64,000 bases of DNA from Ensifer canadensis (GTDB lineage Bacteria; Pseudomonadota; Alphaproteobacteria; Rhizobiales; Rhizobiaceae), in NCBI RefSeq assembly GCF_017488845.2, contig NZ_CP083373.1, positions 620,001 through 684,000 of the forward strand. The letters are read 5' to 3'. Under the pieces are notes generated by a model, which searched no databases, was not told the DNA's origin, and saw only the letters and a program-made list of their open reading frames with translations. The number at the start of each line of letters is the position of its first letter. Position 1 is the stretch's first letter. A program made the position numbers and the translations under genes. Positions 1-64,000 of the stretch are shown in pieces.

Positions 1-1
1 C

Positions 2-70
2 GATTTCGTCGCCGTTGCCCGGCAACAGAAGAGCCGGGCGGCTGTCACCTCAGGAGGAGAAAGAAAATGA
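2..70 (+). CDS. 3' end of an upstream CDS, possibly the lsr permease
   Basis: One forward frame stays open from base 2 to a TGA at 68-70, which overlaps the lsrB start codon (ATGA at 67-70). That is the usual translational coupling between neighbouring operon genes. Only about 22 residues are visible, ending in a charged, basic tail, as is common at the cytoplasmic C-terminus of a permease. Position just before lsrB suggests the LsrC/LsrD-type permease subunit, but that rests on context alone. The other forward frames have no stop here, so this is a guess. Confidence 0.4.
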
Positions 71-1098
71 ACAACACAATCGTCAAAACCGCCGCCCTTG
101 CGGCCAGCCTTCTTGCCGGCACCGTGCTTGCATCAGGCACGGCGCAGGCCGAATCCCAGATCGCCTTCATCCCCAAGCTAGTCGGTGTCGGCTTCTTTAC
201 TAGCGGTGGGGCCGGAGCGGTAAAGGCCGGCGAAGAGGTTGGCGCCAAGGTCACCTACGACGGTCCGACCGAGCCAAGCGTCTCCGGCCAAGTGCAGTTC
301 ATCAACAACTATGTGAACCAGGGCTACAACGCCATCATCGTTTCGTCCGTTTCGCCGGATGGACTTTGCCCGGCCCTGAAGCGTGCGATGGAGCGCGGTG
401 TGCTGGTGATGACCTGGGATAGCGACGTCAATCCGGATTGCCGGAGCTACTACATCAATCAGGGCACGCCAGAACAACTCGGAGGTCTGCTTGTCGACAT
501 GGCCGGCGAGGGCGTGAAGAAGGAGAAGGCGAAGGTTGCCTTCTTCTATTCGAGCCCGACCGTCACCGACCAGAACGCCTGGGCGGAAGCTGCCAAGGCG
601 AAGATCGCCAAGGAGCATCCCGGCTGGGAGATCGTAACCACGCAATATGGCTACAACGATGCGCAGAAGTCGCTGCAGACGGCAGAAAGCATCCTGCAGA
701 CTTACCCCGATCTCGACGCGATCATCGCGCCCGACGCCAACGCCTTGCCGGCCGCAGCCCAGGCCGCTGAAAACCTGAAGCGGGCAGATGGCGTCACGAT
801 CGTCGGGTTTTCGACACCGAACGTCATGCGGCCCTACATCGAGCGGGGCACGATCAAGCGGTTCGGTCTCTGGGATGTGACCCAGCAAGGCAAGATCTCG
901 GTCTTCGTCGCGGACCACGTCTTGAAGAACGGTCCGATGAAGGTCGGTGACAAGCTGGAAGTCCCAGGCGTCGGCACGGTCGAAGTCTCGGCCAACAAGG
1001 TTCAAGGCTACGACTACGAGGCCGAAGGCAACGGTATCGTGCTGCTGCCCGCACGGACCGTCTTCACCAAGGACAATATCGGCAATTTCGATTTCTGA
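67..1098 (+). CDS. lsrB: LsrB, autoinducer-2 ABC transporter binding protein
   Basis: Periplasmic binding protein for uptake of the quorum-sensing signal AI-2 (343 residues, the usual length). A signal peptide covers residues 1-28 with cleavage after TAQA. The protein looks almost co-linear with enterobacterial LsrB as I remember it, including [14 protein letters not shown] and VTDQNAW. The six AI-2 ligands known in Salmonella LsrB (Lys35, Asp116, Asp166, Gln167, Pro220, Ala222) all appear here at a constant offset of two: K37, D118, D168, Q169, P222 and A224. This makes an AI-2 receptor far more likely than a generic rhamnose or ribose binding protein. Functional LsrB proteins are known in Sinorhizobium meliloti. 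A strong AGGAGGAG ribosome site precedes the ATG, and the start overlaps an upstream stop. The transporter ATPase and permeases must lie left of the window. Confidence 0.93.
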
Positions 1099-1115
1099 TC
1101 TTGCAAGTACCATGC

Positions 1116-1140
1116 CGGGCGGCCAGCGAATGGCCGCCCG
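1116..1140 (+). terminator. intercistronic stem-loop after lsrB
   Basis: A perfect 10-bp GC-rich stem (1116-1125 with 1131-1140, loop GCGAA) lies 17 bases after the lsrB stop. It is followed by TTCTCATTGT rather than a clean T-run. It could be a leaky terminator or an mRNA 3'-end stabiliser. Such hairpins are typical just after binding-protein genes and allow them to be expressed above the next gene. Confidence 0.65.
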
Positions 1141-1167
1141 TTCTCATTGTGGAAATGGATAACCGTC

Positions 1168-2424
1168 ATGAAAAGCCGCTGGAACGACATCGAAGCCGAA
1201 AGTTACAAGGAGGCGGCCCGTGCCACCGGACATGATGAGGCATTGGGTATGCGCATCTATACCTCGCGCATCATAGGCGGCGATCCGGACCTCGTGCTGC
1301 ACGGTGGAGGCAATACCTCGGTCAAGGTGACGGGCGAGGACGGCCGCGCGCTCATGCATATCAAAGGCAGCGGCTGGGATCTCGACACGATCGAGGCGCC
1401 TGGCCTGCCAGCGGTGCGATTGCCGGAGCTTTTGGCCGCGCGCGACGGGCCGAGGCTCTCCGATCCCGATATGGTCACCTTGCTGCGCGCCAATCTGCTG
1501 GATGCCAGCGCGCCCAATCCTTCGGTCGAGGCGCTTTTGCATGCCTTCATCCCCCACGAGTTCGTCGACCATACGCATGCAACCGCGATCCTGGCGCTAG
1601 CGGATCAACCTGACATGCGGGATGCCGTCGAGCGCATCTACGGCGGTCGCGTAGCCTTCGTGCCGTATGTGATGCCAGGTTTTGACCTGTCTATCGAAGC
1701 AGCTCGCATCTTTCAGGCCTACCCCAATTGCGAGGGCCTCTGGCTCGAAAGCCATGGGTTGTTCACATTCGCTGATACGGCGCGGGGTTCGTACGAATTG
1801 ATGATCGAGTTTGTAACATTGGCCGAGGAGGAACTGGCGAGCAAAGGGATTAAACTGACCGGTCCGCAACAGAGCGACCGGGGGTCGGATAGTGTGCTGC
1901 AAACACACCTTATCGCAGTGCTGTCTGGAGAAGGCACGCCCTTTGCCTCCGGCGTTTCGCTGGACTATCGCTCAACGGAGGCAATACGTCAGCACGTGCG
2001 CAAGAGCAATGTCGAAGAGATTGCCCTTCGCGGCACCGTTACGCCAGATCACGTCATTCGCATCAAGCCTTGGCCGATGTTCATTGACGCAGGTGCGCGT
2101 GATCTCGAAATCGAACAGGCGCTGGAGAGTTACAAGGAGCGCTACCGCGCTTACTTCAATCGCCACGCCGCGCACTCAGCAGAGCCGAAAACCATGCTCG
2201 ATCCCTATCCGCGTGTCGTGGTCGTGCGTGGAGAGGGCATGTTTAACATCGGCACCAACGTAAAGGCCGCCAAAATCGGCGGAGATCTTTGCGAGCAGGC
2301 GACACGTGCGATCAATGCTGCTGAGTCGTATGGCCGATTCACGCCAATTGGAGAGGCCGACTTGTTCGCCATGGAGTACTGGGTTCTCGAACAGGCGAAA
2401 CTGAAGGTCACTCAGGCAAACTGA
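1168..2424 (+). CDS. class II aldolase/adducin family protein, single domain
   Basis: Zn-dependent class II (fuculose/rhamnulose-phosphate type) aldolase fold, 418 residues. Typical features are the HGGGNTSVK substrate-phosphate loop, the HTHATA metal-ligand segment, and LESHGLFTF with a further ligand His. The region ending in LDPYPRVVVVRGEGMF and EYWVLEQAKL closely resembles the N-terminal half of the rhizobial bifunctional aldolase/short-chain dehydrogenase (RhaD type, about 700 residues). There the dehydrogenase domain follows at this point. Here the protein stops a few residues later, and no dehydrogenase sequence is visible downstream. I chose the ATG at 1168; a TTG at 1147 in the same frame is less likely. 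It follows lsrB after a hairpin, so it may act on an aldol product of the imported sugar-like ligand, but the substrate is unknown. Confidence 0.8.
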   Translation: MKSRWNDIEAESYKEAARATGHDEALGMRIYTSRIIGGDPDLVLHGGGNTSVKVTGEDGRALMHIKGSGWDLDTIEAPGLPAVRLPELLAARDGPRLSDPDMVTLLRANLLDASAPNPSVEALLHAFIPHEFVDHTHATAILALADQPDMRDAVERIYGGRVAFVPYVMPGFDLSIEAARIFQAYPNCEGLWLESHGLFTFADTARGSYELMIEFVTLAEEELASKGIKLTGPQQSDRGSDSVLQTHLIAVLSGEGTPFASGVSLDYRSTEAIRQHVRKSNVEEIALRGTVTPDHVIRIKPWPMFIDAGARDLEIEQALESYKERYRAYFNRHAAHSAEPKTMLDPYPRVVVVRGEGMFNIGTNVKAAKIGGDLCEQATRAINAAESYGRFTPIGEADLFAMEYWVLEQAKLKVTQAN

Positions 2425-2827
2425 GCCGGAAGACGGCAGCGGCGATTATGGCTGTATCGGCGCATGGCAAACACAAGAATTGGCGCCGTTTTCCGCGTGG
2501 CTGCTTGACCGGGGATCGTCTCTAACCTGCGGGTATGCCGCATGCCATCGCCGCGCATCAACTGTTTTTTTACTTGAAGAATTCTTCGATATTGGCCGGA
2601 GTTTTTTGCCGGTTATGTTGGGTACGTTGCACCCAACTCCTTGGTCATGCTGGCGACGTGTTTTCGCGAGGCGGATTGCCAAACTCTAGTCCAGAAGCGA
2701 CAAGCCACCGGACATTCGCGTGGTAGTTTTAGAAAAAAACATGCTCCATAATGGGTCCGGTCTTTAACTTCCTCTTGTTGTCTCACGGACAGTCCCTATT
2801 ACCTGCGACGACACGCCCTCTACTTCC
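2425..2827. other. intergenic region, nothing recognised
   Basis: 403 bases between the aldolase and a convergent nucleotidyltransferase gene. Only short, low-quality open frames are present, and no dehydrogenase remnant, tRNA or insertion-sequence end could be identified. Confidence 0.5.
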
Positions 2828-3925
2828 TCACTGCCGATCTTCGGGGCGTTCCTTGCCGATCTCCTGATTACCCCGCCGCAGAACTTGGAAGAGCATCTTT
2901 CGGCCTTGCTCCGTCAACAAGTCCGTACCCTCCTGCAGAGCCTCGCGCCATGCAGGTCCGCGCTCTTCGGCTTCTTCATATGCAAGTGCAAAGTCGGATG
3001 CCCGCCGCGTCTCGTAGAGAGCTTCGAAGAGGAGTTCGGCCTGTTTAAGGTCTTTGTCGCGCTTCAGAACGAAGTGGCCGTCCGTTCGGCGCTTGGTCGC
3101 AATGATAAGCTTGTGAACAGCGTACCGAGACGGCTCCGGAACATTAACCGGGATACCGCTCTTGTGCAGCAGCACCGTTCTCATCGGATCTCGGATGAGG
3201 AAGTCCAAGTAGCGCAGCGGATCTGCGCTGGCACCGCCGAGAGCGGGCATCGTTGACGGCTGATCGCTATAGTCGTCGGAACCGCGGTTGGAGGTCAGGA
3301 ACTCCACCCTGTAGCCGCGCTTGGTTTGGAACGCACTCGACGCTGCCGATCCCGATCGATGCGGGACAGGCCGGAAGGTGGGATCGACCGAGCGCAGGAG
3401 ATCGAGGATCGGGGGGAGGGAATCTTCGACCTCCCGGCTGACGGCGTAGTCTTGAGCGATGTCAGCATCGCCCGTTAGGATCGCCGCCATGGGCAGGCGC
3501 ACGCCGAGGATGCCGCTGTAGGTCTGGAAGGCCACCGTGCCGATGAGGACGCCGCGGAGCCGAAATAGGCCTCCGGCTGCGAGCGCCTCGACGATATCGC
3601 CGGACATGGGGTCGGGCGCGATCATGCCTCCTTGCCGGGTCAGCGAGGCCACGATGCGCCTGCGATCCCGCAGACTGTCCTTGTCACGTTTGAAGTCCTC
3701 GACGCGCTGCGCGATCTCCTCATCGTCAGCAGGACCGACGTAGCGGCGCTTCTTGCCGCCCGAGCCATCCGGCATGTCGAAATACCAGTAGCGCTTGCCC
3801 TTGACCTCTGATGTGATGAAACGGCCCTCGGGCGGGAAGTCTGCTGTCCATGCCGCGTCCATAGTCCTCTGCGCCAGCTCAGCAAGCATCGTCTGGTACA
3901 TGAGGTCAATGTTCTTCAACGTCAT
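2828..3925 (-). CDS. GSU2403-family nucleotidyltransferase-fold protein
   Basis: About 365 residues. Segments such as IDLMYQTMLAELAQR, KRRYVGPADDEEIAQRVE, RLRGVLIGTVAFQTYSGILGVRLP, GDADIAQ and RYLDFLIRDP match my memory of the GSU2403 (NTP_transf_8) family. The GDADIA part would carry the nucleotidyltransferase metal-binding acidic residues. The family is uncharacterised but often sits in accessory or defence-like islands, and it resembles AbiEii-type toxins in fold. The open frame extends upstream to 4060, but the first 45 residues lack family character; the ATG at 3925 (MTLKNIDLMYQ) fits better, although its AGGAG sits unusually close to the start. It is monocistronic here, convergent with the aldolase and next to a broken antitoxin gene. 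Confidence 0.72.
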   Translation of the reverse strand: MTLKNIDLMYQTMLAELAQRTMDAAWTADFPPEGRFITSEVKGKRYWYFDMPDGSGGKKRRYVGPADDEEIAQRVEDFKRDKDSLRDRRRIVASLTRQGGMIAPDPMSGDIVEALAAGGLFRLRGVLIGTVAFQTYSGILGVRLPMAAILTGDADIAQDYAVSREVEDSLPPILDLLRSVDPTFRPVPHRSGSAASSAFQTKRGYRVEFLTSNRGSDDYSDQPSTMPALGGASADPLRYLDFLIRDPMRTVLLHKSGIPVNVPEPSRYAVHKLIIATKRRTDGHFVLKRDKDLKQAELLFEALYETRRASDFALAYEEAEERGPAWREALQEGTDLLTEQGRKMLFQVLRRGNQEIGKERPEDRQ

Positions 3926-4240
3926 CTCCTTCGAGTTGTGACCGTTTACGCAAATATGGTCATAACAGAAAGGAGGCAGGACGGGAACAGGTTGGAGACG
4001 GTTGTAGCGTGGACCGGGGTTCCGTCCGTGGTTACGATTTGAGACCAAGGTATTCAGCACCTTCGAGAAGGCATTTATGGTCTATCTGTATTTAACCAAT
4101 CTCGGGGAGCCTTGGATAGCAGTTATTTAGCTCCCTTGTCGATTTCACGTCGCGTACGGCGCCGTGTGCTTCGTCAGTGCAGAGCGTGACTGCATTGAGG
4201 CAACATTGCAGTCAATGAAATCGAATAGGAAGGTCTGACT
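3926..4240. other. intergenic region with mild AT enrichment
   Basis: Upstream region of the leftward nucleotidyltransferase and of the broken antitoxin. It contains the long open N-terminal extension of the former, judged non-coding. No clear operator was identified. Confidence 0.4.
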
Positions 4241-4480
4241 ATGGCTATCCTGACAGCCTGATGAAGTGCACCGTGCATTGCGTGTTCGGGCAGCTAATCA
4301 CGGCCGCAGCACAGAGGCGGAAGTACGCGAGATTTTGGAACGTGCGGTAAAGTCCGAACAGCGTGTCCGCATAGGCGACGCCTTGGCTGAGTTGAGCGGG
4401 CGGCTTGGATTGTCCAATGAGGATTTTGAAGTGTTTGACCAGGTGCGAGACAAAGCGCGGGCTGAGCCAATGAAGCCGGC
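4241..4480 (+). pseudogene. FitA/VapB-type antitoxin, frameshifted and orphan
   Basis: The ATG at 4241 begins MAILT and runs into a stop at once. From 4257 a second frame reads PDEVHRALRVRAANHGRSTEAEVREIL and continues through RIGDALAELSGRLGLSNEDFEVFDQVRDKARAEPM. This is the ribbon-helix-helix antitoxin (FitA/plasmid stability StbC type), lacking the short linker usually found between the two parts. A small deletion (about 11 bases if the usual VRNL linker was present) explains both the frameshift and the missing residues. After AEPM the frame drifts into unrelated sequence, and no PIN-domain toxin follows. It looks like a decayed toxin-antitoxin module whose toxin has been lost. Confidence 0.7.
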
Positions 4481-4676
4481 CCCGAGCCGCCAGCAGATCC
4501 ATGACTTTGGCGAGATAATGAAAGGAAAGAACCGACGCCTGCGATGGCGCAAACCCCGTGACCTAAAAGGCACCTTGACCAGCCCATCGAGCTCGGCAAG
4601 CTTCTCGGCTGCCAAGGTTGGACCCAAATCGGTTCCTGCTCGCCTGCCATTGGAACCCGCTTGATTAAAGCCGGAG

Positions 4677-5570
4677 TCACGCCAGCGTGTTGGTTGTCCT
4701 CAAGGCTTCGTCGAGTGCCCTGCGTCCGTTCCCGGCAAGCCAAGATCGGAAAGTGAGTAGCTCTGGGTTGATCTCACGCATGGCGTTCAGATCGACACAT
4801 TCTGCAAGCGGACCATCTTCCAAGCTCTTCGCCATGTGTGCGAGGTCCGCATTCGCCGCGAGAACGTCATCGGAAAAGCGTGCGTAGGCGATTGGACGAC
4901 CGGCGCCTTCGGTAAGGGCGGCTTCAAGCTCGTGCCCCGTCACGCGGTCGCTTGCGATCTTCAAAGTCATGCCGCCGAAGCGGGTCTTGTCGGCAAACAC
5001 CGCAGCAACGAATTTGCCGATGTCCTCCACCGCGGTAAGCTGGATTGAATGATCCGGTCTGATCAGGGATACCAATCGTCCCTCATCCAAACCGAAACCA
5101 GGTCGTACGAGCATTTCCATGAAGATCATCGGCCGGACGATGGTCGTGGTGATGCGGAGTTCTCGAACGTGCGCTTCGATGCGAGGCTTGGCATCGAAAC
5201 GCGCGACACCTGTCAGTTCATCCCCAACGCTAGCGCCTGAAGAATAAACGAGATGGTCGACACCGATTTCGGCTGCCAGATCAGCAATTGAGATACCGTA
5301 GCGGACTTCGTCTTCTGCCGCTAAGTTGGCCGGCAGTACGCTGAAAACACCATAGGTGTCTTTCATAGCTGCGCGGATCACGTCCGTGTCTTCGAAGGCG
5401 CCCTGCACAAGCTCGACGCCTGTAATCTCCAGCTCTAAAGACGCGGCATCAGTGGAATTCAAAACAAGCGCGCGAACAGGCCATCCCACCTTCAATAAGG
5501 CTTTGGCAACAGATCCTCCCTGCCGTCCGGTGGCGCCGAAAACAAAAATTGGCTGTTTGCCATTGGTCAT
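4677..5570 (-). CDS. NmrA-like NAD(P)-binding protein
   Basis: 297 residues with an N-terminal Rossmann motif IFVFGATGRQGGSVAKALL (GxxGxxG) and VYSSGASVGDE in place of a classical YxxxK site. This is typical of the NmrA/HSCARG atypical short-chain dehydrogenases that sense the NAD(P)H ratio or act as quinone or isoflavone-type reductases. The open frame begins at 5660, but the ATG at 5570 (MTNGKQPIFVFGATG) places the nucleotide motif at the expected position. It is divergent from an HxlR regulator 92 bases away, a very common pairing in which the regulator senses electrophiles and controls the reductase. Confidence 0.82.
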   Translation of the reverse strand: MTNGKQPIFVFGATGRQGGSVAKALLKVGWPVRALVLNSTDAASLELEITGVELVQGAFEDTDVIRAAMKDTYGVFSVLPANLAAEDEVRYGISIADLAAEIGVDHLVYSSGASVGDELTGVARFDAKPRIEAHVRELRITTTIVRPMIFMEMLVRPGFGLDEGRLVSLIRPDHSIQLTAVEDIGKFVAAVFADKTRFGGMTLKIASDRVTGHELEAALTEGAGRPIAYARFSDDVLAANADLAHMAKSLEDGPLAECVDLNAMREINPELLTFRSWLAGNGRRALDEALRTTNTLA

Positions 5571-5575
5571 TGAAA

Positions 5576-5599
5576 ACCCTCGTGTTGAACAACAAGGGT
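5576..5599. promoter_or_regulatory. candidate HxlR operator
   Basis: Interrupted inverted repeat: ACCCT (5576-5580) and TGTTG (5583-5587) mirror CAACA (5590-5594) and AGGGT (5595-5599). It lies in the 92-bp divergent region, immediately upstream of the NmrA-like start. Position and symmetry suit binding by the neighbouring HxlR dimer. Inference only. Confidence 0.45.
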
Positions 5600-5662
5600 C
5601 ATCCATATATACGAATGGAAAACCGCTGGAAGACGGCACATTTTTCAGCGTCAGGCACAAGG

Positions 5663-6073
5663 ATGATACCCTTGGACAAACAACTCCATGCCGATGCGCT
5701 GCAAGGATCAGAGGGTAATCGGCTGTTCAGACCTATCCCGGCAAACGGGGTGTGCACGCTGCTGGGCGACAAATGGACTGTTCAAGTCCTTTGGCGCCTT
5801 TCGCTCGCGGAGGAGCATCGGCTCCGCTTCTCAGCCCTTAAGAAAGAGGTTGATGGCGTCACCCAGCGGATGTTGACGCTTACACTGCGCAATCTGGAGC
5901 GTAACGGCCTCGTTGTGCGCCATTATTTTCCCGAAGTGCCGCCGCGTGTCGAATATGAGCTGACCGAGATGGGCGGCGGGGCTTTGCGCGCCCTTGAAGG
6001 GTTCAACTTTTGGGTCCGTGATAATCTGCACACCATCCAGGAATACCGTCGCGCTTACGACGATGCCAAGTAG
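5663..6073 (+). CDS. HxlR-family transcriptional regulator
   Basis: About 136 residues, the normal length for this winged-helix family. Typical features are the early Cys (GVCTLLGDKWTVQVLWRL), the wing-helix segment RFSALKKEVDGVTQRMLTLTLRNLERNGLVVR, the beta-wing PEVPPRVEYELTEMG, and a C-terminal helix for dimerisation. The single Cys before LLGDKW is the residue used for thiol-based sensing in several relatives (HypR, QorR/YodB). The ATG at 5663 gives the usual short N-terminus; an in-frame ATG at 5615 is possible. It probably regulates the divergent NmrA-like gene. Confidence 0.85.
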   Translation: MIPLDKQLHADALQGSEGNRLFRPIPANGVCTLLGDKWTVQVLWRLSLAEEHRLRFSALKKEVDGVTQRMLTLTLRNLERNGLVVRHYFPEVPPRVEYELTEMGGGALRALEGFNFWVRDNLHTIQEYRRAYDDAK

Positions 6074-6404
6074 TTAACACAAGCGTCGTTTTCTACTCGA
6101 CGACTGCGGGACTACCGGTAGTTCCTCCCGCAAGATCCGCTTTCGGGCAATTTTGCGCTGTTCACTGTCGGTGCCGACTATCTCATCAAACTCTGTGCTT
6201 GGTCGGAAATCAGCCGGCATGCGTATCGGCTGCGTTGCGAAAACATTATAGCTGGTCGAAGTTATAATGTTTCTGCGTAAACGTTATAACTCTCCTGCTG
6301 GCATTAGCCGCGGTCGATCTTTGCAAGAGTCTGCGCCCGGTCGAGAACGCACGTGGAACTCGGAACTGGGAACTCGTTCATCGTTCGTGTTCTGTCGAGC
6401 GCTT
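6074..6404. other. convergent intergenic region with AT-rich inverted repeat
   Basis: 331 bases between the stops of the HxlR gene and the leftward LLM gene. It contains a perfect 10-bp inverted repeat, AAACATTATA (6241-6250) and TATAATGTTT (6263-6272), with a further related copy AAACGTTATAA at about 6279-6289. No gene was recognised. Confidence 0.6.
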
Positions 6405-7712
6405 TTATTCCGGGTAGGGGAGGCCATAACGCTCGCGGACCGTTCGCTCTTCATACCGAGTGCGGTAGACGCCGCGATCCTGCAGGATGGGCACGACCTT
6501 GTCGATGAACTCCTCGATATCGTCAGGGGCGCGTGGTGGCTGCAATGTATAGCCATCCACGGTTCCGTCAGCCCAAAGATCAATGATGGCTTCGGAGACC
6601 TCCTCCGGCGTGCCGAGCAGCAGACGGTGATGGCCCTCCGAGCGGCGCACGACTTGTCTTGCCGTAAGCTTCTCGTGTTTCAGCAGGTCCGAGAGCCCGA
6701 GGCCCATGCCCACCGCCTGAAGCCGGTTGGGATCGGGGACGAAGCGTTCGGCATCGAGAACGGCATCCGGGTCAAAGCCGCCAGGATTGATACCGTTCTC
6801 CTTGGCAAACCTCGCGATCAGCGCGTCTTCAGAGCCGGCGCCGCTGAACAGTTCGTGCTTGCGCAACGCCTCCTTTCTTGTCTCACCGAGGATGACCACG
6901 AGCCCGGGCACGATGCGGATGCCGGCCGGATCACGGCCAAGGGCGGCAGCGCGACCTCTGACTTTCGCGCCGAATGCCCGGCCGGCGGCGCGGGAGAGGA
7001 TATTGCAGTAGATAATTTCGCCATGGCGCGCGGCGAGATCAATCCCGCCCTCCGATGCCCCTGCCTGCGCGATTACCGGGTGACCCTGAGGGCCGCGCGG
7101 CACATTGAGCGGTCCCCTGACGCTGAAGTGGTCGCCTTCGTGGTCGATCGCCTGGGCGCTTGCCGCGTCCCAGAACCGATCGTCGGGGACGCTGCCCTCG
7201 CGGGCAGGATCCCAGCTTGCCCAGAGTTTCTTGGCGACATCGAGAAACTCGGAAGCCTTGGCGTAGCGCTCGTTGCGCGGTGGCAGGGGTGCCGAGCCGA
7301 AATTGGCGGCGACATTCGGGTTAAAGGACGAGACGATGTTGATGATCAGCCGGCCGCCGGAAGTGATATCCGTCGACTGGGTGCGGCGAGCCAGATTGTA
7401 GGGTGAGTTGTAGGTGGACGACATCGTCGCCACGAAGCCGATGTCGGGCACCTGTGCCGCCAGGGCCGTACAAAGGATCAGCGGGTCGATCGTGTGGAAC
7501 GGCCGGCTGTTCGGGTCGGTCATCATCGCCGGATGGTCGGAGAAGAACACGGCGTCGAACAGCCCCCTGTGCGCGAGCTCGGTCAGGCGGCGGTAATAGT
7601 CCGGATCGTAGATGTCGTGACGGTCGCCAGTGCGGTATTTCCAGGCGGCCGGCAAATAGCCTGTCGTGTTGATGCCGACATTGAGGTTGAGCTTGCGCGT
7701 CTTGCGGGACAT
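6405..7712 (-). CDS. LLM flavin monooxygenase of the NtaA/SnaA/DszA family
   Basis: About 435 residues, the length of DszA (dibenzothiophene sulfone monooxygenase) and NtaA. These two-component enzymes use reduced FMN and O2 to cleave C-S or C-N bonds. Family signatures include GYLPAAWKY at the N-terminus, ATMSSTYNSPYNLAR, SGGRLIINIVSSFN, ERYAKASEFLDVAKKLWASWD, FSVRGPLNVPRGPQGHPVIAQAG, and the C-terminal VDGYTLQPPRAPDDIEEFIDKVVPILQDRG. It is the last gene of a seven-gene leftward operon with DszB-like and DszC-like genes, which makes an organosulfur substrate more likely than nitrilotriacetate. The ATG at 7712 is preferred over 7721. No dedicated flavin reductase gene was found in the operon; the SDR/NmrA genes do not obviously supply FMNH2. 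Confidence 0.85.
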   Translation of the reverse strand: MSRKTRKLNLNVGINTTGYLPAAWKYRTGDRHDIYDPDYYRRLTELAHRGLFDAVFFSDHPAMMTDPNSRPFHTIDPLILCTALAAQVPDIGFVATMSSTYNSPYNLARRTQSTDITSGGRLIINIVSSFNPNVAANFGSAPLPPRNERYAKASEFLDVAKKLWASWDPAREGSVPDDRFWDAASAQAIDHEGDHFSVRGPLNVPRGPQGHPVIAQAGASEGGIDLAARHGEIIYCNILSRAAGRAFGAKVRGRAAALGRDPAGIRIVPGLVVILGETRKEALRKHELFSGAGSEDALIARFAKENGINPGGFDPDAVLDAERFVPDPNRLQAVGMGLGLSDLLKHEKLTARQVVRRSEGHHRLLLGTPEEVSEAIIDLWADGTVDGYTLQPPRAPDDIEEFIDKVVPILQDRGVYRTRYEERTVRERYGLPYPE

Positions 7713-7727
7713 GCCAATCACTGTCCT

Positions 7728-8378
7728 TCAATAGGCTGCGGTGAAGCGGCGGCGGATGAACTGTCCTTGGTCCAGCTCATCGAGAATGGCGATGGCGAAG
7801 TCGGCCTCCGAAATGCGACTTTCGCCCGCTTCGTCGCGCAACAGCCGGTCTTCGCCAAGCCTGTAGGTGCCGGTTCTCTCGCCGGCCTTGATCGAAAGCG
7901 GCGGAGAGACATAGGTCCAGTCGAGATCGTGTTCGCCGCGCTTCAAGCTGCGCAGGATCTCGCGGTTGCGCAACGTATGGGCCTTGTGTTCGACGGGATA
8001 AAAGTCGCTGTCGACAACGTCGACACCGGGGCTCGCCTCCAGGCTGCCCACGCCGCCGACGATGATGATGCGGCGGACGCCCGCTTGCTTCACGCCGGCA
8101 AATAGCGCCGCGTGGGCATCTCGGATCAGTTCCGCGGCCACTTCTGCGGAATGACGGCGCAAACCTGGGCTATAGGCACTGATGACGGCATCGTGTCCTT
8201 TGACGATGCTTGCGACCGCGCTCGCATCGGCGATATCGGCCTTGCGCAGGGTGAGGCGCTCTTCGGGTTCGATGTCGGTGGACCGGGTGACGGCTGTCAC
8301 ACGACGGCCACGCGACAGCGCCTCCCTGCGGATATTGCTGCCGATGTTTCCGGAGGCGCCGAAGACGACGATGGACAT
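7728..8378 (-). CDS. NmrA/SDR-type NAD(P)-binding reductase
   Basis: 216 residues starting MSIVVFGASGNIGSNIRREAL, a GxxGxxG Rossmann motif. VIIVGGVGSLEASPG-like and DLDWTYVSPP segments place it with the atypical SDR_a5/NmrA group (NAD(P)-dependent oxidoreductase, YwnB-like). Its role may be reduction of a carbonyl intermediate made by the monooxygenases or protection from reactive products. It lies between the FAD monooxygenase and LLM genes, with tight spacing on both sides, in the same leftward operon. Confidence 0.8.
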   Translation of the reverse strand: MSIVVFGASGNIGSNIRREALSRGRRVTAVTRSTDIEPEERLTLRKADIADASAVASIVKGHDAVISAYSPGLRRHSAEVAAELIRDAHAALFAGVKQAGVRRIIIVGGVGSLEASPGVDVVDSDFYPVEHKAHTLRNREILRSLKRGEHDLDWTYVSPPLSIKAGERTGTYRLGEDRLLRDEAGESRISEADFAIAILDELDQGQFIRRRFTAAY

Positions 8379-8397
8379 GATCAGATCTTTCCTGGGA

Positions 8398-9648
8398 TTA
8401 GAGTGCAGGCACCGACTTTAGCGGCCGGTTTGCCCCGACATTGCGTTGCATGGCTGAGAGCGAGGAGCGGACGGCCTCGTAGCCGTGTTCTCGCATGGCG
8501 TTCTCATAGTCGTGGACGGCTGCGATCAGCGGCTTGTCATGGCGTCGCGCGGCGACGAGCTCGCGAACCAGCAGACCGGTGTCGTAGAGCGCGGTGTTGC
8601 CGCCGAGAGCGCGGAAATAGGTCATCGCGTGGATCGCATCGCCGAGCAGCGTGACCGGACCGGGCTGCCATTTCGCGCCGGGCGTCGAGCTTTTGACCTT
8701 GAGGAAGGCGACCGTCGACGGATCGCTGTGGCGGATGAGCTTCAGGATGCGCTCGTCCCAATGGCCGATACGTTGAAGTAGCGCTTGCAGCAGGCCGGCG
8801 CCATCGAGCGTTTCAAGGAGTTCATCCGGTCCCAGTTCGTCCGTATCGTAAGCGGTGTTCCACCAGGTGTAGCTGGTGGTGTTGTTGAAATGGAAACCGG
8901 GGATGTTGCGATGATCGGGGTCTTCGGCGCCAATGAAATCGTGCCGGGCATAGGCGGCTGGATCGACCCGGTGGCTGGTGATCATCAGGCCACGGCCGTC
9001 GCTCGGGCGGATATTGGTGTTGAACTCGGTAAGAAGCGGTGAGATGTCATGGTGCGCAGCCGCTTCAAGGCTGATCTTGCCCGCCAGGCGCCGAACACCG
9101 GTATCGATGCTCTTCAGATCCGGCAGCAGTTGGCGGCGAACGGCCGACCCCGCACCGTCGGCACCGACCAGAAGGTTGGCGCGGACAGTCGAGCCGTCAG
9201 CAAAATGCGCGATAACCGTGCCGTCTGGGAGCGGTTCATAGCGCTCGAAGCGTTTGCCCGTATGGAACCTGCCCTTCAGCCCGGAAAGAAGGATCTGCCG
9301 CAGCGTGATCCTGCTCACAGACTTTTCGATATGCGTGTCCTCGGTCTCCCGACTTTCGAGCCCGGCATTATCGAGACGCTCGAAGCCCTCGTCGAGAATC
9401 AGGTTCTCGGTCGGGGCAAACCCGAGCGTGTCCAGAAAGACCTGGAAGAGATGCGTCGGCAGATTGGCCTGAAGTGCGTCGATGCCACGCTGGCGGATAC
9501 GCATGCGAAAGCCTTGCACGTAGTCGGCCCGGCCCGGATCGCGTTCGAACACGGCGGCATCGATGCCGTTCTTCTTCAGACCCTGGGCCAGCGCAAGGCC
9601 GCCTGGGCCCCCGCCAATAATGGCGATGTCAACAAAAGAGATGCTCAT
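8398..9648 (-). CDS. FAD-dependent aromatic-ring-type monooxygenase
   Basis: 416 residues of the PHBH/TetX-like class A flavoprotein monooxygenases. The FAD dinucleotide motif is IAIIGGGPGGLALAQGLKKNG at the N-terminus, the central DG motif is LLVGADGAGSAVRRQL, and the GD motif is VTLLGDAIHAMTYFRALGGNTALYD, which binds the FAD ribose/pyrophosphate. These enzymes reduce their own FAD with NAD(P)H and hydroxylate aromatic or other small ring substrates. In this operon it could hydroxylate the desulfurised product or an aromatic organosulfur compound. The substrate cannot be read from sequence. Confidence 0.85.
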   Translation of the reverse strand: MSISFVDIAIIGGGPGGLALAQGLKKNGIDAAVFERDPGRADYVQGFRMRIRQRGIDALQANLPTHLFQVFLDTLGFAPTENLILDEGFERLDNAGLESRETEDTHIEKSVSRITLRQILLSGLKGRFHTGKRFERYEPLPDGTVIAHFADGSTVRANLLVGADGAGSAVRRQLLPDLKSIDTGVRRLAGKISLEAAAHHDISPLLTEFNTNIRPSDGRGLMITSHRVDPAAYARHDFIGAEDPDHRNIPGFHFNNTTSYTWWNTAYDTDELGPDELLETLDGAGLLQALLQRIGHWDERILKLIRHSDPSTVAFLKVKSSTPGAKWQPGPVTLLGDAIHAMTYFRALGGNTALYDTGLLVRELVAARRHDKPLIAAVHDYENAMREHGYEAVRSSLSAMQRNVGANRPLKSVPAL

Positions 9649-9653
9649 GACTG

Positions 9654-10544
9654 TTACTCGCTGAGCGCTGCCTCTGCGGCTGCATGTTCGGAGATGAAGG
9701 CTGCGACACTGCGCGGTGGTCGGCCCAGCAGCGATTTCACGACATCGGTCGTCGTGGCCGCACGACCGGCAGCGATCAACTTCGCGAATTGCGCTATGGC
9801 ACGGTGTTCGAAGTCGGCATCGCCTGATGCCGCCAAAGGGGGCTTCTCGACGACGGCAAACCGCCGCTTCAAAGTCGTCGAGAGCAGATCGGCGAGCTGG
9901 CGCGCGCTGACGATGTCAGGACCGGTGAGATTGAGTGTTCGCCCAGTGACGGTGTCGGCGAGAAGCTGATCGACGGCGACATCGGCGATATCTCGTGCAT
10001 CGATGTAGCCGACACCGGCGTCGGGATTGGCCGCTGCCACCGTATCGGTAGCGATTGCCTGGCGGACGGCGTTGGCGAGCGAGACCTGCATCCAAGCATT
10101 CGGTCGAAGCGAAACGGTATCCAGTGCAAGACTGTTGAGGTGCCGCTCGACAGCGGCGTGGGCATCGCCGGAGATGGAATGACCGGGCGGATCGATGGTC
10201 CAGTCGGAACCTGAGATCTTGACGATGCGCCGGACGCCGGCCGCTAAGGCGGCATCGGCTGCGCTGATCTGATCGGTGACGAGCCTGGCGCTGATGGGCG
10301 ACAGGAGCAGGAGCCGTCCGGCGCCGCGTACCGCGGTATCGAGCGAAGTACGATCGCCGAAGTCGCCGACGGCAATCTGTACGCTTTCGCCAAACAGGCG
10401 GCGTGCGGCATCGGGCCGGCGCGTAAGGATGCGAACCGGTTGTTTCAGAGCGGCCAGCCTCCGAACGATGAGCTGGCCGAGCTTGCCGGTGGCGCCGGCG
10501 ATGATGGTTGTCGCACCGGTGACAGGAACTGCTGCTTTGCTCAT
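9654..10544 (-). CDS. NmrA-family NAD(P)-binding protein
   Basis: 296 residues; Rossmann motif TIIAGATGKLGQLIVRRLAAL, then RILTRRPDAARRLFG and GYIDARDIADVAVDQLL, typical of NmrA/TMR-like atypical SDRs. The open frame extends to 10628, but the ATG at 10544 overlaps the stop of the upstream DszB-like gene (ATGA), which both fixes the start and shows translational coupling. It is the second NmrA-type protein in the operon and is only distantly similar to the first. Confidence 0.8.
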   Translation of the reverse strand: MSKAAVPVTGATTIIAGATGKLGQLIVRRLAALKQPVRILTRRPDAARRLFGESVQIAVGDFGDRTSLDTAVRGAGRLLLLSPISARLVTDQISAADAALAAGVRRIVKISGSDWTIDPPGHSISGDAHAAVERHLNSLALDTVSLRPNAWMQVSLANAVRQAIATDTVAAANPDAGVGYIDARDIADVAVDQLLADTVTGRTLNLTGPDIVSARQLADLLSTTLKRRFAVVEKPPLAASGDADFEHRAIAQFAKLIAAGRAATTTDVVKSLLGRPPRSVAAFISEHAAAEAALSE

Positions 10545-11575
10545 GCGGCCGCCCGCCGTGATGCGGCCTCCAGCGGCCGGTGATCGATCCAGCCAAACAC
10601 GTCGAAGTCGGCCGGAAGGAAGCCCCATTCGAGCAGGAAGCGTTTGAAGTGGTCGAAGGCAGCCAACTGCTCATCGTCGAGTGTCAGCTTGAGATGGCTG
10701 TGGACATCCGGACCATTCGCAGCCCGGATCGCGTCTTCGCCCACGCCGATTTCATTGGCGATGAAGCGCACCGCTTCATTCGGGTTCGCCTCCGCCCATT
10801 CGGCAACACGTGCGACCGTTGCGACAAGGCCCGTGACAAGGTCGAAATGCTCGTCGAGAAATTTGAGGTCGACGGTCAAGGGCCTCGGCGTACCGTTGTT
10901 GATGCGGATCTTTGCATCAGAGTGGAAGCCGAATTCCGAGACGACGACGGCGCCGATCTGATTGGCTAGCACCAAACCTTCGGCACCCTTGACGAAGAAG
11001 GCATCGATCTTGCCGCCCGCCAGCGCCAGAAGCTCGTCGCCGTAGGGATAGCGGCGCTTCAACCCGAGAAACGCGGCATTGCCCCTTTCGATCAGGTTTG
11101 CCTCGCTGCTGTCGAGATAGACCAGTTCGACATCGCGATGGGTGAGCCCCTCAAGCTCCAATGCGGACACGATGCCTTTCAACGCGGTGGCGCGCTGGAA
11201 GTCGACGATGGCTTCATTCGGTTTGCGCGGCACCCCGATGCGCCGGCCCTTCAGATCCGAGCCTTTGGCGATGCCTGAGCCGGGAAGCGCGATGATCGCC
11301 TGGAATTCGTCCGTGGTCGTAATGCCGACCACTCGGGTCTGCCGTCCGCCCGATCGTGCCCAAAGGGGCGGGATGTTGCCACCCTGGCGGAACGAGTGGT
11401 CCAGCGTATGGGTGAAATGGCTCTCGCGGACGGTCTGATCCTTGCTGTCGCGGATCGATCGAACCGCGACACCGGTGGCTTCGAACTGCCGATCGACCCA
11501 GCCGAGTTGGTGGGCGATCGACAGGGGCGTGGGGGCCGGGCAACGGGTGTACCAGACGGAATTGAGTGATGACAT
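10541..11575 (-). CDS. DszB-like desulfinase-family protein (paralogue 1)
   Basis: 344 residues, normally auto-annotated as a sulfonate/nitrate ABC substrate-binding protein. It has no signal peptide and begins MSSLNSVWYTRCPAP. The start is set by an AGGAG seven bases before the ATG at 11575. Against my memory of Rhodococcus DszB (2'-hydroxybiphenyl-2-sulfinate desulfinase), the catalytic Cys27 in SNCPVP matches C12 in TRCPAP. His60 matches H53 in SHFTH, and Arg70 with Gly72-Gly73 matches R63 and G65-G66. The His-to-Arg spacing of exactly ten and the following IPP are the same. This suggests a cytoplasmic C-S bond hydrolase releasing sulfite rather than a transporter subunit. It sits between DszC-like and NmrA genes. 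Substrate unknown; gate residues differ from DszB, so dibenzothiophene is not implied. Confidence 0.75.
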   Translation of the reverse strand: MSSLNSVWYTRCPAPTPLSIAHQLGWVDRQFEATGVAVRSIRDSKDQTVRESHFTHTLDHSFRQGGNIPPLWARSGGRQTRVVGITTTDEFQAIIALPGSGIAKGSDLKGRRIGVPRKPNEAIVDFQRATALKGIVSALELEGLTHRDVELVYLDSSEANLIERGNAAFLGLKRRYPYGDELLALAGGKIDAFFVKGAEGLVLANQIGAVVVSEFGFHSDAKIRINNGTPRPLTVDLKFLDEHFDLVTGLVATVARVAEWAEANPNEAVRFIANEIGVGEDAIRAANGPDVHSHLKLTLDDEQLAAFDHFKRFLLEWGFLPADFDVFGWIDHRPLEAASRRAAA

Positions 11576-11585
11576 CGCGAGGCTC

Positions 11586-12818
11586 CTAGCTGCGGCCGAC
11601 AACGGCAAGGCGGGGTTGTTGATGGGTGCGAACCGGCACCGGCTCCAGCGGCAGCGCCGGGGCAGCGGCGTGCCGGCTGAGTGCCGCCTTGGCGAGCATC
11701 GTGCGGATCAGGTTGTTCTGCGGCGCATGGGCCTTGCCGGACAGCGCATCGCGGTGGTGACGCTCCAGCGGGTTGTCGCGGCTGATGCCGGGATTGCCGC
11801 CGAGTTCCAGTGCAAGCGTGGTTGCGGCGATCGCATTCTCGATGACGGTGTGCTTGACCGCCGCCGCATCCGGGCCGAATGGCCGACCGGCGTCGAAATC
11901 CTCGGCAATAGACCGGAGCAGCCGGCGATTGACCGTCAGCAGGACCTCGATCTGGCCGAGCCCGTCCTGGATGCGCGGCACGGTGGAGAGCGGTGCGCCG
12001 AGGCTTGTGGGTGCCCGCGTGGTGGTGAACTCGATCAGCCAGTCGCGGGCGCCGCGCGCAGCACCGTCGTAGATCGCTGGCACAAGGCTGAAGTACCAGG
12101 CGCCCATGCGTTCGTCGCGTTTCAGGCCTTCGCTCGCGGGCGCTATATCAAGCACATCCTCCACCGGAACGGCGACGTCGTCGAGGATCAGATCGTCGCT
12201 GTTGGTGGCGCGCATGCCGGTGGCGTTCCAGGTCTTTTCGACGCGAATGCCGTCGGCGGACGTCGGCACGAGAAACGACCCGAGGCGCGGCACCGGCTCG
12301 TCGGTAACGGCGAGCACGGCGACCCAACGCAACAGCGGAATGCCAGTCGCATAGGTCTTGTGGCCAGTAATCCGCCAGTGATCGCCGACCCGGCGCGCGA
12401 TGGTCTCCGGTAAAGAGCCGTGTGACGGAGATCCGACACGCGGTTCGACCTGCGCAGCATTGATCAGCGCCACGCCCTCGCGGTTGGCCTTGATCACCCG
12501 TTCGACAAGATGCTCCGGCCATTTGCCCGAGGTGCGCAGCGAATAATGCTGGTTGTAATGCATCGAGAGAACGAGCGCTGTGGACGGCTCGCCGCGGGCA
12601 ATCGCCGAGACGACCGAGAGCGCTTCGGTCAATCCGCCGCCCAGACCGCCTTGCTCCGTCGCGGTCACGAGGCCGAGCAGCCCGGCTTCGTGAAGCGCAT
12701 CGAAATTGGCGAAGGGAAATTCGCCGGTTTCGTCATAATGCCGGGCGGTCAGCGCAAAGCGCTTTCCCAAGTCCTCGGCCCTTTCAATCGCCAACTCGAT
12801 TTCAGTTGCGGCGGTCAT
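11586..12818 (-). CDS. DszC/SfnC-like acyl-CoA dehydrogenase-fold monooxygenase
   Basis: 410 residues with the acyl-CoA dehydrogenase fold: an N-terminal helical part (LGLVTATEQGGLGGGLTEALSVVSAIARGEPSTALVLSMHY), a central beta domain (WRITGHKTYATGIPLLRWVAVLAVT, WNATGMRATNSDDLILDDVAVP) and a C-terminal helical bundle. It lacks an obvious acyl-CoA dehydrogenase catalytic Glu context and fits the DszC/SfnC/FMNH2-dependent group D monooxygenases, which oxidise sulfides or sulfones. It is flanked on both sides by DszB-like genes within the same operon, the arrangement expected for an oxidise-then-hydrolyse desulfurisation pathway. Confidence 0.8.
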   Translation of the reverse strand: MTAATEIELAIERAEDLGKRFALTARHYDETGEFPFANFDALHEAGLLGLVTATEQGGLGGGLTEALSVVSAIARGEPSTALVLSMHYNQHYSLRTSGKWPEHLVERVIKANREGVALINAAQVEPRVGSPSHGSLPETIARRVGDHWRITGHKTYATGIPLLRWVAVLAVTDEPVPRLGSFLVPTSADGIRVEKTWNATGMRATNSDDLILDDVAVPVEDVLDIAPASEGLKRDERMGAWYFSLVPAIYDGAARGARDWLIEFTTTRAPTSLGAPLSTVPRIQDGLGQIEVLLTVNRRLLRSIAEDFDAGRPFGPDAAAVKHTVIENAIAATTLALELGGNPGISRDNPLERHHRDALSGKAHAPQNNLIRTMLAKAALSRHAAAPALPLEPVPVRTHQQPRLAVVGRS

Positions 12819-12830
12819 CGGCTTCTCCGG

Positions 12831-13871
12831 TCAGGCAACGGCGCGTGTTTCGAGATCGGCCCAGGGACGACGATCAACCCAGGCTTCGATGTCGAAGTTC
12901 TGGGCAAGGAAGCCCCACTCGTGCAGGAAGTCCTTGTAGTGACCGATCGCGTCCACCAGCTCAGGCTCGAGACCGATCCCAAGATGGCGATGCAGGTCCG
13001 GGCCGTTGGCGGCGGCGACGACCTCTTCGGATGCGCCGACTTCGCGGGCAACGAAGCGGCGCACGTCATCCGGATGCGCTTCGGCCCAGGCGCTTGCGCG
13101 CTTGAGGGTCTCGATCAGCTTTGTCACCAGATCGGGCCGGTCCTCTGCCAGCCGCTCGTCGACCGTCAGGATGCGTGGTGAGCCCGAATTGATGCGGATT
13201 TTGGGGTCGGGGTGGAAACCGAACTCGGTCACGGTATGGGTGGCAAAAAGGTTGGCGACGCTGATGCCGGGCGTGCCCTTGACATAGATTGCATCGACAT
13301 CGCCGCGAAGGAGCGCTGCGATTTCAGGGCCATAGGCCTGCCGGTTGCGCAGGCCGTAGAGCTGAGGTCCGTCTCGATTGTCGAGCACGGTATCTTCAAG
13401 CGGGATGTCGACGATTTCGACATCCGTATGCGTCAGCTCTTCGAGCGACAAAGCAGAGACAAGGCCCTTCAGAGCGGTAGCCGCCATGAAGTCGACGATG
13501 CCGGGAGGGCGCCGGGCAATGCCGAAGCGACGGCCGACAAGTTCCCGCGTCGTCTTGATGCCCGTTGCCGGCAAGGTGATGATGGCCTGGAACTCATCGG
13601 TCCAGGTAATGCCGACGAGCCGCGTCGGATTTCCTTCCGAACGGGCGCGGATTGGCGGGACGTTGCCGCCGTGGCGAAACGAGTAATCCAGATGATGGTT
13701 GAAGTGGCTGGACCGGATCGTCCGGTCCTTGCTGTCGATGATGGAGTTGAGGGTGATGCCCTCGCTGGCAAAGGCTTCGTCGAGCAGACCCAGCTGCGTC
13801 GCAAGGCCGACCGGGGTCGGGACCGGGCAGCGGGTATACCAGATTTGTGAGATAGTGTTCCTGCGCGTCAT
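12831..13871 (-). CDS. DszB-like desulfinase-family protein (paralogue 2)
   Basis: 346 residues, clearly paralogous to the product of 10541-11575 (shared IWYTRCPVPTP, IDSKDRTIR, HLDYSFRHGGNVPP, VGITWTDEFQAIITLP, KIRINSGSPR). No signal peptide is present. The putative catalytic set is again complete: C15, H56, R66, G68-G69, with the DszB His-to-Arg spacing. Between Cys and His both paralogues carry eight more residues than DszB as I remember it. It is the first gene of the leftward operon, with its start 293 bases from the divergent dppB-like gene. Two DszB-like copies around one DszC-like gene suggest two substrates or a heteromer. A substrate-binding protein that lost its leader is the alternative. 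Confidence 0.75.
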   Translation of the reverse strand: MTRRNTISQIWYTRCPVPTPVGLATQLGLLDEAFASEGITLNSIIDSKDRTIRSSHFNHHLDYSFRHGGNVPPIRARSEGNPTRLVGITWTDEFQAIITLPATGIKTTRELVGRRFGIARRPPGIVDFMAATALKGLVSALSLEELTHTDVEIVDIPLEDTVLDNRDGPQLYGLRNRQAYGPEIAALLRGDVDAIYVKGTPGISVANLFATHTVTEFGFHPDPKIRINSGSPRILTVDERLAEDRPDLVTKLIETLKRASAWAEAHPDDVRRFVAREVGASEEVVAAANGPDLHRHLGIGLEPELVDAIGHYKDFLHEWGFLAQNFDIEAWVDRRPWADLETRAVA

Positions 13872-14164
13872 GGATCCTCTGCCGTCCTCAAGATGATATC
13901 AGGAAGCCTTTTCCGCTCAGGGCGCGCTTTGTAGTGAGCTGTTGCCGAGCGGTTCGCATTTTGAGAATAATCCACCGAAATCAGTGTCTTTTGAGAGCTG
14001 TATGGAAAACTGGTTCTCGCAGATCGCCGTTGTCGGGTCGAATTTACCAAAACACGTTTGACAAAGCCTATAGAGTTAGTCAACAATAAAATCATCGGCG
14101 GGGGAAATCCGGGGCCGACGACACGTTTCGCCTTGTGCGAATTTTCAAGTGAGAGACGACAGGC
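13872..14164. promoter_or_regulatory. divergent promoter region of the dsz-like and dpp-like operons
   Basis: 293 bases between two divergent start codons. A TTGACA at 14058-14063 pointing right is followed by a short TTGAC/GTCAA dyad, but no good -10 at 16-18 bases is obvious. TTTTGAGA occurs twice (near 13960 and 13990). No regulator gene lies adjacent, so control is probably by a distant sulfur-responsive factor. Low certainty on individual elements. Confidence 0.4.
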
Positions 14165-15151
14165 ATGCCGGCTTTGATCAGAATTGTCAGAACGCTGCGA
14201 CGCACGCTGGTCCAGGCAATTCCGACGCTGCTCGGGATCATCATCCTCAACTTCTTCCTGCTGCAGCTGGCGCCGGGAGATGCTGCCGACGTGCTTGCCG
14301 GCGAGGCGGGTTCGGCAACCGAGGAAAGCGTGGCAGCACTCAGGGCCCGCTTCGGGCTGGACAGCCCGGTGCTGGAGCAACTGGCGACATACCTCAACAA
14401 TCTCGCGCATTTCAGTCTGGGATTTTCGCCGCGCTACGGCATGCCAGTCGCCGACCTGATCGCCCAGCGCCTACCGGGCACCTTGACTCTGATGGCGGTG
14501 GCGCTCGTCATCGCCATCTTCCTCGGCGTCGTTCTAGGATCCTTGATGGCGACATTTGCCGGACGTCTTCCCGATCGGCTGCTCTCGGTCTTCTCATTGC
14601 TGTTCTACTCGATCCCGAGCTTCTGGATCGGCCTGATGCTGATCGTCTTCTTCTCGGTCAAACTCGGCTGGCTGCCAAGCGGCGGCTCAGGCACCATCGG
14701 CTCGCGGCTCACAGGCTGGCCGGCACTGCTCGACACGGCGCGCTATATGGTGCTGCCGGCGACGTCGCTCGCGCTTTTCTACGTGGCGATCTATGCCAGG
14801 CTGACGCGGGCCTCCATGCTCGAAGTCAAAAACCAGGATTTCGTCCGCACCGCCTATGCCAAGGGACTGACGCCGTTCGGCGTTACTGCCAGGCATGTGC
14901 TGCGCAATGCCCTGATCCCGATCACCACCATGGCCGGCATGCACATCGGCGGCATGCTTGGCGGTGCCGTCGTGGTCGAGACGGTTTACAGCTGGCCGGG
15001 GCTCGGCAGGCTCGCCTTCGAAGCGGTCATGGGCCGTGATTTCACGGTGCTGCTCGGCATCCTCCTGTTGTCCTCGCTTCTCGTCATCATCGCAAACGCT
15101 GCCGTGGACCTCGTTCACGCCTGGCTCGATCCTCGAATTGGAGCACGCTGA
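14165..15151 (+). CDS. DppB-type ABC permease
   Basis: 328 residues, inner-membrane permease of the peptide/nickel/opine family. Typical start: LVQAIPTLLGIIILNFFLLQLAPGD with the first transmembrane helix, then ALRARFGLDSPVLEQLATYLNN. The EAA loop region is RLTRASMLEVKNQDFVRTAYAKGLTPFGVTARHVLRNALIP, which contacts the ATPases. It forms a heterodimer with the next gene. The operon is B-C-D-F and lacks a binding protein gene; the most likely partner is the Tat-exported protein at 25188-26813. The divergent dsz-like operon suggests import of an organosulfur compound rather than peptides. Confidence 0.88.
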   Translation: MPALIRIVRTLRRTLVQAIPTLLGIIILNFFLLQLAPGDAADVLAGEAGSATEESVAALRARFGLDSPVLEQLATYLNNLAHFSLGFSPRYGMPVADLIAQRLPGTLTLMAVALVIAIFLGVVLGSLMATFAGRLPDRLLSVFSLLFYSIPSFWIGLMLIVFFSVKLGWLPSGGSGTIGSRLTGWPALLDTARYMVLPATSLALFYVAIYARLTRASMLEVKNQDFVRTAYAKGLTPFGVTARHVLRNALIPITTMAGMHIGGMLGGAVVVETVYSWPGLGRLAFEAVMGRDFTVLLGILLLSSLLVIIANAAVDLVHAWLDPRIGAR

Positions 15152-16158
15152 TGTCCTCGACCGGTGTCGGAGCACTCCGCAATATTCCAGGCGCCACCTA
15201 TGCGCCTGCGACAGAAAATGAGCAGCCTGCCGGGGTTGCGCCGACGGAGGGCCCGGCCTGGTCCAACGTGAAGGCGCCGGACGCGCGCTCCCAGCAAAGT
15301 GCGACGATCGCAATTACCAATGGGCGACGCGCCATGAGGGTCTTCTTCGCCAATCCGAACGCGCTGTTCGGTACTGGCTTTCTCGGCCTCGTCATCGCCG
15401 TCGCGCTTCTGGCGCCCGTGTTTTTCCCCGACGACCCGCTTTCGATGGTGGGGCGGCCGTTCCTGTGGCCGGGACAGGATCCGGCCTTTCCTCTCGGAAC
15501 GGATTCGCTGGGACGCGACGTGCTATCAGGCATCCTGCACGGCTCGCGCATCTCGCTGTTTGTCGGGCTGACGGCGACCGCACTCGGGCTGACGTTCGGC
15601 GTTCTGGTTGGCGCAGTTGCCGGCTATTTCGGCGGCTGGGTCGACGATATTCTCGTCAGGCTCGTTGAGATCTTCCAGACGCTGCCGAGCTTTGTCCTTC
15701 TTGTCGTCCTGGTGGCGATCGCCCAGCCCTCGGCGACCACCGTGACGCTTGCGATCGCCGTCATCTCCTGGCCGACCGTGGCACGGTTGACCCGCGCCGA
15801 GTTCCGCGCAATCCGCGAGAAGGACTTCGTCATGGCTGCCCGCAGCCTTGGCTTCGGCCATGCCCGCATCATTTTCCGCGAGATCCTGCCGAACGCCTTG
15901 CCGCCGATCATCGTCACGTCGTCGGTCATGGTCGCGACCGCCATCCTGATGGAATCGGCATTGTCCTTCATGGGGCTCGGCGATCCGAATGTGGTCAGTT
16001 GGGGCTCGATGATCGGGACCGGCCGAGAGCTGGTCAGAACCGCCTGGTATCTGACGGCACTGCCTGGGCTTGCGATTGTCTTCACGGTGCTGGCGCTCAA
16101 CCTCATCGGTGACGGATTGAACGACGCCCTCAATCCCCGCTTTTCGCAGGATCGTTGA
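15151..16158 (+). CDS. DppC-type ABC permease with long N-terminal tail
   Basis: 335 residues. The permease core begins near residue 62 ([30 protein letters not shown]), preceded by an unusually long, Ala/Pro/Thr-rich, probably cytoplasmic extension. The [22 protein letters not shown] motif and the EAA loop ([33 protein letters not shown]) are family hallmarks. The start overlaps the upstream stop (TGATG), supporting the long form; initiation at the internal ATG at 15334 is possible. Confidence 0.85.
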
Positions 16159-16160
16159 CG

Positions 16161-17159
16161 ATGGCTCCCTTGCTTCGGGTCGAAAACCTCACCATCGGCT
16201 TCCCACGTGCAGAACCGGTTCGCAACCTCTCCTTCGAGGTTGCTCAGGGCGAGACGCTTGCGATCGTCGGGGAATCCGGATCCGGAAAATCCCTGACCGC
16301 GCTGGCTTTGATGCAGCTGCTGCCGCGCGCGGCAAGGGTGACGAGCGGCCGTATCACGTTCGGCGACCGCGACCTGCTGGCACTCGATGCGCGCGAGATG
16401 CGGCGCCTGCGCGGGCGCGAGATCGCCATGATCTTTCAGGAACCGATGACCAGCCTCAATCCGGTGATGACGATTGGCGGTCAGATCGGCGAAGTGCTGA
16501 AGGTTCACGAAAGGCTTTCGGGAAAAGCGGCGCGGGCGCGCGCTATCGAACTCCTGCAGCTGGTCCGTATTCCGGGAGCCGACAAACGGGTCGACGACTA
16601 TCCGCACCAGCTGTCCGGCGGCATGCGCCAGAGGGTGATGATCGCGATGGCGGTCGCCTGTCGGCCGAAGCTACTGATCGCCGACGAGCCGACCACCGCC
16701 CTTGACGTCACGATCCAGGCGCAAGTGCTCGATCTGCTCGACACGCTCAGGCGCGAGCTACAGATGGCCGTTGTGCTCATCACTCATGATCTGGGTGTGG
16801 TTGCGCAATGGGCCGACAGGGTAGTGGTGATGTATGCAGGCCGTAAGGTGGAGCAGGCACTGCCGGCAGACCTCTTCAAGGATCCGCTGCACCCCTACAC
16901 GCGCGGGCTGCTTGCCGCTTCGCCGCGGTTGAAGAACGATTTCCACTATCGCAACGGCGCTTTGACCGAAATTCCAGGATCGATCGTCTCGGCGGTGGGC
17001 GAGGCGGGCTGTCCCTTCAGGCCGCGCTGCGCCCAGGCGCGGGCGAGCTGCGGCCACCATATCCCGCCCTTGACCGCCCCGGCACCCGATCGCCTCGTTG
17101 CCTGCCCCTTCACCTCGTCCATCAAGGCCGTGCCCGATGCCCTTGCTCTCAGCCACTGA
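16161..17159 (+). CDS. DppD-type ABC ATPase
   Basis: 332 residues. Walker [10 protein letters not shown]-loop [11 protein letters not shown], signature LSGGMRQR, Walker [13 protein letters not shown] and H-loop [10 protein letters not shown] are all present. The C-terminal oligopeptide-transporter domain carries the Cys pattern [14 protein letters not shown] seen in DppD/OppD, where cysteines can bind a Fe-S cluster. It energises uptake through the DppBC-type permeases upstream. An ATG at 16161 is used; 16155 would add two residues. Confidence 0.88.
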
Positions 17160-18081
17160 CCTCAAGACCCACTACCAGAGCCGTGATGGGCTTCTGCGCT
17201 CTGTCGATGGCGTCGATCTTCGCGTCGAGCGCGGGGAGACGGTGGGGCTGGTGGGTGAAAGCGGCTGCGGCAAGTCGACCCTCGGCAAAACTCTTCTTCG
17301 GCTGGTTGATCCGACCGAGGGGCGGATCGAATTCAAAGGCGAGGACATCACGCTCATCGACCAGCGGCGATTGAGGAGCGTGCGCAAGTCGATCCAGATG
17401 ATTTTCCAGGATCCGTTCGCGTCGCTCAATCCGCGCCACACGATCGGTGAAATTCTCGAAGCGCCGCTGGTGGTGCACAAGGCAGGCGGGAGCATGGAGC
17501 GACGGCGGATCGTCGCCGGCATCGTATCGAAAGTCGGGTTGCCGGCCGATGCCATCAACCGATATCCGCACGAGTTTTCCGGCGGCCAGCGACAAAGGAT
17601 CGGCATCGCCCGCGCGCTGTTGCTCAATCCGGAGCTGATCGTCTGTGACGAACCTGTCTCGGCCCTCGACCTCTCGATCCAGGCACAGATCCTCAATCTT
17701 CTGGTCGAGATGAAGAAGGAATTCGGCCTTTCCTACATCTTCATCAGCCACGACCTTTCAGTGGTGCGCTACTTCTGCGACCGGGTGATGGTCATGTATC
17801 TCGGCAGGATCGTCGAAAGCGCAGACAACGAGACGCTGTGGTCCGATCCGCGCCATCCCTATACGCGTGCTTTGATGGAGGCGGTGCCCGATCCATCGCG
17901 CCCGCGCCACGCCGCCCCGCTTGGCGGTGATCTGCCGAGCCCCAGCAACATTCCTTCCGGCTGTCGGTTCCACACCCGATGCCCATTGGCGGCGGATCTG
18001 TGCCGCACCGCCGAACCCGAATTCCGCTTCATAGCACCACGCCACGAGGTGGCCTGCCATTTTGCGGACAGCATCAACTGA
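17137..18081 (+). CDS. DppF-type ABC ATPase
   Basis: 314 residues with Walker [10 protein letters not shown]-loop [12 protein letters not shown], signature FSGGQRQR, Walker [13 protein letters not shown] and H-loop ISHDLSVV. The C-terminal extension has [16 protein letters not shown]. The ATG at 17137 overlaps the upstream gene by 23 bases; the in-frame GTG or other starts back to 17098 would give an unlikely Pro-rich leader. It forms the ATPase heterodimer with DppD. Confidence 0.87.
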
Positions 18082-18095
18082 AATGGAGATTTTAA

Positions 18096-19157
18096 ATGGT
18101 TGAGTATCGTTATCTCGGGCGCAGTGCCCTCAAGGTATCACCGCTGACACTCGGGTCCATGATGTTCGGTAACCAGACGCCTGATGATGTGGCCTTCCGC
18201 ATCATCGACAAGGCACGCGAACAGGGCATCAACTTCATCGATACGGCCGACGTCTATCACGACGGCAAGTCGGAAGAGGTGGTCGGGCGTGGCATCAAGG
18301 CCGACAGGGATCACTGGGTGCTGGCGACCAAGTTCGTCAATTCGCACAAGAAGGGACCCAACCTCGGCGGCTACTCGCGCAAATGGGTTTACCAGACGGT
18401 CGAGAACTCACTGCGCAATCTCGGCACCGATTACATCGACATCCTCTATTTCCATCGCGCCGTGTTCGACGCGCCGCTGGAGGAGCCGGTCAGGGCTATC
18501 GCCGATCTGATCAAGGCCGGCAAGTTGCGGTATTTCGGCGTCTCGAACTTCCGCGGCTGGCGCATTGCCGAGATCGCGCAGCTCGCCGATGAACTCGGCA
18601 TCGACAGACCGGTCGCAAGCCAGCCGCTCTACAACATCGTCAACCGCACGGCGGAGGCCGAACAATTGCCGGCGGCAGCCGCCTATGGGCTCGGCGTCGT
18701 CACCTACAGCCCGCTGGCGCGCGGCGTTTTGACCGGCAAATACAATGTAGGCGAGGCACCTGGCGCTGATACGCGGGCGGGCCGCGGCGACAAGCGCATG
18801 CATGACGTCGAATTCCGCGACGAATCCATCGCGATTGCCAAGCAAATCGCTGCACACGCTCAGGCGAAAGGCATTCCCGCCGCGGATTTTGCGCTCGCCT
18901 GGGTCCTGAACAACCGTCTCGTCACCTCGACCATCGGCGGACCGCGGACCGAAGAGCAATGGGACGGCTATGTCCGTGCGCTAGACGTGAAGATCGATGC
19001 CGATGACGAAGCCCTGGTCGACCGGCTGGTCGCTGCTGGCCACCCATCGACCCCCGGTTTCACCGACCCTGGCCATCCGCTCGAAGGCCGGCTGCCGCGC
19101 TTTGGCGCGGCGGAGGCAGAGATCATTCCGCTCACACGGGCGCAGCGCGTCGCCTGA
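18096..19157 (+). CDS. aldo/keto reductase
   Basis: 353 residues, a TIM-barrel NADPH-dependent carbonyl reductase. It shows the AKR signature INFIDTADVYHDGKSEEVVG, with catalytic Asp and Tyr, then VLATKF with the Lys and DIL(Y)FHRA with the His. GVSNFRGWRIAEI and the cofactor-binding TIGGPRTEEQWDGY at the C-terminus complete the pattern. Closest in style to YajO/TAS-type potassium-channel beta-like AKRs. It follows dppF after 14 bases with a GGAGA site, so it is the last gene of this rightward operon. It may reduce an aldehyde or ketone released from the imported compound. Confidence 0.88.
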   Translation: MVEYRYLGRSALKVSPLTLGSMMFGNQTPDDVAFRIIDKAREQGINFIDTADVYHDGKSEEVVGRGIKADRDHWVLATKFVNSHKKGPNLGGYSRKWVYQTVENSLRNLGTDYIDILYFHRAVFDAPLEEPVRAIADLIKAGKLRYFGVSNFRGWRIAEIAQLADELGIDRPVASQPLYNIVNRTAEAEQLPAAAAYGLGVVTYSPLARGVLTGKYNVGEAPGADTRAGRGDKRMHDVEFRDESIAIAKQIAAHAQAKGIPAADFALAWVLNNRLVTSTIGGPRTEEQWDGYVRALDVKIDADDEALVDRLVAAGHPSTPGFTDPGHPLEGRLPRFGAAEAEIIPLTRAQRVA

Positions 19158-19161
19158 GGCG

Positions 19162-19235
19162 GCTTGCCCGGCTGTCTGCCGGGCAAGCTCCGCTCAAAAA
19201 AGGAAGCCCCGGACCGAAAATCCGGGCTTCGTTTT
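19162..19235 (+). terminator. tandem hairpins ending the dpp-like/AKR operon
   Basis: Two stem-loops lie just after the aldo/keto reductase stop. The first is a perfect 11-bp stem, 19162-19172 with 19178-19188. The second pairs 19203-19213 with 19221-19230 (one bulged C) and is followed by GTTTTGT, a plausible intrinsic terminator for rightward transcription. The second also lies just beyond the natural 3' end of the leftward amidohydrolase remnant, so it may have been bidirectional. Confidence 0.65.
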
Positions 19236-19244
19236 GTCGGGTGT

Positions 19245-19550
19245 CTATTCGGCGGCGGCAGCCCTTTGTCTCTCGCAAGCCGAGGAGGCGCCTGGCATTG
19301 CCGCCGGCAACACGTCGGAAATCCATGTCGTTTAGTCCGGCTTCCGCGAGGCTCTCGGTCAGGCTCTTGCCGTCGAGTGCGGCAAGGATCGGCCAGTCCG
19401 TTCCGGCCAGCACCCGCTCTGCGCCGAAGAAGCCGGTCAGGCTGCGGATGATCTCGGGATCGTGCCCCATCGTGTCGAAATAAATGTAGGGGCGTTTGCC
19501 GGCCGCGCGCTCGGGCGGCTCTCCGCGAAAGCGCGGTCGTAGCTTTCATC
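19245..19550 (-). pseudogene. 3' fragment of an amidohydrolase gene
   Basis: On the reverse strand a frame reads PPERAAGKRPYIYFDTMGHDPEIIRSL, then FFGAERVLAGTDWPIL and RVAGGNARRLLGL. This is the C-terminal part of a metal-dependent amidohydrolase of the ACMSD/amidohydrolase_2 family, including the GTDWP metal-ligand Asp. The frame meets a stop at about 19546. Near the end, a shift of frame would give a natural finish RAAAAE followed by a stop at 19245, so a second lesion is likely; without it the frame runs through the hairpins to 19132. The matching N-terminal part is at 23486-23653, suggesting one gene split by foreign DNA. Confidence 0.75.
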
Positions 19551-19776
19551 TGGTGCGCCACAGCTGATGGTAGGCCCTCTTACTTGAGCCAACAACTTCT
19601 TCGGTGGATCGGCATCTCTACGGACGACAGTCGAACCGCCCAAAACCAAACCAAAAATGGCAACCCCAATTATCGAGATGGTACATTCGGACGACAGGTT
19701 CTCGTTTCGACGATGAGCGGCGGGCTGGATACAGCGCTGCACATGTACAGCGACGGCCGTGATTGTGCGACCCACC

Positions 19777-20427
19777 CTATAGGCGACCGCGTTGTTGTCT
19801 GCTCGCAAAACCAGCGCTCCACCATCTGATCCGCAAAGGCGACCAGCGTTGTTCGGACTTCGCGGTTGTCGCAGGCTTGCCGGAACTCACCATCTCATCC
19901 TTCGGCGACTCGCAGTTTTCGTCGATCCATTCAAAGAACTGCGAACCCGTACGGTGATTGTGAACAAGCAAGGCGTCATCGACTTGCAAGGCGAATTCAG
20001 CATGCACTGGGTCGGTGAAGCCGATGAACAGCATCCTCTGCCGCATAGCTGAACCACTGATCGATGTCACGCGGGCATCCACCAGTCCGATAGTCGCGTC
20101 CCAATGTGCGTTCATCAGCGGACTGCGGTCGAAGGTCAGCGCCAGGTCGGAGTACGCGTAGACTTCCGGCAGCTTGAAGAAGTGTTCTATTTCCTCACGG
20201 CTGAGTGTGCCGTCGTCGTGCTTGAGCGCCTGACTATGGACCGGGCCAATTTTGTACTCGCTTACCAGGGATCGCTCTTGAAGCCGCTCCGTGCTCCTAT
20301 AGGCATAGCCGTTCCGACAAATGGCTAGCTTTATGGTTGCACGCTCGAACAATGACGGCTTTTCACGAACCTGATCGATGGTCGTCTTCAGATCCCTGAC
20401 GTACTGGGTGTAATGAGTTATTGTCAT
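19777..20427 (-). CDS. hypothetical protein within the inserted segment
   Basis: Open frame of 293 residues back to 20658; the most natural start is the ATG at 20427 (MTITHYTQYVRDLKTTIDQVREKP), giving 217 residues. No domain is recognised. Composition up to about residue 180 looks protein-like (for example LALTFDRSPLMNAHWDATIGLVD), while the last 35 residues are rich in Trp, Arg and Ser and may be read-through after a frameshift. Codon use is less GC3-biased than its neighbours. It lies inside the 3.9-kb segment that splits the amidohydrolase. Confidence 0.4.
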   Translation of the reverse strand: MTITHYTQYVRDLKTTIDQVREKPSLFERATIKLAICRNGYAYRSTERLQERSLVSEYKIGPVHSQALKHDDGTLSREEIEHFFKLPEVYAYSDLALTFDRSPLMNAHWDATIGLVDARVTSISGSAMRQRMLFIGFTDPVHAEFALQVDDALLVHNHRTGSQFFEWIDENCESPKDEMVSSGKPATTAKSEQRWSPLRIRWWSAGFASRQQRGRL

Positions 20428-21219
20428 GCCGATCTGCCCGACCCGTTTTTGCGTCCGACAGCAAGAGACCGTCGCCGCGCGTGTTATGCCAAGATGTTGG
20501 TTACGGGCATGATAGCCTTCTCTGCCGCTTGTTTTAGCTATACGCATGTTTGATTCTGGCAATTCCTCTTGCAGACGCGGCCTTTGTTCGGAACACATCT
20601 GCTTGTAGAAAAGGCGTGGTCGCGGCGCACTAAGCAACTTGCTTCTCCAGGCTGACATACAGCTGGGGTGCGGTTCCCGATCCGTGCCAAACCTTCGTAT
20701 AGCTTCGGTTTCGCCGCAGGGTACCTATCATTGCGTCCATGCCGGCACCATGTCCGACGGTCGGCGGGAACGAAGACGAGGTATCCTGAGTGCAATCGAA
20801 TGACATATCCTCCCGCTGTTCACAGGAAGCGCGCCCTCTAGTGCGCGTTTCTGAATACTGCGAGCGTGCCGGAGTAGGTGAGGCGGAGGAGAGGCGACTG
20901 ATTGTACAACTGGGTTGCCGCGCTTCTCAGAATGAATTGCAGATCAACCTCACGCTCTTGCCGTTCAGAACCCGATAATTTTGGGGCCACTTCTGCGAAA
21001 GGCTTCCGATCTTCGTGCGCGAAGACGCGGAGTGATCTTGATCGGTATGTCCGCCGTGGCTTCCATGCGAAGAGCTGGAGCGGGGCTAGGTAGCCACCAG
21101 GCAAAGGTCGCTGTTACGACTTCAATGGCTGCGCCTCCATTGCGAATTTTTCGGGCCGGCGCACGAACTCATTGTCGCGTCCTTTCAGTGAAAACATCCT
21201 CTCAAAGAAAGTGACTTCC
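20428..21219. other. gene-poor stretch of the inserted segment
   Basis: About 790 bases with only short overlapping frames on both strands and no recognised motif. GC content is visibly lower than in the flanking operons, consistent with foreign or decaying DNA. Confidence 0.5.
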
Positions 21220-22371
21220 ATGTGGAAGCAGATCCAACCGCCGATACGGGTTTTCTTTGCTGGGGCAATTATCACCCTCGCGCCAATACCGGCATTCGCT
21301 CACGTGAAGTGGTTTGCCCCCTACATCGTTGGGGCACCGCCTGAGCTGGTCGGCGATACCTTGCAGGATACGTGGTTCTGGGCAGGAATTGCCCTGGTCC
21401 TGGTATTCTTCATTCTAACCCGCATCTTAGAGCGCACATCTGTGGGCGAAACAGCCATTAACGCTTTGAACTGGATGACCGATCCCCTGTGGATGCGCCA
21501 GGACGACTACATCAGGTCGATCATCGCCGCGTTCTTCATTGCCATTTTTGCCGTCGGCGGCGTGTATCTGACACCAGATCTCAAGACCCCAGCTGAGTGG
21601 GTCTCCTGGCTTCAGCTCGTGATTGCCTGTTGCATTTTCTCCAGACGCACCATGCCCATCGCCGGAACTGGAATTGTCGCCCTCTGGGTACTGGCGTTGC
21701 GAGACTATGATCTCTTCCACCTGTTCGACTACCTGGCGTTGGGTCTCGGTGTTGCCGGATATCTCATACTTGAGCCTCTCAAGAATGAAGAACTGAGGTC
21801 GCGCCGTTTTGAAGCGTTACGCTGGGGCCTTGCGATCGCTCTGATGTGGTCAAGTCTCGAAAAATTTGCTTTTCCAAGCTGGTTTTATCCTCTAGTCGTG
21901 GAGAAACCGTTTCTCACATTTGGCATGCCGAGAGACGTCTTCATTCCGATGGCCGGCGTCACCGAGTTCACACTTGGCTTCGGTTTGCTTTGGACCCCGT
22001 TGATCCGCAGGCTCTCCGCGATCGCACTGCTCGTCATCTTCACGGCCGCGGTCTGGCCATTCGGTCGTGTTGACCTGATCGGCCACGGCTTAATCATGGC
22101 CATTTTGATTGCTGTCGCCGCAGACCACCGCAGAGGCGTCGACCTGATGACTGCCTTCAAACGCCGGGTGGTCAATATCCCTGTCGGGCTCTCAGTCGCG
22201 TTGGTCGTCTTCTGTACCGCATACTGGGGTTTGCACTTCGCATTCTATGGCGTGGACGGTGGTGGCTCTGTTGGTGACGGAGCGAAGACAACTCATAGCT
22301 ACAGTGTCGAGCATCCTCATGGTCCAGGCGGGCCAGATGACCACAAGTTGGAGCCGCATGCGCATCCATAA
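21220..22371 (+). CDS. DoxX-like polytopic membrane protein with His-rich tail
   Basis: About 383 residues. An N-terminal hydrophobic leader (VFFAGAIITLAPIPAFA) is followed by HVKWFAPYIVGAPPEL and then about eight to ten hydrophobic helices. The middle (ALMWSSLEKFAFPSWFYPLV, FGMPRDVFIPMAGVTEFTLGFGLLW) resembles the DoxX/DoxD-like group of membrane proteins. The C-terminus is a soluble tail rich in His, Pro and Asp (SVEHPHGPGGPDDHKLEPHAHP), suggestive of metal binding. Function unknown; metal handling is only a guess. The ATG at 21220 is chosen over a TTG/GTG further upstream. It is the only clearly intact gene in the inserted segment and appears monocistronic. Confidence 0.72.
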   Translation: MWKQIQPPIRVFFAGAIITLAPIPAFAHVKWFAPYIVGAPPELVGDTLQDTWFWAGIALVLVFFILTRILERTSVGETAINALNWMTDPLWMRQDDYIRSIIAAFFIAIFAVGGVYLTPDLKTPAEWVSWLQLVIACCIFSRRTMPIAGTGIVALWVLALRDYDLFHLFDYLALGLGVAGYLILEPLKNEELRSRRFEALRWGLAIALMWSSLEKFAFPSWFYPLVVEKPFLTFGMPRDVFIPMAGVTEFTLGFGLLWTPLIRRLSAIALLVIFTAAVWPFGRVDLIGHGLIMAILIAVAADHRRGVDLMTAFKRRVVNIPVGLSVALVVFCTAYWGLHFAFYGVDGGGSVGDGAKTTHSYSVEHPHGPGGPDDHKLEPHAHP

Positions 22372-22886
22372 AGCAGTTTACAGCCGAGGTCCGGTGTCAG
22401 CTTGCCGCATTGAGCCCCGGTACTGTGCAGCACGAGACCGTTGTCGCCGGAAGCAGCGAGAGTTCGGGACCATTCTCGAGTGATCGGTGTTCCGGCGCGG
22501 CGCGTGAACGCAATGGTAGGAAGCGGTCGATAATCATGGCGACTGGCTGGCCCCGATCCTGATTTCAGGAGGCTCGATTTCCTTGAAACTGGCGATGACA
22601 TATGAATAAACAGATCTGCAACAGCGTGTGGATATTTGCCTAAGTCGGCCATCGTTCCGGGCGAAGGCGATTTCTCTTGCCTTGTTGCCTAGCGCCGGCT
22701 TGCCTGCTCGACATTTTGGTGTCGAACTCGATGCCGCGGTCGGTCAGGAAGGTCTCGAAGAAGATTGGCTGGCAGTTGTCGCCGTCGCCCTAGAGCCATG
22801 CGGCAGATTTCGTGAGAAAAAAAGTCGCCCCCATTGGCCGCGATAGCGGCTTAACGATCGAGATCAATTCTCCGCGCAGGCCGGCC
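22372..22886. other. intergenic part of the inserted segment
   Basis: 515 bases with no convincing gene. On the reverse strand near 22690-22790 a short frame reads FETFLTDRGIEFDTK, reminiscent of the DDE-transposase LTDxGxEF motif, but the surroundings do not extend the match. Possibly a decayed insertion-sequence fragment. Confidence 0.35.
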
Positions 22887-23481
22887 TATTCAACGCATTG
22901 GGGGCGCAGAGCCGCCTTGGATTTCGGCTGCTGTTTTTCGCAAGCAATCTCGCAGCCAGCAGTGTGCGAGATTGCTCGTGTGCCTTGGGTGCCAGAACAT
23001 GCGTTCATGAATGTCTGGTAACAACATAGCCGGTTCCGCGCCTATTATGCCCGGCGCTGGACGGCTGATGCCCTCTCGCGCCAAATGCTGATCGGCCAGG
23101 TTTGGTCGCCGGTCGGGGCCGATGCCGTACGCAAGGTGCGACGAGCGAAGGAATGCATCCATCGAAATCTTGCCCGCGCCCCCAACTGCCTTGTTCCTGC
23201 ATCGGCAGCACACAACCATCTGTCACTCAGAAGAGGCTCGGGCGGGAAGTCGCTATCGGGAAGCAATTCGCTCGGCTCGATCACAACGTCCACGAGGTCG
23301 TCGTGGAGCATCTTTTCGGTGTCTCGCGAACGCGGAACAAGATGGAGGGTGATCTGCGGCGCTTCAGTCTCCAAGCGTTTGATCAGTGGCCCCAGCAAGA
23401 CGAGAACGGCGTAATCTGAGGCGCTTATGGTGGAAGTGCGAGCATCGTGCAGCGGATCGAAACCACCTTATTGCATAAGGG
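22887..23481 (-). pseudogene. LysR-type regulator remnant lacking its DNA-binding domain
   Basis: Reverse-strand sequence reads FDPLHDARTSTISASDYAVLVLLGP, then RLETEAPQITLHLVPRSRDTEKMLHDDLVDVVIEP and EPLLSDRWLCAADAG. This is the effector domain of a LysR regulator of the NodD-like branch. A frameshift follows, and the next frame continues with ISMDAFLRSSHLAYGIGPDRRPNLADQHLAREG and EPAMLLP before decaying. The N-terminal helix-turn-helix (about 90 residues) is absent: the homologous sequence starts abruptly near 23480, where amidohydrolase sequence begins. The truncation marks the right-hand junction of the inserted segment. Confidence 0.75.
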
Positions 23482-23485
23482 TTTG

Positions 23486-23653
23486 CTATACTTTGCTCAG
23501 AGCATCCCTTAGCGGCTCCACCAAGTTTTCCGCGATCTTGCGATAGATCTCCGGTGAGAAGCCGCCGGTGGGCTTGGCGCATCTTCCGCCTGGCCCCCAA
23601 GCCGGCGGCCAGAGATGGACATGGATGTCGACGATATCGAGCGGTGCGGTCAT
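23486..23653 (-). pseudogene. 5' fragment of an amidohydrolase gene
   Basis: Starts with ATG at 23653, overlapping the stop of the upstream LLM gene by four bases (ATGA), so it was translationally coupled to it. It reads MTAPLDIVDIHVHLW and continues to about residue 50 (IYRKIAENLVEPLRDALSK) before a stop at 23486. DIHVH is the first metal-ligand motif of amidohydrolase_2/ACMSD-type enzymes. The C-terminal part of a same-family protein lies in the same orientation at 19245-19550. The roughly 150 residues between them, by comparison with a usual length near 300, are missing. Confidence 0.75.
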
Positions 23654-24750
23654 TCGGCGGCTACCTTTCTGGCTTCGCGCTCGGCAATGCCGGCTTTGAC
23701 GAGCGGCACTACGTCCCGTCCGTAGGTCACGGTGTCCTCGGTCGGGTAGAAGCCGCGCACGAGGAAGTTGGAAACGCCGGCGTCGTAATAGTCGAGGATC
23801 GCGTCTGCCACCTGTTCCGGCGTCCCGACCAGAGCGGTCGAATTGCCACCCGCCCCGCTTGCCTCGGCGACCTCGGTCCACAGCCGCTTGTCCAGCACCT
23901 TGCCGCGTTTGGCAGCCTCGCGCAGGCGCACCGAGCCGGCGTTCGAGGGTAGCTTCTCGCCGTTGCCGCCGGCCGAACGCGCTACCTGCGACTTCACTTT
24001 CTCAAGGATATCGCCGGCCTTTGCCCATGCGGCATGTTCCGTCTCGGCCACGACGGTGCGGAAGGCGAGGGTGAAGCGGACGTCACTGGCCGACCGGCCA
24101 TTGGCAATAGCGGCTGCACGCACCTTGGCGATTGTCTCTTTCGCTCCGTCCAGCGGTTCGCCCCAGAGCGCATAGATATCGGCGTGTTTGCCGGCGACCG
24201 CGATCGCGGCATCCGACGAGCCGCCAAAGGAGATCGGGATGCGCGGCTTCTGATAGGGCTTGACCTGGCTGAAGGCGCCCTTGAACTTGTAGAAGCGTCC
24301 TTCGTGGTCGAAGGGCTCGTCGCTCTCCCAGGTCTTCTTCAGCACCGACAGATATTCGTCGGTGCGGGCATATCGGGTGTCATGATCCTCGAAATCGCCA
24401 TCGCGAGCCTGGTCGCTGTCGGACCCGCCGGTGATGATGTGCACCCATAGGCGACCCTCGGAGAACTGGTCGAGCGTTGCGAGCTGCCGGGCGCCGAGCG
24501 TCGGAGCCATCAGGCCAGGCCGATGGGCAAGTAGCGCCCCGAGCCGCTGTGTCTGGCCGAAGACGAAGGCGGCGATCTGGTTGTTGTCTGGCCACTGTGC
24601 GAACTGGCCGATCAACAGCCGGTCTATGCCGGCGGCTTCCGCTGCCTGCACGTGACTGCGAATATACGCCTTGTCGATGATCGGGCCGGTCGCCGGAACG
24701 ATATCGGATCCCTCCCTGTTGGACGTGTGGCCGATGAATTCTGATGACAT
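23650..24750 (-). CDS. SsuD-like LLM flavin monooxygenase
   Basis: 366 residues, near the 380 of alkanesulfonate monooxygenase SsuD, a reduced-flavin-dependent enzyme releasing sulfite from sulfonates. Matching segments include ATLDQFSEGRLWVHIITGGSD, GDFEDHDTRYARTDEYLSVLKKTW, PISFGGSSDAAIAVAGKHADIYALWGEP, and at the C-terminus NSTALVGTPEQVADAILDYYDAGVSNFLVRGFYP. The ATG at 24750 (MSSEFIGH) is preferred over one seven codons upstream. It is the first gene of a leftward unit whose second gene, the amidohydrolase, is now split. No ssuE-type reductase is visible nearby. Sulfonate versus sulfone or other C-S substrate cannot be decided. Confidence 0.87.
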   Translation of the reverse strand: MSSEFIGHTSNREGSDIVPATGPIIDKAYIRSHVQAAEAAGIDRLLIGQFAQWPDNNQIAAFVFGQTQRLGALLAHRPGLMAPTLGARQLATLDQFSEGRLWVHIITGGSDSDQARDGDFEDHDTRYARTDEYLSVLKKTWESDEPFDHEGRFYKFKGAFSQVKPYQKPRIPISFGGSSDAAIAVAGKHADIYALWGEPLDGAKETIAKVRAAAIANGRSASDVRFTLAFRTVVAETEHAAWAKAGDILEKVKSQVARSAGGNGEKLPSNAGSVRLREAAKRGKVLDKRLWTEVAEASGAGGNSTALVGTPEQVADAILDYYDAGVSNFLVRGFYPTEDTVTYGRDVVPLVKAGIAEREARKVAAE

Positions 24751-25187
24751 CGAAAACTCCTTGAAACTCACAGTCAGCGTTACTCCTTAGTCTATTTAAT
24801 AGATCGATAATGTCGATTGCGTTTTGGGTGGCGATCTTGGGATGAGTTTTCAACGGCTTGCCAATGTCGGGATTTTTCGTTCAACCTCCTGCCCTGGGAC
24901 GGTGGCCCATGCATCTGGTACCAGGAAGGAGATGGACATGCCCGCCGATGACCGTCGCCGCCATTCATCAGAGGATGTCCAAACCTCGTAAATTTGAGAG
25001 AGCATGGCTCCGACGTGAGATATTCCGTCGCGGTGTCCGCGGCCGTGCAGCATTTTCCAAAAGCCAGCGTGACTTTAGAAATCTATTATCACCATAAATT
25101 TGATAGATTATATATCGTGAAGCGGATCACCCAATGATGGGTGCACGAAAAGAAACCAGCGCTCTGCGTCTGCTTGGGGATATCCAG
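24751..25187. promoter_or_regulatory. divergent promoter region with AT-rich inverted repeats
   Basis: 437 bases between the SsuD-like gene and the binding-protein gene, markedly AT-rich at both ends. CTATT-T-AATAG at 24792-24802 is a short palindrome near the leftward gene. AATCTAT (25080-25086) and ATAGATT (25103-25109) form a 7-bp inverted repeat near the rightward gene. Both share a TCTATTA-like core, suggesting one regulator acting in both directions. No adjacent regulator gene. Confidence 0.45.
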
Positions 25188-26813
25188 ATGACATCAACAC
25201 CTATCAGCCCACCGAAACCGACACGCCGCGCCTTTCTGCTCTCTTCCGTTGCGTTGGCGGCCGTCGTCGCCGTCGGGGCTATTCCGGAGATCTCGTTTGC
25301 CGCGGAAGAGCCGACACGCGGCGGTAGCGTCTCGATCAATATCGGCACCGAACCGCCGGTCCTTGTTCTGATCGCCCACAGTGCGGGCGCTGCCTACTAT
25401 ATCAGCGGCAAGGCGACCGAAAGCCTGCTGACTTATGACCGTGACTTCAATCCTCAGCCCTTGCTGGCGACCGAATGGACGGTCAGCGAGGACGGCCTGC
25501 GCTACTGGTTCAAGCTGCGCCAGGGTGTTCGCTGGCATGACGGGAAGGATTTCACCGCCGAGGATGTCGCTTTCTCGATCCTCGCGTTGAAGGAAAACCA
25601 TCCGCGCGGGCGGGCGACATTCGCCCACATCCAGAAGGCAAACGTCCTCAACACGCATGAAGTTGAGCTGATCCTCTCCAAGCCCGCTCCCTACCTTCTG
25701 ACGGCCTTTGCAAGCTTCGAAGCCCCAATCGTGCCGAAGCATCTCTATGAAGGCACGAAGATCGCCGAGAACCCGCACAATGTCGCGCCTGTTGGCACAG
25801 GACCCTACAAGTTCGTCGAATGGGTGCGCGGCAGCCACGCGCTTTTTTCGCGCAACGAGGACTATTGGGGATCTCCGAAGCCCTATCTCGACCAGATCAT
25901 CTTTCGCTTCATCATCGATCCGGCGGCAGCGGTTGCCGCGATCGAGACCGGTGAAGTGCAAGTCTCCACCGCCAACTTGCCGCTGACCGATATCGAGCGC
26001 CTGAAGACGAACCCCAATCTCGTCGTCGATACCGATCCGGCGCCCTATTCGCCGAGCATCGCCCGAGCCGAGTTCAACCTCGAGAACAAGTATCTGGCCG
26101 ATATCAAGGTGCGTCACGCGATCGCCCATGCAGTCGACAAGGACTTCATCGTCAACACCGTCTATCTCGGCTATGCGACGCGACTGGACGGTCCCGTCAG
26201 TCCCGACCTTGCGAAATTCTACACGCCGGACCTCCCGAAGTACGAGTTCGATCCTGCCAAGGCGGAGAAGCTCTTGGACGAGGCCGGCTACGCGCGAGGC
26301 GCCGACGGTTTCCGCTTCAAGCTGTTCATCGATCCCACTCAGCCCTCCGGCCCACCCAAGCAGACGGCGGAGTATATTGCCCAGGCGCTTGCCAAGGTCG
26401 GCATCAAGGTTGAACTGCGCACCCAGGACTTTGCGACCTTCGTGAAGCGGGTCTTCACCGATCGCGATTTCGATATCGCCATCGAAGGCATGAGCAATCT
26501 TTACGATCCGACCGTCGGCGTGCAGCGCTTATACTGGTCGAAGAACTTCAAACCGGGCGTGCCTTTTACCAACGGGTCTAAATATTCCAACCCGGAAGTC
26601 GACCGGCTCCTCGAGACCGCCGCCGTCGAAATCGATACCAGGAAACGGTTGGAGCTCTTCAACGCGTTCCAGAAACTGGTCGTGGAGGATCTGCCCACGC
26701 TCGACATCGTCACCCCGGCGGTGATCACCGTCTACGACAGGCGGGTGAAAAACCTAAAGCTGGGTGTCGAGCATCTCTGGGCCAACGGTTCCGACATCTA
26801 TCTCGACGAGTGA
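25188..26813 (+). CDS. family 5 ABC binding protein, Tat-type leader
   Basis: About 541 residues. The leader contains PTRRAFLLSSVALAAVVAVGA, a twin-arginine motif followed by a hydrophobic stretch and AFA-like cleavage region, so export by Tat is likely. The mature part shows family 5 hallmarks: PLLATEWTVSEDGLRYWFKLRQGVRWHDGKDFTAEDV, VGTGPYKFVEW and VRHAIAHAVDK. These proteins carry peptides, nickel chelates or opines. The ATG at 25188 has a GGGGA site eight bases upstream and gives the correct leader. It is probably the missing partner of the BCDF transporter at 14165-18081. A DszC-like gene follows in the same direction. Confidence 0.87.
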   Translation: MTSTPISPPKPTRRAFLLSSVALAAVVAVGAIPEISFAAEEPTRGGSVSINIGTEPPVLVLIAHSAGAAYYISGKATESLLTYDRDFNPQPLLATEWTVSEDGLRYWFKLRQGVRWHDGKDFTAEDVAFSILALKENHPRGRATFAHIQKANVLNTHEVELILSKPAPYLLTAFASFEAPIVPKHLYEGTKIAENPHNVAPVGTGPYKFVEWVRGSHALFSRNEDYWGSPKPYLDQIIFRFIIDPAAAVAAIETGEVQVSTANLPLTDIERLKTNPNLVVDTDPAPYSPSIARAEFNLENKYLADIKVRHAIAHAVDKDFIVNTVYLGYATRLDGPVSPDLAKFYTPDLPKYEFDPAKAEKLLDEAGYARGADGFRFKLFIDPTQPSGPPKQTAEYIAQALAKVGIKVELRTQDFATFVKRVFTDRDFDIAIEGMSNLYDPTVGVQRLYWSKNFKPGVPFTNGSKYSNPEVDRLLETAAVEIDTRKRLELFNAFQKLVVEDLPTLDIVTPAVITVYDRRVKNLKLGVEHLWANGSDIYLDE

Positions 26814-26879
26814 TCGATGGCGCGGTGCAGTCTGCGGGAGATCCGGCTGCACCGGTTTCTTCAGTCGAGGAGTTGACGA

Positions 26880-28103
26880 GTGACACTAACCAAAGTGCAG
26901 ACTGCTTCACGCCCGACACGTGCGGAACTTCTTGCGCGCGTTCCTGGGTTCGCGGCGGAAGTCGCCACCGGCGCGGCCGAGCGCGACCTGTCGCGTGAAC
27001 TTCCTTTCAAAGCCTTCGAGCGCTTTCGCCAGCTGGAACTTGGAACCCTGCGGATTCCGGTGGCGCTCGGGGGTCCAGGCGGTTCGGTTGCCGACTATAT
27101 CGAGATGATCGCGGCGATCGGCGCTGCCGATTCCAATGTTGCGCATGCGCTCCGGTCGCACTTCAACTATGTCGAAAACGTCATTCTGAGTGAACCGCGG
27201 GAGAGGGATGCGGGTGCGATCGAGCTGATCCTCTCGGGAAAGCTCTTCGGCGGCGCCCACACCGAACAGGGTACCGCTCGGCCCGGCCAGGTGACGACGA
27301 CGATCGTCAGGCAGGGCGATACTTATAGGCTCAATGGCCGCAAGTGGTATGCAACGGGAACGGCATTCTCCGATTTTGCCTCGTTCAGTGCGCTGGACGA
27401 GCACGGGCAGGCGGTCGGCGTTCTCTTGCCCGTCGATAGACACGGCATCACCATTCTCGACGATTGGGACGGAATGGGTCAGCGGCTGACCGCCAGCGGT
27501 GGCGTGATCCTCGAAAATGTCGAGGTGTTCCCGCACGAGTTTACCCGCCGCTCGCTCGACAATCTTGTCGGCCGCCATTGCTCGACATTGCGCCAGTTGC
27601 ATCTCGCGGCAAGCGCTGCCGGTGCCGTCCGCAATGTTCTTTCCGACGGGCTTAGCTACGTCAGCCGCCAGGCGCGTTCCGCCGCCCACAGCATGGCGGA
27701 AACCGCGACCCAGGACCCCTTCGTCCAGCAGGTCATCGGCGAAATCGCCGCCAATTCGTTTGCCATCGACACAGCGGTGGCTGCGGGCGCCAGCGCCCTG
27801 GATCGGACGGTTGCGGTTTTAAACCGGGGCAACGAAGCGGAGATCGAAGATGCCCTCATCGCAAGTGCGCTTTCGACCGCCCGCGCTCAGCTTGTCCTTG
27901 GCCAGCTTGGTCTGCGAAGCGCCGAGCGCTTGTTCGATCTGGGTGGCGGGTCAGCGACGTCCCGTAACAACAACTTCGACCGGCATTGGCGCAATATTCG
28001 CACGGTGCTCAATCACAATCCGCTGCTGCACAAGGCGCGCGTAGTCGGCGACTATCTCCTCAATGGTACGACCATCCACCTGAAGGAAGGGAAGGTCTTC
28101 TGA
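26880..28103 (+). CDS. DszC-like acyl-CoA dehydrogenase-fold monooxygenase (second copy)
   Basis: 407 residues, starting with GTG at 26880 after a GAGGAG site. The fold matches the acyl-CoA dehydrogenase superfamily: TLRIPVALGGPGGSVADYIEMIAAIGAADSNVAHALRSHFNYVE, YRLNGRKWYATGTAFSDFASFSA, and a C-terminal FDLGGGSATSRNNNFDRHWRNIRTVLNHNP. The last part is typical of DszC/SfnC-type FMNH2-dependent monooxygenases, where the RHWRN-TxxxHNP region lies at the flavin site. It differs clearly from the copy at 11586-12818. It is co-directional with the binding protein, 66 bases downstream. Confidence 0.82.
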   Translation: MTLTKVQTASRPTRAELLARVPGFAAEVATGAAERDLSRELPFKAFERFRQLELGTLRIPVALGGPGGSVADYIEMIAAIGAADSNVAHALRSHFNYVENVILSEPRERDAGAIELILSGKLFGGAHTEQGTARPGQVTTTIVRQGDTYRLNGRKWYATGTAFSDFASFSALDEHGQAVGVLLPVDRHGITILDDWDGMGQRLTASGGVILENVEVFPHEFTRRSLDNLVGRHCSTLRQLHLAASAAGAVRNVLSDGLSYVSRQARSAAHSMAETATQDPFVQQVIGEIAANSFAIDTAVAAGASALDRTVAVLNRGNEAEIEDALIASALSTARAQLVLGQLGLRSAERLFDLGGGSATSRNNNFDRHWRNIRTVLNHNPLLHKARVVGDYLLNGTTIHLKEGKVF

Positions 28104-28665
28104 GGGGATTACTCCAATTGACCGCCACACCGGACATCAGCTGGAGGGGCAGTGCATCGCGCGCGGCAGTCGACGCCGGTTAGGCCCCGAACGATTGGCT
28201 AGGCAGAAGAGCCCATAATGTGGGCGTATCCAAAAAATCCGAGCGAGGGAATTGCCGTCATCGATACGCAGCTTCAGTAGCCGGTGCGGATGATCGAAAG
28301 ATTGCCGTTTGGAGGCGGATATCGGACAGCGCGTCAATGTCGAGGCCATCTCCGGAGGAAAAGTAGGTCTAAATTCTGCGGCCGAATGGAGCGCGGCGTT
28401 TGACGATCGGTCCAAAGCGTTCAAGCAGAGTGGCGCATTATCGCAAGGCGGCCTATTTGGGCAAACAGGACTTTGCTTTTGGCTGCTGTGGTTCGAGCAG
28501 ACCGTAGCGGCGATCCGAATCGAAGACCGCAGGCAGCATAGCGCGGACCTTTTTGGACCGAAGACTGCCCGAGAGCTTTGGAGTACTTCTTTATATTGAA
28601 TTCTCAACTGAACCGACACGCCTCTTCCGGCAGTTCGGGACTACTGGAAGAGGTCCAGGGTGGCG
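28104..28665. other. intergenic region, nothing recognised
   Basis: 562 bases between convergent genes. Open frames of 96 and 160 codons on opposite strands have no recognisable motif and poor composition. CCTCTTCC (28621-28628) and GGAAGAGG (28646-28653) form an 8-bp inverted repeat beyond the 3' end of the leftward glycan operon, a weak terminator candidate. Confidence 0.5.
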
Positions 28666-30999
28666 TCAAATTGCCAATGGTCCCTTCGTTTGGCTAATGT
28701 CTTCCAGGCAGGCCCGTTTCATTGAATCCCCAGGTATGTGTTCGATAAAGGCCTCGGTCACCTTTATTTCATGCCCAATCTGGCGTGCCAGGGGAGAGTA
28801 AAGCGTGCGTCCCAAATCCGTCGGTTCCATCGACAGCAATCCGTTCTCGCATGGCCGATCGTCGTCCCATCCCAGATGGTCCAGGATTGGGTAAAGACAC
28901 ACGCCCTCCACAGGTACTCCCGCCTTCATTGCGGCTCGTGTCTCTTCCGCCACATATTCGAGCCAATCCGGACGACGCTCACCCTCAATGCCGGTTTCAG
29001 CAATCAGCATCGGTCTTCCGTAACGGGCATAAGTTTCGACAAGGATTTTCCCGAGCGGCTTGTGGAGCGGGTGGTCGACGTCAATGTGAGAGCCGCCGTG
29101 GACCCATTGATTGTTGTGATAGTAGTTGACGCCGATGATATCGAGGTATCGTTCTGCGCCGCCGAGCTGCGGCCACAGGCGGCCGGCGATCATGTCCCAC
29201 CCCTGGAATTGAGAGAGCCGATGCCCCTCGGCAGCGCCGCGGTCCTGCGGTCGATCAGGTGCTGCGACAATATTGATGACGGGGTCGCAATGGACGAATC
29301 GCGCGCGAGGGTCAACGCCCAAAATGGCTTTCATAGAAGCAAGTGATGACCGTGCGAGTTGCGCCTTCAACTCAAAACCCCTGCGCGTTGCCCACGGGTT
29401 GAGGTAGCCAACCTCGCCGCCAGCCCAGGACAAGAATGAGATTTCGTTAACCGGCGCATAAAATGGGGGAGCTTCGATTTCCTCTCGCATTACTTTGGCG
29501 ACGGCGCCGGCAAAGAGGGCAAAACGTTCGACGAAAGCGGGCGACCAGATGTCGATATGATCCGGCCAACCGTAGTGGAGTAGATCCCATACGACCTGGG
29601 TGCCAGTGCGCCGGTTGGCCCGAATCATCGGCAACGCACTGTCCCACTCGTATCGTCCCGGCGATGGCTCGATGAGATGCCACCGCAATCCATCACGGAC
29701 AGTGCGCATTCCGAGCGCATGCAGTTGGCGATAGTCGTTCTCCACGTAAAGGTCGTGTTTCGTTGATGCAATTACGTCGAGCCTTCTGTCGGGCTGCCCC
29801 TTGCTCTTGGCTCGGATTCGATGCGTCGAGCATTCGAAACCGGCTTGGAAAAAAGACGAAAACAAACCGGTTGGACCGCGTGCAATTCTCTCGGCGAGTA
29901 CGTCGGCGAGCAATTTTTCCCACTGGGGAATGACCGCCTCCACGCTATAAAACTCTTCGACATGGGCGCGAAGCCGTCGGCCGAGCCGGGTGCGCAGGGT
30001 GGGCGAGTTCGCGAGAAGCATGATCTTTTCGGCGACCGCCTGCGGATCATCGTGCGGCACGAAGTACCCCGTGACGCCATGTTCGATTTGCTGGATCGAG
30101 CCATTATCCGCTGTTGCGACCACCGGGAGGCATGCGGCGCCTGCTTCTGCGAGGACATGAGGCATGCCTTCGCCACTAGAAAGCCAGACCAACATGTCGA
30201 TCGAGACCAAGATGTCCGACACATCGGCTCGATCGCCGAGGAATGTCAAAGCGGAATCCAGCGCAAGTCCGTGGGTTAGGGCGCGCAATAGCTGCGCATA
30301 TTGCGGAAAGAATGCATCCGGGCCGCCAACGATCAGGAAGCGAACATGTGGGCAATGGTCACGAACGATCGAGGCTGCACGTATGAACGTCTCGACGTTT
30401 TTCTTCGGATCGAGGCGTCCCACCCACCCGACGAGGATCTCGTCATCCGAAAATCCAAGCTGACGACGCATTGCGGATCGCCTCACCGGATTGAACTCCT
30501 TCAAGTCGACCATGGATGGGATTTCAATGGCGTGATGTTCTCGTCCAGGCATTCTGGAGGCTGCTGCCTCGCGGATGGTACGACATACCCCTACATACCG
30601 GCTGGTGAAATGCTTCGGACCACCCAATGCTTCTGAAACCAGTCCGCCATGCTCGATCAAGGGCGGACGCAAGTGAAGGCGTTCAAGAGCTGGGTAGAGG
30701 TCGGCAACGTTTTGACAGGAGACGACGATATCGTAGGACGGGATCTTGTCGGCGAGGTAGACGACGGTATCCTCCAACGAAAGCCCGTAGGGCGTCGTGT
30801 CCACTTCGACGCCCATGGCACGAAGCTGCTCGTGCGTTTGCTCGGGCATGTCGTCCTTTCGCAGACATGCAACAACTTCGATCTTGTAGAGGGAATGGTC
30901 GAGGTTGGCGGCAAGCAGGCGGACCTCCGTCTCTTCCCCGCCAACGACAAGCCATCCAAAGACGAAAAGCACGGTTTTCGGGCGCTCGGGCTCCTTCAT
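28666..30999 (-). CDS. GT4 glycosyltransferase fused to a GH1-like glycosidase
   Basis: 777 residues in two parts. Residues about 8-375 are a GT-B family 4 glycosyltransferase: VFGWLVVGGEETEVRLLA at the start, VGWVGRLDPKKNVETFIRAA, and the nucleotide-sugar motif SSGEGMPHVLAEAGAACLPVVAT. Residues about 405-755 form a TIM-barrel glycosidase resembling GH1 beta-glucosidases: FECSTHRI, MRTVRDGLRWHLIEPSPGRYEWD, the putative acid/base in PVNEIS (E519), GVNYYHNNQW, and the putative nucleophile in LIAETG (E668). A transferase with a hydrolase or transglycosylase on one chain is unusual. It is the last gene of the glycan operon and overlaps the upstream gene by four bases. Leader absent, so cytoplasmic. 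Confidence 0.8.
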   Translation of the reverse strand: MKEPERPKTVLFVFGWLVVGGEETEVRLLAANLDHSLYKIEVVACLRKDDMPEQTHEQLRAMGVEVDTTPYGLSLEDTVVYLADKIPSYDIVVSCQNVADLYPALERLHLRPPLIEHGGLVSEALGGPKHFTSRYVGVCRTIREAAASRMPGREHHAIEIPSMVDLKEFNPVRRSAMRRQLGFSDDEILVGWVGRLDPKKNVETFIRAASIVRDHCPHVRFLIVGGPDAFFPQYAQLLRALTHGLALDSALTFLGDRADVSDILVSIDMLVWLSSGEGMPHVLAEAGAACLPVVATADNGSIQQIEHGVTGYFVPHDDPQAVAEKIMLLANSPTLRTRLGRRLRAHVEEFYSVEAVIPQWEKLLADVLAERIARGPTGLFSSFFQAGFECSTHRIRAKSKGQPDRRLDVIASTKHDLYVENDYRQLHALGMRTVRDGLRWHLIEPSPGRYEWDSALPMIRANRRTGTQVVWDLLHYGWPDHIDIWSPAFVERFALFAGAVAKVMREEIEAPPFYAPVNEISFLSWAGGEVGYLNPWATRRGFELKAQLARSSLASMKAILGVDPRARFVHCDPVINIVAAPDRPQDRGAAEGHRLSQFQGWDMIAGRLWPQLGGAERYLDIIGVNYYHNNQWVHGGSHIDVDHPLHKPLGKILVETYARYGRPMLIAETGIEGERRPDWLEYVAEETRAAMKAGVPVEGVCLYPILDHLGWDDDRPCENGLLSMEPTDLGRTLYSPLARQIGHEIKVTEAFIEHIPGDSMKRACLEDISQTKGPLAI

Positions 31000-32093
31000 T
31001 TCTGCACCTCGAATACAATCTGCAGGAACTCGAACTGCCGCGCCAAAACGCTTGAAAGAAATGCTGGAGCATCGTTGAATGGCACCACGTGAGTAATCAG
31101 ATGTTCCTTGATCAGGGCGCCTTCATTGCGCAATAGCTTGATCGTCTCTTCGGCGAGACGACGCCGATCCCAGTGAGGAGAAAGCCCGCGAGGAACACGA
31201 TTGATTTGCGCGCAAAGGATGTTCAGTCCGTTATGGTGGAATTCCTCGCCCAACCGCAGCGCGTCTGCGCCCGACTGGTAAAATGCGAGATCAATCACGC
31301 TTGCCTGCGGCCTTAGAGCTTTCAAGGCGACGTTGAGGCTTTCCGAATGCGCCCGTGTCTGGAAGACCAAATCGGCGCCCCGGTCACCACCGCCGTTGTG
31401 CCATCGTGCTTTTGCATACTGCCAAGCGTGATCCTCACTCATCCCAAGAATGCCTAAGGCCTCCGCTTTGCCGCGACGAAACTTCGACGGGTCGGCGATG
31501 ACGATCTCCGTTGCACCAAGCGACTTGGCAAAGAGGGCAGTCAACAGGCCGACGGTCCCGGCTCCGACAACGAGAATCCGTCGCCCGGCCAGGCCGCTTC
31601 CGAGCGAAGGAACAAAGGTCCCGAAAGAAGCCGCATCGGCATGCAAGATGCCATTGGCGGCGATGGGACCCATTTGTGCGACGAATATCCCAAGAATGGG
31701 TTCAATCGCGGGGGGAAGAGGAACGAGAAGATCGTGATACGGGTTGGCTGTGTGGCCGGTCTTATGCGCGTAGGTCGTCGCCACGACATCGCCTTTTGCA
31801 TAGCCCACAGACTTGCTGTCGGCGACGCGTGCCACTTCCATGTAGCCAAGAAATGGAACCGGATACTGAAGTCCAGGCTCGTTGGAAATGAATGAACACC
31901 GATCATTGTCGAAGCGGGAGAAGAAGTACGGGTTGGTGTTTTTGAGAAACGTCAGCTCGGTACCGGCAGAAAAGCCGGTGAACAGCGTCTCAAGTTGCAC
32001 CTCCTCGTCGCCGGGGGGCCCCTCCTCATAGTCCAGGAAGTACAATTCGCCAGGGCCCGAGACACCAAGCGACCGAATAGTACGGCTCGTCAT
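30996..32093 (-). CDS. zinc-type medium-chain dehydrogenase
   Basis: 365 residues of the MDR (alcohol/sorbitol dehydrogenase) superfamily. It shows a GroES-like N-terminal part (LETLFTGFSAGTELTFLK, PFLGYMEVARV, GDVVATTYAHKTGH) and a Rossmann motif ILVVGAGTVGLLTALFAKSLGATEIVIAD. It resembles the bi-domain oxidoreductases that accompany Gfo/Idh genes in polysaccharide loci, lacking the usual Cys-rich structural zinc loop. AGGAGG eight bases before the ATG gives a strong start. It lies between the GT-Gfo/Idh and GT-GH1 fusion genes and may oxidise or epimerise a sugar intermediate. Confidence 0.82.
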   Translation of the reverse strand: MTSRTIRSLGVSGPGELYFLDYEEGPPGDEEVQLETLFTGFSAGTELTFLKNTNPYFFSRFDNDRCSFISNEPGLQYPVPFLGYMEVARVADSKSVGYAKGDVVATTYAHKTGHTANPYHDLLVPLPPAIEPILGIFVAQMGPIAANGILHADAASFGTFVPSLGSGLAGRRILVVGAGTVGLLTALFAKSLGATEIVIADPSKFRRGKAEALGILGMSEDHAWQYAKARWHNGGGDRGADLVFQTRAHSESLNVALKALRPQASVIDLAFYQSGADALRLGEEFHHNGLNILCAQINRVPRGLSPHWDRRRLAEETIKLLRNEGALIKEHLITHVVPFNDAPAFLSSVLARQFEFLQIVFEVQK

Positions 32094-32105
32094 CGTTGGA
32101 ACCTC

Positions 32106-34181
32106 CTAGAACGTGTTGAGATCGATTGGCAGGCCACTCTCCGCTGACCTGGCGATCGCCAGGGCAATGCGGTGGGTCGAGAGCGCCTCTTCATATGCAC
32201 AGCGGATCTCATTGTCGCCGCCGCGTATCGCATCGACGAACGCACGATCCTCCAACCACACAGGATCTCTTTCCGCGCGGCGCACAGGGCGGCCTTCTCC
32301 GACATCCACCATGATGTCGCGATCCGTCAATTGAATCGCCAATCCGTCGGCAAACAGGTTCAGTCCTATGTGATGTCCCCACCGTAAAGCGCATGTGGAA
32401 GCGATGTTGCCGATGGCACCGGATGCGAATGCGAGGCTGGCTGTGCTTGAAGTCGCGACGTCGAGTTCGGGAAAATCGTCACGCCTCCTGTGTGCCGCCT
32501 GTCCGAACACGCGCGTGACATCGCCAACCAGGTAGCGGGCGAGATCGATGATGTGGGTGGCTTGTTCCACCATCTGGCCGCCTGAGGTCTCCTTCTTCCA
32601 CCACCATTGCGGAGGGGGCGTCTGATCCAGCCAATAGCCGGAAAGGAGTTGGGCTGGGTTTTCGCTCAAACGCCAGCGCGCTTCCTGAACGATATCCAGA
32701 TACCGCCAATGGTAACCGACCGCTGTGATCAAACCAGCGTCGGCGATAGCGGCAGCCAGTTCCGTGGCAAGCTCAAGGTCCAGTGTGATCGGTTTCTCGA
32801 CAAAGAACGGAATCCTGCGGGCAATCAGTTCACGCTCGACCTTACCATGGGCGAACGGCGGGATGCAGATATAGGCGGCATCGATCTCCTGGTTCGCCAG
32901 CATCTCTGGACACCCCGGGAAGGCTTTGGCGCCAAACTGAAAAGCGGCTTGCCTTGCCCGATCGAACTCCGGGTCGCAGAATGCGACGAGGTGCACGTCG
33001 TCGAATCCCGCCAGAACTTCAAGGTGGCGTCTTGCGATTCCGCCCACCCCGACAAATCCGATACGCGTACGTTCCATGGGTCTGTACCCTCTCTGCATGC
33101 CCATTTCTGTTTTGGAAGTGGCTCGATAGATTTCTTCCGTTTGCGCGACCATCCTGGCTGCTGTGAAAAGTCGTTCGAACCTCGCTCGTTCTGCCCGTCC
33201 TGTGCGGGCTGCCGCGATCGGGTCACTCATGACCGAGCAAATTGCCTCAGCCAAAGCATGGGGCCGCCCCGGCTCCACGAGGTAGGGATGATCGTGCCCG
33301 AGAGCCTCGATGGTTCCCCCGATTGCCGTGGCGACGACAGGAACCCCCGCCGACATCGCCTCAAGAACGACCAGCGGAAGCCCCTCGAACCGAGAGGCCA
33401 GAACGAAGAGATCCGCCGAGGCCAGCAGGGACGCGATATCATCCCGCTGTCCGGCAAATCGCACCGCCTCTTTGATGGCGAGCTCGGCCACCAGATCTCT
33501 GACGGCAGCCATTTCGGGGCCGCTGCCAACCAGCAGTAAAACCGCATCTGGATATCTTGCCAGCACAGCCGGCATTGCTCGCACGAGCGTCGCGTGATCC
33601 TTTTGCGGTGAAAAACGGGCAATCGAGACGAGTGTTCTTGCCGAGGGCGAGCCCCACTGCGCGCGCGCGTCCTTGCCATCGTCCAGAGACAAGATGCCAT
33701 TACGAATGACGCAGATCTTGTCGGGGTCAATGTCGGCCTCCAAGAAGGTGGCCCGTGAGGCATCAGAGACGACGATCAGTCTCGCCACAGCACTGAGGCC
33801 CTCCCGAAACTCCGATTTCTGCCTCTCATCGGTAAGGAGAAATGGCAGGTGCTCCGTTCGTATGACGGGAATGCCGGCTGCCTTGCCCGCATGGGCCAGT
33901 GCATGTCCTTCCCATCCGATCCCGGCGTGAATATGCAGCAGCTCCGTGCCGCTTGATCGCAGCCAATGGCCGAAACTATGGATGTCGCCGAGGGCTTTTA
34001 CCGCGAGTCCCAAGGCGATTGCCTTCTCCACGAATGCGCCATCGCCGAGTGGCGCGGCCACCGTAATGTCGTATCGGTCGCGCAGCCGTTCGCCGAGCAC
34101 CAGCATGTGGGCTCCCATACCGGAGGGATCGCAACTTTCCGTTGCGAGTACTAGTCTCCGCCTCTGTGGGAGCGGGCTCAC
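32106..34181 (-). CDS. GT4 glycosyltransferase fused to a Gfo/Idh/MocA oxidoreductase
   Basis: 691 residues. Residues about 10-355 are a GT4 transferase: PSGMGAHMLVLGERL, ELLHIHAGIGWEGHALA, LVSIARFSPQKDHATLVRAM, and SRFEGLPLVVLEAMSAGVPVVAT. From residue 371 a complete NAD(P)-dependent sugar oxidoreductase follows: TRIGFVGVGGIARRHLEVL, the conserved EKPITLD, and VGYHWRYLD. This second domain oxidises or epimerises nucleotide sugars or inositols. The join is seamless, with no stop or frameshift between, and a possible internal start at residue 369. The ATGA at 34178-34181 couples it to the upstream fusion gene. Confidence 0.82.
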   Translation of the reverse strand: MSPLPQRRRLVLATESCDPSGMGAHMLVLGERLRDRYDITVAAPLGDGAFVEKAIALGLAVKALGDIHSFGHWLRSSGTELLHIHAGIGWEGHALAHAGKAAGIPVIRTEHLPFLLTDERQKSEFREGLSAVARLIVVSDASRATFLEADIDPDKICVIRNGILSLDDGKDARAQWGSPSARTLVSIARFSPQKDHATLVRAMPAVLARYPDAVLLLVGSGPEMAAVRDLVAELAIKEAVRFAGQRDDIASLLASADLFVLASRFEGLPLVVLEAMSAGVPVVATAIGGTIEALGHDHPYLVEPGRPHALAEAICSVMSDPIAAARTGRAERARFERLFTAARMVAQTEEIYRATSKTEMGMQRGYRPMERTRIGFVGVGGIARRHLEVLAGFDDVHLVAFCDPEFDRARQAAFQFGAKAFPGCPEMLANQEIDAAYICIPPFAHGKVERELIARRIPFFVEKPITLDLELATELAAAIADAGLITAVGYHWRYLDIVQEARWRLSENPAQLLSGYWLDQTPPPQWWWKKETSGGQMVEQATHIIDLARYLVGDVTRVFGQAAHRRRDDFPELDVATSSTASLAFASGAIGNIASTCALRWGHHIGLNLFADGLAIQLTDRDIMVDVGEGRPVRRAERDPVWLEDRAFVDAIRGGDNEIRCAYEEALSTHRIALAIARSAESGLPIDLNTF

Positions 34182-36529
34182 CGGACACCCAACCCGGCGT
34201 TCACCTTTTCTTTGTTTTGCAATCTCTTAAATGCCGTCAAGGCCTGTCCGACGACCTGATCCATATTATAGTAGCGATAGGTGGCCAGCCTTCCGACGAA
34301 CGTCACGTCCGTGCGCGAACGCGCAAGCTCAGCATATTGGCTGAAGAGTTTCTGATTTTCTGATCTGGGGATTGGGTAGTACGGATCGCCTTGCGAACAG
34401 GCATATTCAAAGCAGGCAGACGTCTTCGGATGGATTTGTCCGGTGATATGTTTGAATTCAGTCAGCCGTGTGTAAGGTACGGCTTCGGAAGGAAAGTTGA
34501 CCACGCCGACAGGTAGCAGGCGCCGCTGATCGTACGTCACGTGCTCGAAGCGCAAGCTCCTATAGGGAAGACGGCCAAACTCGCAATCGAAGAATTCATC
34601 GATTGGTCCGGTGAATATCACGTGGGCGTCCGCAAACCGGGGACGAATATCGCGAAAATCTGTCTCCAGCAGGATCTCGATGTTTTCGCCAGCCAGCATG
34701 TTCTCGAACATGTCCGTGTAGCCGTTCTTCGGCATCGCTTGAAAAATGTCCTGGAAATACCGGTCGTCAGTGTTCGTGCGGGTCGGAATTCGCGCCGTCA
34801 CTGCCTTGTCGAGCTGCGAAGGGTCCAGTCCCCATTGCTTGCGGGTGTAGCCTTCGAAAAATGTCCGATAAAGATCCGTTCCAACCTGGGCGATAACCAC
34901 GTCCTTCGAGGTGCGGATCTCTTCAGTTGGCTCGGCCTTCCCGGCGAGGTATCGCGCGGCGGCAGCGTCGTCCTCAAGATCAAGGCTGTACAATTGGTTT
35001 AGGGTCGTCCGGTTGATGGGTATCGGCAACAGCTTGCCGTCTACCTGGGCTAGCACCCGGTGCTCGTAGTGCCTCCAGGCCGTGAAGCGCGACAAATAGT
35101 TAAAGATCGCTTCGCTATTGGTATGGAAAATGTGCGGTCCATATTTGTGAACCAGGATACCGTTTTCATTGTAGAAATCGTAGGCATTGCCTCCGATGTG
35201 GGGGCGCCGGTCACATACAAGAACTCTCTGCTTGCCCTCGTTGGCAAGACGCTCGGCCAAGACCGCCCCCGCAAATCCCGCCCCGACGATCAGGTAATCA
35301 ATTCGGTGGTGCCTCGAGCTCTTTCGTGACGTCTTTCCCACGTGACGCAAAAGGGGCCCCGGCGCCCGCACAGCAGGATCCAAGACCTCATGAATTAGCC
35401 GATCCATACGACGGTGAGTGTCATCCCAGGAAAGTGTTGCCAGTCGTTCGTCGACGACCTTCAGCCAGTCCCCATGCTTGGGTCCCAATTGAAGCGCTGC
35501 CTCGCACGCCTGCACGAAGGCCGCGGCATCGGCTGCGACGAATAAGCCATTGATGTCTCCGTATTGCCTCACGACATCTGTGATCGGCGTGCTCACGACG
35601 GGAAGTCCTGCGGCAAGGTATTCAGGTGTCTTCGTCGGACTGATGAAACGGGTGGCGTCGTTGCGGGCAAACGGCATCAACGCGACATCCCAGCCGGCAA
35701 AATACGCAGGGAGCCTCGCATAATCCTTCTGCCCCAAGTAATGGATGTTGGGTGCCCGCGGCAGTTCCTCCGGTGCGATTTTGGCGATCGGCCCGATGAA
35801 TACAATTGACCACCACGGACGCTGATCGGCCAAGGCCGCGACGAGGTCCAGATCGAGACGTTCATCGATAACCCCGCAGAAACCGAGTATCGGGCGTGCA
35901 AACGGCGCTTGATCGTCGGGGATGTCGGATATTGCGCGCGCCGACTGGAAATGACCGACGTCGACGGCAGAAGGGAAGGGATGTATGTTATCATGGAGAA
36001 GCCGCTTGGCTTCATACAGGCTATAGCCGCCCGTGAATACGACGTCGGCCCGGCGCATCAGCTCTTGCTCCAACTCGCCCACGAGCGGCGACGCAAATCT
36101 GAAATTCGCGAGTTCATCCATGCAGTCGTAGACGACAGCGGCGGCGGCGACATGCCGAGCCAATGGGAACATCATCGGCGTGTAAAACCACAGGATCGGC
36201 GGCTTTCGCCCGATGAGTTCGAGTAGGTCGTCAAGCAGCTCGGTCAATCCAGCCTGGCGCTCCGCTTCGCTCCAACGATCTGGCACTCTCGGGCGCACGG
36301 CTCTTACCTTCGAGCCGGCGAAGGAGTGAAATTCAAGATAGGGCAAATGATGATTGGTCGGGATAAACTCCTCGAAGAAGTATACGTTGCGCTCCCGCGA
36401 GAACCGCTGCATCAGATGTTGCGGCCGTTGCAGCACGAAATCCCACCGAAGATGGGAAAAACAGATTAGCGGTACATCAGAATTTCGGTGGATCTCATCT
36501 GTTGATAAAGAATTTGGCAATATATTCAT
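34178..36529 (-). CDS. glycosyltransferase fused to UDP-galactopyranose mutase
   Basis: 783 residues. Residues about 20-385 are a GT-B transferase of the TuaH/WcaI-like type (HLRWDFVLQRPQHLMQRFSR, VVYDCMDELANFR, PTKTPEYLAAGLPVVSTPI). From about 409 a full UDP-galactopyranose mutase (Glf) follows: DYLIVGAGFAGAVLAERLA, the FAD site; HIGGNAYDFYNENGILVHKYGPHIFHT; GYTRKQWGLDPSQLDKAVTARIP. Glf interconverts UDP-galactopyranose and UDP-galactofuranose, so the linked transferase probably adds galactofuranose or works on the same chain. The usual Glf is a separate gene of about 370-400 residues. It is second in the leftward operon. Confidence 0.87.
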   Translation of the reverse strand: MNILPNSLSTDEIHRNSDVPLICFSHLRWDFVLQRPQHLMQRFSRERNVYFFEEFIPTNHHLPYLEFHSFAGSKVRAVRPRVPDRWSEAERQAGLTELLDDLLELIGRKPPILWFYTPMMFPLARHVAAAAVVYDCMDELANFRFASPLVGELEQELMRRADVVFTGGYSLYEAKRLLHDNIHPFPSAVDVGHFQSARAISDIPDDQAPFARPILGFCGVIDERLDLDLVAALADQRPWWSIVFIGPIAKIAPEELPRAPNIHYLGQKDYARLPAYFAGWDVALMPFARNDATRFISPTKTPEYLAAGLPVVSTPITDVVRQYGDINGLFVAADAAAFVQACEAALQLGPKHGDWLKVVDERLATLSWDDTHRRMDRLIHEVLDPAVRAPGPLLRHVGKTSRKSSRHHRIDYLIVGAGFAGAVLAERLANEGKQRVLVCDRRPHIGGNAYDFYNENGILVHKYGPHIFHTNSEAIFNYLSRFTAWRHYEHRVLAQVDGKLLPIPINRTTLNQLYSLDLEDDAAAARYLAGKAEPTEEIRTSKDVVIAQVGTDLYRTFFEGYTRKQWGLDPSQLDKAVTARIPTRTNTDDRYFQDIFQAMPKNGYTDMFENMLAGENIEILLETDFRDIRPRFADAHVIFTGPIDEFFDCEFGRLPYRSLRFEHVTYDQRRLLPVGVVNFPSEAVPYTRLTEFKHITGQIHPKTSACFEYACSQGDPYYPIPRSENQKLFSQYAELARSRTDVTFVGRLATYRYYNMDQVVGQALTAFKRLQNKEKVNAGLGVR

Positions 36530-36559
36530 AAATCAACCGCGCTTCAGACGTTCGAATGA

Positions 36560-37753
36560 TCAAACGATCTCTGAGTCCCGCGCGCTCCTCTCTTGGTTTG
36601 AACGATGGGCTGCAATCAACTGTTGAAGTTTTCTGATCGAATGGTGCCACGTCCATTGACGCAGGACCGCCGCGCGAGGGGTAAAATCCTCAAGCCGCGT
36701 CAACATGTTGGCGATGCCCAGATGAAACCGGTCCGCTGTGGCCACGGCGCCGGTCTCTGGGGTGATATATTGGAGCCCGCAGCGCAACGCAGCATTGGCA
36801 AGAACGGGCAGATCGGCCAGCATGTATTCGGTGAGCACCGCTGGCGCTCCGTCATCGACACCGCAGACAACGCCCATGCGCGCTCGGTTCATCAAACGGT
36901 TGACCTCCGCGATGGGCACGGCCGGAGGTCCGACGAAATCGGCGTTCAGTCCGAGTTCGGCCGCGTCTTGACGCAATGCCGCTGCGTCCTCGCCATAACC
37001 GAATACGCAAAGCGTGCGCACGGTTCGTGGCAAACGGCTCAATGCTGCAAACAGAATGTCGTGACGTTTGTAGGGTTGAGCAGCGGCTACATAAATGACG
37101 TCGTAATCCTTCGGTCCTTCGATTGGATAAAACGTGGAGGGGGACGCGAACTCGGGTCCGATCGGAAGGATGGCGATCTGCGTCTCTGGATGGCGCGCGC
37201 GGATCTCGTCGCTCTGCTCTTTGGAAGCCGACAGGATGAGATCGAAGTGACGGCTTATGTTGGACGGAATTCGCAGGGCGGGCGCATCTATCGAGTTATA
37301 GATTTTGAAGCTGCGATGGCAGGGGAGAAGTATTTCCTCACTGACACCCAGCCCTAAGACGCAAAGGATGGTAGGAGCGCCATAAACCTCAATGTGAGCA
37401 AGCATATCATCAGAGGAGAACGGATGATCCGGGCCGTTCAAGATGAAGACGCGTCGCTTCAAATGCGCCTCAGCAGGACATTCATCGGGTGGGGCGTTGT
37501 TACGCCAGTGGCTCCAGATTTCCGCGCGATCAACCATTCCTTGAGCGAGGCACGCCAAAGGGAGACGCTCCAGATAGCCGCCCTCTACCACGATTTCATG
37601 GTCCCCAGACTGCCACTCCTCCTGCTCTTCCTTCAATCGCGTCGTCCAGGTCAGTAGACGTTCGGCCTTGGTGGGAACCGCAGAAGCAGGAGGCCAACCG
37701 TCCTGAAAATCGCTGATGACAACTACTTTCCGCATATCTGAGTTCACACGCAT
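36560..37753 (-). CDS. GT4-like glycosyltransferase
   Basis: 397 residues. Segments LERLPLACLAQGMVDRAEIWSHWRN, KIYNSIDAPALRIPSNISRHFDLILSASKEQSDEIRARHP, VIYVAAAQPYKRHDILFAALSRLPRTVRTLCVFGYG and APAVLTEYMLADLPVLANAALRCGLQYI follow the GT-B family 1/4 layout with a C-terminal donor-site Glu. It starts the leftward glycan operon, 30 bases before the transferase-Glf fusion. It is the only single-domain transferase of the group. Acceptor and sugar unknown. Confidence 0.78.
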   Translation of the reverse strand: MRVNSDMRKVVVISDFQDGWPPASAVPTKAERLLTWTTRLKEEQEEWQSGDHEIVVEGGYLERLPLACLAQGMVDRAEIWSHWRNNAPPDECPAEAHLKRRVFILNGPDHPFSSDDMLAHIEVYGAPTILCVLGLGVSEEILLPCHRSFKIYNSIDAPALRIPSNISRHFDLILSASKEQSDEIRARHPETQIAILPIGPEFASPSTFYPIEGPKDYDVIYVAAAQPYKRHDILFAALSRLPRTVRTLCVFGYGEDAAALRQDAAELGLNADFVGPPAVPIAEVNRLMNRARMGVVCGVDDGAPAVLTEYMLADLPVLANAALRCGLQYITPETGAVATADRFHLGIANMLTRLEDFTPRAAVLRQWTWHHSIRKLQQLIAAHRSNQERSARDSEIV

Positions 37754-37974
37754 GTTTTCATGAGCGTCTTGTCGACGATCATGGGGGGATCGATTGGTTC
37801 TTAGGATTCCGTAGGTCGCGCTTTAACCAGCGCGGTGCGCATTTGTTCCGAAGCGAGGCAACTTCATGTGTTTTTATTCTAATATTCAAAAATGAGGGGT
37901 GAGGACGTGGGAAAAGGAGCCACTCGCGTCGCCGCGCTCTGGCTAGTCATTGTCCCCAACCCGCTTTGACAGGC

Positions 37975-38229
37975 TTACGGCGCCCACGTCCGCAAAGGGC
38001 GATTGATCACGCCCGTTTCACTTCGAAACTCCCGTGCGAATAACCCCTCAAATGATGGCGCCAGGCACTCGTCACAAATACCGCAGCCATCGGCGTCCAT
38101 TCGCGAGGCCGAGCGCACTTCTTGACAACAAAGGCATACGGTTGTGTTTCCCGCGGGAACTTCATCACGCGCGGGCGGGATTACTTCGATCTCGGCGTCG
38201 GGAACGCCATTCGCTGCAAGCTCATCCAT
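37975..38229 (-). CDS. small Cys-rich (zinc-ribbon-like) protein
   Basis: 84 residues. The centre has CLCC, then after about 17 residues CGICDEC, a four-Cys (CxxC...CxxC) pattern typical of a zinc ribbon. N-terminal part is acidic. A GGAG seven bases before the ATG supports translation. Function unknown; could be a regulator or a metal-binding accessory protein. It stands alone in front of a rightward small-gene cluster. Confidence 0.55.
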   Translation of the reverse strand: MDELAANGVPDAEIEVIPPARDEVPAGNTTVCLCCQEVRSASRMDADGCGICDECLAPSFEGLFAREFRSETGVINRPLRTWAP

Positions 38230-38382
38230 CTCGAGGCTCCATGTCGAGGACGCTACTTGAGATAGGAAGCCTCAAGACGAGCGGCAAGATGCTCGCGTGC
38301 GCGCTAAAATAGCCTTGGGAGCGGGAAGGCTTGAACCATCACACAAGCCGCGCGTTAACTTGTCTACTGACGAGGTGATATC

Positions 38383-38487
38383 ATGGCACGAACCTTTAAA
38401 AGCAACAGCAGCGCAGCGCACTTTCTTCACGTCGGCGTAGCAGTACTTGCGATGGTGGCCATCGCAATAATGATCGCAATGCTCTAA
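38383..38487 (+). CDS. 34-residue single-pass membrane peptide
   Basis: Short frame encoding MARTFKSNSSAAHFLHVG followed by about 15 hydrophobic residues (VAVLAMVAIAIMIAML). It is preceded by a GAGGTG site and ends exactly where the next gene starts: its stop TAA at 38485-38487 abuts the ATG at 38488. This suggests translational coupling with the MOSC protein. Basic N-terminus and hydrophobic C-terminus predict N-in membrane insertion. Function unknown. Confidence 0.55.
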   Translation: MARTFKSNSSAAHFLHVGVAVLAMVAIAIMIAML

Positions 38488-39135
38488 ATGCCGGGCGGGA
38501 TTCGAGAACTGAGAGTGCTGGCGGTGTGCACTGGGAAAGCGGAAGTAAGACCGGGCAACCGGATGAAAACCGGAATCAACAAACGTCCGACCCGCCACAG
38601 CCCGTTAGTTGGATGTGAAGGACTTGAAGGCGACGCTGTCTGCAACCGGAAGCACCACGGCGGCCCCGACCAGGCCCTCTACATCGAGGGAGATGTGAGC
38701 CGTGCCTGGTGGGAAAAGAAACTGAACAGATCCATTGCCTACGGACTTTTCGGCGAAAATCTTTGCCTTGAAGGACTGGACAATCAAGTCGTAGCGGCCG
38801 GGGATCGTTTCACCACCGGCGATCTGGTGATGGAAGTGACAGCACCTCGGATGCCATGCCGAATCCTTTGCGAAAGAATGGATGACCCTTGTTTCTCAAA
38901 AATGTACATCAATGCTGCTCGACCCGGCTTCTATTGTCGTATCATCAAACCCGGCCGTATCGCTGCAGGAGCGTTGGTGAGGTACGAAGCGTTCGCGGGA
39001 GAGCGCATTTTGATGCCAGAAATGATGGTACACTATGGCAAGAAGGCATCGCCCGATTTGATCGAACGCTACCGGTCGGTACCGGTACATTACAAGCTGC
39101 GGGCTTCTCTCTCGGATGGCGTCATCAAGTTCTAG
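38488..39135 (+). CDS. MOSC-domain protein
   Basis: 215 residues of the MOSC (molybdenum cofactor sulfurase C-terminal, YiiM-like) family. Segments are GLEGDAVCNRKHHGGPDQALYIE, YGLFGENLCLEGL, VAAGDRFTTGDLVMEVTAPRMPCRILCERM and the C-terminal ARPGFYCRII. The Cys in MPCRILCE is the conserved sulfur/Mo-cofactor-related position. Such proteins handle Mo-cofactor in small reductases, for example N-hydroxylated compound reduction in YiiM/YcbX. It appears translationally coupled to the 34-residue peptide upstream. Confidence 0.85.
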   Translation: MPGGIRELRVLAVCTGKAEVRPGNRMKTGINKRPTRHSPLVGCEGLEGDAVCNRKHHGGPDQALYIEGDVSRAWWEKKLNRSIAYGLFGENLCLEGLDNQVVAAGDRFTTGDLVMEVTAPRMPCRILCERMDDPCFSKMYINAARPGFYCRIIKPGRIAAGALVRYEAFAGERILMPEMMVHYGKKASPDLIERYRSVPVHYKLRASLSDGVIKF

Positions 39136-39291
39136 GCGAAATGATAATTGCCTCGGAATAGATGTCCGTTCCCAGCTACGCCCCGACTGACCCGGTGAGC
39201 CGCCAAGCGGACCACGTTAACGGAGAACGCGCCGATACCAGCTGGGTCCCATTCTCTGCGCCGCACTTTACGGACCTTGGATGTGCCGCGC

Positions 39292-39585
39292 TTAGCATCG
39301 GTCAATAAAGGCCGCCTCGGTTGCTTTCCAAGGAGCAGGCTCGGGAAATCGCTGGTTTAGATGGACCGATCCCCGTTCTCCGAAACGCCATAGCAGCTCG
39401 ATCGCGCTGCTAATCCCTATCCGCGGCCCCCGGCAGACCTCCACGGCTATGAGCATCAGTAAAGCGAAGGGGCTGGCCAACAGTGATCGGCCAACAAAGT
39501 GCCGTGTGATTGCAAGAGCTTGGCAAAGACTGCCCGGTCCCGCACACAGAACTGTTTCTGCCACCGCTCCACGCCTGAGCCGCAT
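39292..39585 (-). pseudogene. 3' fragment of methylpurine-DNA glycosylase (AAG/MPG)
   Basis: The reverse-strand frame reads GPGSLCQALAITRHFVG, then GPRIGISSAIELLWRFGERGSVHLNQRFP. These are C-terminal hallmarks of 3-methyladenine DNA glycosylase of the AAG/MPG type (GPGKLCQALGIT, RIGISxAxxxPWRF). About 85-100 N-terminal residues, including the catalytic Glu region, are missing. Upstream sequence belongs to an HNH-like remnant. A decayed base-excision repair gene. Confidence 0.72.
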
Positions 39586-39588
39586 GGT

Positions 39589-39894
39589 TCAAACCCATTC
39601 TCCGGCTTGATGGCCATGGATGGCGAAGAGATCATTACGGTCCACCCGCGGGGAGGGTCGACGCACTGGCTCTCGCCGCCGGCGCATTCGCAGGGGTTGA
39701 GCGATCGTCAGCACAACCTTGCTGCCGGTCTTCGGGTGAGGCTGGCCGTTGGCGGCGCGGCATTCCGGGAGCTTTGGCCTGCCCTCGCAAGCGTTGCGGG
39801 CGCGTTCGATTAGGGAGGCGCGGAAGGCCTTCCATTCCTTCGAGTGTGTTCCGCCGCCGGGGTAGAGCTTCATGCGATCGGATCTGATCGGCAT
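39589..39894 (-). pseudogene. HNH endonuclease-like protein, C-terminus degenerate
   Basis: 101-codon frame. MPIRSDRMKLYPGG, then the ECRAANGQPHPKTGSKVVLTIA segment matches rhizobial phage-type HNH endonucleases. In those I expect the frame to continue with an AHLDH/PENC-type metal and catalytic His region. Here it reads QPLRMRRRREPVRRP instead, an Arg-rich out-of-frame-looking tail without the HNH catalytic residues. Probably a truncated, non-functional copy. It is divergent from the acidic protein at 39966. Confidence 0.55.
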
Positions 39895-39965
39895 AAGAAT
39901 GCCTCCCGATAGGGAACATTCCCGATGGCCGTCGGTTCACTTTCCAACAGGAAAGGAGTCAGATG

Positions 39966-40229
39966 ATGAGCGATCCGAAGGAACAGAACTGGACATCGAG
40001 CCCTCCCGAGACGATTCCGTTGCCAGACCGGTCCGGCGAATTCCCTTTGCACGATGCCGACAATCCGCCGGCCGATCAGGGCCGCGTGCCGCCGGTTCCG
40101 AGCCGGGATGAAGCCAATATGGACCCGGATGAAGCGTTGCCGGAAGACAGCGAGGAGGAGATCCTCGACGACGACCCGGGGCGCGAAAAGACCCGTTTCG
40201 ACGAAGAGCTTCCTAAGAGCAGCCGATAG
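39966..40229 (+). CDS. small acidic hypothetical protein
   Basis: 87 residues, strongly acidic and Pro-rich (SPPETIPLPDRSGEFPLHDADNP, then DEALPEDSEEEILDDDPG), with no hydrophobic stretch; probably disordered. GGAG seven bases before the second of two tandem ATGs supports the start at 39966. Similar short acidic proteins occur in Rhizobiaceae without known function. Confidence 0.6.
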   Translation: MSDPKEQNWTSSPPETIPLPDRSGEFPLHDADNPPADQGRVPPVPSRDEANMDPDEALPEDSEEEILDDDPGREKTRFDEELPKSSR

Positions 40230-40493
40230 GCGTTGCTGTCGGTTCGACATCACGCTGGTAGTTGACCCGGTCAGTTGGCCACGGCGCGGCAAAAATGCAT
40301 GCGGGTCTCGTCAACAATGAATTGCCCTCGCGCAGGCTGCGATTGTCGCTCCGCCGGAGGGAGCCGAAAAGGAAAAGGCTCCGATGGAGTGGGCTTCGCT
40401 CTTCGAGCGGGAGGTGTTTTGAATCGGTCAACGTCGATGATCAACATCCCAAAATCCACCCCAACACAATCCGTCGTGGTCTTTGCGGCTGCG

Positions 40494-41732
40494 TTACGCC
40501 CAACCTCGCGCTGACGGCAGCAGGGGGAGAGTAAGGGGATGCGAGCGGCCCATTGCCATGAACTCTGCCAGGAGGAATGCGGTCGTCGGGCCCAATGTGA
40601 AGCCCTGATGGCCGTGACCAAAATGGAACCACAAGCCCTTATGCCGGGTCGGGCCGACGACAGGCAGCATGTCGGGTATGCAGGGGCGGGTACCCGACCA
40701 TGGCGTCGGTTCGATGGGCTCGCCCAGCGCAAAAAGCTCGCGCGCAGCGCTGGTCGCGTGTCGAATCTGTCGCGAGGCAGGCGCTGCTCCCGGCGGCGCA
40801 ATATGCGCGCCGGTCAAAACCCGCCATCCCGCATTCATCGGCGCAATCAACGTGGAATTGTCGACATCGAGCATTGAGACGCGCGGCCCGTCCGGGCCTG
40901 AAAAATGCCTGTGATAACCGCGCTTGAACACCATGGGTATGCTATAGCCGAACATCTTCGCAAGCGGCGGCGACCATGGTCCCAGGGCAATGACCGCGTT
41001 TTCAGCGCCGACAACGCCATCTTCAGACAAGACCCGCCAACCGGCACCATTCTGCTGCAACGTCATGGCGTCACCCCGAGCCAGCGTCCCGCCGCGCGCC
41101 ACGAAGAGAGCGGCGTAGCGCGCAACCAGTTCGCCCGGGTCACGGCAGGTCCAAGGCGAGGTCCAATGGACAGCACCCGCAAGCCGACGCAGCAGCGCGG
41201 GTTCGCTCGCCGCAAGTTCGTCCGCACCAAGCACATCTGAGGGCACGCCGTAGACACGCCTCAGCCGCTCCGCGGCCGCGGCAGCTGCTTCGAAATTCGC
41301 GGGCGTACGATAGACAGCGCGCCATCCCCGCCGCACGATCAGTTCACCAGCACCCGCGGGCTCGATGAAGCGCGCGTGATCGTCGCTCGCGCGCAGCGCG
41401 AGCTGGGAATAGGCAGCAATTGTTCTCGCGTAAGGCGCAGCCGCAGACTGTGTGAAATAGCGCCAGAGCGGCCCCGCCAGACGTCGCATATCGCCAAGCC
41501 GCCAATCGACGTCGTTGCCGCGCTTGAGCGCCACCCTGGCAATTTCGTTCAAGCTGCGTGGGAAGGCATAGGGCTCGACGGCTTCAGTTTGAATGATGCC
41601 GGCGTTGCCATAGCTTGTTTCCCGCCCTGGTGCCTGGCGATCCAGCAGCACCACCTGGTGCCCGCTCTCCTGCAATGCAAGCGCGGTGGAGACGCCGACC
41701 ATGCCGGCGCCGAGGATAATGGAGGTGGTCAT
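40494..41732 (-). CDS. DadA-like FAD-dependent D-amino-acid dehydrogenase
   Basis: 412 residues of the DAO/DadA family. N-terminal FAD motif SIILGAGMVGVSTALALQESGHQVVLLDR; RETSYGNAGIIQTEAVEPYAFP is the classical DadA segment; C-terminal GTRPCIPDMLPVVGPTRHKGLWFHFGHGHQGFTLGP completes the FAD site. It deaminates D-amino acids to 2-oxo acids and passes electrons to the respiratory chain. It lies 24 bases after the M55 D-aminopeptidase gene in the same direction, so the pair would release and then oxidise D-amino acids. Confidence 0.87.
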   Translation of the reverse strand: MTTSIILGAGMVGVSTALALQESGHQVVLLDRQAPGRETSYGNAGIIQTEAVEPYAFPRSLNEIARVALKRGNDVDWRLGDMRRLAGPLWRYFTQSAAAPYARTIAAYSQLALRASDDHARFIEPAGAGELIVRRGWRAVYRTPANFEAAAAAAERLRRVYGVPSDVLGADELAASEPALLRRLAGAVHWTSPWTCRDPGELVARYAALFVARGGTLARGDAMTLQQNGAGWRVLSEDGVVGAENAVIALGPWSPPLAKMFGYSIPMVFKRGYHRHFSGPDGPRVSMLDVDNSTLIAPMNAGWRVLTGAHIAPPGAAPASRQIRHATSAARELFALGEPIEPTPWSGTRPCIPDMLPVVGPTRHKGLWFHFGHGHQGFTLGPTTAFLLAEFMAMGRSHPLTLPLLPSARGWA

Positions 41733-41756
41733 GGCGGGATTCCGTAGCGGAGTTGG

Positions 41757-42581
41757 TCAGAAAGTCAGGCGTGAATTGTAGCCGACCACGAATTGGATGA
41801 AGCGCGAGACGTCGATCATGTCGTCGCCCTGGTAGCGGATCGTATAACCGTCGGTGCGCTCGACGCCCTTGAGGTAAGAGAGATATTCGGCCGGCAGGCG
41901 ATTTCGGAACACGATCTCCAGCGTCGGGTTTTCCAACTTGAACGGTTTCGCCGCGCCGGCTCTCGCCAGCGCCGCTTTGACGCCCTCGCGAATCCGGCGA
42001 TGCGCGACGGCCGGCGTCAACGATATCGCCGATTGTGTGCTGTAAACCTGCTTGACCGGCACCGTCACGATATCGCCGATACGCGCTTTGATCTCGTCCA
42101 AGGCGATGTTGTCGCCTGAGGCGAGCAGGACCGGCACGTCGAAATGCCCGGCAATGGCAGCATTGATGCCGGCCTCCGGCATGACGACACCGTTGATCCG
42201 CACCTCGGCAAAGGCTGTGCCGCCGATCGTGTGCGACAGCACGCCACCCGGATGACTTGCCCCGGCATGGTAGCCGAGAAGCATCGCACCAACGAAGGAA
42301 CCGAGCTCGACGCCCTGCATCATCATTAGCGGCCGCGGCCAGCTGCGGACGATTTGCACATAGTCGGGCAGACGGTCAATTAGGATACTCTCGCCATTTC
42401 CGTGGGAATCGCTGAGGATAACCTCTTCCACACCTTCCTCGTGAGCAGCCTCGCAGGCGTGAACGACGGTATCTGTCATCCAACGGCGCGCGTTTTCGTA
42501 TTCGAAACCTTCCGGCATCAGCTGGTCGCGGCTGACGACCCCGACTATCCCCTCGATATCCGCGGAAATATATATGCGCAT
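41757..42581 (-). CDS. M55-family D-aminopeptidase (DppA-type)
   Basis: 274 residues, the exact size of Bacillus DppA. MRIYISADIEGIVGVV gives the Asp-x-Glu zinc ligands; LSDSHGNGESI, HAGASHPGGVLSHT and ASGDN supply the remaining metal and catalytic residues of the M55 binuclear-zinc D-aminopeptidases. These enzymes remove N-terminal D-residues from short peptides such as cell-wall-derived D-Ala-D-Ala. It starts 111 bases from the divergent M81 gene, with a shared regulatory region. Confidence 0.88.
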   Translation of the reverse strand: MRIYISADIEGIVGVVSRDQLMPEGFEYENARRWMTDTVVHACEAAHEEGVEEVILSDSHGNGESILIDRLPDYVQIVRSWPRPLMMMQGVELGSFVGAMLLGYHAGASHPGGVLSHTIGGTAFAEVRINGVVMPEAGINAAIAGHFDVPVLLASGDNIALDEIKARIGDIVTVPVKQVYSTQSAISLTPAVAHRRIREGVKAALARAGAAKPFKLENPTLEIVFRNRLPAEYLSYLKGVERTDGYTIRYQGDDMIDVSRFIQFVVGYNSRLTF

Positions 42582-42657
42582 TCCTGCCTCCCCGGCCAGC
42601 CGCGCGATGGCGCGAATGATGCATTTGACTTTCCGACGATAAACATAGTTTTATGAT

Positions 42658-42675
42658 TAGAAAATATCTTTCTTT
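42658..42675. promoter_or_regulatory. degenerate copy of the locus palindrome
   Basis: TAGAAAA-tatc-TTTCTTT, resembling the palindromes TAGGAAA-N4-TTTCCTA found at 44357-44376 and 45139-45156 (three mismatches). It lies 17 bases before the M81 gene ATG, in the divergent region shared with the D-aminopeptidase gene. Candidate binding site of the XRE-cupin regulator. Confidence 0.45.
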
Positions 42676-42692
42676 GTTGGCGAGAGGCAAAA

Positions 42693-44150
42693 ATGAAACT
42701 GTTTATTGCGGGGCTGGACACCGAAACCAATACGTTTTCGCCGATGCAGACGGGCCTTGAGGCCTTCCGGGAAAACCTGATCGCCTATGGCGACGCCACC
42801 AGCAGGCCGCTCACCTGCTGCTCGTCGCAAATGTCTGTCTGGCGCAATGGTGCCGACGAAGAAGCCTGGGACGTGGTGGAGAGCCTCTGCGCCGTGGCTG
42901 AGCCCGGCGGCAAGACCACGCGGGCGGTCTATGAAAGCTTCCGCTCCACCATCCTCGGCGACCTCGAGGCGGCGATGCCGGTCGACGCGGTCATGCTTGC
43001 CCTGCACGGCGCCTGCGTTGCCGAGGGCTATGACGATGTTGAGGGGGATCTGCTCGAGCATGTGCGCGGAGTGGTCGGGCCGAATGTCCCGGTTGCTGCC
43101 GAGCTTGATCTGCATTGCCACATCACCGATCGCATGCTCTCGAGCGCGACCATGATCTCCACCTACAAGGAGTATCCGCACACCGACATCGAGGAGGTCG
43201 CCGACCAATTGTTCCGGTTGATGAAGCGAACCCTTGCGGGCGAAGTGCGGCCGGTGATGGGCCTCTATGACTGCCGGATGATCAATACCTTCCACCCGCA
43301 TCGCGCGCCGTTGCGCGGCATTGTCGACCGCATGAAGGCGATGGAGGGGCAGGATGGCATTCTCTCGGTCTCCTTCGGTCACGGCTTTCCCTGGGGAGAC
43401 GTCGAAGATGTCGGCGCCAAGATGCTCGTCGTGACCGACAACGATACAGGGAAGGCGGCACGGACCGCGGAGGCCTTTGGCAGAGAGATATTCGATGCGC
43501 GTGAGGAAATGCGCGGCACCTACCTCGGTATCGATGACGCGCTGGATCGGGCCGTCGCCGCGAAGAGCGGACCGATCGTGCTGGCGGACGTCTCCGACAA
43601 TGCCGGCGGCGGGGCGCCCGGAGACTCGACCTTCATCCTGCGCCGCATCATCGAACGCGGCATCGAGGACGTGGCGACCTGCCTCTACTGGGACCCGATT
43701 GCGGTGCGCATGTGCCGCGAGGCGGGAGAAGGGGCGACATTGGCGCTGAGGATCGGCGGCAAGGTCGGGCCGGCCTCCGGCGACCCCCTGGATCTGACCG
43801 TGAATGTCAGGCGCATCACCTCCGGCGTTACCCAGCGCTTCGGGCCGACGCCGCTCGGGATCGGCGACGCGGTGTGGGTTACGGCAGGCGGCATCGACAT
43901 TGTGCTGAACACCGTGCGCACACAAGTCTTCCACCCGGAATGCATGACGGCGCTGGGCTTGAACCCGGCGCAGAGGAAGATTGTCGTGGTGAAGTCGAGC
44001 AACCACTTCCGCGCCGGCTTTGAACCGATCGCCAGCGAAATCCTCTATGTCGGCGGCCCCGGCGCCTTGCAACCCAGCTTTGAACAGCTGCCCTTCACAA
44101 AATTGAGACGCCCCTATTGGCCGAAGGTCGGCGACCCGTTCGCACAGTAG
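42693..44150 (+). CDS. M81-family metallopeptidase (MlrC-like)
   Basis: 485 residues. Matches the MlrC/microcystinase C family: GLDTETNTFSPMQTG, DAVMLALHGACVAEGYDDVEGDLLEHVR, AAELDLHCHIT, STYKEYPHTD, DVSDNAGGGAPGDSTFILR, then a C-terminal domain with VKSSNHFRAGFEPIASEILYV. In Sphingomonas MlrC cleaves the last peptides of microcystin, including an unusual beta-amino acid. Most homologues act on unknown small peptides or amides. Divergent from the M55/DadA operon; the pair suggests breakdown of peptides with non-standard residues. Confidence 0.87.
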   Translation: MKLFIAGLDTETNTFSPMQTGLEAFRENLIAYGDATSRPLTCCSSQMSVWRNGADEEAWDVVESLCAVAEPGGKTTRAVYESFRSTILGDLEAAMPVDAVMLALHGACVAEGYDDVEGDLLEHVRGVVGPNVPVAAELDLHCHITDRMLSSATMISTYKEYPHTDIEEVADQLFRLMKRTLAGEVRPVMGLYDCRMINTFHPHRAPLRGIVDRMKAMEGQDGILSVSFGHGFPWGDVEDVGAKMLVVTDNDTGKAARTAEAFGREIFDAREEMRGTYLGIDDALDRAVAAKSGPIVLADVSDNAGGGAPGDSTFILRRIIERGIEDVATCLYWDPIAVRMCREAGEGATLALRIGGKVGPASGDPLDLTVNVRRITSGVTQRFGPTPLGIGDAVWVTAGGIDIVLNTVRTQVFHPECMTALGLNPAQRKIVVVKSSNHFRAGFEPIASEILYVGGPGALQPSFEQLPFTKLRRPYWPKVGDPFAQ

Positions 44151-44242
44151 AAAGGAAGCCATTTGGCGCGGCTCAGCGCGGCGAAGATTTGGCAGCCATT
44201 GGGTCGTGCCGGTGACGCCTGGGTGCAAGGGTGTCGCTCGGC

Positions 44243-44312
44243 GCTCTAGCACTTTGATTCTAGGGCATCTTATCCGCCTTCGGCGATTCCACGTGAAAGC
44301 GGGATGCTCTAG
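44243..44312. repeat. probable dispersed rhizobial intergenic palindromic element
   Basis: About 70 bases starting and ending with GCTCTAG. The internal TTCTAGGGCATC mirrors GGGATGCTCTAG, and GCCTTCGGC forms a mini-hairpin in the middle. I recognise the style (CTAGAATCAAAGTGCTAGAG and GCATCCCGCTTTCACGTGG on the reverse strand) as a repeat seen in many Rhizobiaceae intergenic regions. The assignment rests on memory. Confidence 0.5.
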
Positions 44313-44356
44313 TATGGGATTGCTTTTCAAGCCGATGTTGATTTCGGCCAAGTATT

Positions 44357-44376
44357 ATAGGAAATGGTTTTCCTAT
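44357..44376. promoter_or_regulatory. palindromic operator upstream of the XRE-cupin gene
   Basis: Perfect 8-bp arms ATAGGAAA and TTTCCTAT with spacer TGGT, 90 bases before the regulator ATG. The same core with a 4-base spacer recurs before the binding-protein gene. Fits autoregulation by the XRE-cupin protein encoded downstream. Confidence 0.65.
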
Positions 44377-44465
44377 CATGCCAGTCGGATTCTGCCCGCG
44401 TCGCGGGCTGAGCCGAGAGCGGCACGCGGTCCGGAACGGCTGCAGGTAAATTGGAGACGCCAACG

Positions 44466-45098
44466 ATGACCGATGCGAAATCCAGCCTCGGCGATATCCT
44501 GAAGGAGATTCGCAACCGCAATCGCTGGACGCTGGCAGAGGTGAGCTCCATGACCGGGCTTGCGGTCTCGACCCTTTCCAAGGTCGAGAACAACCAGATG
44601 CAGCTCACCTACGACCGATTGATTCAGCTCGCCCAGGGCCTCAAGGTCGATATCGTCGAGCTTTTCGGGACCACGGCGGGTGCTGAGGAAGCCCCCAGTA
44701 TGCTGGGGCGCCGCACTTATACCAGATCCGGCGATGGGCGGGAGATCATCACACAAAACTACGACTATCTCTATGTTTGTACGGAGATTTCGAAGAAGTC
44801 GATGGTTCCGATCGTGGCGGTGGCCCGCGCCCGCACGCTCGAGGAGTTCGGGCCGCTTATCCGGCACAAGGGCGAGGAGTTCTTCTACGTTATCGAAGGG
44901 GAACTCGAACTTCATACCGAGATCTATGCGCCCTTACGGCTCAAGAAAGGCGATTCCTGCTATTTCGATGCCATGACGGGGCACGCCTATCTCAGCGTGA
45001 GCGAAGAACCTGCGCAAATCCTGTGCGTTTGCTCGACCCCGGAAACCGAATTGGTCTCCACCTTGGCGAACGCACAAACGACCAAGCTCACAAGCTAA
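44466..45098 (+). CDS. XRE-family regulator with C-terminal cupin
   Basis: 210 residues. Residues about 8-66 are a helix-turn-helix_3 domain (LGDILKEIRNRNRWTLAEVSSMTGLAVSTLSKVENNQ). Residues about 110-195 form a cupin_2 sensor (HKGEEFFYVIEGELELHTE, LRLKKGDSCYFDAMTGHAYLSV). Such PuuR-like regulators control amine, amino-acid and peptide catabolism, often with ligand binding in the cupin. The ATG at 44466 is chosen over an in-frame upstream start at 44451. Placed between the M81 gene and the DppABCDF operon, it probably represses both; see the palindromes. Confidence 0.87.
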   Translation: MTDAKSSLGDILKEIRNRNRWTLAEVSSMTGLAVSTLSKVENNQMQLTYDRLIQLAQGLKVDIVELFGTTAGAEEAPSMLGRRTYTRSGDGREIITQNYDYLYVCTEISKKSMVPIVAVARARTLEEFGPLIRHKGEEFFYVIEGELELHTEIYAPLRLKKGDSCYFDAMTGHAYLSVSEEPAQILCVCSTPETELVSTLANAQTTKLTS

Positions 45099-45138
45099 TG
45101 TAACTAAAAACGAGTACGATAGGAAAAAATATTGCACT

Positions 45139-45156
45139 TAGGAAAATCATTTCCTA
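45139..45156. promoter_or_regulatory. palindromic operator upstream of the peptide transporter operon
   Basis: TAGGAAA-atca-TTTCCTA, perfect 7-bp arms, 64 bases before the binding-protein ATG. A half-site ATAGGAAA lies close by at about 45118-45125. Same core and spacer as at 44357-44376. Confidence 0.65.
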
Positions 45157-45219
45157 CTCTAGTGCTGCGGTCGGTGCCGGGAGGGCATCGTGCGCCGCAG
45201 TTCTGGGGAGGACTACGAG

Positions 45220-46761
45220 ATGAACGCTTCCAAGTGGAAATCGATTGGCGTCGCCTTGCTTCTGGCATCAACGCCTCTTTCCGGCGCGATCGCTGCGCAG
45301 GACGTGCTGGTACTGGCGCGAGCGGAAGATCCGCCGACCGCCGATCCTGGCGTCGAAATCAGCAACAGCGGCTACACACTGATTTACGCTGCCTATGAAA
45401 GGCTCGTGGCCTACAAGGGTGCGACAACGGAGGTCGGCCCCGAACTGGCTGAAAGCTGGACTGCCGACGACGCCGGCCTCGTGTGGACCTTCAAGCTCGC
45501 CAGCGGCCACAAGTTCGATGACGGCACACCGGTCGACGCCGCTGCGGTCAAATTCAGCTTCGATCGATTGATGAAGCTGAAGGCGGGACCCTCCGACGCG
45601 TTTCCGGTGCTGAAGGAGGTCGAGGTCGTCGATCCGCAGACGGTGAGATTCCATCTGACGGCGCCATTTGCGCCCTTCATCTCGACACTCGCCGTCTCCG
45701 GTGCGGCGATCATCAATCCCAAGGTGATGGAGCACGAGAAGGACGGCGACATGGCGAAGGCCTGGCTTGCGGAGCACTCCGCAGGTAGCGGCCCATACCG
45801 TATAGCTTCCTGGGAGCGCAACCAGAGCATCGTGCTCGATCGCAACGAGCACTACGCAGGCACCAAGCCGGCGCTGAAACAAGTGGTCGTCCGCATCGTC
45901 GGCGACGTCTCGGCCCGTCGTCTTCAACTGACCAACGGTGATGCCGACATCATCGAGCAGATCCCGCTCGATCAGGCGGAGGCGCTGCAGAAGGACGCCT
46001 CCGTCGTGGTCGAGAGCAATCCCAGCATGTATGTGAACTACATCTACATGAACAACCGCCAGCCGCCGCTGGATGACGCCAGGGTTCGCCAGGCGATTTC
46101 CTATGCGGTCGACTATCAGGGCATCATAGACGGCATCATGCTCGGCCAGGCCAAGCAGATGCGCGGCGCGGTGCCGAGCGGCATGTGGGGGCACGACCCG
46201 AAGGGTTTCCAGTACACATATGATGTCGAGAAGGCCAAGGCCCTGCTCGCCGACTCCGGCAAGAGTGACATTCGCCTGACCTACACTTTCTCTCAAGCCG
46301 ATCCTGCCTGGGAGCCGGTCGGGCTTGCATTGCAGGCGTCTCTTGCGGAAATCGGCATCAAGCTCGATCTGCAGGCGGTCGCCGACACGACCAAACGCGA
46401 ACTGGTGGCCAACGGCAAATTCGATATGGCTCCCGGCGCCTGGACGCCTGATTTCGCCGACCCCTACATGTTCATGAACTATTGGTTCGACGCCGACAAA
46501 ATGGGCGGTCCGGGCAACCGTTCCTTCTACGACAACACCAAGGTGACCACGCTCGTGAAAGAGGCGGGATCCATCGTCGACGAGGAGAAGCGCAAGGAAC
46601 TCTATGCCGAAGCGCAGAAGCTCTCGACTGAGGACGCGCCCTATCTCTACATCATGGAAAAGAACGACATCTTCGCCCGCCGCGCCGTCGTGCAAGGCTA
46701 TGTCTACAACCCCATGCTGATCCAGGTCTACAACTTCGGAACGATGTCGAAAACGGAATGA
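45220..46761 (+). CDS. family 5 peptide-type ABC binding protein (DppA-like)
   Basis: 513 residues. Sec signal peptide at 1-25 (SIGVALLLASTPLSGAIAAQ). Mature part shows GPELAESWTADDAGLVWTFKLASGHKFDDGTPVDAAAVKFSFDR, SAGSGPYRIASWERN and VRQAISYAVDYQGIIDG, the SBP_bac_5 core. It captures peptides or similar compounds for the downstream permeases. GGGAGG eight bases before the ATG at 45220 fixes the start. First gene of dppABCDF order, preceded by the XRE operator and followed by a stem-loop that separates it from the permease genes. Confidence 0.88.
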   Translation: MNASKWKSIGVALLLASTPLSGAIAAQDVLVLARAEDPPTADPGVEISNSGYTLIYAAYERLVAYKGATTEVGPELAESWTADDAGLVWTFKLASGHKFDDGTPVDAAAVKFSFDRLMKLKAGPSDAFPVLKEVEVVDPQTVRFHLTAPFAPFISTLAVSGAAIINPKVMEHEKDGDMAKAWLAEHSAGSGPYRIASWERNQSIVLDRNEHYAGTKPALKQVVVRIVGDVSARRLQLTNGDADIIEQIPLDQAEALQKDASVVVESNPSMYVNYIYMNNRQPPLDDARVRQAISYAVDYQGIIDGIMLGQAKQMRGAVPSGMWGHDPKGFQYTYDVEKAKALLADSGKSDIRLTYTFSQADPAWEPVGLALQASLAEIGIKLDLQAVADTTKRELVANGKFDMAPGAWTPDFADPYMFMNYWFDADKMGGPGNRSFYDNTKVTTLVKEAGSIVDEEKRKELYAEAQKLSTEDAPYLYIMEKNDIFARRAVVQGYVYNPMLIQVYNFGTMSKTE

Positions 46762-46815
46762 CGGAGCCGGATCAGGCCGATCCCGCGGCCTTGACGGGCC
46801 TCATTCCACGCAACA

Positions 46816-46848
46816 CCTGCCGCCCGCCTCAACGGCTGTGGCGGCAGG
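46816..46848 (+). terminator. intercistronic stem-loop after the binding-protein gene
   Basis: Perfect 9-bp stem CCTGCCGCC (46816-46824) with GGCGGCAGG (46840-46848), followed by GTTTCATCGTTT. Located 55 bases after the stop and 56 before the dppB-like ATG. A leaky terminator or 3'-end stabiliser that would raise binding protein over permease. Confidence 0.65.
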
Positions 46849-46903
46849 GTTTCATCGTTTCCCAAGCAAGGTCAGGGTTCTCCTGCCGGAAGGGCTGACG
46901 TCC

Positions 46904-47917
46904 ATGGCTATCACCCGCATCATCATCCCGCGCCTGGTACTTTTGCTTTTCGTGGTGTTAGGCGTCGCCGTCATCACCTTCACGATCTCCCATCTCATCC
47001 CGGGAGATCCGGCGCGCATGATCGCAGGCGACCGGGCGAGCGCCGAAACGCTTGAAAACGTCAGGCGCAATCTCGGCCTTGATCGACCTGTTGTCGAACA
47101 GTTCACCATCTATATCGGCAATCTGCTGCAGGGCGATCTGGGGACGTCCCTGCGGACCAATCGCCCGGTCGCCGGCGATATCCGCACCTTCCTGCCGGCG
47201 ACGCTGGAGCTTGGAACGGTCGCGCTCTTCATCGCGATCTGTCTGGGTGTACCGCTTGGCGTGCTGTCGGCGGTCTACAAGGACGGTCCGATTGACCAGA
47301 TTGCGCGCACTGTCTCCGTGTGCGGCATCTCGATGCCGGTATTCTGGTTCGGCCTTATCCTGATCTATCTCTTCTACGCCAAGTTTCAGATACTGCCCGG
47401 CAGCGGCCGTCTGGCCATGGGCATCGTTGCGCCCGAACGCATCACCGGGTTCCTGTTGATCGACTCGTTGCTGCAAGGCCGCTTCGATGCCTTCCGCAGC
47501 GCCGTCTACCACATCATCCTGCCGGGCTTTGTGTTGGCCTTTGCCAATATGGGTGTGATCACGCGCCAGATACGCGCCTCGATGCTGGATGTCCTGCAGG
47601 AAGACTACATTCGCACTGCGCGCGCCAGCGGCCTGCGCAAGGGCATGATCATCTTCAACTATGCGCTCAGAAACGCGCTGATCCCTTCCATCACCCTGCT
47701 CGGGCTGGCACTTGGCGATCTTCTCTATGGCGCGGTGCTGACCGAGACGATCTTTGCCTGGCCCGGCATGGGCACCTACGTCGTCACCTCCATTCAGACG
47801 CTCGATTTTCCCGCCATCATGGGCTTCACGATCGTCGCTTCCATTGGGTATGTGCTGATCAATCTCCTGGTCGATCTCGCCTACATGCTCGCCGACCCCC
47901 AGATCAGGGAGGTCTGA
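46904..47917 (+). CDS. DppB-type ABC permease
   Basis: 337 residues; LVLLLFVVLGVAVITFTISHLIPGDPARMIAGDRAS at the start and NVRRNLGLDRPVVEQFTIYIGNLLQGDLGTSL are diagnostic of DppB/NikB permeases. EAA loop DVLQEDYIRTARASGLRKGMIIFNYALRNALIP. Six transmembrane helices expected. The ATG at 46904 removes an upstream soluble extension of 22 residues that lacks family character. Confidence 0.88.
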   Translation: MAITRIIIPRLVLLLFVVLGVAVITFTISHLIPGDPARMIAGDRASAETLENVRRNLGLDRPVVEQFTIYIGNLLQGDLGTSLRTNRPVAGDIRTFLPATLELGTVALFIAICLGVPLGVLSAVYKDGPIDQIARTVSVCGISMPVFWFGLILIYLFYAKFQILPGSGRLAMGIVAPERITGFLLIDSLLQGRFDAFRSAVYHIILPGFVLAFANMGVITRQIRASMLDVLQEDYIRTARASGLRKGMIIFNYALRNALIPSITLLGLALGDLLYGAVLTETIFAWPGMGTYVVTSIQTLDFPAIMGFTIVASIGYVLINLLVDLAYMLADPQIREV

Positions 47918-47919
47918 TC

Positions 47920-48828
47920 ATGTCTGCCGTCATCCCCACCGAACCTGTCGCTGCGAGTTCCGCAATGCGCAGGACCAGGTCCCTATCCGAGCGGCTGCGT
48001 TATCTCTGGTACCTCAGCCGCCGGAGCCCGCTGACCCTGGTTGGCGCTGCCATCATCCTGCTCGTCCTCATCATGATCATCGCCGCGCCGGTGATCGCGC
48101 CCTACAACCCGGACAAGGTCTCGCTGACGGCGCGTCTGCTGCCACCGAGTGCTGCCCATTGGTTCGGTACCGACGAGGTCGGCCGCGACCTGTTCTCGCG
48201 CGTCGTCTATGGGGCAAGGGCATCCTGCGGCGCCGCCTTCATGATTGTCCTGATCTCGATGTCGGTTGGGGTGCTGATCGGCTGTTTTTCCGGCGTGGTC
48301 GGCGGACGGGTCGACACCGCCGTCATGCGGCTGATGGACGTCGTCCTTGCCTTGCCGGCGCTCGTGTTGGCCATGGCGCTGGCCGCGGCCCTTGGGCCCA
48401 GCCTCTTCAACTCCATGCTAGCCGTGGCGATCGTGCGGATTCCCGCCTATGTGCGCCTGGCCCGCGGTCAAACGCTGTCCTTGCGCGAGCAGGTCTTCGT
48501 AAAGGCGTCGCGCACTTTCGGTGCCTCGCCGCTCTACATTCTGCGCTGGCATATCCTGCCAAACGCCATGTCGCCGATCATCGTGCAGGCGACGCTCGAT
48601 CTTGGCGGTGTTGTGCTGATCGCAGCCGCCCTCAGCTTCATCGGCCTCGGTGCTCAGCCGCCCACCGCCGAATGGGGCGCGCTCGTCAGCAGCGGCCGCA
48701 GCTACATGCTCGATCAGTGGTGGTACGCGACCTTCCCGGGTCTCGCCATTCTGATCACGGCCATGGGATGTAACCTCGTTGGCGACGGCATCCGCGATAT
48801 GCTCGACCCGCGCTTGAGGGGCAGATGA
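47920..48828 (+). CDS. DppC-type ABC permease
   Basis: 302 residues starting at the ATG two bases after the dppB stop. First helix SPLTLVGAAIILLVLIMIIAAPVIAPYNPD; GTDEVGRDLFSRVVYGARAS is the DppC signature; EAA loop REQVFVKASRTFGASPLYILRWHILPNAMSP. The reading frame stays open well upstream into dppB, but those codons are not coding in this frame. It pairs with DppB to form the membrane channel. Confidence 0.88.
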   Translation: MSAVIPTEPVAASSAMRRTRSLSERLRYLWYLSRRSPLTLVGAAIILLVLIMIIAAPVIAPYNPDKVSLTARLLPPSAAHWFGTDEVGRDLFSRVVYGARASCGAAFMIVLISMSVGVLIGCFSGVVGGRVDTAVMRLMDVVLALPALVLAMALAAALGPSLFNSMLAVAIVRIPAYVRLARGQTLSLREQVFVKASRTFGASPLYILRWHILPNAMSPIIVQATLDLGGVVLIAAALSFIGLGAQPPTAEWGALVSSGRSYMLDQWWYATFPGLAILITAMGCNLVGDGIRDMLDPRLRGR

Positions 48829-49847
48829 TGACGACCGGTATTGTTGAATCTCGCGGTCAGGCGCTGGCCATTCACAATCTGTCGCTGGAGTTCCCAACCT
48901 TCAGCGGGGCGATCAAGGCGCTCGACAATGTGTCGATCAATGTCGCAAAGGCAGAGATCGTCGGGATCGTCGGCGAGTCCGGCTGCGGCAAATCGGTGAC
49001 GACCATGGCAGCAACCGGGCTGCTGCCCAAGGGGCGCTACAGGATCACCGGCGGCTCCGTCAGGATCTTTGGTCATAGCACCCTCGCCATGAACGAGAGC
49101 CAACTGCAGGATGTGCGCGGCAAGATGGTCTCGACCATCTTCCAGGAGCCGATGAACGCGCTCAACCCGACGATCCGCATCGGCAAGCAGCTGACTGATG
49201 TCATCATGCGTCACGAGGAGGCAAGCTTGACGGATGCCAGGCGCATTGCCCGGGATATTCTTGCCGACATGCTGATCGGCGAGCCCGAGCGGGTCATGAA
49301 GCTCTATCCGTTCGAGCTCTCCGGCGGCATGCGGCAACGGGTTCTGATCGCGATGGCATTCTCCTGCAATCCCGGGCTCATCATCGCCGACGAGCCGACG
49401 ACTGCGCTCGATGTCACCGTCCAGGCCGTGATACTGCGGCTTATCCAGAACCGCGCCCGCCGGACCGGGACGTCGGTGATCTTCATCTCGCATAACGTCG
49501 CGGTCGTGTCGCAGCTCTGCGATCGACTTTACGTGATGTATGCCGGAAGGATCGTGGAGCAGGGCGTGACGCGAGCCATTCTCGACGCGCCGCAGCACCC
49601 CTATACCCAGGCGCTGCTGCGCTGCCTGCCGGAACGGGTGGCGCCGAAGCAGGAACTCGAAGCGATCACCGGCGCGGTACCGAACCTGATGCACCCGCCT
49701 GCCGGCTGCTATTTCCAGCCACGATGCAAGGAAGCGGTTGATCTCTGTCGATCCCGGTCTCCGCAGTTGGAGGGCGCCAATGGCCGACAGGTGGCCTGCT
49801 GGCGGCGTGGTGTCGGACCGGAAACAGAGCAGGGGAGCCCGCAATGA
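48825..49847 (+). CDS. DppD-type ABC ATPase
   Basis: 340 residues. Walker [10 protein letters not shown]-loop [10 protein letters not shown], signature LSGGMRQR, Walker [13 protein letters not shown]-loop ISHNVAVV (Asn replaces the usual Asp after His). C-terminal oligopeptide domain with [14 protein letters not shown]. Start overlaps the dppC stop by four bases. Confidence 0.88.
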
Positions 49848-50836
49848 CCGAAGGTATTGACACGATAACCCGGCCCGTTCTGGAAGTTTCCGATCTCAAA
49901 GTCCGCTTCCCCGCGTCCCGAGACTGGCTCGGTCGCCCCACCTCGCATGTGCACGCCGTCAACGGCGTCACCCTTGAGGTTCGCGGCGGTAGAAGCCTCG
50001 GCATTGTCGGCGAGTCCGGTTGCGGCAAGAGCACGCTCGCCCAGGCGATCATCGGGCTTGCGCCTTACGAGCAGGGCAGGGTGACGATCGACGGCCAGGA
50101 TTTGCAGGCAACACAGGGAAAGCAAAAGCGCGATCTGCGGCAGAAGATGCAGATCGTTTTCCAGGATCCGCAATCCTCGCTCGATCGGCGGCTGCCGGTC
50201 TGGCGGCTGATCAGCGAACCGCTGCACATTCGCGGCGGACACAGCAATGCCGAGTTGCATGCGAAGGCGGAGCAACTGGCCGCTGCCGTCGGCTTGAGGC
50301 CGGAACATCTGGATCGCCTGCCCCACGAGTTTTCAGGTGGCCAGCGCCAGCGCATCGCAATCGCCCGCGCGATCAGCACGGATCCCGATCTCATGGTGTT
50401 GGACGAGCCGACATCGGCGCTCGATGTGTCGGTGCAGGCGCAGATCGTCAACCTGCTTTTGAAGTTGCAGCGGGAGCGGGGGTTAACGTACCTCTTGATT
50501 TCGCACGATGTCGCGCTGGTGCGCCATTTTTGCGACGATGTCGCTGTGATGTATCTCGGCCAGATCGTTGAATCAGGTCCCGCCGACGAGGTTCTTGGCA
50601 ATCCTCGGCACCCGTACACTCAAACGCTTCTGGCCTCAGCTCCGAGTTTCGCAAGCCCCTTGCCGACCCTTGCCGAGGTGCGGATCGGGGAGCTTCCAAA
50701 CAACCGCAAATTGCCGGCCGGTTGCTTCTACAGGGAACGATGCGCCAAGGCTGCTGCTGGCTGCGAGGCACCGCAGGTTCTCCACCGCCTCGGCGATGGC
50801 CCGCGCCAGGCGAGGTGTCATCTGGCCGAGGGTTGA
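49844..50836 (+). CDS. DppF-type ABC ATPase
   Basis: 330 residues. Walker [10 protein letters not shown]-loop VFQDPQSSLDRR, signature FSGGQRQR, Walker [14 protein letters not shown]-loop ISHDVALV, C-terminal CFYRERCAKAAAGC. The start overlaps the upstream stop by four bases (ATGA). Last gene of the transporter operon. Confidence 0.88.
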   Translation: MTEGIDTITRPVLEVSDLKVRFPASRDWLGRPTSHVHAVNGVTLEVRGGRSLGIVGESGCGKSTLAQAIIGLAPYEQGRVTIDGQDLQATQGKQKRDLRQKMQIVFQDPQSSLDRRLPVWRLISEPLHIRGGHSNAELHAKAEQLAAAVGLRPEHLDRLPHEFSGGQRQRIAIARAISTDPDLMVLDEPTSALDVSVQAQIVNLLLKLQRERGLTYLLISHDVALVRHFCDDVAVMYLGQIVESGPADEVLGNPRHPYTQTLLASAPSFASPLPTLAEVRIGELPNNRKLPAGCFYRERCAKAAAGCEAPQVLHRLGDGPRQARCHLAEG

Positions 50837-51193
50837 GACGCAGACGAGCGCTATAGGGCGTTCCGCCTTCCGTCCGCATGGGCGGCGCATGGCGGTTCGA
50901 TGAATTGATGCTCGAGGTAGGTATTTTAAGAAATATAATTTTCTTATCCGAAAAATAATTTGATTGATATTTCCGACTGTGCAAATTTGGAGCTGTTCGC
51001 TCGGCGGAGCGGAGGCGAAGCCCGACCCACTGCTTGCCGGAGATAACAGTGACGCGAACCAACGCAAATCGGCGCCCCTCTGTCGGCCGCCGTTTCGGCA
51101 TGTTTCGGAATGCTGGTCCGACGCAGTCAGGCGTGTGGCGGTCCAGGCGCCTGCGATCCGGACATGAACGTGATCTGATGAAAGAGGCCTGAC
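50837..51193. promoter_or_regulatory. intergenic region with AT-rich palindrome
   Basis: 357 bases between dppF and the creatininase-family gene. TAAGAAA (50927-50933) and TTTCTTA (50940-50946) form perfect arms around a 6-base spacer within a very AT-rich patch. Arm sequence is related to the TAGGAAA palindromes upstream, but the spacer differs by two. Likely promoter region of the downstream unit. Confidence 0.45.
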
Positions 51194-52018
51194 ATGACGA
51201 AGGAAGTTGAATGGGCGCGCATGACCGCACCCAGCCTGCGCGAAATTGCCGGCAAGCCCGGGGCGCTCGCCATTCTGCCGATCGGCTCGCTGGAACAGCA
51301 CGGCCCGCATCTGCCGGTTATTACCGATACCGCCAGCGCATCGGCGGCGGCCATTCGCGCCGCCCGTCTGGTTGCCGATGATATCCCGGTCGCCGTTCTG
51401 CCTGGCCTCTGGCTTGGCATGAGCGAACACCACCTGCCTTTCGGGGGAACCATCACGCTCGACTACGATACGCTCAGCCGCGTCATCCGCTGCATCGTGC
51501 GCTCGCTGAAGACGCTCGGCTTCCAACGGCTCTTCATCGTCAATGGACACGGCGGAAACATGGATCCGCTCGCGGTTGCCGTGCGTGAGCTGGCGGTCGA
51601 GTTTGCCATGCCGATCGTCGCCACGACGCCTTGGATGCTGGCGCCGGAGGAGGCGGGGAAAATCTTCGAGGTCGACACCGGTGCGCATCATGCTTGCGAA
51701 GGCGAGGCATCTGTCATGTTGGCAATCGTCCCGGACGCGGTAAAGACCGAGATGTTCGGGCAGGCATATGGCAACCAGCAACATCCCGTCGATGTGCCGG
51801 CGGACGTGTCGCGCTTCTATTCCTTCGCCGAGCGTGCGCCGGTCACCGGCACCTGGGGCGATCCGCGCAGTGCAACAGCTGACAAGGGCGAGCGCTTCCT
51901 CGACCTGCAGGCGGGTGAACTGGTGAAACTGATCCGCAACGATGTGCTCTGGACCGCGCCAGACCCTGTCTGGACGCCCGGTCGCGGCCTCGGCACGACG
52001 GCCGGCAAAGCCGATTGA
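51194..52018 (+). CDS. creatininase-family amidohydrolase
   Basis: 274 residues. PIGSLEQHGPHLPVITDT holds the Glu and His metal ligands of the creatininase fold; GMSEHHLPFGGTITLD, FIVNGHGGNMD and DTGAHHACEGEASVML complete the binuclear site. Family members hydrolyse creatinine, other cyclic amides or formamides (MftE, FAPy-type deformylases). Here it may open a cyclic amide or lactam derived from an imported peptide. The gene leads a short unit with a second peptide-binding protein. Confidence 0.86.
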   Translation: MTKEVEWARMTAPSLREIAGKPGALAILPIGSLEQHGPHLPVITDTASASAAAIRAARLVADDIPVAVLPGLWLGMSEHHLPFGGTITLDYDTLSRVIRCIVRSLKTLGFQRLFIVNGHGGNMDPLAVAVRELAVEFAMPIVATTPWMLAPEEAGKIFEVDTGAHHACEGEASVMLAIVPDAVKTEMFGQAYGNQQHPVDVPADVSRFYSFAERAPVTGTWGDPRSATADKGERFLDLQAGELVKLIRNDVLWTAPDPVWTPGRGLGTTAGKAD

Positions 52019-52079
52019 CCTGTGCGCGCGAGCCATTCGCCGGGCATCTCGCATTCCATTCCTGAGGGAGGATAAGCCA

Positions 52080-53699
52080 ATGACTCTAAAATTCGCACGG
52101 ACGCGCAAGACCGTTGTTTCTCTGTTTGCAGCAACGATGCTTTCGGGCGTCGCCCTGACACCGGCCATGGCAAAGACGCTCGTTTATTGCTCGGAGGGCG
52201 CGCCAGAGGGGTTCGATGCAGCGCTCTACTCGGCCAACAGTACTTGGGACGCTTCGGCGGAGACGATCTATGATCGCCTGACCGAATTCGAAAGCGGTAC
52301 GACCAAGGTTATTCCGGGCCTCGCTGAAAGCTGGACAATTTCCGACGATAATCTCGAATACACGCTGAAACTGCGTGAGGGCGTGAAGTTCCAGTCGACG
52401 GATGACTTCACACCGACGCGTGATTTCAACGCCGACGACGTGCTCTTCACCTATAATCGCCAGTTGGACAAGAACGATCCCTGGAACAGCTATTTCCCCG
52501 GTGCCAACTGGGAAATGTTCAATGCCATGGACATGCCATCGGTCATCAAGGCCATCGTCAAGGTGGACGAAAAGACCGTCAAGTTCGTCCTGAAGCAGCC
52601 GGATGCATCGCTTCCGTCAAAGCTTGCCCTGAACTTCGGCTCGATCATGTCGAAGGAATATGCCGACAAGCTGGCGGCTGAAGGACGGCGCGAGGATCTT
52701 GACCGTAAGCCGGTCGGAACCGGGCCGTTCCGCTTTGTCGATTATCAGCAAGATGCGGCAATTCGCTTTGCGGCCAATGCAGACTATTGGGCAGGCGCGC
52801 CGAAGATCGACAACCTCATCTTCGCGATCACTACCGATCCGACGACACGCATGCAGAAGCTCCAGGCGGGAGAATGCCATGTCGCTCCATACCCGGCGCC
52901 GGCTGACGTGGCCGGGCTGAAGGCAAATCCGGACCTTACTGTTCTGGAACAGCCAGGTCTCAACGTCTCCTATCTCGCGATGAATACCTTGATCGCGCCG
53001 TTCGACAAGCTGGAAGTACGCCGCGCCATCAATATGGCGATCGACCGCAAGGCGATTGTCGGTTCCGTTTATCAGGGCATGGGACAGGTCGCCAAAAGCG
53101 TCCTGCCGCCGACGATGTGGGGCTATAACGGCAAAATAGAGGGCTACAGCTACGATCCGGAAATGGCAAAGAAGCTGCTGGATGGGGCCGGCGTCAAAGA
53201 TCTGAAGATGAAGATCTGGGCTATGCCTGTCAGCCGTCCCTATATGCCGAACGCTCGCCGCGCGGCAGAGCTGATGCAGGCGGACCTTGCCAAGGTGGGC
53301 ATCGGCGTCGAAATCGTTTCCTACGAGTGGGGCGAGTATCTGAAGAAGGTGCGCGACGAAGCGCGCGATGGCGCCGTCATCTTGGGCGGCACGAGCGACA
53401 ACGCCGATCCTGACAATTTGCTCAGCTATTTCTTCAGCTGCTCTGGCGTTGGCGGCAGCAACAATGCCAACTGGTGCTACAAGCCGCTCGATGAGATCTT
53501 CCAGAAGGCGCGTACCAGCTCGGATCAAAGCGAGCGGACGAAACTTTACGAAGAGGCACAGGCCATCATCAGCGATCAGGCACCTTGGGTTCCGATTGCC
53601 CACTCCACGGTTGTGCTGCCGATGTCGAAAAAGGTGAAGAACTACGTGATGGAGCCATTGGGCTCGCATCGCTTCGAGCAGGTCGACATCGAGGACTAA
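52080..53699 (+). CDS. second family 5 peptide-type ABC binding protein
   Basis: 539 residues; GGAGG before the ATG at 52080. Signal peptide about 1-31 (TVVSLFAATMLSGVALTPAMA). DppA-like features: LVYCSEGAPEGFDAALYSANSTWDASAETIYDRL, GLAESWTISDDNLEYTLKLREGVKF, DRKPVGTGPFRFVDYQQD and LLSYFFSCSGVGGSNNANWCYKPLDEIFQKAR. The two Cys in the C-terminal part match the DppA disulfide. No permease genes follow, so it probably shares the DppBCDF at 46904-50836 with the binding protein at 45220, widening the substrate range. Confidence 0.87.
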   Translation: MTLKFARTRKTVVSLFAATMLSGVALTPAMAKTLVYCSEGAPEGFDAALYSANSTWDASAETIYDRLTEFESGTTKVIPGLAESWTISDDNLEYTLKLREGVKFQSTDDFTPTRDFNADDVLFTYNRQLDKNDPWNSYFPGANWEMFNAMDMPSVIKAIVKVDEKTVKFVLKQPDASLPSKLALNFGSIMSKEYADKLAAEGRREDLDRKPVGTGPFRFVDYQQDAAIRFAANADYWAGAPKIDNLIFAITTDPTTRMQKLQAGECHVAPYPAPADVAGLKANPDLTVLEQPGLNVSYLAMNTLIAPFDKLEVRRAINMAIDRKAIVGSVYQGMGQVAKSVLPPTMWGYNGKIEGYSYDPEMAKKLLDGAGVKDLKMKIWAMPVSRPYMPNARRAAELMQADLAKVGIGVEIVSYEWGEYLKKVRDEARDGAVILGGTSDNADPDNLLSYFFSCSGVGGSNNANWCYKPLDEIFQKARTSSDQSERTKLYEEAQAIISDQAPWVPIAHSTVVLPMSKKVKNYVMEPLGSHRFEQVDIED

Positions 53700-53814
53700 C
53701 CCCGCAACTCTAGGCGACGCATGGCCCTTCCGTTGGTCCTGAAGGCCTGAAGCGGATCACTCGACCGCTTCTGGCTCGAAGGGCTTATGGGAACGGCTAC
53801 CAGTCTCGATTTGA

Positions 53815-54204
53815 CTAGCGGCTGATGGTCGTGGCCTGAGACCATACAACTATCCAGCGGCTGTTGCGCTCTTCATAAGTGTCTGTGTGCCAGTAGTCTG
53901 CGGCCGGCACGAGATGTCCGTTGAAGATTACTTCCAGGCGAGCGCGGTAGCGTATGACGGCGGCCGAGCCATAAAGACGGACGGCAATATCGTTTGGCTC
54001 CCATGCGCGGTATTTGATCTGGCCGGCGGCGATGGCACCGAGATATTCTTCCCGCGATAGAGCTACGCCGATGGGGGTAATTAACTGGAAGTCATCGGCA
54101 TGAAGAGGTGCCGCCGCAGTGATATCGGCGGCGACGAGCGCACGCAATCGGCTGCGCTCGCTTTCACGGATGCGGTCTTCTTCGGTCTGAACATTGTTTA
54201 TCAT
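53815..54204 (-). CDS. NTF2-like/DUF4440 protein
   Basis: 129 residues, cone-shaped NTF2/SnoaL-like fold. RALVAADITAAAPLHADDFQLITPIGVALSREEYLGAIAAGQIKY and AAVIRYRARLEVIFNGH, YWHTDTYEERNSRWIVVWSQAT are typical of DUF4440. It could be a small isomerase/hydrolase or a ligand-binding protein. The start at 54204 is one base past the stop of the upstream reductase gene, so the two are co-transcribed leftward. Confidence 0.8.
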   Translation of the reverse strand: MINNVQTEEDRIRESERSRLRALVAADITAAAPLHADDFQLITPIGVALSREEYLGAIAAGQIKYRAWEPNDIAVRLYGSAAVIRYRARLEVIFNGHLVPAADYWHTDTYEERNSRWIVVWSQATTISR

Positions 54205-54205
54205 T

Positions 54206-55291
54206 CTAATCTCCTGGATGTTTCGTTGGCTCTTCGCGGCGAAAGTCAAATCCTCGGCCAGCGGTGCGGGCGGTCACCAGTCCTTTTTCGATCAGACTTT
54301 GACCGCAGGCGCGGATGGTTTCTTCTTCGGGACGCGGCCGCCATTGCAACACGCATTCTGCTTTTGAGGTGTCGATGCGGAGGTCCCTTCCAAGCTCATG
54401 CACGATCGTCCCCGCGTCGGCGTCGATGAGAGCCAGAATTCGAACCAACCAGTTTGGAAGTTCCGCAGTTGGTATCTGGGAAGTGTAGGCTGGAAAGGAC
54501 TGGGCAAGTACGTGCGCAATGTCCCTCATCCAGAAGACGCGGCCTCCGACGATGAACCTGTGTCCAGTGGCCCCGGGCTCGACCATCGCACGGACATGGG
54601 CGAGCGCGACATCGCGAACGTCAGCGATTGCGCAACCGTAGCGCGGCAATCGCGTGAACTTGCCGTTCATCAATTTCCTGATTAGTCCGACGGACGTGCC
54701 GCAGTCATTGCCTAACAACGGACCAAGGATGAGACCCGGATTGATCACGGTCAATGCCAGATCATGTTCGTCGGCGAACGCCCAAGCGGCGCGCTCGGCC
54801 AGAGTCTTGGATTTGTAATAGGGTGTCGCGCGTTTGCTCTCTGTGTCCGTCCAGTCCTTTTCGCTGAACGGTGCACGCCCGCTGCCATGATTGGTGGCTG
54901 CGATTGATGAGGTGAGGACGACCCTTTTCGCCTTGCCTGCATGGGCCGCCCGCAACACGCGGAGAGCCCCTTCCTTTGCTGTCCGGATCAATCCTGTCTG
55001 ATCGCGCACCGCGCCACTCGGAAATGGAGATGCGGTATGGATGATGTAATCGCAGTCCGAAACGGCTTCCGCCCAGCCGAGGTCGTGATCCAGATCGGCT
55101 TCGACGAAACCGAGATTTTCGGTGAACGGTTGAAAGCGGGACATCGTTGCAGGGGCTGACGCCATCCGTCTTAACGTTCCGCGAACACGATAACCCTGTT
55201 GCAACAGCTGCAGCGCCACATGACCGCCAAGGAAGCCACTGATCCCCGTGACTAGCACTGTGGTTTGTTGTGGCGGTCGCGCCTCTTTCAT
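54206..55291 (-). CDS. NAD(P)-dependent epimerase/dihydroflavonol-reductase-like protein
   Basis: 361 residues, extended SDR. VLVTGISGFLGGHVALQLLQQGYRVRGTLRR is the nucleotide site; DYIIHTASPFP, VVLTSSIAATNHG and PYYKSKTLAERAAWAF (YxxxK) are classic dihydroflavonol reductase/aldehyde reductase features. It reduces aldehydes or ketones with NADPH. Divergent from a TetR gene with a shared operator. Confidence 0.87.
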   Translation of the reverse strand: MKEARPPQQTTVLVTGISGFLGGHVALQLLQQGYRVRGTLRRMASAPATMSRFQPFTENLGFVEADLDHDLGWAEAVSDCDYIIHTASPFPSGAVRDQTGLIRTAKEGALRVLRAAHAGKAKRVVLTSSIAATNHGSGRAPFSEKDWTDTESKRATPYYKSKTLAERAAWAFADEHDLALTVINPGLILGPLLGNDCGTSVGLIRKLMNGKFTRLPRYGCAIADVRDVALAHVRAMVEPGATGHRFIVGGRVFWMRDIAHVLAQSFPAYTSQIPTAELPNWLVRILALIDADAGTIVHELGRDLRIDTSKAECVLQWRPRPEEETIRACGQSLIEKGLVTARTAGRGFDFRREEPTKHPGD

Positions 55292-55317
55292 GATCGTGCT
55301 CCGATGCGAGTTCGGTT

Positions 55318-55348
55318 AATTGGACAAGTGGACTAATATTGTCCAATT
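55318..55348. promoter_or_regulatory. TetR operator
   Basis: Perfect 10-bp arms AATTGGACAA (55318-55327) and TTGTCCAATT (55339-55348) around 11 bases that contain another GTGGAC. It lies in the 98-bp divergent region between the reductase and TetR genes, as expected for a TetR-family repressor controlling both. Confidence 0.75.
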
Positions 55349-55389
55349 GTCTCTTTGACATTTCAGACAGGGGGCGTCAACATGTCCAG

Positions 55390-56001
55390 ATGGAAAATGA
55401 AAATCGCAAATCAGCTTTAATTTTGGATTCTGCGCTGCCGGTGTTCGCCCGGTACGGCTTTCAGAAGACCACCATGGCGGATATCGCTCGTGCTACAGGG
55501 ATTTCGCGCGCTTCCCTCTACCTTGCCTTCAACAGTAAGGAGGAGCTTTTTCGGGCCGGCTCGGCGCGTGCACACGAACGGACAATGTCTGAGGTTGAGG
55601 CCGCGCTTGGCCGCACGGGAAATGTCGTGGACCGTATCGCGGCGGCGATCTCTGCCTTCCAGGAAGGACTGATCGCTCCGTTCAGCAAAAGCGATAACGC
55701 CAAGGAACTCTTCGACACCAATTTGAAACTGGCAAAGGATATAACGATTGCCGCCAGATCGAAGCTGCTTGACCTCCTGGCAAACGTACTGGCTGCAGCT
55801 CAAGCTCAAGGGGAGATCGACCTGAAGGCATTAGAGGTATCACCCGCGGACCTCGCCGCGCTGATTGCGGCTGCGATGGATGGCATCAAACACAGCTTCA
55901 GCGCCGATGGGCGGTCGGATGACGCGTTGCGGCTATTGATGCGTGTTTTGAGTGTAGCGCTCAAACCAGAAGAAAAAAATGCCGATGGAACAACCGGATA
56001 A
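55390..56001 (+). CDS. TetR-family transcriptional regulator
   Basis: 203 residues. The DNA-binding domain at 8-55 reads ILDSALPVFARYGFQKTTMADIARATGISRASLYLAFNSKEELF. The remainder is the all-helical ligand-binding and dimerisation domain. The ATG at 55390 is preferred over upstream in-frame starts. It probably represses the divergent reductase/NTF2 pair through the inverted repeat at 55318-55348, in response to an aldehyde or aromatic ligand. Confidence 0.87.
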   Translation: MENENRKSALILDSALPVFARYGFQKTTMADIARATGISRASLYLAFNSKEELFRAGSARAHERTMSEVEAALGRTGNVVDRIAAAISAFQEGLIAPFSKSDNAKELFDTNLKLAKDITIAARSKLLDLLANVLAAAQAQGEIDLKALEVSPADLAALIAAAMDGIKHSFSADGRSDDALRLLMRVLSVALKPEEKNADGTTG

Positions 56002-56088
56002 CCCGTTCACGTTGGGGCAACGTGGGGGGTGGCCGGATGTACGCGCGGGAATGGTCTCTGGCAGAGCTGCTGTGGCCGCTTAGGATGG

Positions 56089-56835
56089 TCATTGCGATTG
56101 GGCGAGATTGCTTAACGGGGAAGTTTCTCCGTCTGAAAAGCCGCGGTACCGAAGATGGCTCCGGTTTAGATGGGCGCGCATGGCTTCGCGGGCCTGTTCG
56201 GAGTTTCCGCTGCTGATCGCTTCGCAGATGGCCCTATGTTCTCGCACAGTGTTTTGAATGTACTCGGGCGTGATGAGCGCTGGATTGAGTTCCTTTGAGA
56301 ATGCCGGTTGCGGGAGTATTTGAAGGCTCATCAAGTTGAAGAACTCTATAAAGGCACCATTATTCGTCGCCTCTGCGATCGAGCGGTGGAAAACAAAGTC
56401 CAGATTGTCGAGGGCGGTTTCGTCGTCGATCGATGCCTCGAATTGTCGGGCAGCATTCCAGATATTTGATTCCTGTGCCCAGGAGCGGCGGGTCGCCGCA
56501 AGACCGGCCGCATGAACCTCGAATGCCATTCGCAGTTCCAGAAGGTCGATGAATGACGTCTTCAGGCGGCGAAGCGGCGCCAGTGCCAGCTCGGAATCAT
56601 AGCCGGTCAAATCTTCCGGCGTGGGCACATTCCGTACAAACACACCGACGCCATGACGCGCCTCTACTACTCCATCAGACCGCAATGCGGATATCGCTTC
56701 GCGAATGACGGTTCGGCTCACGCCAAAGCGTTGAGATAGGTCATTAAGCGATCCAAGCTTATCGCCCTTGTCGAGTTCACCCTCGATGATATGAGCCTTG
56801 AGTGCTTGTATGGTCCGACTTGTCAGTGTGTCCAA
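56089..56835 (-). CDS. GntR/FadR-type (FCD) regulator
   Basis: 248 residues. Winged helix at about 8-75 (LKAHIIEGELDKGDKLGSLNDLSQRFGVSRTVIREAISALRSDGVVEARHGVGVFV), then an FCD all-helical ligand domain (LLELRMAFEVHAAGLAATRR, FHRSIAEATNN, EHRAICEAISSGNSEQAREAMRAHL) with the usual His/Asp metal-binding residues. Typical of regulators of amino- or organic-acid catabolism. Divergent from the RidA/amino-acid transporter/hydantoinase genes, which it probably controls. Confidence 0.87.
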   Translation of the reverse strand: MDTLTSRTIQALKAHIIEGELDKGDKLGSLNDLSQRFGVSRTVIREAISALRSDGVVEARHGVGVFVRNVPTPEDLTGYDSELALAPLRRLKTSFIDLLELRMAFEVHAAGLAATRRSWAQESNIWNAARQFEASIDDETALDNLDFVFHRSIAEATNNGAFIEFFNLMSLQILPQPAFSKELNPALITPEYIQNTVREHRAICEAISSGNSEQAREAMRAHLNRSHLRYRGFSDGETSPLSNLAQSQ

Positions 56836-57306
56836 GATTCACCCGTTACTTAGCGTCACCTTTTACCGGTGCTTTTGACGATTAATAGGGTTTCGTTGTC
56901 CTTCTGACAAGATAGCACTACTTCAAGATGTGGTACTACCTGTATCGCGGTAATTGCACTCAAAGTGTGCGCACACAGGCTTCGATGAGCATATCGGCGA
57001 GCCTTATTCAAAGCTCTTTATGGGAAATGACTCAAAAATATTTTCGACGCTGATTAGCAACACGCACCGACAGAAACTTGAAAATCCACTATAAATAGCT
57101 GAATTAATACGATTATCGTCATGTAAATGCGTCAGCCTCTTGAGAGGTAGTATCTCTTGCGTCGGTATTGACATGAGATACTATTTCAATAATCTTTGGT
57201 CTCGGTAAGTGAGCCAGCGATACCTTGTCAGTCGAGACGAGGCGAATGGCTCCGGGAACGAAACAAGCGCTTTAAAGCGCTCGCAGAAAATCAGGTGGAA
57301 TTTGCT
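56836..57306. promoter_or_regulatory. GntR-ridA divergent region
   Basis: 471 bases, clearly AT-rich. It holds the probable ridA-operon promoter and inverted repeat at 57148-57195 (separate entry) and a TGGTACTACC sequence at 56931-56940 near the GntR start. No gene recognised; the open frame extending upstream of ridA is judged non-coding. Confidence 0.5.
57148..57195 (+). promoter_or_regulatory. probable promoter with overlapping inverted repeat
   Basis: TAGTATCTC (57148-57156) and GAGATACTA (57175-57183) are perfect 9-bp arms 18 bases apart. TTGACA at 57168-57173 followed after 16 bases by TAATCT (57190-57195) resembles a sigma-70 promoter. The right arm lies between -35 and -10, so a protein bound to the repeat (GntR at 56089 is the likely candidate) would block the promoter. 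Confidence 0.5.
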
Positions 57307-57780
57307 ATGGGTGTCGTCTCTGAACGTATCTCCAAGCTCGGCATCGTGTTGCCTTCTAATGCGCCGGCCTCCGGAAACTACGTTGCGCACCGGCTCGTGG
57401 GATCCCTTCTCTTTGTCTCAGGACAGATCCCGCGTATCGACGGTATCGAGCATTTCGTCGGCGTGGTGGGGCAGGACATCTCGCCTGAAGACGGCTATCA
57501 AGCCGCTCGTCTTTGCGCTTTGAACCTTGTGGCCCGGGTAAGTGCCGCCCTCGACGGGGACCTCGACCGAGTAATTGCGTGCGTGCAGCTTCGCGGTTTC
57601 GTGAACGCGCCGCCGCACTTCCAGGGACATCCCGCCGTAATTGATGGCGCTTCCGATCTTCTTGTCGAAATCTTCGGAGAAAATGGCCGCCACGTCCGTA
57701 CGGCGCTCGGCGCCGGATCGCTTCCTCGCGGCTCATCCGTCGAGGTTGATGCCGTGTTTGAAGTCGCAATGAAATCCTGA
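57307..57780 (+). CDS. RidA/YjgF-family protein
   Basis: About 157 residues, slightly longer than classical RidA (130) and matching the Rid-like YjgH/Rid subfamily: LGIVLPSNAPASGNYVAHRLVGSLLFVSGQIPR, then RVIACVQLRGFVNAPPHFQGHPAVIDGASDLLVEIFGENGRHVRTALGAGSLPRGSSVEVDAVFEV. Such members hydrolyse reactive enamine/imine intermediates in amino-acid breakdown, although the conserved RidA Arg is replaced by the sequence VRTALGAGSLPRG, which contains Arg. The ATG at 57307 fits the fold. First gene of the rightward operon. Confidence 0.83.
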   Translation: MGVVSERISKLGIVLPSNAPASGNYVAHRLVGSLLFVSGQIPRIDGIEHFVGVVGQDISPEDGYQAARLCALNLVARVSAALDGDLDRVIACVQLRGFVNAPPHFQGHPAVIDGASDLLVEIFGENGRHVRTALGAGSLPRGSSVEVDAVFEVAMKS

Positions 57781-57804
57781 CGATAACAGGAAGGGGAACG
57801 AGGA

Positions 57805-58560
57805 ATGAGCGAAAGCGCGAAGTCCGAAAAAGCCATAGATATGGTCGGCGTCAACAAATGGTATGGCCCTTTGCAAGTGTTAAAGGGCATAAATCTGAAC
57901 GTCGCTCGCGGCGAGCACATTGTTCTTTGCGGTCCGTCGGGCTCTGGCAAGTCGACGCTTATCCGTTGCATCAACCACCTGGAGGAAATTCAGGAAGGCA
58001 CAATCTTCGTCAACGGCACACGGCTCAACCAAAGCGGCGCGAATGCCGACCATATTAGACGCGACGTCGGTATGGTGTTCCAGCAGTTCAACCTTTTCCC
58101 TCATCTAACAGTGCTTGAAAACTGCATGCTGGCACAGCGGCGCGTTCGCAAGGCGTCGGGGGCAGAGGCCAAGGAAAAGGCCATGCGCCATCTTGAGCGC
58201 GTCCACATCGTCGAGCAGGCGCTGAAGTATCCAGCTCAGTTATCGGGCGGTCAGCAGCAGCGTGTCGCCATCGCACGCGCGCTCTGCATGGATCCAAAGA
58301 TCATGTTGTTCGACGAGCCGACCTCAGCGCTCGATCCCGAGATGGTCAAGGAGGTGCTCGATACGATGGTGTCGCTCGCCGACGACGGCATTACCATGAT
58401 CTGCGTCACGCACGAGATGGGCTTCGCCCGAGCCGTTGCGCATCGCGTCATCTTCATGGACCGCGGTGAGATCGTCGAAAGCGCTAAGCCCGACGTGTTC
58501 TTCAGTAACCCGAGCCATGAACGCACCAAGACGTTCCTCAGCCAGATCCTCAATCACTAG
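57805..58560 (+). CDS. polar amino-acid ABC ATPase (GlnQ/HisP type)
   Basis: 251 residues. Walker [10 protein letters not shown]-loop [16 protein letters not shown], signature LSGGQQQR, Walker [14 protein letters not shown]-loop [25 protein letters not shown]. Characteristic of GlnQ/AapP-type importers. It begins 24 bases after ridA. Confidence 0.9.
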
Positions 58561-58575
58561 GGCAGAGGTGTATAG

Positions 58576-59244
58576 ATGCAATATTCCTTCGATTTCGCCC
58601 CTGTTTTTGCCGCTTGGCCCATGTTTCTCGAGGGCGCCATTCAAACACTAAGGATGTCTGCCATCTCAATGGTTGCCGGCCTTTCGCTGGGCATTGTCTT
58701 CATGTTGATGCGCATGAGTAAACTTGCCGCCGTGCGGATGATTGCGGTCGGCTATATCGAGCTTATCCGCAACACACCGTTTCTCGTCCAGATCTTCTTT
58801 ATCTATTTCGGCATGCCGACGCTCGGTATCAAGTTGGACGGCGAAGAGGCAGCGATCCTCGCAATGTCACTCAACTGCGCGGCATATGCCGCGGAGATCG
58901 TTCGCGGTGGCGTGCAGTCGATCCGGCCTGGCCAGATCGAGGCGGGCAGGGCGCTTGGCCTGCATACGATCGACATTTATCGTTTCATCGTTTTTCGACC
59001 GGCAATCCGTGCGGTCTATCCGGCGCTCTGCAGTCAGTTCATCCTGATGATGCTGAATTCGAGCCTTGTTGCGTCGGTCTCCGCGGAGGAACTGACCTAC
59101 ATGGCGCAGACGCTGGACGCCCAAACCTTCCGCAGTTTCGAGATCTATTTCGTCCTCGGTGCGGTCTACCTCCTGCTGTCCCAGTTCTTCTCTGTCGCAT
59201 TGCAGCTGGTCGGCAGAACCTACTTCTCCTATCCGACAAAGTGA
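58576..59244 (+). CDS. polar amino-acid ABC permease 1
   Basis: 222 residues, His/Glu/Gln/Arg/opine-type permease. FLEGAIQTLRMSAISMVAGLSLG, YIELIRNTPFLVQIFFIYFGMP and EIVRGGVQSIRPGQIEAGRALGLHTIDIYRFIVFRPAIR are the standard motifs. Pairs with the next permease. Confidence 0.9.
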   Translation: MQYSFDFAPVFAAWPMFLEGAIQTLRMSAISMVAGLSLGIVFMLMRMSKLAAVRMIAVGYIELIRNTPFLVQIFFIYFGMPTLGIKLDGEEAAILAMSLNCAAYAAEIVRGGVQSIRPGQIEAGRALGLHTIDIYRFIVFRPAIRAVYPALCSQFILMMLNSSLVASVSAEELTYMAQTLDAQTFRSFEIYFVLGAVYLLLSQFFSVALQLVGRTYFSYPTK

Positions 59245-59254
59245 GGCCAAATCG

Positions 59255-59905
59255 ATGATCCGTGAATTTGGTTTCGGAGAGTTTCTATTCCTGTTGGAAG
59301 GTGCTCGCTGGACAGTCTTCCTCTCTCTTCTCGCGTTCACTTTTGGCGGAGCGCTCGGTCTCGCAGTAGCGCTCGGTCGTACCAGCAAATGGACAGTCCT
59401 GCGCGGCCTTATGGCAACCTACATCCAGATCTTCCAAGGGACGCCGCTCTTGGTGCAGCTGTTCTTCGTCTATTTTGGAATGCCGGTATTTGGCCTCAAA
59501 GTCGATATCTGGGTGGCGCTGACCGTTGGCCTGTCGCTGCACACCAGCGCGTTTCTCGGCGAGATCTGGCGTGGCAGCATCCAGGCCGTGGCGCCGGGTC
59601 AAAGCGAGGCCGCCCGCGCGCTTGGTATCGGCTATGTCTACCGCATGATCGACGTGGTCCTGCCTCAGGCCTTCCGGATCGGTTTGCCCGCCACCATCGG
59701 CTTCCTGGTGAACCTTATCAAGGGGACTGCTCTTGCTGCACTCTTAGGCCTGACTGAGCTTACCCGCTCGGGCCAGCTAATGGCGAACATCACGTTTCAA
59801 CCACTGCAAGTCTACGGGGCGGTCGGGCTCGTCTACTTCTTTATCTGCCTGCCCCTGACATACTTCAGCGCAAGAGTCGAACGGCGCCTCAACGCCGCGA
59901 GATAA
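59255..59905 (+). CDS. polar amino-acid ABC permease 2
   Basis: 216 residues; LLEGARWTVFLSLLAFTFGGALGLAVALG, IQIFQGTPLLVQLFFVYFGMP, and EIWRGSIQAVAPGQSEAARALGIGYVYRMIDVVLPQAFR identify it as the partner permease. The ATG at 59255 is chosen; the frame extends upstream into the other permease. Confidence 0.9.
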   Translation: MIREFGFGEFLFLLEGARWTVFLSLLAFTFGGALGLAVALGRTSKWTVLRGLMATYIQIFQGTPLLVQLFFVYFGMPVFGLKVDIWVALTVGLSLHTSAFLGEIWRGSIQAVAPGQSEAARALGIGYVYRMIDVVLPQAFRIGLPATIGFLVNLIKGTALAALLGLTELTRSGQLMANITFQPLQVYGAVGLVYFFICLPLTYFSARVERRLNAAR

Positions 59906-59945
59906 CAAGAAGAACGCATATCAAAACCAACCAGAGGTAACCAAC

Positions 59946-60791
59946 ATGTTCAATTCAGCACGGACCATCTCGCGTTCCAGGTTCCTGTCCGGTCTTACGG
60001 CGGTCATTCTGACGGCGACTGCCTTTACCAACACTGCAGGGGCTGTAACGCCGGAAGAGATCAAGGCAAAGGGCACGGCCGTCATTGGGGTTCAGATGGA
60101 TCAGTTTCCCTGGGGCTTCATCGACCAGAACGGTCAAAACGAGGGTTTCGACATCGAGCTTTCCAAGCTGATTGCCCAGGAACTCGGCGTCGAGGTGAAG
60201 TTCGAACGCATCACCGGCCAGAACCGCATTCCTCTGCTCGTCAACGGCAATGTCGATTTCCTCGTGCCTTCTATGACCATTACGCAAGAGCGCGCCAAGG
60301 TCATCCAATATGTCATTCCCTACTCGTCGAACGACATCACCGTCTGGGCAAAAAAGGATGCTGAAATCAAGGGTAACGAGGATCTCGGTAAATACGTAAT
60401 CGGCGTCAACCGAGGCAGCGTGTTCGAACCGGTTTTGGTCAAGGCTGCGCCGCCGGAGACAGAAATCAAGCGCTTCGACGATGATGCGACGACAGTGCAA
60501 GCACTGCTTTCAGGCCAGGTCGATGCGATCCTTGGGAGCGTCACATACGGCCTGGTAATCAAGGAAACAGGACACAGCGCCGAATTCGAGCGCAAGTACA
60601 AAGTTGCCGACAATTTCCAGGGAATGGCGGTGCGCAAGGGCGATCAGGATATGCTCGCCTACCTCACAGATTTTGTGACCCGGCATACCGCGGACGGATC
60701 GCTTGACGCGCTCTACAAGAAATGGATTGGCGTGGATCGCGCCGCGCTTCCGACGACATTGCCGGGTGTCGATTTCACCGGCAAGCAATAA
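59946..60791 (+). CDS. polar amino-acid ABC binding protein (family 3)
   Basis: 281 residues with signal peptide about 1-32 (FLSGLTAVILTATAFTNTAGA). SBP_bac_3 features: GFIDQNGQNEGFDIELSKLIAQELGVEVKFERITGQNRIPLLVNGNVDFLVPSMTIT and YVIGVNRGSVFEP. It feeds the two permeases upstream; linkage with the hydantoinase genes suggests a substrate such as oxoproline, a hydantoin or a related amino-acid derivative. Confidence 0.89.
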   Translation: MFNSARTISRSRFLSGLTAVILTATAFTNTAGAVTPEEIKAKGTAVIGVQMDQFPWGFIDQNGQNEGFDIELSKLIAQELGVEVKFERITGQNRIPLLVNGNVDFLVPSMTITQERAKVIQYVIPYSSNDITVWAKKDAEIKGNEDLGKYVIGVNRGSVFEPVLVKAAPPETEIKRFDDDATTVQALLSGQVDAILGSVTYGLVIKETGHSAEFERKYKVADNFQGMAVRKGDQDMLAYLTDFVTRHTADGSLDALYKKWIGVDRAALPTTLPGVDFTGKQ

Positions 60792-60864
60792 CGCTTAAGC
60801 TCTGCGCGTTGATTTAGCCGTCGCGCAGCGCACCCGAAACATCAACCACTGAAGAGCTTTTTGC

Positions 60865-60888
60865 CCCCGCCTGTCTGTGCGGGCGGGG
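60865..60888 (+). terminator. intercistronic stem-loop between binding protein and hyuA
   Basis: CCCCGCC (60865-60871) pairs with GGCGGGG (60882-60888) around a 10-base loop, without a T-run. Located 73 bases after the binding-protein stop. Third such GC hairpin after a binding-protein gene in this window. Confidence 0.5.
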
Positions 60889-60958
60889 AGTGCCGCCGCA
60901 CGTCGAAAAACAAGCCTTCCCGGGCGCGGCGCAACAACAGCTCGTTTACGGAGCATGA

Positions 60959-63058
60959 GTGAAGAAAATGGCGAAAGATGGCAAGCAAATTAGGGTCGGC
61001 GCCGATATCGGTGGAACCTTTACCGATGTCGCGATGGAAGTGGGAGCCACGCTCCATTCGATCAAAGTGCTGACCGACTACTCGTTCCCCGAAAACGCAA
61101 TCGTTGAAGGCATTCGACAGGTCGCTGAGGTCGCGGGCGTGGATCTCTCCGAGATCGATACGATCATCCACGGCACCACGCTCGCCACCAATGCCTTGAT
61201 CGAGCGCCGGGGTGCGAAAACTGCCTTCATCACCACCAAGGGGTTCCGTGACGTCATCGAAATGCGCACGGAGAGCCGTTTCGAACAATATGATCTCGAT
61301 ATCGTACTGCCCGCACCACTGGTTTCGCGCAACGAGCGCTTTGTACTTGACGAGCGCATCGGCGCCGACGGTTCGGTGCTCAAGGCGCTGGACCTTTCCG
61401 AAGTCGATGCCCTCTGCGATCGCATTGTTGCTGCCGGTTATAAAAGCGTCGCGATTGGCTTCATACATTCCTACTTGAACGGCGCGCATGAAAAAACCGT
61501 TCGAGACCGGCTACTTGCCAAAAACCCGGACATCTCGGTGTCAGTGTCGTTCGAGGTCTCGCCGCAAATGCGCGAGTTCCAGCGCTTCAACACGGTGTGC
61601 GCCAACGCCTTCGTCAAGCCCCTGATGGCTTCCTATCTCAACCGCCTCGTTGGTCGCTTGACGGATGAGGGAACCCGATGCCCGATCTTTATGATCCATT
61701 CTGGCGGCGGGATCATCAGCGTCGAAAGCGCGATCGAATTCCCGGTTCGCCTTCTTGAATCCGGTCCCGCAGGCGGCGCAATTTTCGCCGCTCATATCGC
61801 CAGCAGCTACGGGCTCGACCAGGTCCTCTCCTACGACATGGGCGGGACAACGGCCAAGATCTGCCTGATCGAAAAACAGACGCCCAAGACGTCTAAGACA
61901 TTCGAGGTCGCTCGCACCTGGCGCTTCAAGAAGGGCAGCGGCATGCCCATATCCATTCCGGTCATCGAAATGGTCGAGATCGGCGCCGGGGGCGGTTCGA
62001 TTGCAACCGTCGACAGCATGCGCCAGATCCGCGTTGGACCCCACAGCGCCGGTTCCGAGCCAGGGCCCGCCTGCTATGGCCGTGGCGGTAAGAACCCGAC
62101 CGTCACTGATGCCGATCTCATTCTCGGTCGTCTTGACCCCGACGAGTTTGCCGGCGGTGCAATGAAGCTCGATCGCTGTGCCTCTGACAAGGCAATGGAT
62201 CAGGATGTGGCGTCTAAGCTTGAGACCAATGTTGCGACTGCTGCTTACGGGCTTAGCGAAGTGGTTGACGAGAACATGAGCAACGCCGCGCGAATGCATG
62301 CCGTTGAAAACGGCAAGGAGCTTTCGGAGTTCACGATGATTGCCTTCGGCGGTGCGGCACCCATCCATGCCGCCCGGCTGTGCGAAAAGCTTGGAATGTC
62401 GGATCTTTTGATTCCACCAGGAGCTGGTGTCGGCTCGGCAATCGGTTTCCTGAGGGCTCCATTCGGCTTTGAATCCGTTCGAAGCGCCTATAGCCGTCTA
62501 AGCCGCTTCGAGGCGAAAGCGATCAACACCACCATCAGCGACTTGATCGCTGAAGCGACATCCTTCGTGCGCTCAGGAGCGCCGGACGCGGAACCGGGTC
62601 TCGAATGCACTGCCTACATGCGCTATGTCGGTCAGGGCTGGGAAGTACCAGTCACCATTGAGGTGCGTGATTACATCGATAGTGACGGCGCACTGTTTCG
62701 CAAATTGTTTGACGAACAGTATGAGCAGTTCTTCGGCCGCGTGATTGACGGGCTTGATGTCGAGATCGTCAGTTGGTCGCTGCGTGCCACTTCAAAGGTG
62801 ATCCCGCCTGAGCGGATCGGCAAGACCGCTAAGGGAGCAGCCGCCGAGGTTCGCGGCACGCGTGAAATCTTCGACGTGCAGGAAGGCAACTTCCAAAGTG
62901 CCGCGATTGTCTCCCGCAATGACATGAAGCCAGGCGATTGGGTCGCCGGTCCGGCGGTCATCACCGAACGCGAAACCTCGACCATCATCACAGCGAGCCG
63001 CGAAGTCGTCATGCAGTCCGATGGCTGCCTGCTCGTGCGTGCCAAGCAAGCTGCCTGA
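60959..63058 (+). CDS. hyuA: hydantoinase/oxoprolinase family protein, subunit A
   Basis: 699 residues, normal for HyuA/ATP-dependent N-methylhydantoinase and 5-oxoprolinase alpha type subunits. RVGADIGGTFTDVAME is the N-terminal ATP phosphate motif of the actin-like fold; IIHGTTLATNALIERRGAKTAFITTKGF; GPAGGAIFAA; SYDMGGTTAKICLI; EIGAGGGSIATVD. GTG at 60959 has a GGAG five bases upstream; an ATG at 60968 is an alternative. It forms a complex with the B subunit downstream and opens cyclic amides with ATP. Confidence 0.9.
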   Translation: MKKMAKDGKQIRVGADIGGTFTDVAMEVGATLHSIKVLTDYSFPENAIVEGIRQVAEVAGVDLSEIDTIIHGTTLATNALIERRGAKTAFITTKGFRDVIEMRTESRFEQYDLDIVLPAPLVSRNERFVLDERIGADGSVLKALDLSEVDALCDRIVAAGYKSVAIGFIHSYLNGAHEKTVRDRLLAKNPDISVSVSFEVSPQMREFQRFNTVCANAFVKPLMASYLNRLVGRLTDEGTRCPIFMIHSGGGIISVESAIEFPVRLLESGPAGGAIFAAHIASSYGLDQVLSYDMGGTTAKICLIEKQTPKTSKTFEVARTWRFKKGSGMPISIPVIEMVEIGAGGGSIATVDSMRQIRVGPHSAGSEPGPACYGRGGKNPTVTDADLILGRLDPDEFAGGAMKLDRCASDKAMDQDVASKLETNVATAAYGLSEVVDENMSNAARMHAVENGKELSEFTMIAFGGAAPIHAARLCEKLGMSDLLIPPGAGVGSAIGFLRAPFGFESVRSAYSRLSRFEAKAINTTISDLIAEATSFVRSGAPDAEPGLECTAYMRYVGQGWEVPVTIEVRDYIDSDGALFRKLFDEQYEQFFGRVIDGLDVEIVSWSLRATSKVIPPERIGKTAKGAAAEVRGTREIFDVQEGNFQSAAIVSRNDMKPGDWVAGPAVITERETSTIITASREVVMQSDGCLLVRAKQAA

Positions 63059-63072
63059 ACAGAGGGAAAACC

Positions 63073-64000
63073 ATGAAAACCAATGCACTTTCTGACGTCC
63101 ACATGCAGATCATGTGGAACCGGCTAATCTCCGTAGTTGAGGAGCAAGCGCTTACGCTGATCCGCACCGCGTTCAGCACCAGCGTGCGTGAGTCGGGCGA
63201 CCTGTCTGCCGGCGTGTTCAACCGCGGCGGAAAGATGATAGCTCAGGCCGTGACCGGTACACCCGGCCACGTCAACGCTATGGCGGAAGCCGTCGGCCAC
63301 TTCATCCGCGACATCGGCCCTGAAAACATCTTCGAGGGTGACGTCTATATCACCAACGACCCGTGGAAGGGCACGGGCCACCTGCACGACTTCACTGTCG
63401 TCTCGCCGAGTTTCCGGAAAGGGGATCTGGTTGGCTACTTCGCCTGCACCGCGCACGTAGTCGATGTTGGCGGTCGCGGTTTCGGGCCGGATGCCAACGA
63501 GGTCTACGAAGAAGGCATCTTCGTCCCGATCATGAAGTTTGCCGAACGCGGCGTTGTCAACAAGGACCTCGTCAACATCTTGCGCAACAATGTGCGCGAG
63601 AGTCATCAGGTGGTCGGCGATGTCTATTCGCTCGCAGCTTGCAACGAGATCGGCCATCGCCGGCTCATGGACATGATGGACGAATTCGGTCTTACGGATC
63701 TCGAAACCTTGGCCGACTTCATCTTCAAGCGCAGCTACGATGCGACAATCGAACGGATTGCGGCCCTGCCGAAGGGTTCCTATTCCAACGTAATGCGGGT
63801 CGACGGCTATGGCTCGCCGATCGACATCGCCGTGCGCCTCGATGTGGCGAACGATCATATCCTTGCGGATTTCGAAGGGACCTCGCCGCCCAGTCCGAAG
63901 GGTATCAATTGCCCGATCATCTACTCCGCAGCCTATGCCTGTTACGGTCTCAAATGCTCGATCGCGCCGGAGATCCCGAACAATCACGCCTCCCTGCTAC
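63073..64000 (+). CDS. hyuB: hydantoinase/oxoprolinase family protein, subunit B (partial)
   Basis: The first 309 residues are present; the gene runs past the window end. MKTNALSDVHMQIMWNRLISVVEEQALTLIRTAFSTSVRESGDLSAGVFNRGGKMIAQ is the typical HyuB start, followed by DVYITNDPWKGTGHLHDFTVVSP and GINCPIIYSAAYACYGLKC. Starts 14 bases after hyuA with a GAGGGA site. The A and B subunits together form the ATP-dependent hydrolase. Confidence 0.9.
   Translation, partial: MKTNALSDVHMQIMWNRLISVVEEQALTLIRTAFSTSVRESGDLSAGVFNRGGKMIAQAVTGTPGHVNAMAEAVGHFIRDIGPENIFEGDVYITNDPWKGTGHLHDFTVVSPSFRKGDLVGYFACTAHVVDVGGRGFGPDANEVYEEGIFVPIMKFAERGVVNKDLVNILRNNVRESHQVVGDVYSLAACNEIGHRRLMDMMDEFGLTDLETLADFIFKRSYDATIERIAALPKGSYSNVMRVDGYGSPIDIAVRLDVANDHILADFEGTSPPSPKGINCPIIYSAAYACYGLKCSIAPEIPNNHASLL

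Follow-up and report, generated by a model that had tools for sequence, protein, structure and literature searches.

The window, a 64,000-nucleotide stretch of Ensifer canadensis DNA, contains two genes for DszB-like proteins, here termed A and B, within a tightly packed operon (Table 1). The operon runs in the order A, ACAD1, B, NmrA-like protein, FAD-dependent monooxygenase, NAD(P)H-binding protein and LLM1, with successive gaps of 12 and 10 bp, an ATGA overlap between B and the NmrA-like gene, and gaps of 5, 19 and 6 bp. An Opp-type ABC importer is encoded across the divergent promoter region, and its partner is likely the SBP_bac_5 protein. Protein B has 344 residues from the ATG at 11575 and 355 from an in-frame upstream TTG at 11608.

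Table 1. Genes and features of the locus, with coordinates in the window.
Feature	Coordinates	Strand	Residues or basis
Protein A, putative DszB-like desulfinase, 346 aa	12831..13871	minus	Thr13, Cys15, His56, Arg66, Gly68-Gly69
Protein B, putative DszB-like desulfinase	10541..11575	minus	Thr10, Cys12, His53, Arg63, Gly65-Gly66
ACAD1, acyl-CoA-dehydrogenase-fold flavoenzyme	11586..12818	minus	Profile scores and nearest solved structures
NmrA-like NAD(P)-binding protein	9654..10544	minus	ATG overlaps B stop codon (ATGA)
FAD-dependent monooxygenase	8398..9648	minus	PF01494, FAD_binding_3
NAD(P)H-binding protein	7728..8378	minus	PF13460
LLM1, NtaA/DmoA-family FMN-dependent monooxygenase	6405..7721	minus	TIGR03860 above cut-off
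Conserved dyad TTGAC-N5-CTATAG-N5-GTCAA	14058..14083	unstranded	Divergent promoter region
OppB-type ABC permease	14165..15151	plus	
OppC-type ABC permease	15151..16158	plus	Sequence by eye and synteny
OppD-type ATPase	16155..17159	plus	Sequence by eye and synteny
OppF-type ATPase	17098..18081	plus	Sequence by eye and synteny; start may be further in
Aldo/keto reductase	18096..19157	plus	
LLM2, SsuD/MsuD-like monooxygenase	23650..24771	minus	Scores below curated cut-offs
SBP_bac_5 solute-binding protein	25134..26813	plus	
ACAD2, SfnB/DszC/MsuC-like flavoenzyme	26880..28103	plus	Scores below curated cut-offs

The best match in the PDB was DszB for both A (phmmer, E 2e-13) and B (phmmer, E 1.1e-10), to which they are about 24 to 29% identical. 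Predicted models of both proteins have a PBP-II fold nearest to DszB. Superposition on the DszB crystal structure, a check proposed in the first-pass annotation, gave this result for each protein at the level of the whole fold. Whole-fold superposition and residue alignment agree with each other, and Cys, His and Arg may converge in one pocket. The first strand of the models (residues 9-14 in A, 6-10 in B) directly precedes the catalytic Cys.

Protein A carries TRCPVP, His56, Arg66, Gly68-Gly69 and N-VPP, and protein B carries TRCPAP, His53, Arg63, Gly65-Gly66 and N-IPP. In DszB (PDB 2de2, 2de3), which shares the PBP-II fold, the equivalents Cys27, His60, Arg70 and Gly72-Gly73 are all present, the His is likewise borne on a helix, and the neighbors are again flavin monooxygenases. 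The first-pass annotation had described this catalytic pattern in a pair of leaderless proteins. The pattern is real, and its residues and spacings are as described, except that A has VPP where IPP had been claimed for both.

Conservation of these residues was examined across 31 family rows, A, B and DszB among them, which reach down to about 27% identity. All 31 retain His, Arg and the two Gly, and 27 retain Cys, in line with the proposed Cys/His/RxGG pattern. Cys, His and Arg are conserved in none of the 27 binding-protein rows (which count one protein twice, L016 and L122), a contrast that is partly by construction because the two classes were split on profile score, at least 84 bits for the family and at most 76 bits for binding proteins. 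DszB itself is the lowest scorer of the upper class, and its branch in the tree is very long. Excluded from the count were L009 (match from residue 68), the contig-end fragments L013 and L014, L001, L002, L115 and L125, which duplicate the window or rows already counted, and genome-search places without a given locus. The catalytic Cys is present in 118 of the 120 A homologues listed and in 118 of the 120 B homologues listed; the other four, over both sets, are missing the N terminus. Because the phmmer matches are joined by residues that are conserved in the family and absent from binding-protein rows, the resemblance of A and B to DszB exceeds chance.

A and B nevertheless differ from DszB sensu stricto, the enzyme of the dibenzothiophene 4S pathway. 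DszB Y63 and Q65 are replaced by His59 and Leu61 in A and by His56 and Leu58 in B, and a family-typical Asp-Glu pair in a TDEFQA stretch (Asp92-Glu93) is absent from DszB; therefore the substrate and details must differ. The middle region of A and B is shorter, there are two copies, and their operon adjoins an Opp-type importer and an aldo/keto reductase. The RXGG motif of DszB has been assumed to be structural, and in the available portion of one computational study R70 and G73 were calculated to raise the barrier, not lower it (PMC6100217), so conservation of RXGG alone is not proof of catalysis.

The partner enzymes are not orthologues of DszA or DszC. ACAD1, between A and B, had been called DszC-like, and some weak resemblance exists, but its DszC-model score was 44 bits against a cut-off of 850, while ACAD2 fits better at 114.6 bits, also far below that cut-off. 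ACAD1 also fell below cut-off on the SfnB model (104 bits) and on its best NCBIfam model, acryloyl-CoA reductase (110 bits). Its nearest solved structures are 5z8t/5gj7 (229 bits, against about 40 for DszC), for whose function a literature search found no paper. These matches do not support ACAD1 as a true DszC. LLM1, labeled DszA-family, does belong to the NtaA/DmoA family, but its nearest structure is EDTA monooxygenase 5dqp, followed by MoxC/YtnJ, with the DszA-type 5tlc lower.

At the far end of the locus, LLM2 resembles SsuD/MsuD and ACAD2 resembles SfnB/DszC/MsuC, enzymes of sulfonate and sulfone scavenging (ssuD, msuD, msuC, sfnB). Routes of that type release sulfite oxidatively from a sulfonate, whereas A and B would free it from a sulfinate without a cofactor. 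We compared gene content over the best 80 of 233 loci, some of which end at contig ends; these are the closest of the 233, so the counts lean toward near relatives. In 77 of the 80 an Opp-type importer is encoded no more than about 10 kb away. LLM1-type genes occur in only 29 and the FAD enzyme in 21, and 12 loci have no LLM match, some of these ending early; these counts weigh against the desulfinase reading proposed below. The A/B locus most likely belongs to a sulfur-scavenging gene cluster that is widely conserved.

The promoter dyad is conserved in 78 of these best 80 loci. The match at L051 is within the limit, yet poor in sequence. We searched the host genome and Sinorhizobium meliloti pSymA and pSymB for the pattern. 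In its perfect 14-base form it occurred at this locus only in the host genome and on pSymA, and nowhere on pSymB; one mismatch added a single hit each for the host genome and pSymB, with none for the reversed-pattern control. A 16-base core with at most two mismatches likewise picked out this locus alone, both in the host genome and on pSymA, and the reversed core matched once in the host genome and once on pSymB. As a mark of a sulfur regulon the dyad is unsupported in these searches. In S. meliloti, apparently orthologous operons (sma2077-2101, equated with this locus by gene number, divergence and approximate position) rise in a 234-kb deletion. Our search indicated that the deletion removes a sulfate importer; the text of the deletion paper makes no mention of sulfur, and a repressor encoded in the same 234 kb, once lost, could account for the induction.

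Based on sequence and predicted models, we propose, with a probability of roughly 0.77, that A and B are cytoplasmic, cofactor-free DszB-type sulfinate desulfinases on a periplasmic-binding-protein fold. It is very unlikely that they instead serve an ABC importer as ordinary binding proteins for sulfonate-type substrates, with a wrongly assigned start or an unusual export route, even though they share the PBP type 2 fold, match Pfam NMT1/THI5 and weakly SsuA, and have listed relatives mostly named as such. On the SsuA model TIGR01728, A and B reach 68.4 and 70.7 bits and do not pass the cut-off of 163.5. Open-frame and hydrophobicity analysis agreed with the earlier claim that both lack a signal peptide: the open frame of A begins only 9 codons ahead of its start codon (355 versus 346), leaving no room for a leader, and the check for a hidden one upstream of A spoke against export by this route. 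The upstream hydrophobicity maximum is at most 1.1 in 25 of the 31 family rows, those long enough to measure, versus at least 1.7 in all 27 binding-protein rows. Those sampled, with SsuA/TauA sulfonate-binding proteins (2x26, 3ksx, 3uif, 6ssy) as the known type, have leader-like stretches and lack the catalytic set that A and B keep. The Opp importer, moreover, already has an SBP_bac_5 protein at the locus. We rejected the binding-protein assignment on leader and residues.

PBP-fold enzymes with another leaving group or reaction, such as a decarboxylase-like enzyme or a lyase, are unlikely here; structural matches to 4,5-dihydroxyphthalate decarboxylase, MqnD and Thi5, the Asp92-Glu93 pair, and the kinship of LLM1 to EDTA monooxygenase, a C-N-cleaving enzyme, would fit them. 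Slightly less improbable, though still doubtful, is that A and B form an obligate heteromer or that one regulates the other. A single gene separates them in their shared operon, a separate pair in Pseudomonas-type genomes includes a copy with Ser for the catalytic Cys, and no full-length B without A was found among 297 genomes searched. Against this, both copies here keep the full residue set, and DszB is described as a monomer in excerpts of PMC4839641. In the tree, A and B are sister clades, separate from each other; 63 of the best 80 of 233 loci have no B of at least 70% within about 10 kb of A; and in whole-genome searches only one genome (G128; 7 of 11 candidates scored) showed full-length A and no B. 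The evidence for A without B is soft because B may lie further off, as in four Agrobacterium-like genomes where about 15-19 kb separate it from A and its neighbor is an NmrA-like gene. The separate clades, the loci without a near B and the genomes with a distant one favor two substrates, and we lowered the heteromer accordingly from the pair of options first proposed. Each of the two proteins probably has a sulfinate substrate of its own.

As sulfinate desulfinases, A and B would take part in the chemistry, pathway and sulfur-starvation role that we infer as follows. The Opp-type importer would take up an organosulfur compound, and the flavin monooxygenases ACAD2, ACAD1, LLM1 and the FAD enzyme would oxidize it to a sulfinate substrate. 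A or B would close round the sulfinate, bringing in His56/53 on its helix, and Arg66/63 and the Gly-Gly loop would touch the sulfinate. The Cys proton would take the place of SO2 on carbon, yielding sulfite and a desulfurized molecule, and the sulfite would supply sulfur assimilation when sulfate is scarce. A comparable set of desulfinase, flavin monooxygenases and transport genes is reported for BdsA of Gordonia terrae bdsABC, which is up-regulated when benzothiophene replaces sulfate; as described in the excerpted text, that system differs in being actinobacterial, in having one copy and in its sulfonate-type transporter (PMC3868597).

Desulfinase thus stands over binding protein on sequence, predicted structure, family-wide residues, leader absence and flavin monooxygenase neighbors, while several labels of the first-pass annotation need correction besides DszC-like and DszA. 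"Rhizobial" is too narrow, since the family, though present in rhizobia, has relatives in Devosia, Chelatococcus, Sphingobium, Acetobacter, Kaistia and Pseudomonas; those in Chelatococcus asaccharovorans stand at 85% for A and 83% for B. "Hidden" is half true: most relatives among the matches listed are named "ABC transporter substrate-binding protein," but a few names such as "desulfurase" or "2'-hydroxybiphenyl-2-sulfinate desulfinase" are already in use for others. A dibenzothiophene-desulfurizing Chelatococcus sp., of the same order of Alphaproteobacteria as the window, is reported to yield DszB peptides, and the one peptide quoted in the excerpts matches Rhodococcus DszB (PMC4839641). Open-licence PubMed Central literature, as far as the available text of these papers goes, gave no biochemically characterized rhizobial or pseudomonad member (PMC6395730, PMC3868597, PMC11852219, PMC6100217, PMC4839641, PMC6015842). 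In such text, a Polaromonas paper mentions "desulfinase" solely in citing a work on a cysteine sulfinate enzyme, and a sulfolane-degradation paper reports no dszB in that genome (PMC6395730).

The desulfinases in these sources, in the portions available, stem from thiophene-desulfurizing pathways, and DszB is given as the slowest step in biological desulfurization (PMC6100217). We tentatively suggest that leaderless DszB-like desulfinases may be a broad, often mislabeled branch of sulfur scavenging, a cofactor-free "sulfinate exit" beside the SsuD "sulfonate exit," serving natural organosulfur compounds of soil or plants rather than fossil-fuel thiophenes. The branch may have duplicated at least twice independently, in one case giving A/B, for two substrates, in rhizobia and their relatives, and in another giving the separate Cys/Ser pair of Pseudomonas-type genomes, whose Ser copy would be a naturally occurring counterpart of the inactive C27S mutant and may be a sensor, carrier or regulatory partner. 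These natural Ser copies offer a ready test of the role of the catalytic Cys. If the suggestion is true, many soil- and plant-associated bacteria share a large enzyme family with the active site of DszB. Such a family would be a source of further desulfinase enzymes, would correct many "ABC transporter substrate-binding protein" labels, and would show what desulfinases evolved for.

On sequence grounds, A, the DszB-like putative desulfinase, and its paralogue B are something other than binding proteins. We compared residues across 58 relatives, sorted into classes by profile score; A, B, and the known sulfinate desulfinase DszB are among the 31 desulfinase-like rows. As the first-pass annotation had expected, the catalytic residues are kept among homologues: His, Arg, and both Gly residues occur in 31/31 desulfinase-like rows and Cys in 27/31, with Ser in the other 4. 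None of the 27 binding-protein rows has the Cys, His, or Arg, and Gly69 (A numbering) is found in 15 and Gly68 in 2. The earlier claim that neither protein has a signal peptide was also supported. Upstream of strand 1, the maximum 12-residue hydrophobicity does not exceed 1.1 in any of the 25 desulfinase-like rows with enough length for the measurement and is at least 1.7 in all 27 binding-protein rows; the open frame of A begins 9 codons upstream of its ATG. The full catalytic set is present in 118 of 120 A homologues (the best 120 of 927 matches) and 118 of 120 B homologues (the best 120 of 885), the two others on each list being N-terminally truncated.

A quick maximum-likelihood tree (67 rows, SH-aLRT support, six binding proteins as the outgroup) recovered A (94) and B (99) clades as sisters (98), inside a larger clade split from the binding proteins (99). 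DszB falls within this larger desulfinase-like clade on a very long branch, which drew the program's long-branch warning, so its exact placement is unsure. Ten Pseudomonas-type Ser copies formed a single clade (100), separate from A and B, within their own Pseudomonas-type set (100). Among the best 120 of 863 Ser-copy relatives (P0241-P0360), 72 have Ser and 48 have Cys. Cys and Ser copies adjoin each other in four genomes (G351, G355, G435, and G672); the paired loci in Pseudomonas-type genomes are L118/L127, L119/L128, L120/L129, and L116/L126. In the Ser member of each DszB-like pair, the catalytic Cys is replaced and the His and RXGG are kept. The one Cys/Ser pair examined further has SsuD-like and SsuC-like neighbors, which score under curated cut-offs.

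Among named relatives, those nearest to A are from Ensifer, at 97% in E. canadensis and also in E. adhaerens Lc04. In the window, whose host genome is 8.09 Mb, A and B share a run of genes divergent from an Opp-type importer. OppB was identified by profile scan, and the other three Opp genes were assigned by sequence and synteny.

Features of the A/B locus in the window
Feature	Position	Strand	Description
Seven-gene run	13871 to 6405	minus	Tight; order A, ACAD1 (flavoenzyme), B, NmrA-like, FAD monooxygenase, NAD-binding protein, LLM1 (luciferase-like monooxygenase)
Dyad	14058-14083		TTGAC-N5-CTATAG-N5-GTCAA; divergent promoter region
Four Opp-type transporter genes and aldo/keto reductase	14165-19157	plus	Divergent from A operon
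LLM2	23650-24771		SsuD-like LLM; far end of conserved locus
SBP_bac_5	25134-26813		Binding protein; far end of conserved locus
ACAD2	26880-28103		SfnB/DszC/MsuC-like flavoenzyme; far end of conserved locus

The last three genes (23650-28103) are part of the same conserved locus and lie outside the region first annotated. Between the aldo/keto reductase and LLM2, about 4.0 kb (~19521-23533) is unmatched in Ensifer adhaerens (L112), where the corresponding gap is about 0.56 kb; the open reading frames at 19777-20658 and 21172-22371 inside this stretch had no Pfam matches.

A reference-genome scan found 233 coding places, of which we retained the closest 80 with up to 10 kb on either side. All four Opp genes, the aldo/keto reductase, and SBP_bac_5 (at least 50%) are each present in 77/80, ACAD1 adjoining A in 72/80, and ACAD2 in 69/80. 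Any LLM match occurs in 68/80, an LLM1-type gene in 29/80, and B (at least 70%) in 17/80; all 17 B-bearing loci have both NmrA and LLM1. Four Agrobacterium-like genomes place B (62-65% to the window's B) about 15-19 kb away from A, and an NmrA-like gene adjoins it there. Across 297 genomes of the family, with at most seven candidates scored per genome and a partial match (G102) and a contig-end fragment (G120) excluded, full-length A-type genes occur in 7 and B-type in 6; B without A was found in none, a soft absence at that sampling. This pattern fits an importer/ACAD1 module carrying A and an NmrA/LLM1 module carrying B, joined into one operon in the window.

The dyad differs by 1 mismatch from a 26-base sequence from related loci, with 0 mismatches in its core. 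Across families the dyad is conserved, its core (up to 3 mismatches) being no more than 600 bp from OppB in 78/80 loci; the exceptions are L077 (no OppB in reach) and L114. It remains at OppB even where a binding-protein gene intervenes between OppB and A. In both the host genome and S. meliloti pSymA, the perfect 14-base pattern TTGACWA-N12-TWGTCAA is confined to this locus; pSymB lacks it. The dyad therefore seems to be a promoter or operator with a local role rather than a regulon mark.

The divergent arrangement recurs in the S. meliloti orthologue of the locus (L032, A at 1,178,362), where five genes run one way and seven homologues the other; in an annotated strain, a NUDIX hydrolase gene comes after the seven. 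In S. meliloti 1021, the pSymA ACAD1 orthologue (L032 21055-22283) aligns as two segments in separate frames and looks frameshifted, so the gene count there is uncertain. PMC5940162 reports that deletion of pSymB 635,940-869,642 specifically raises two divergent pSymA operons, sma2085-sma2077 with five genes and sma2087-sma2101 with eight; the text of that paper makes no mention of sulfur. We infer that these operons are the counterpart of the window locus. The sole pSymB match to TIGR00971 (771,909-772,835) is within the deleted segment, and the sole TIGR00968 match above cut-off is at 769,419-770,138; we take these to be a sulfate-binding protein and a sulfate ATPase, respectively. A sulfur-scavenging role would predict induction when a sulfate importer is lost. 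Alternatively, the induction could reflect loss of a repressor within the same 234 kb. On pSymA, another TIGR00971 gene and the ACAD2 orthologue are about 1.5 kb apart, and in the window's genome both TIGR00971 genes above cut-off are on a different contig.

The active-site type is already known, and certain database entries are already named desulfinase; in the papers examined from an open-licence literature search, we found no biochemically characterized rhizobial or Pseudomonas member. The apparently new features are the breadth of the family, the combination of A/B modules and an Opp-type importer, the conservation of the dyad, the connection with the sulfate-importer deletion, and the clade of Ser copies.

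Residues 89-96 of A (T-x-T-D-E-F-Q-A) include an Asp-Glu pair that may form part of the pocket wall and determine which substrate is accepted. The pair follows strand 4 in much of the family (Asp in 26/31 rows, Glu in 25/31) and is missing from DszB, and the positions of DszB Y63 and Q65 are altered in A and B. These differences speak against a substrate resembling biphenyl sulfinate. The most likely role of the locus is a putative route in which an organosulfur compound would be imported, flavin enzymes would oxidize it to a sulfinate, and A or B would desulfinate this product, releasing sulfite. An aromatic or vinylic sulfinate is a candidate substrate that would suit a Cys-proton mechanism, and the FAD monooxygenase of the operon, whose gene is present in 21 of the closest 80 loci, would fit an aromatic compound.
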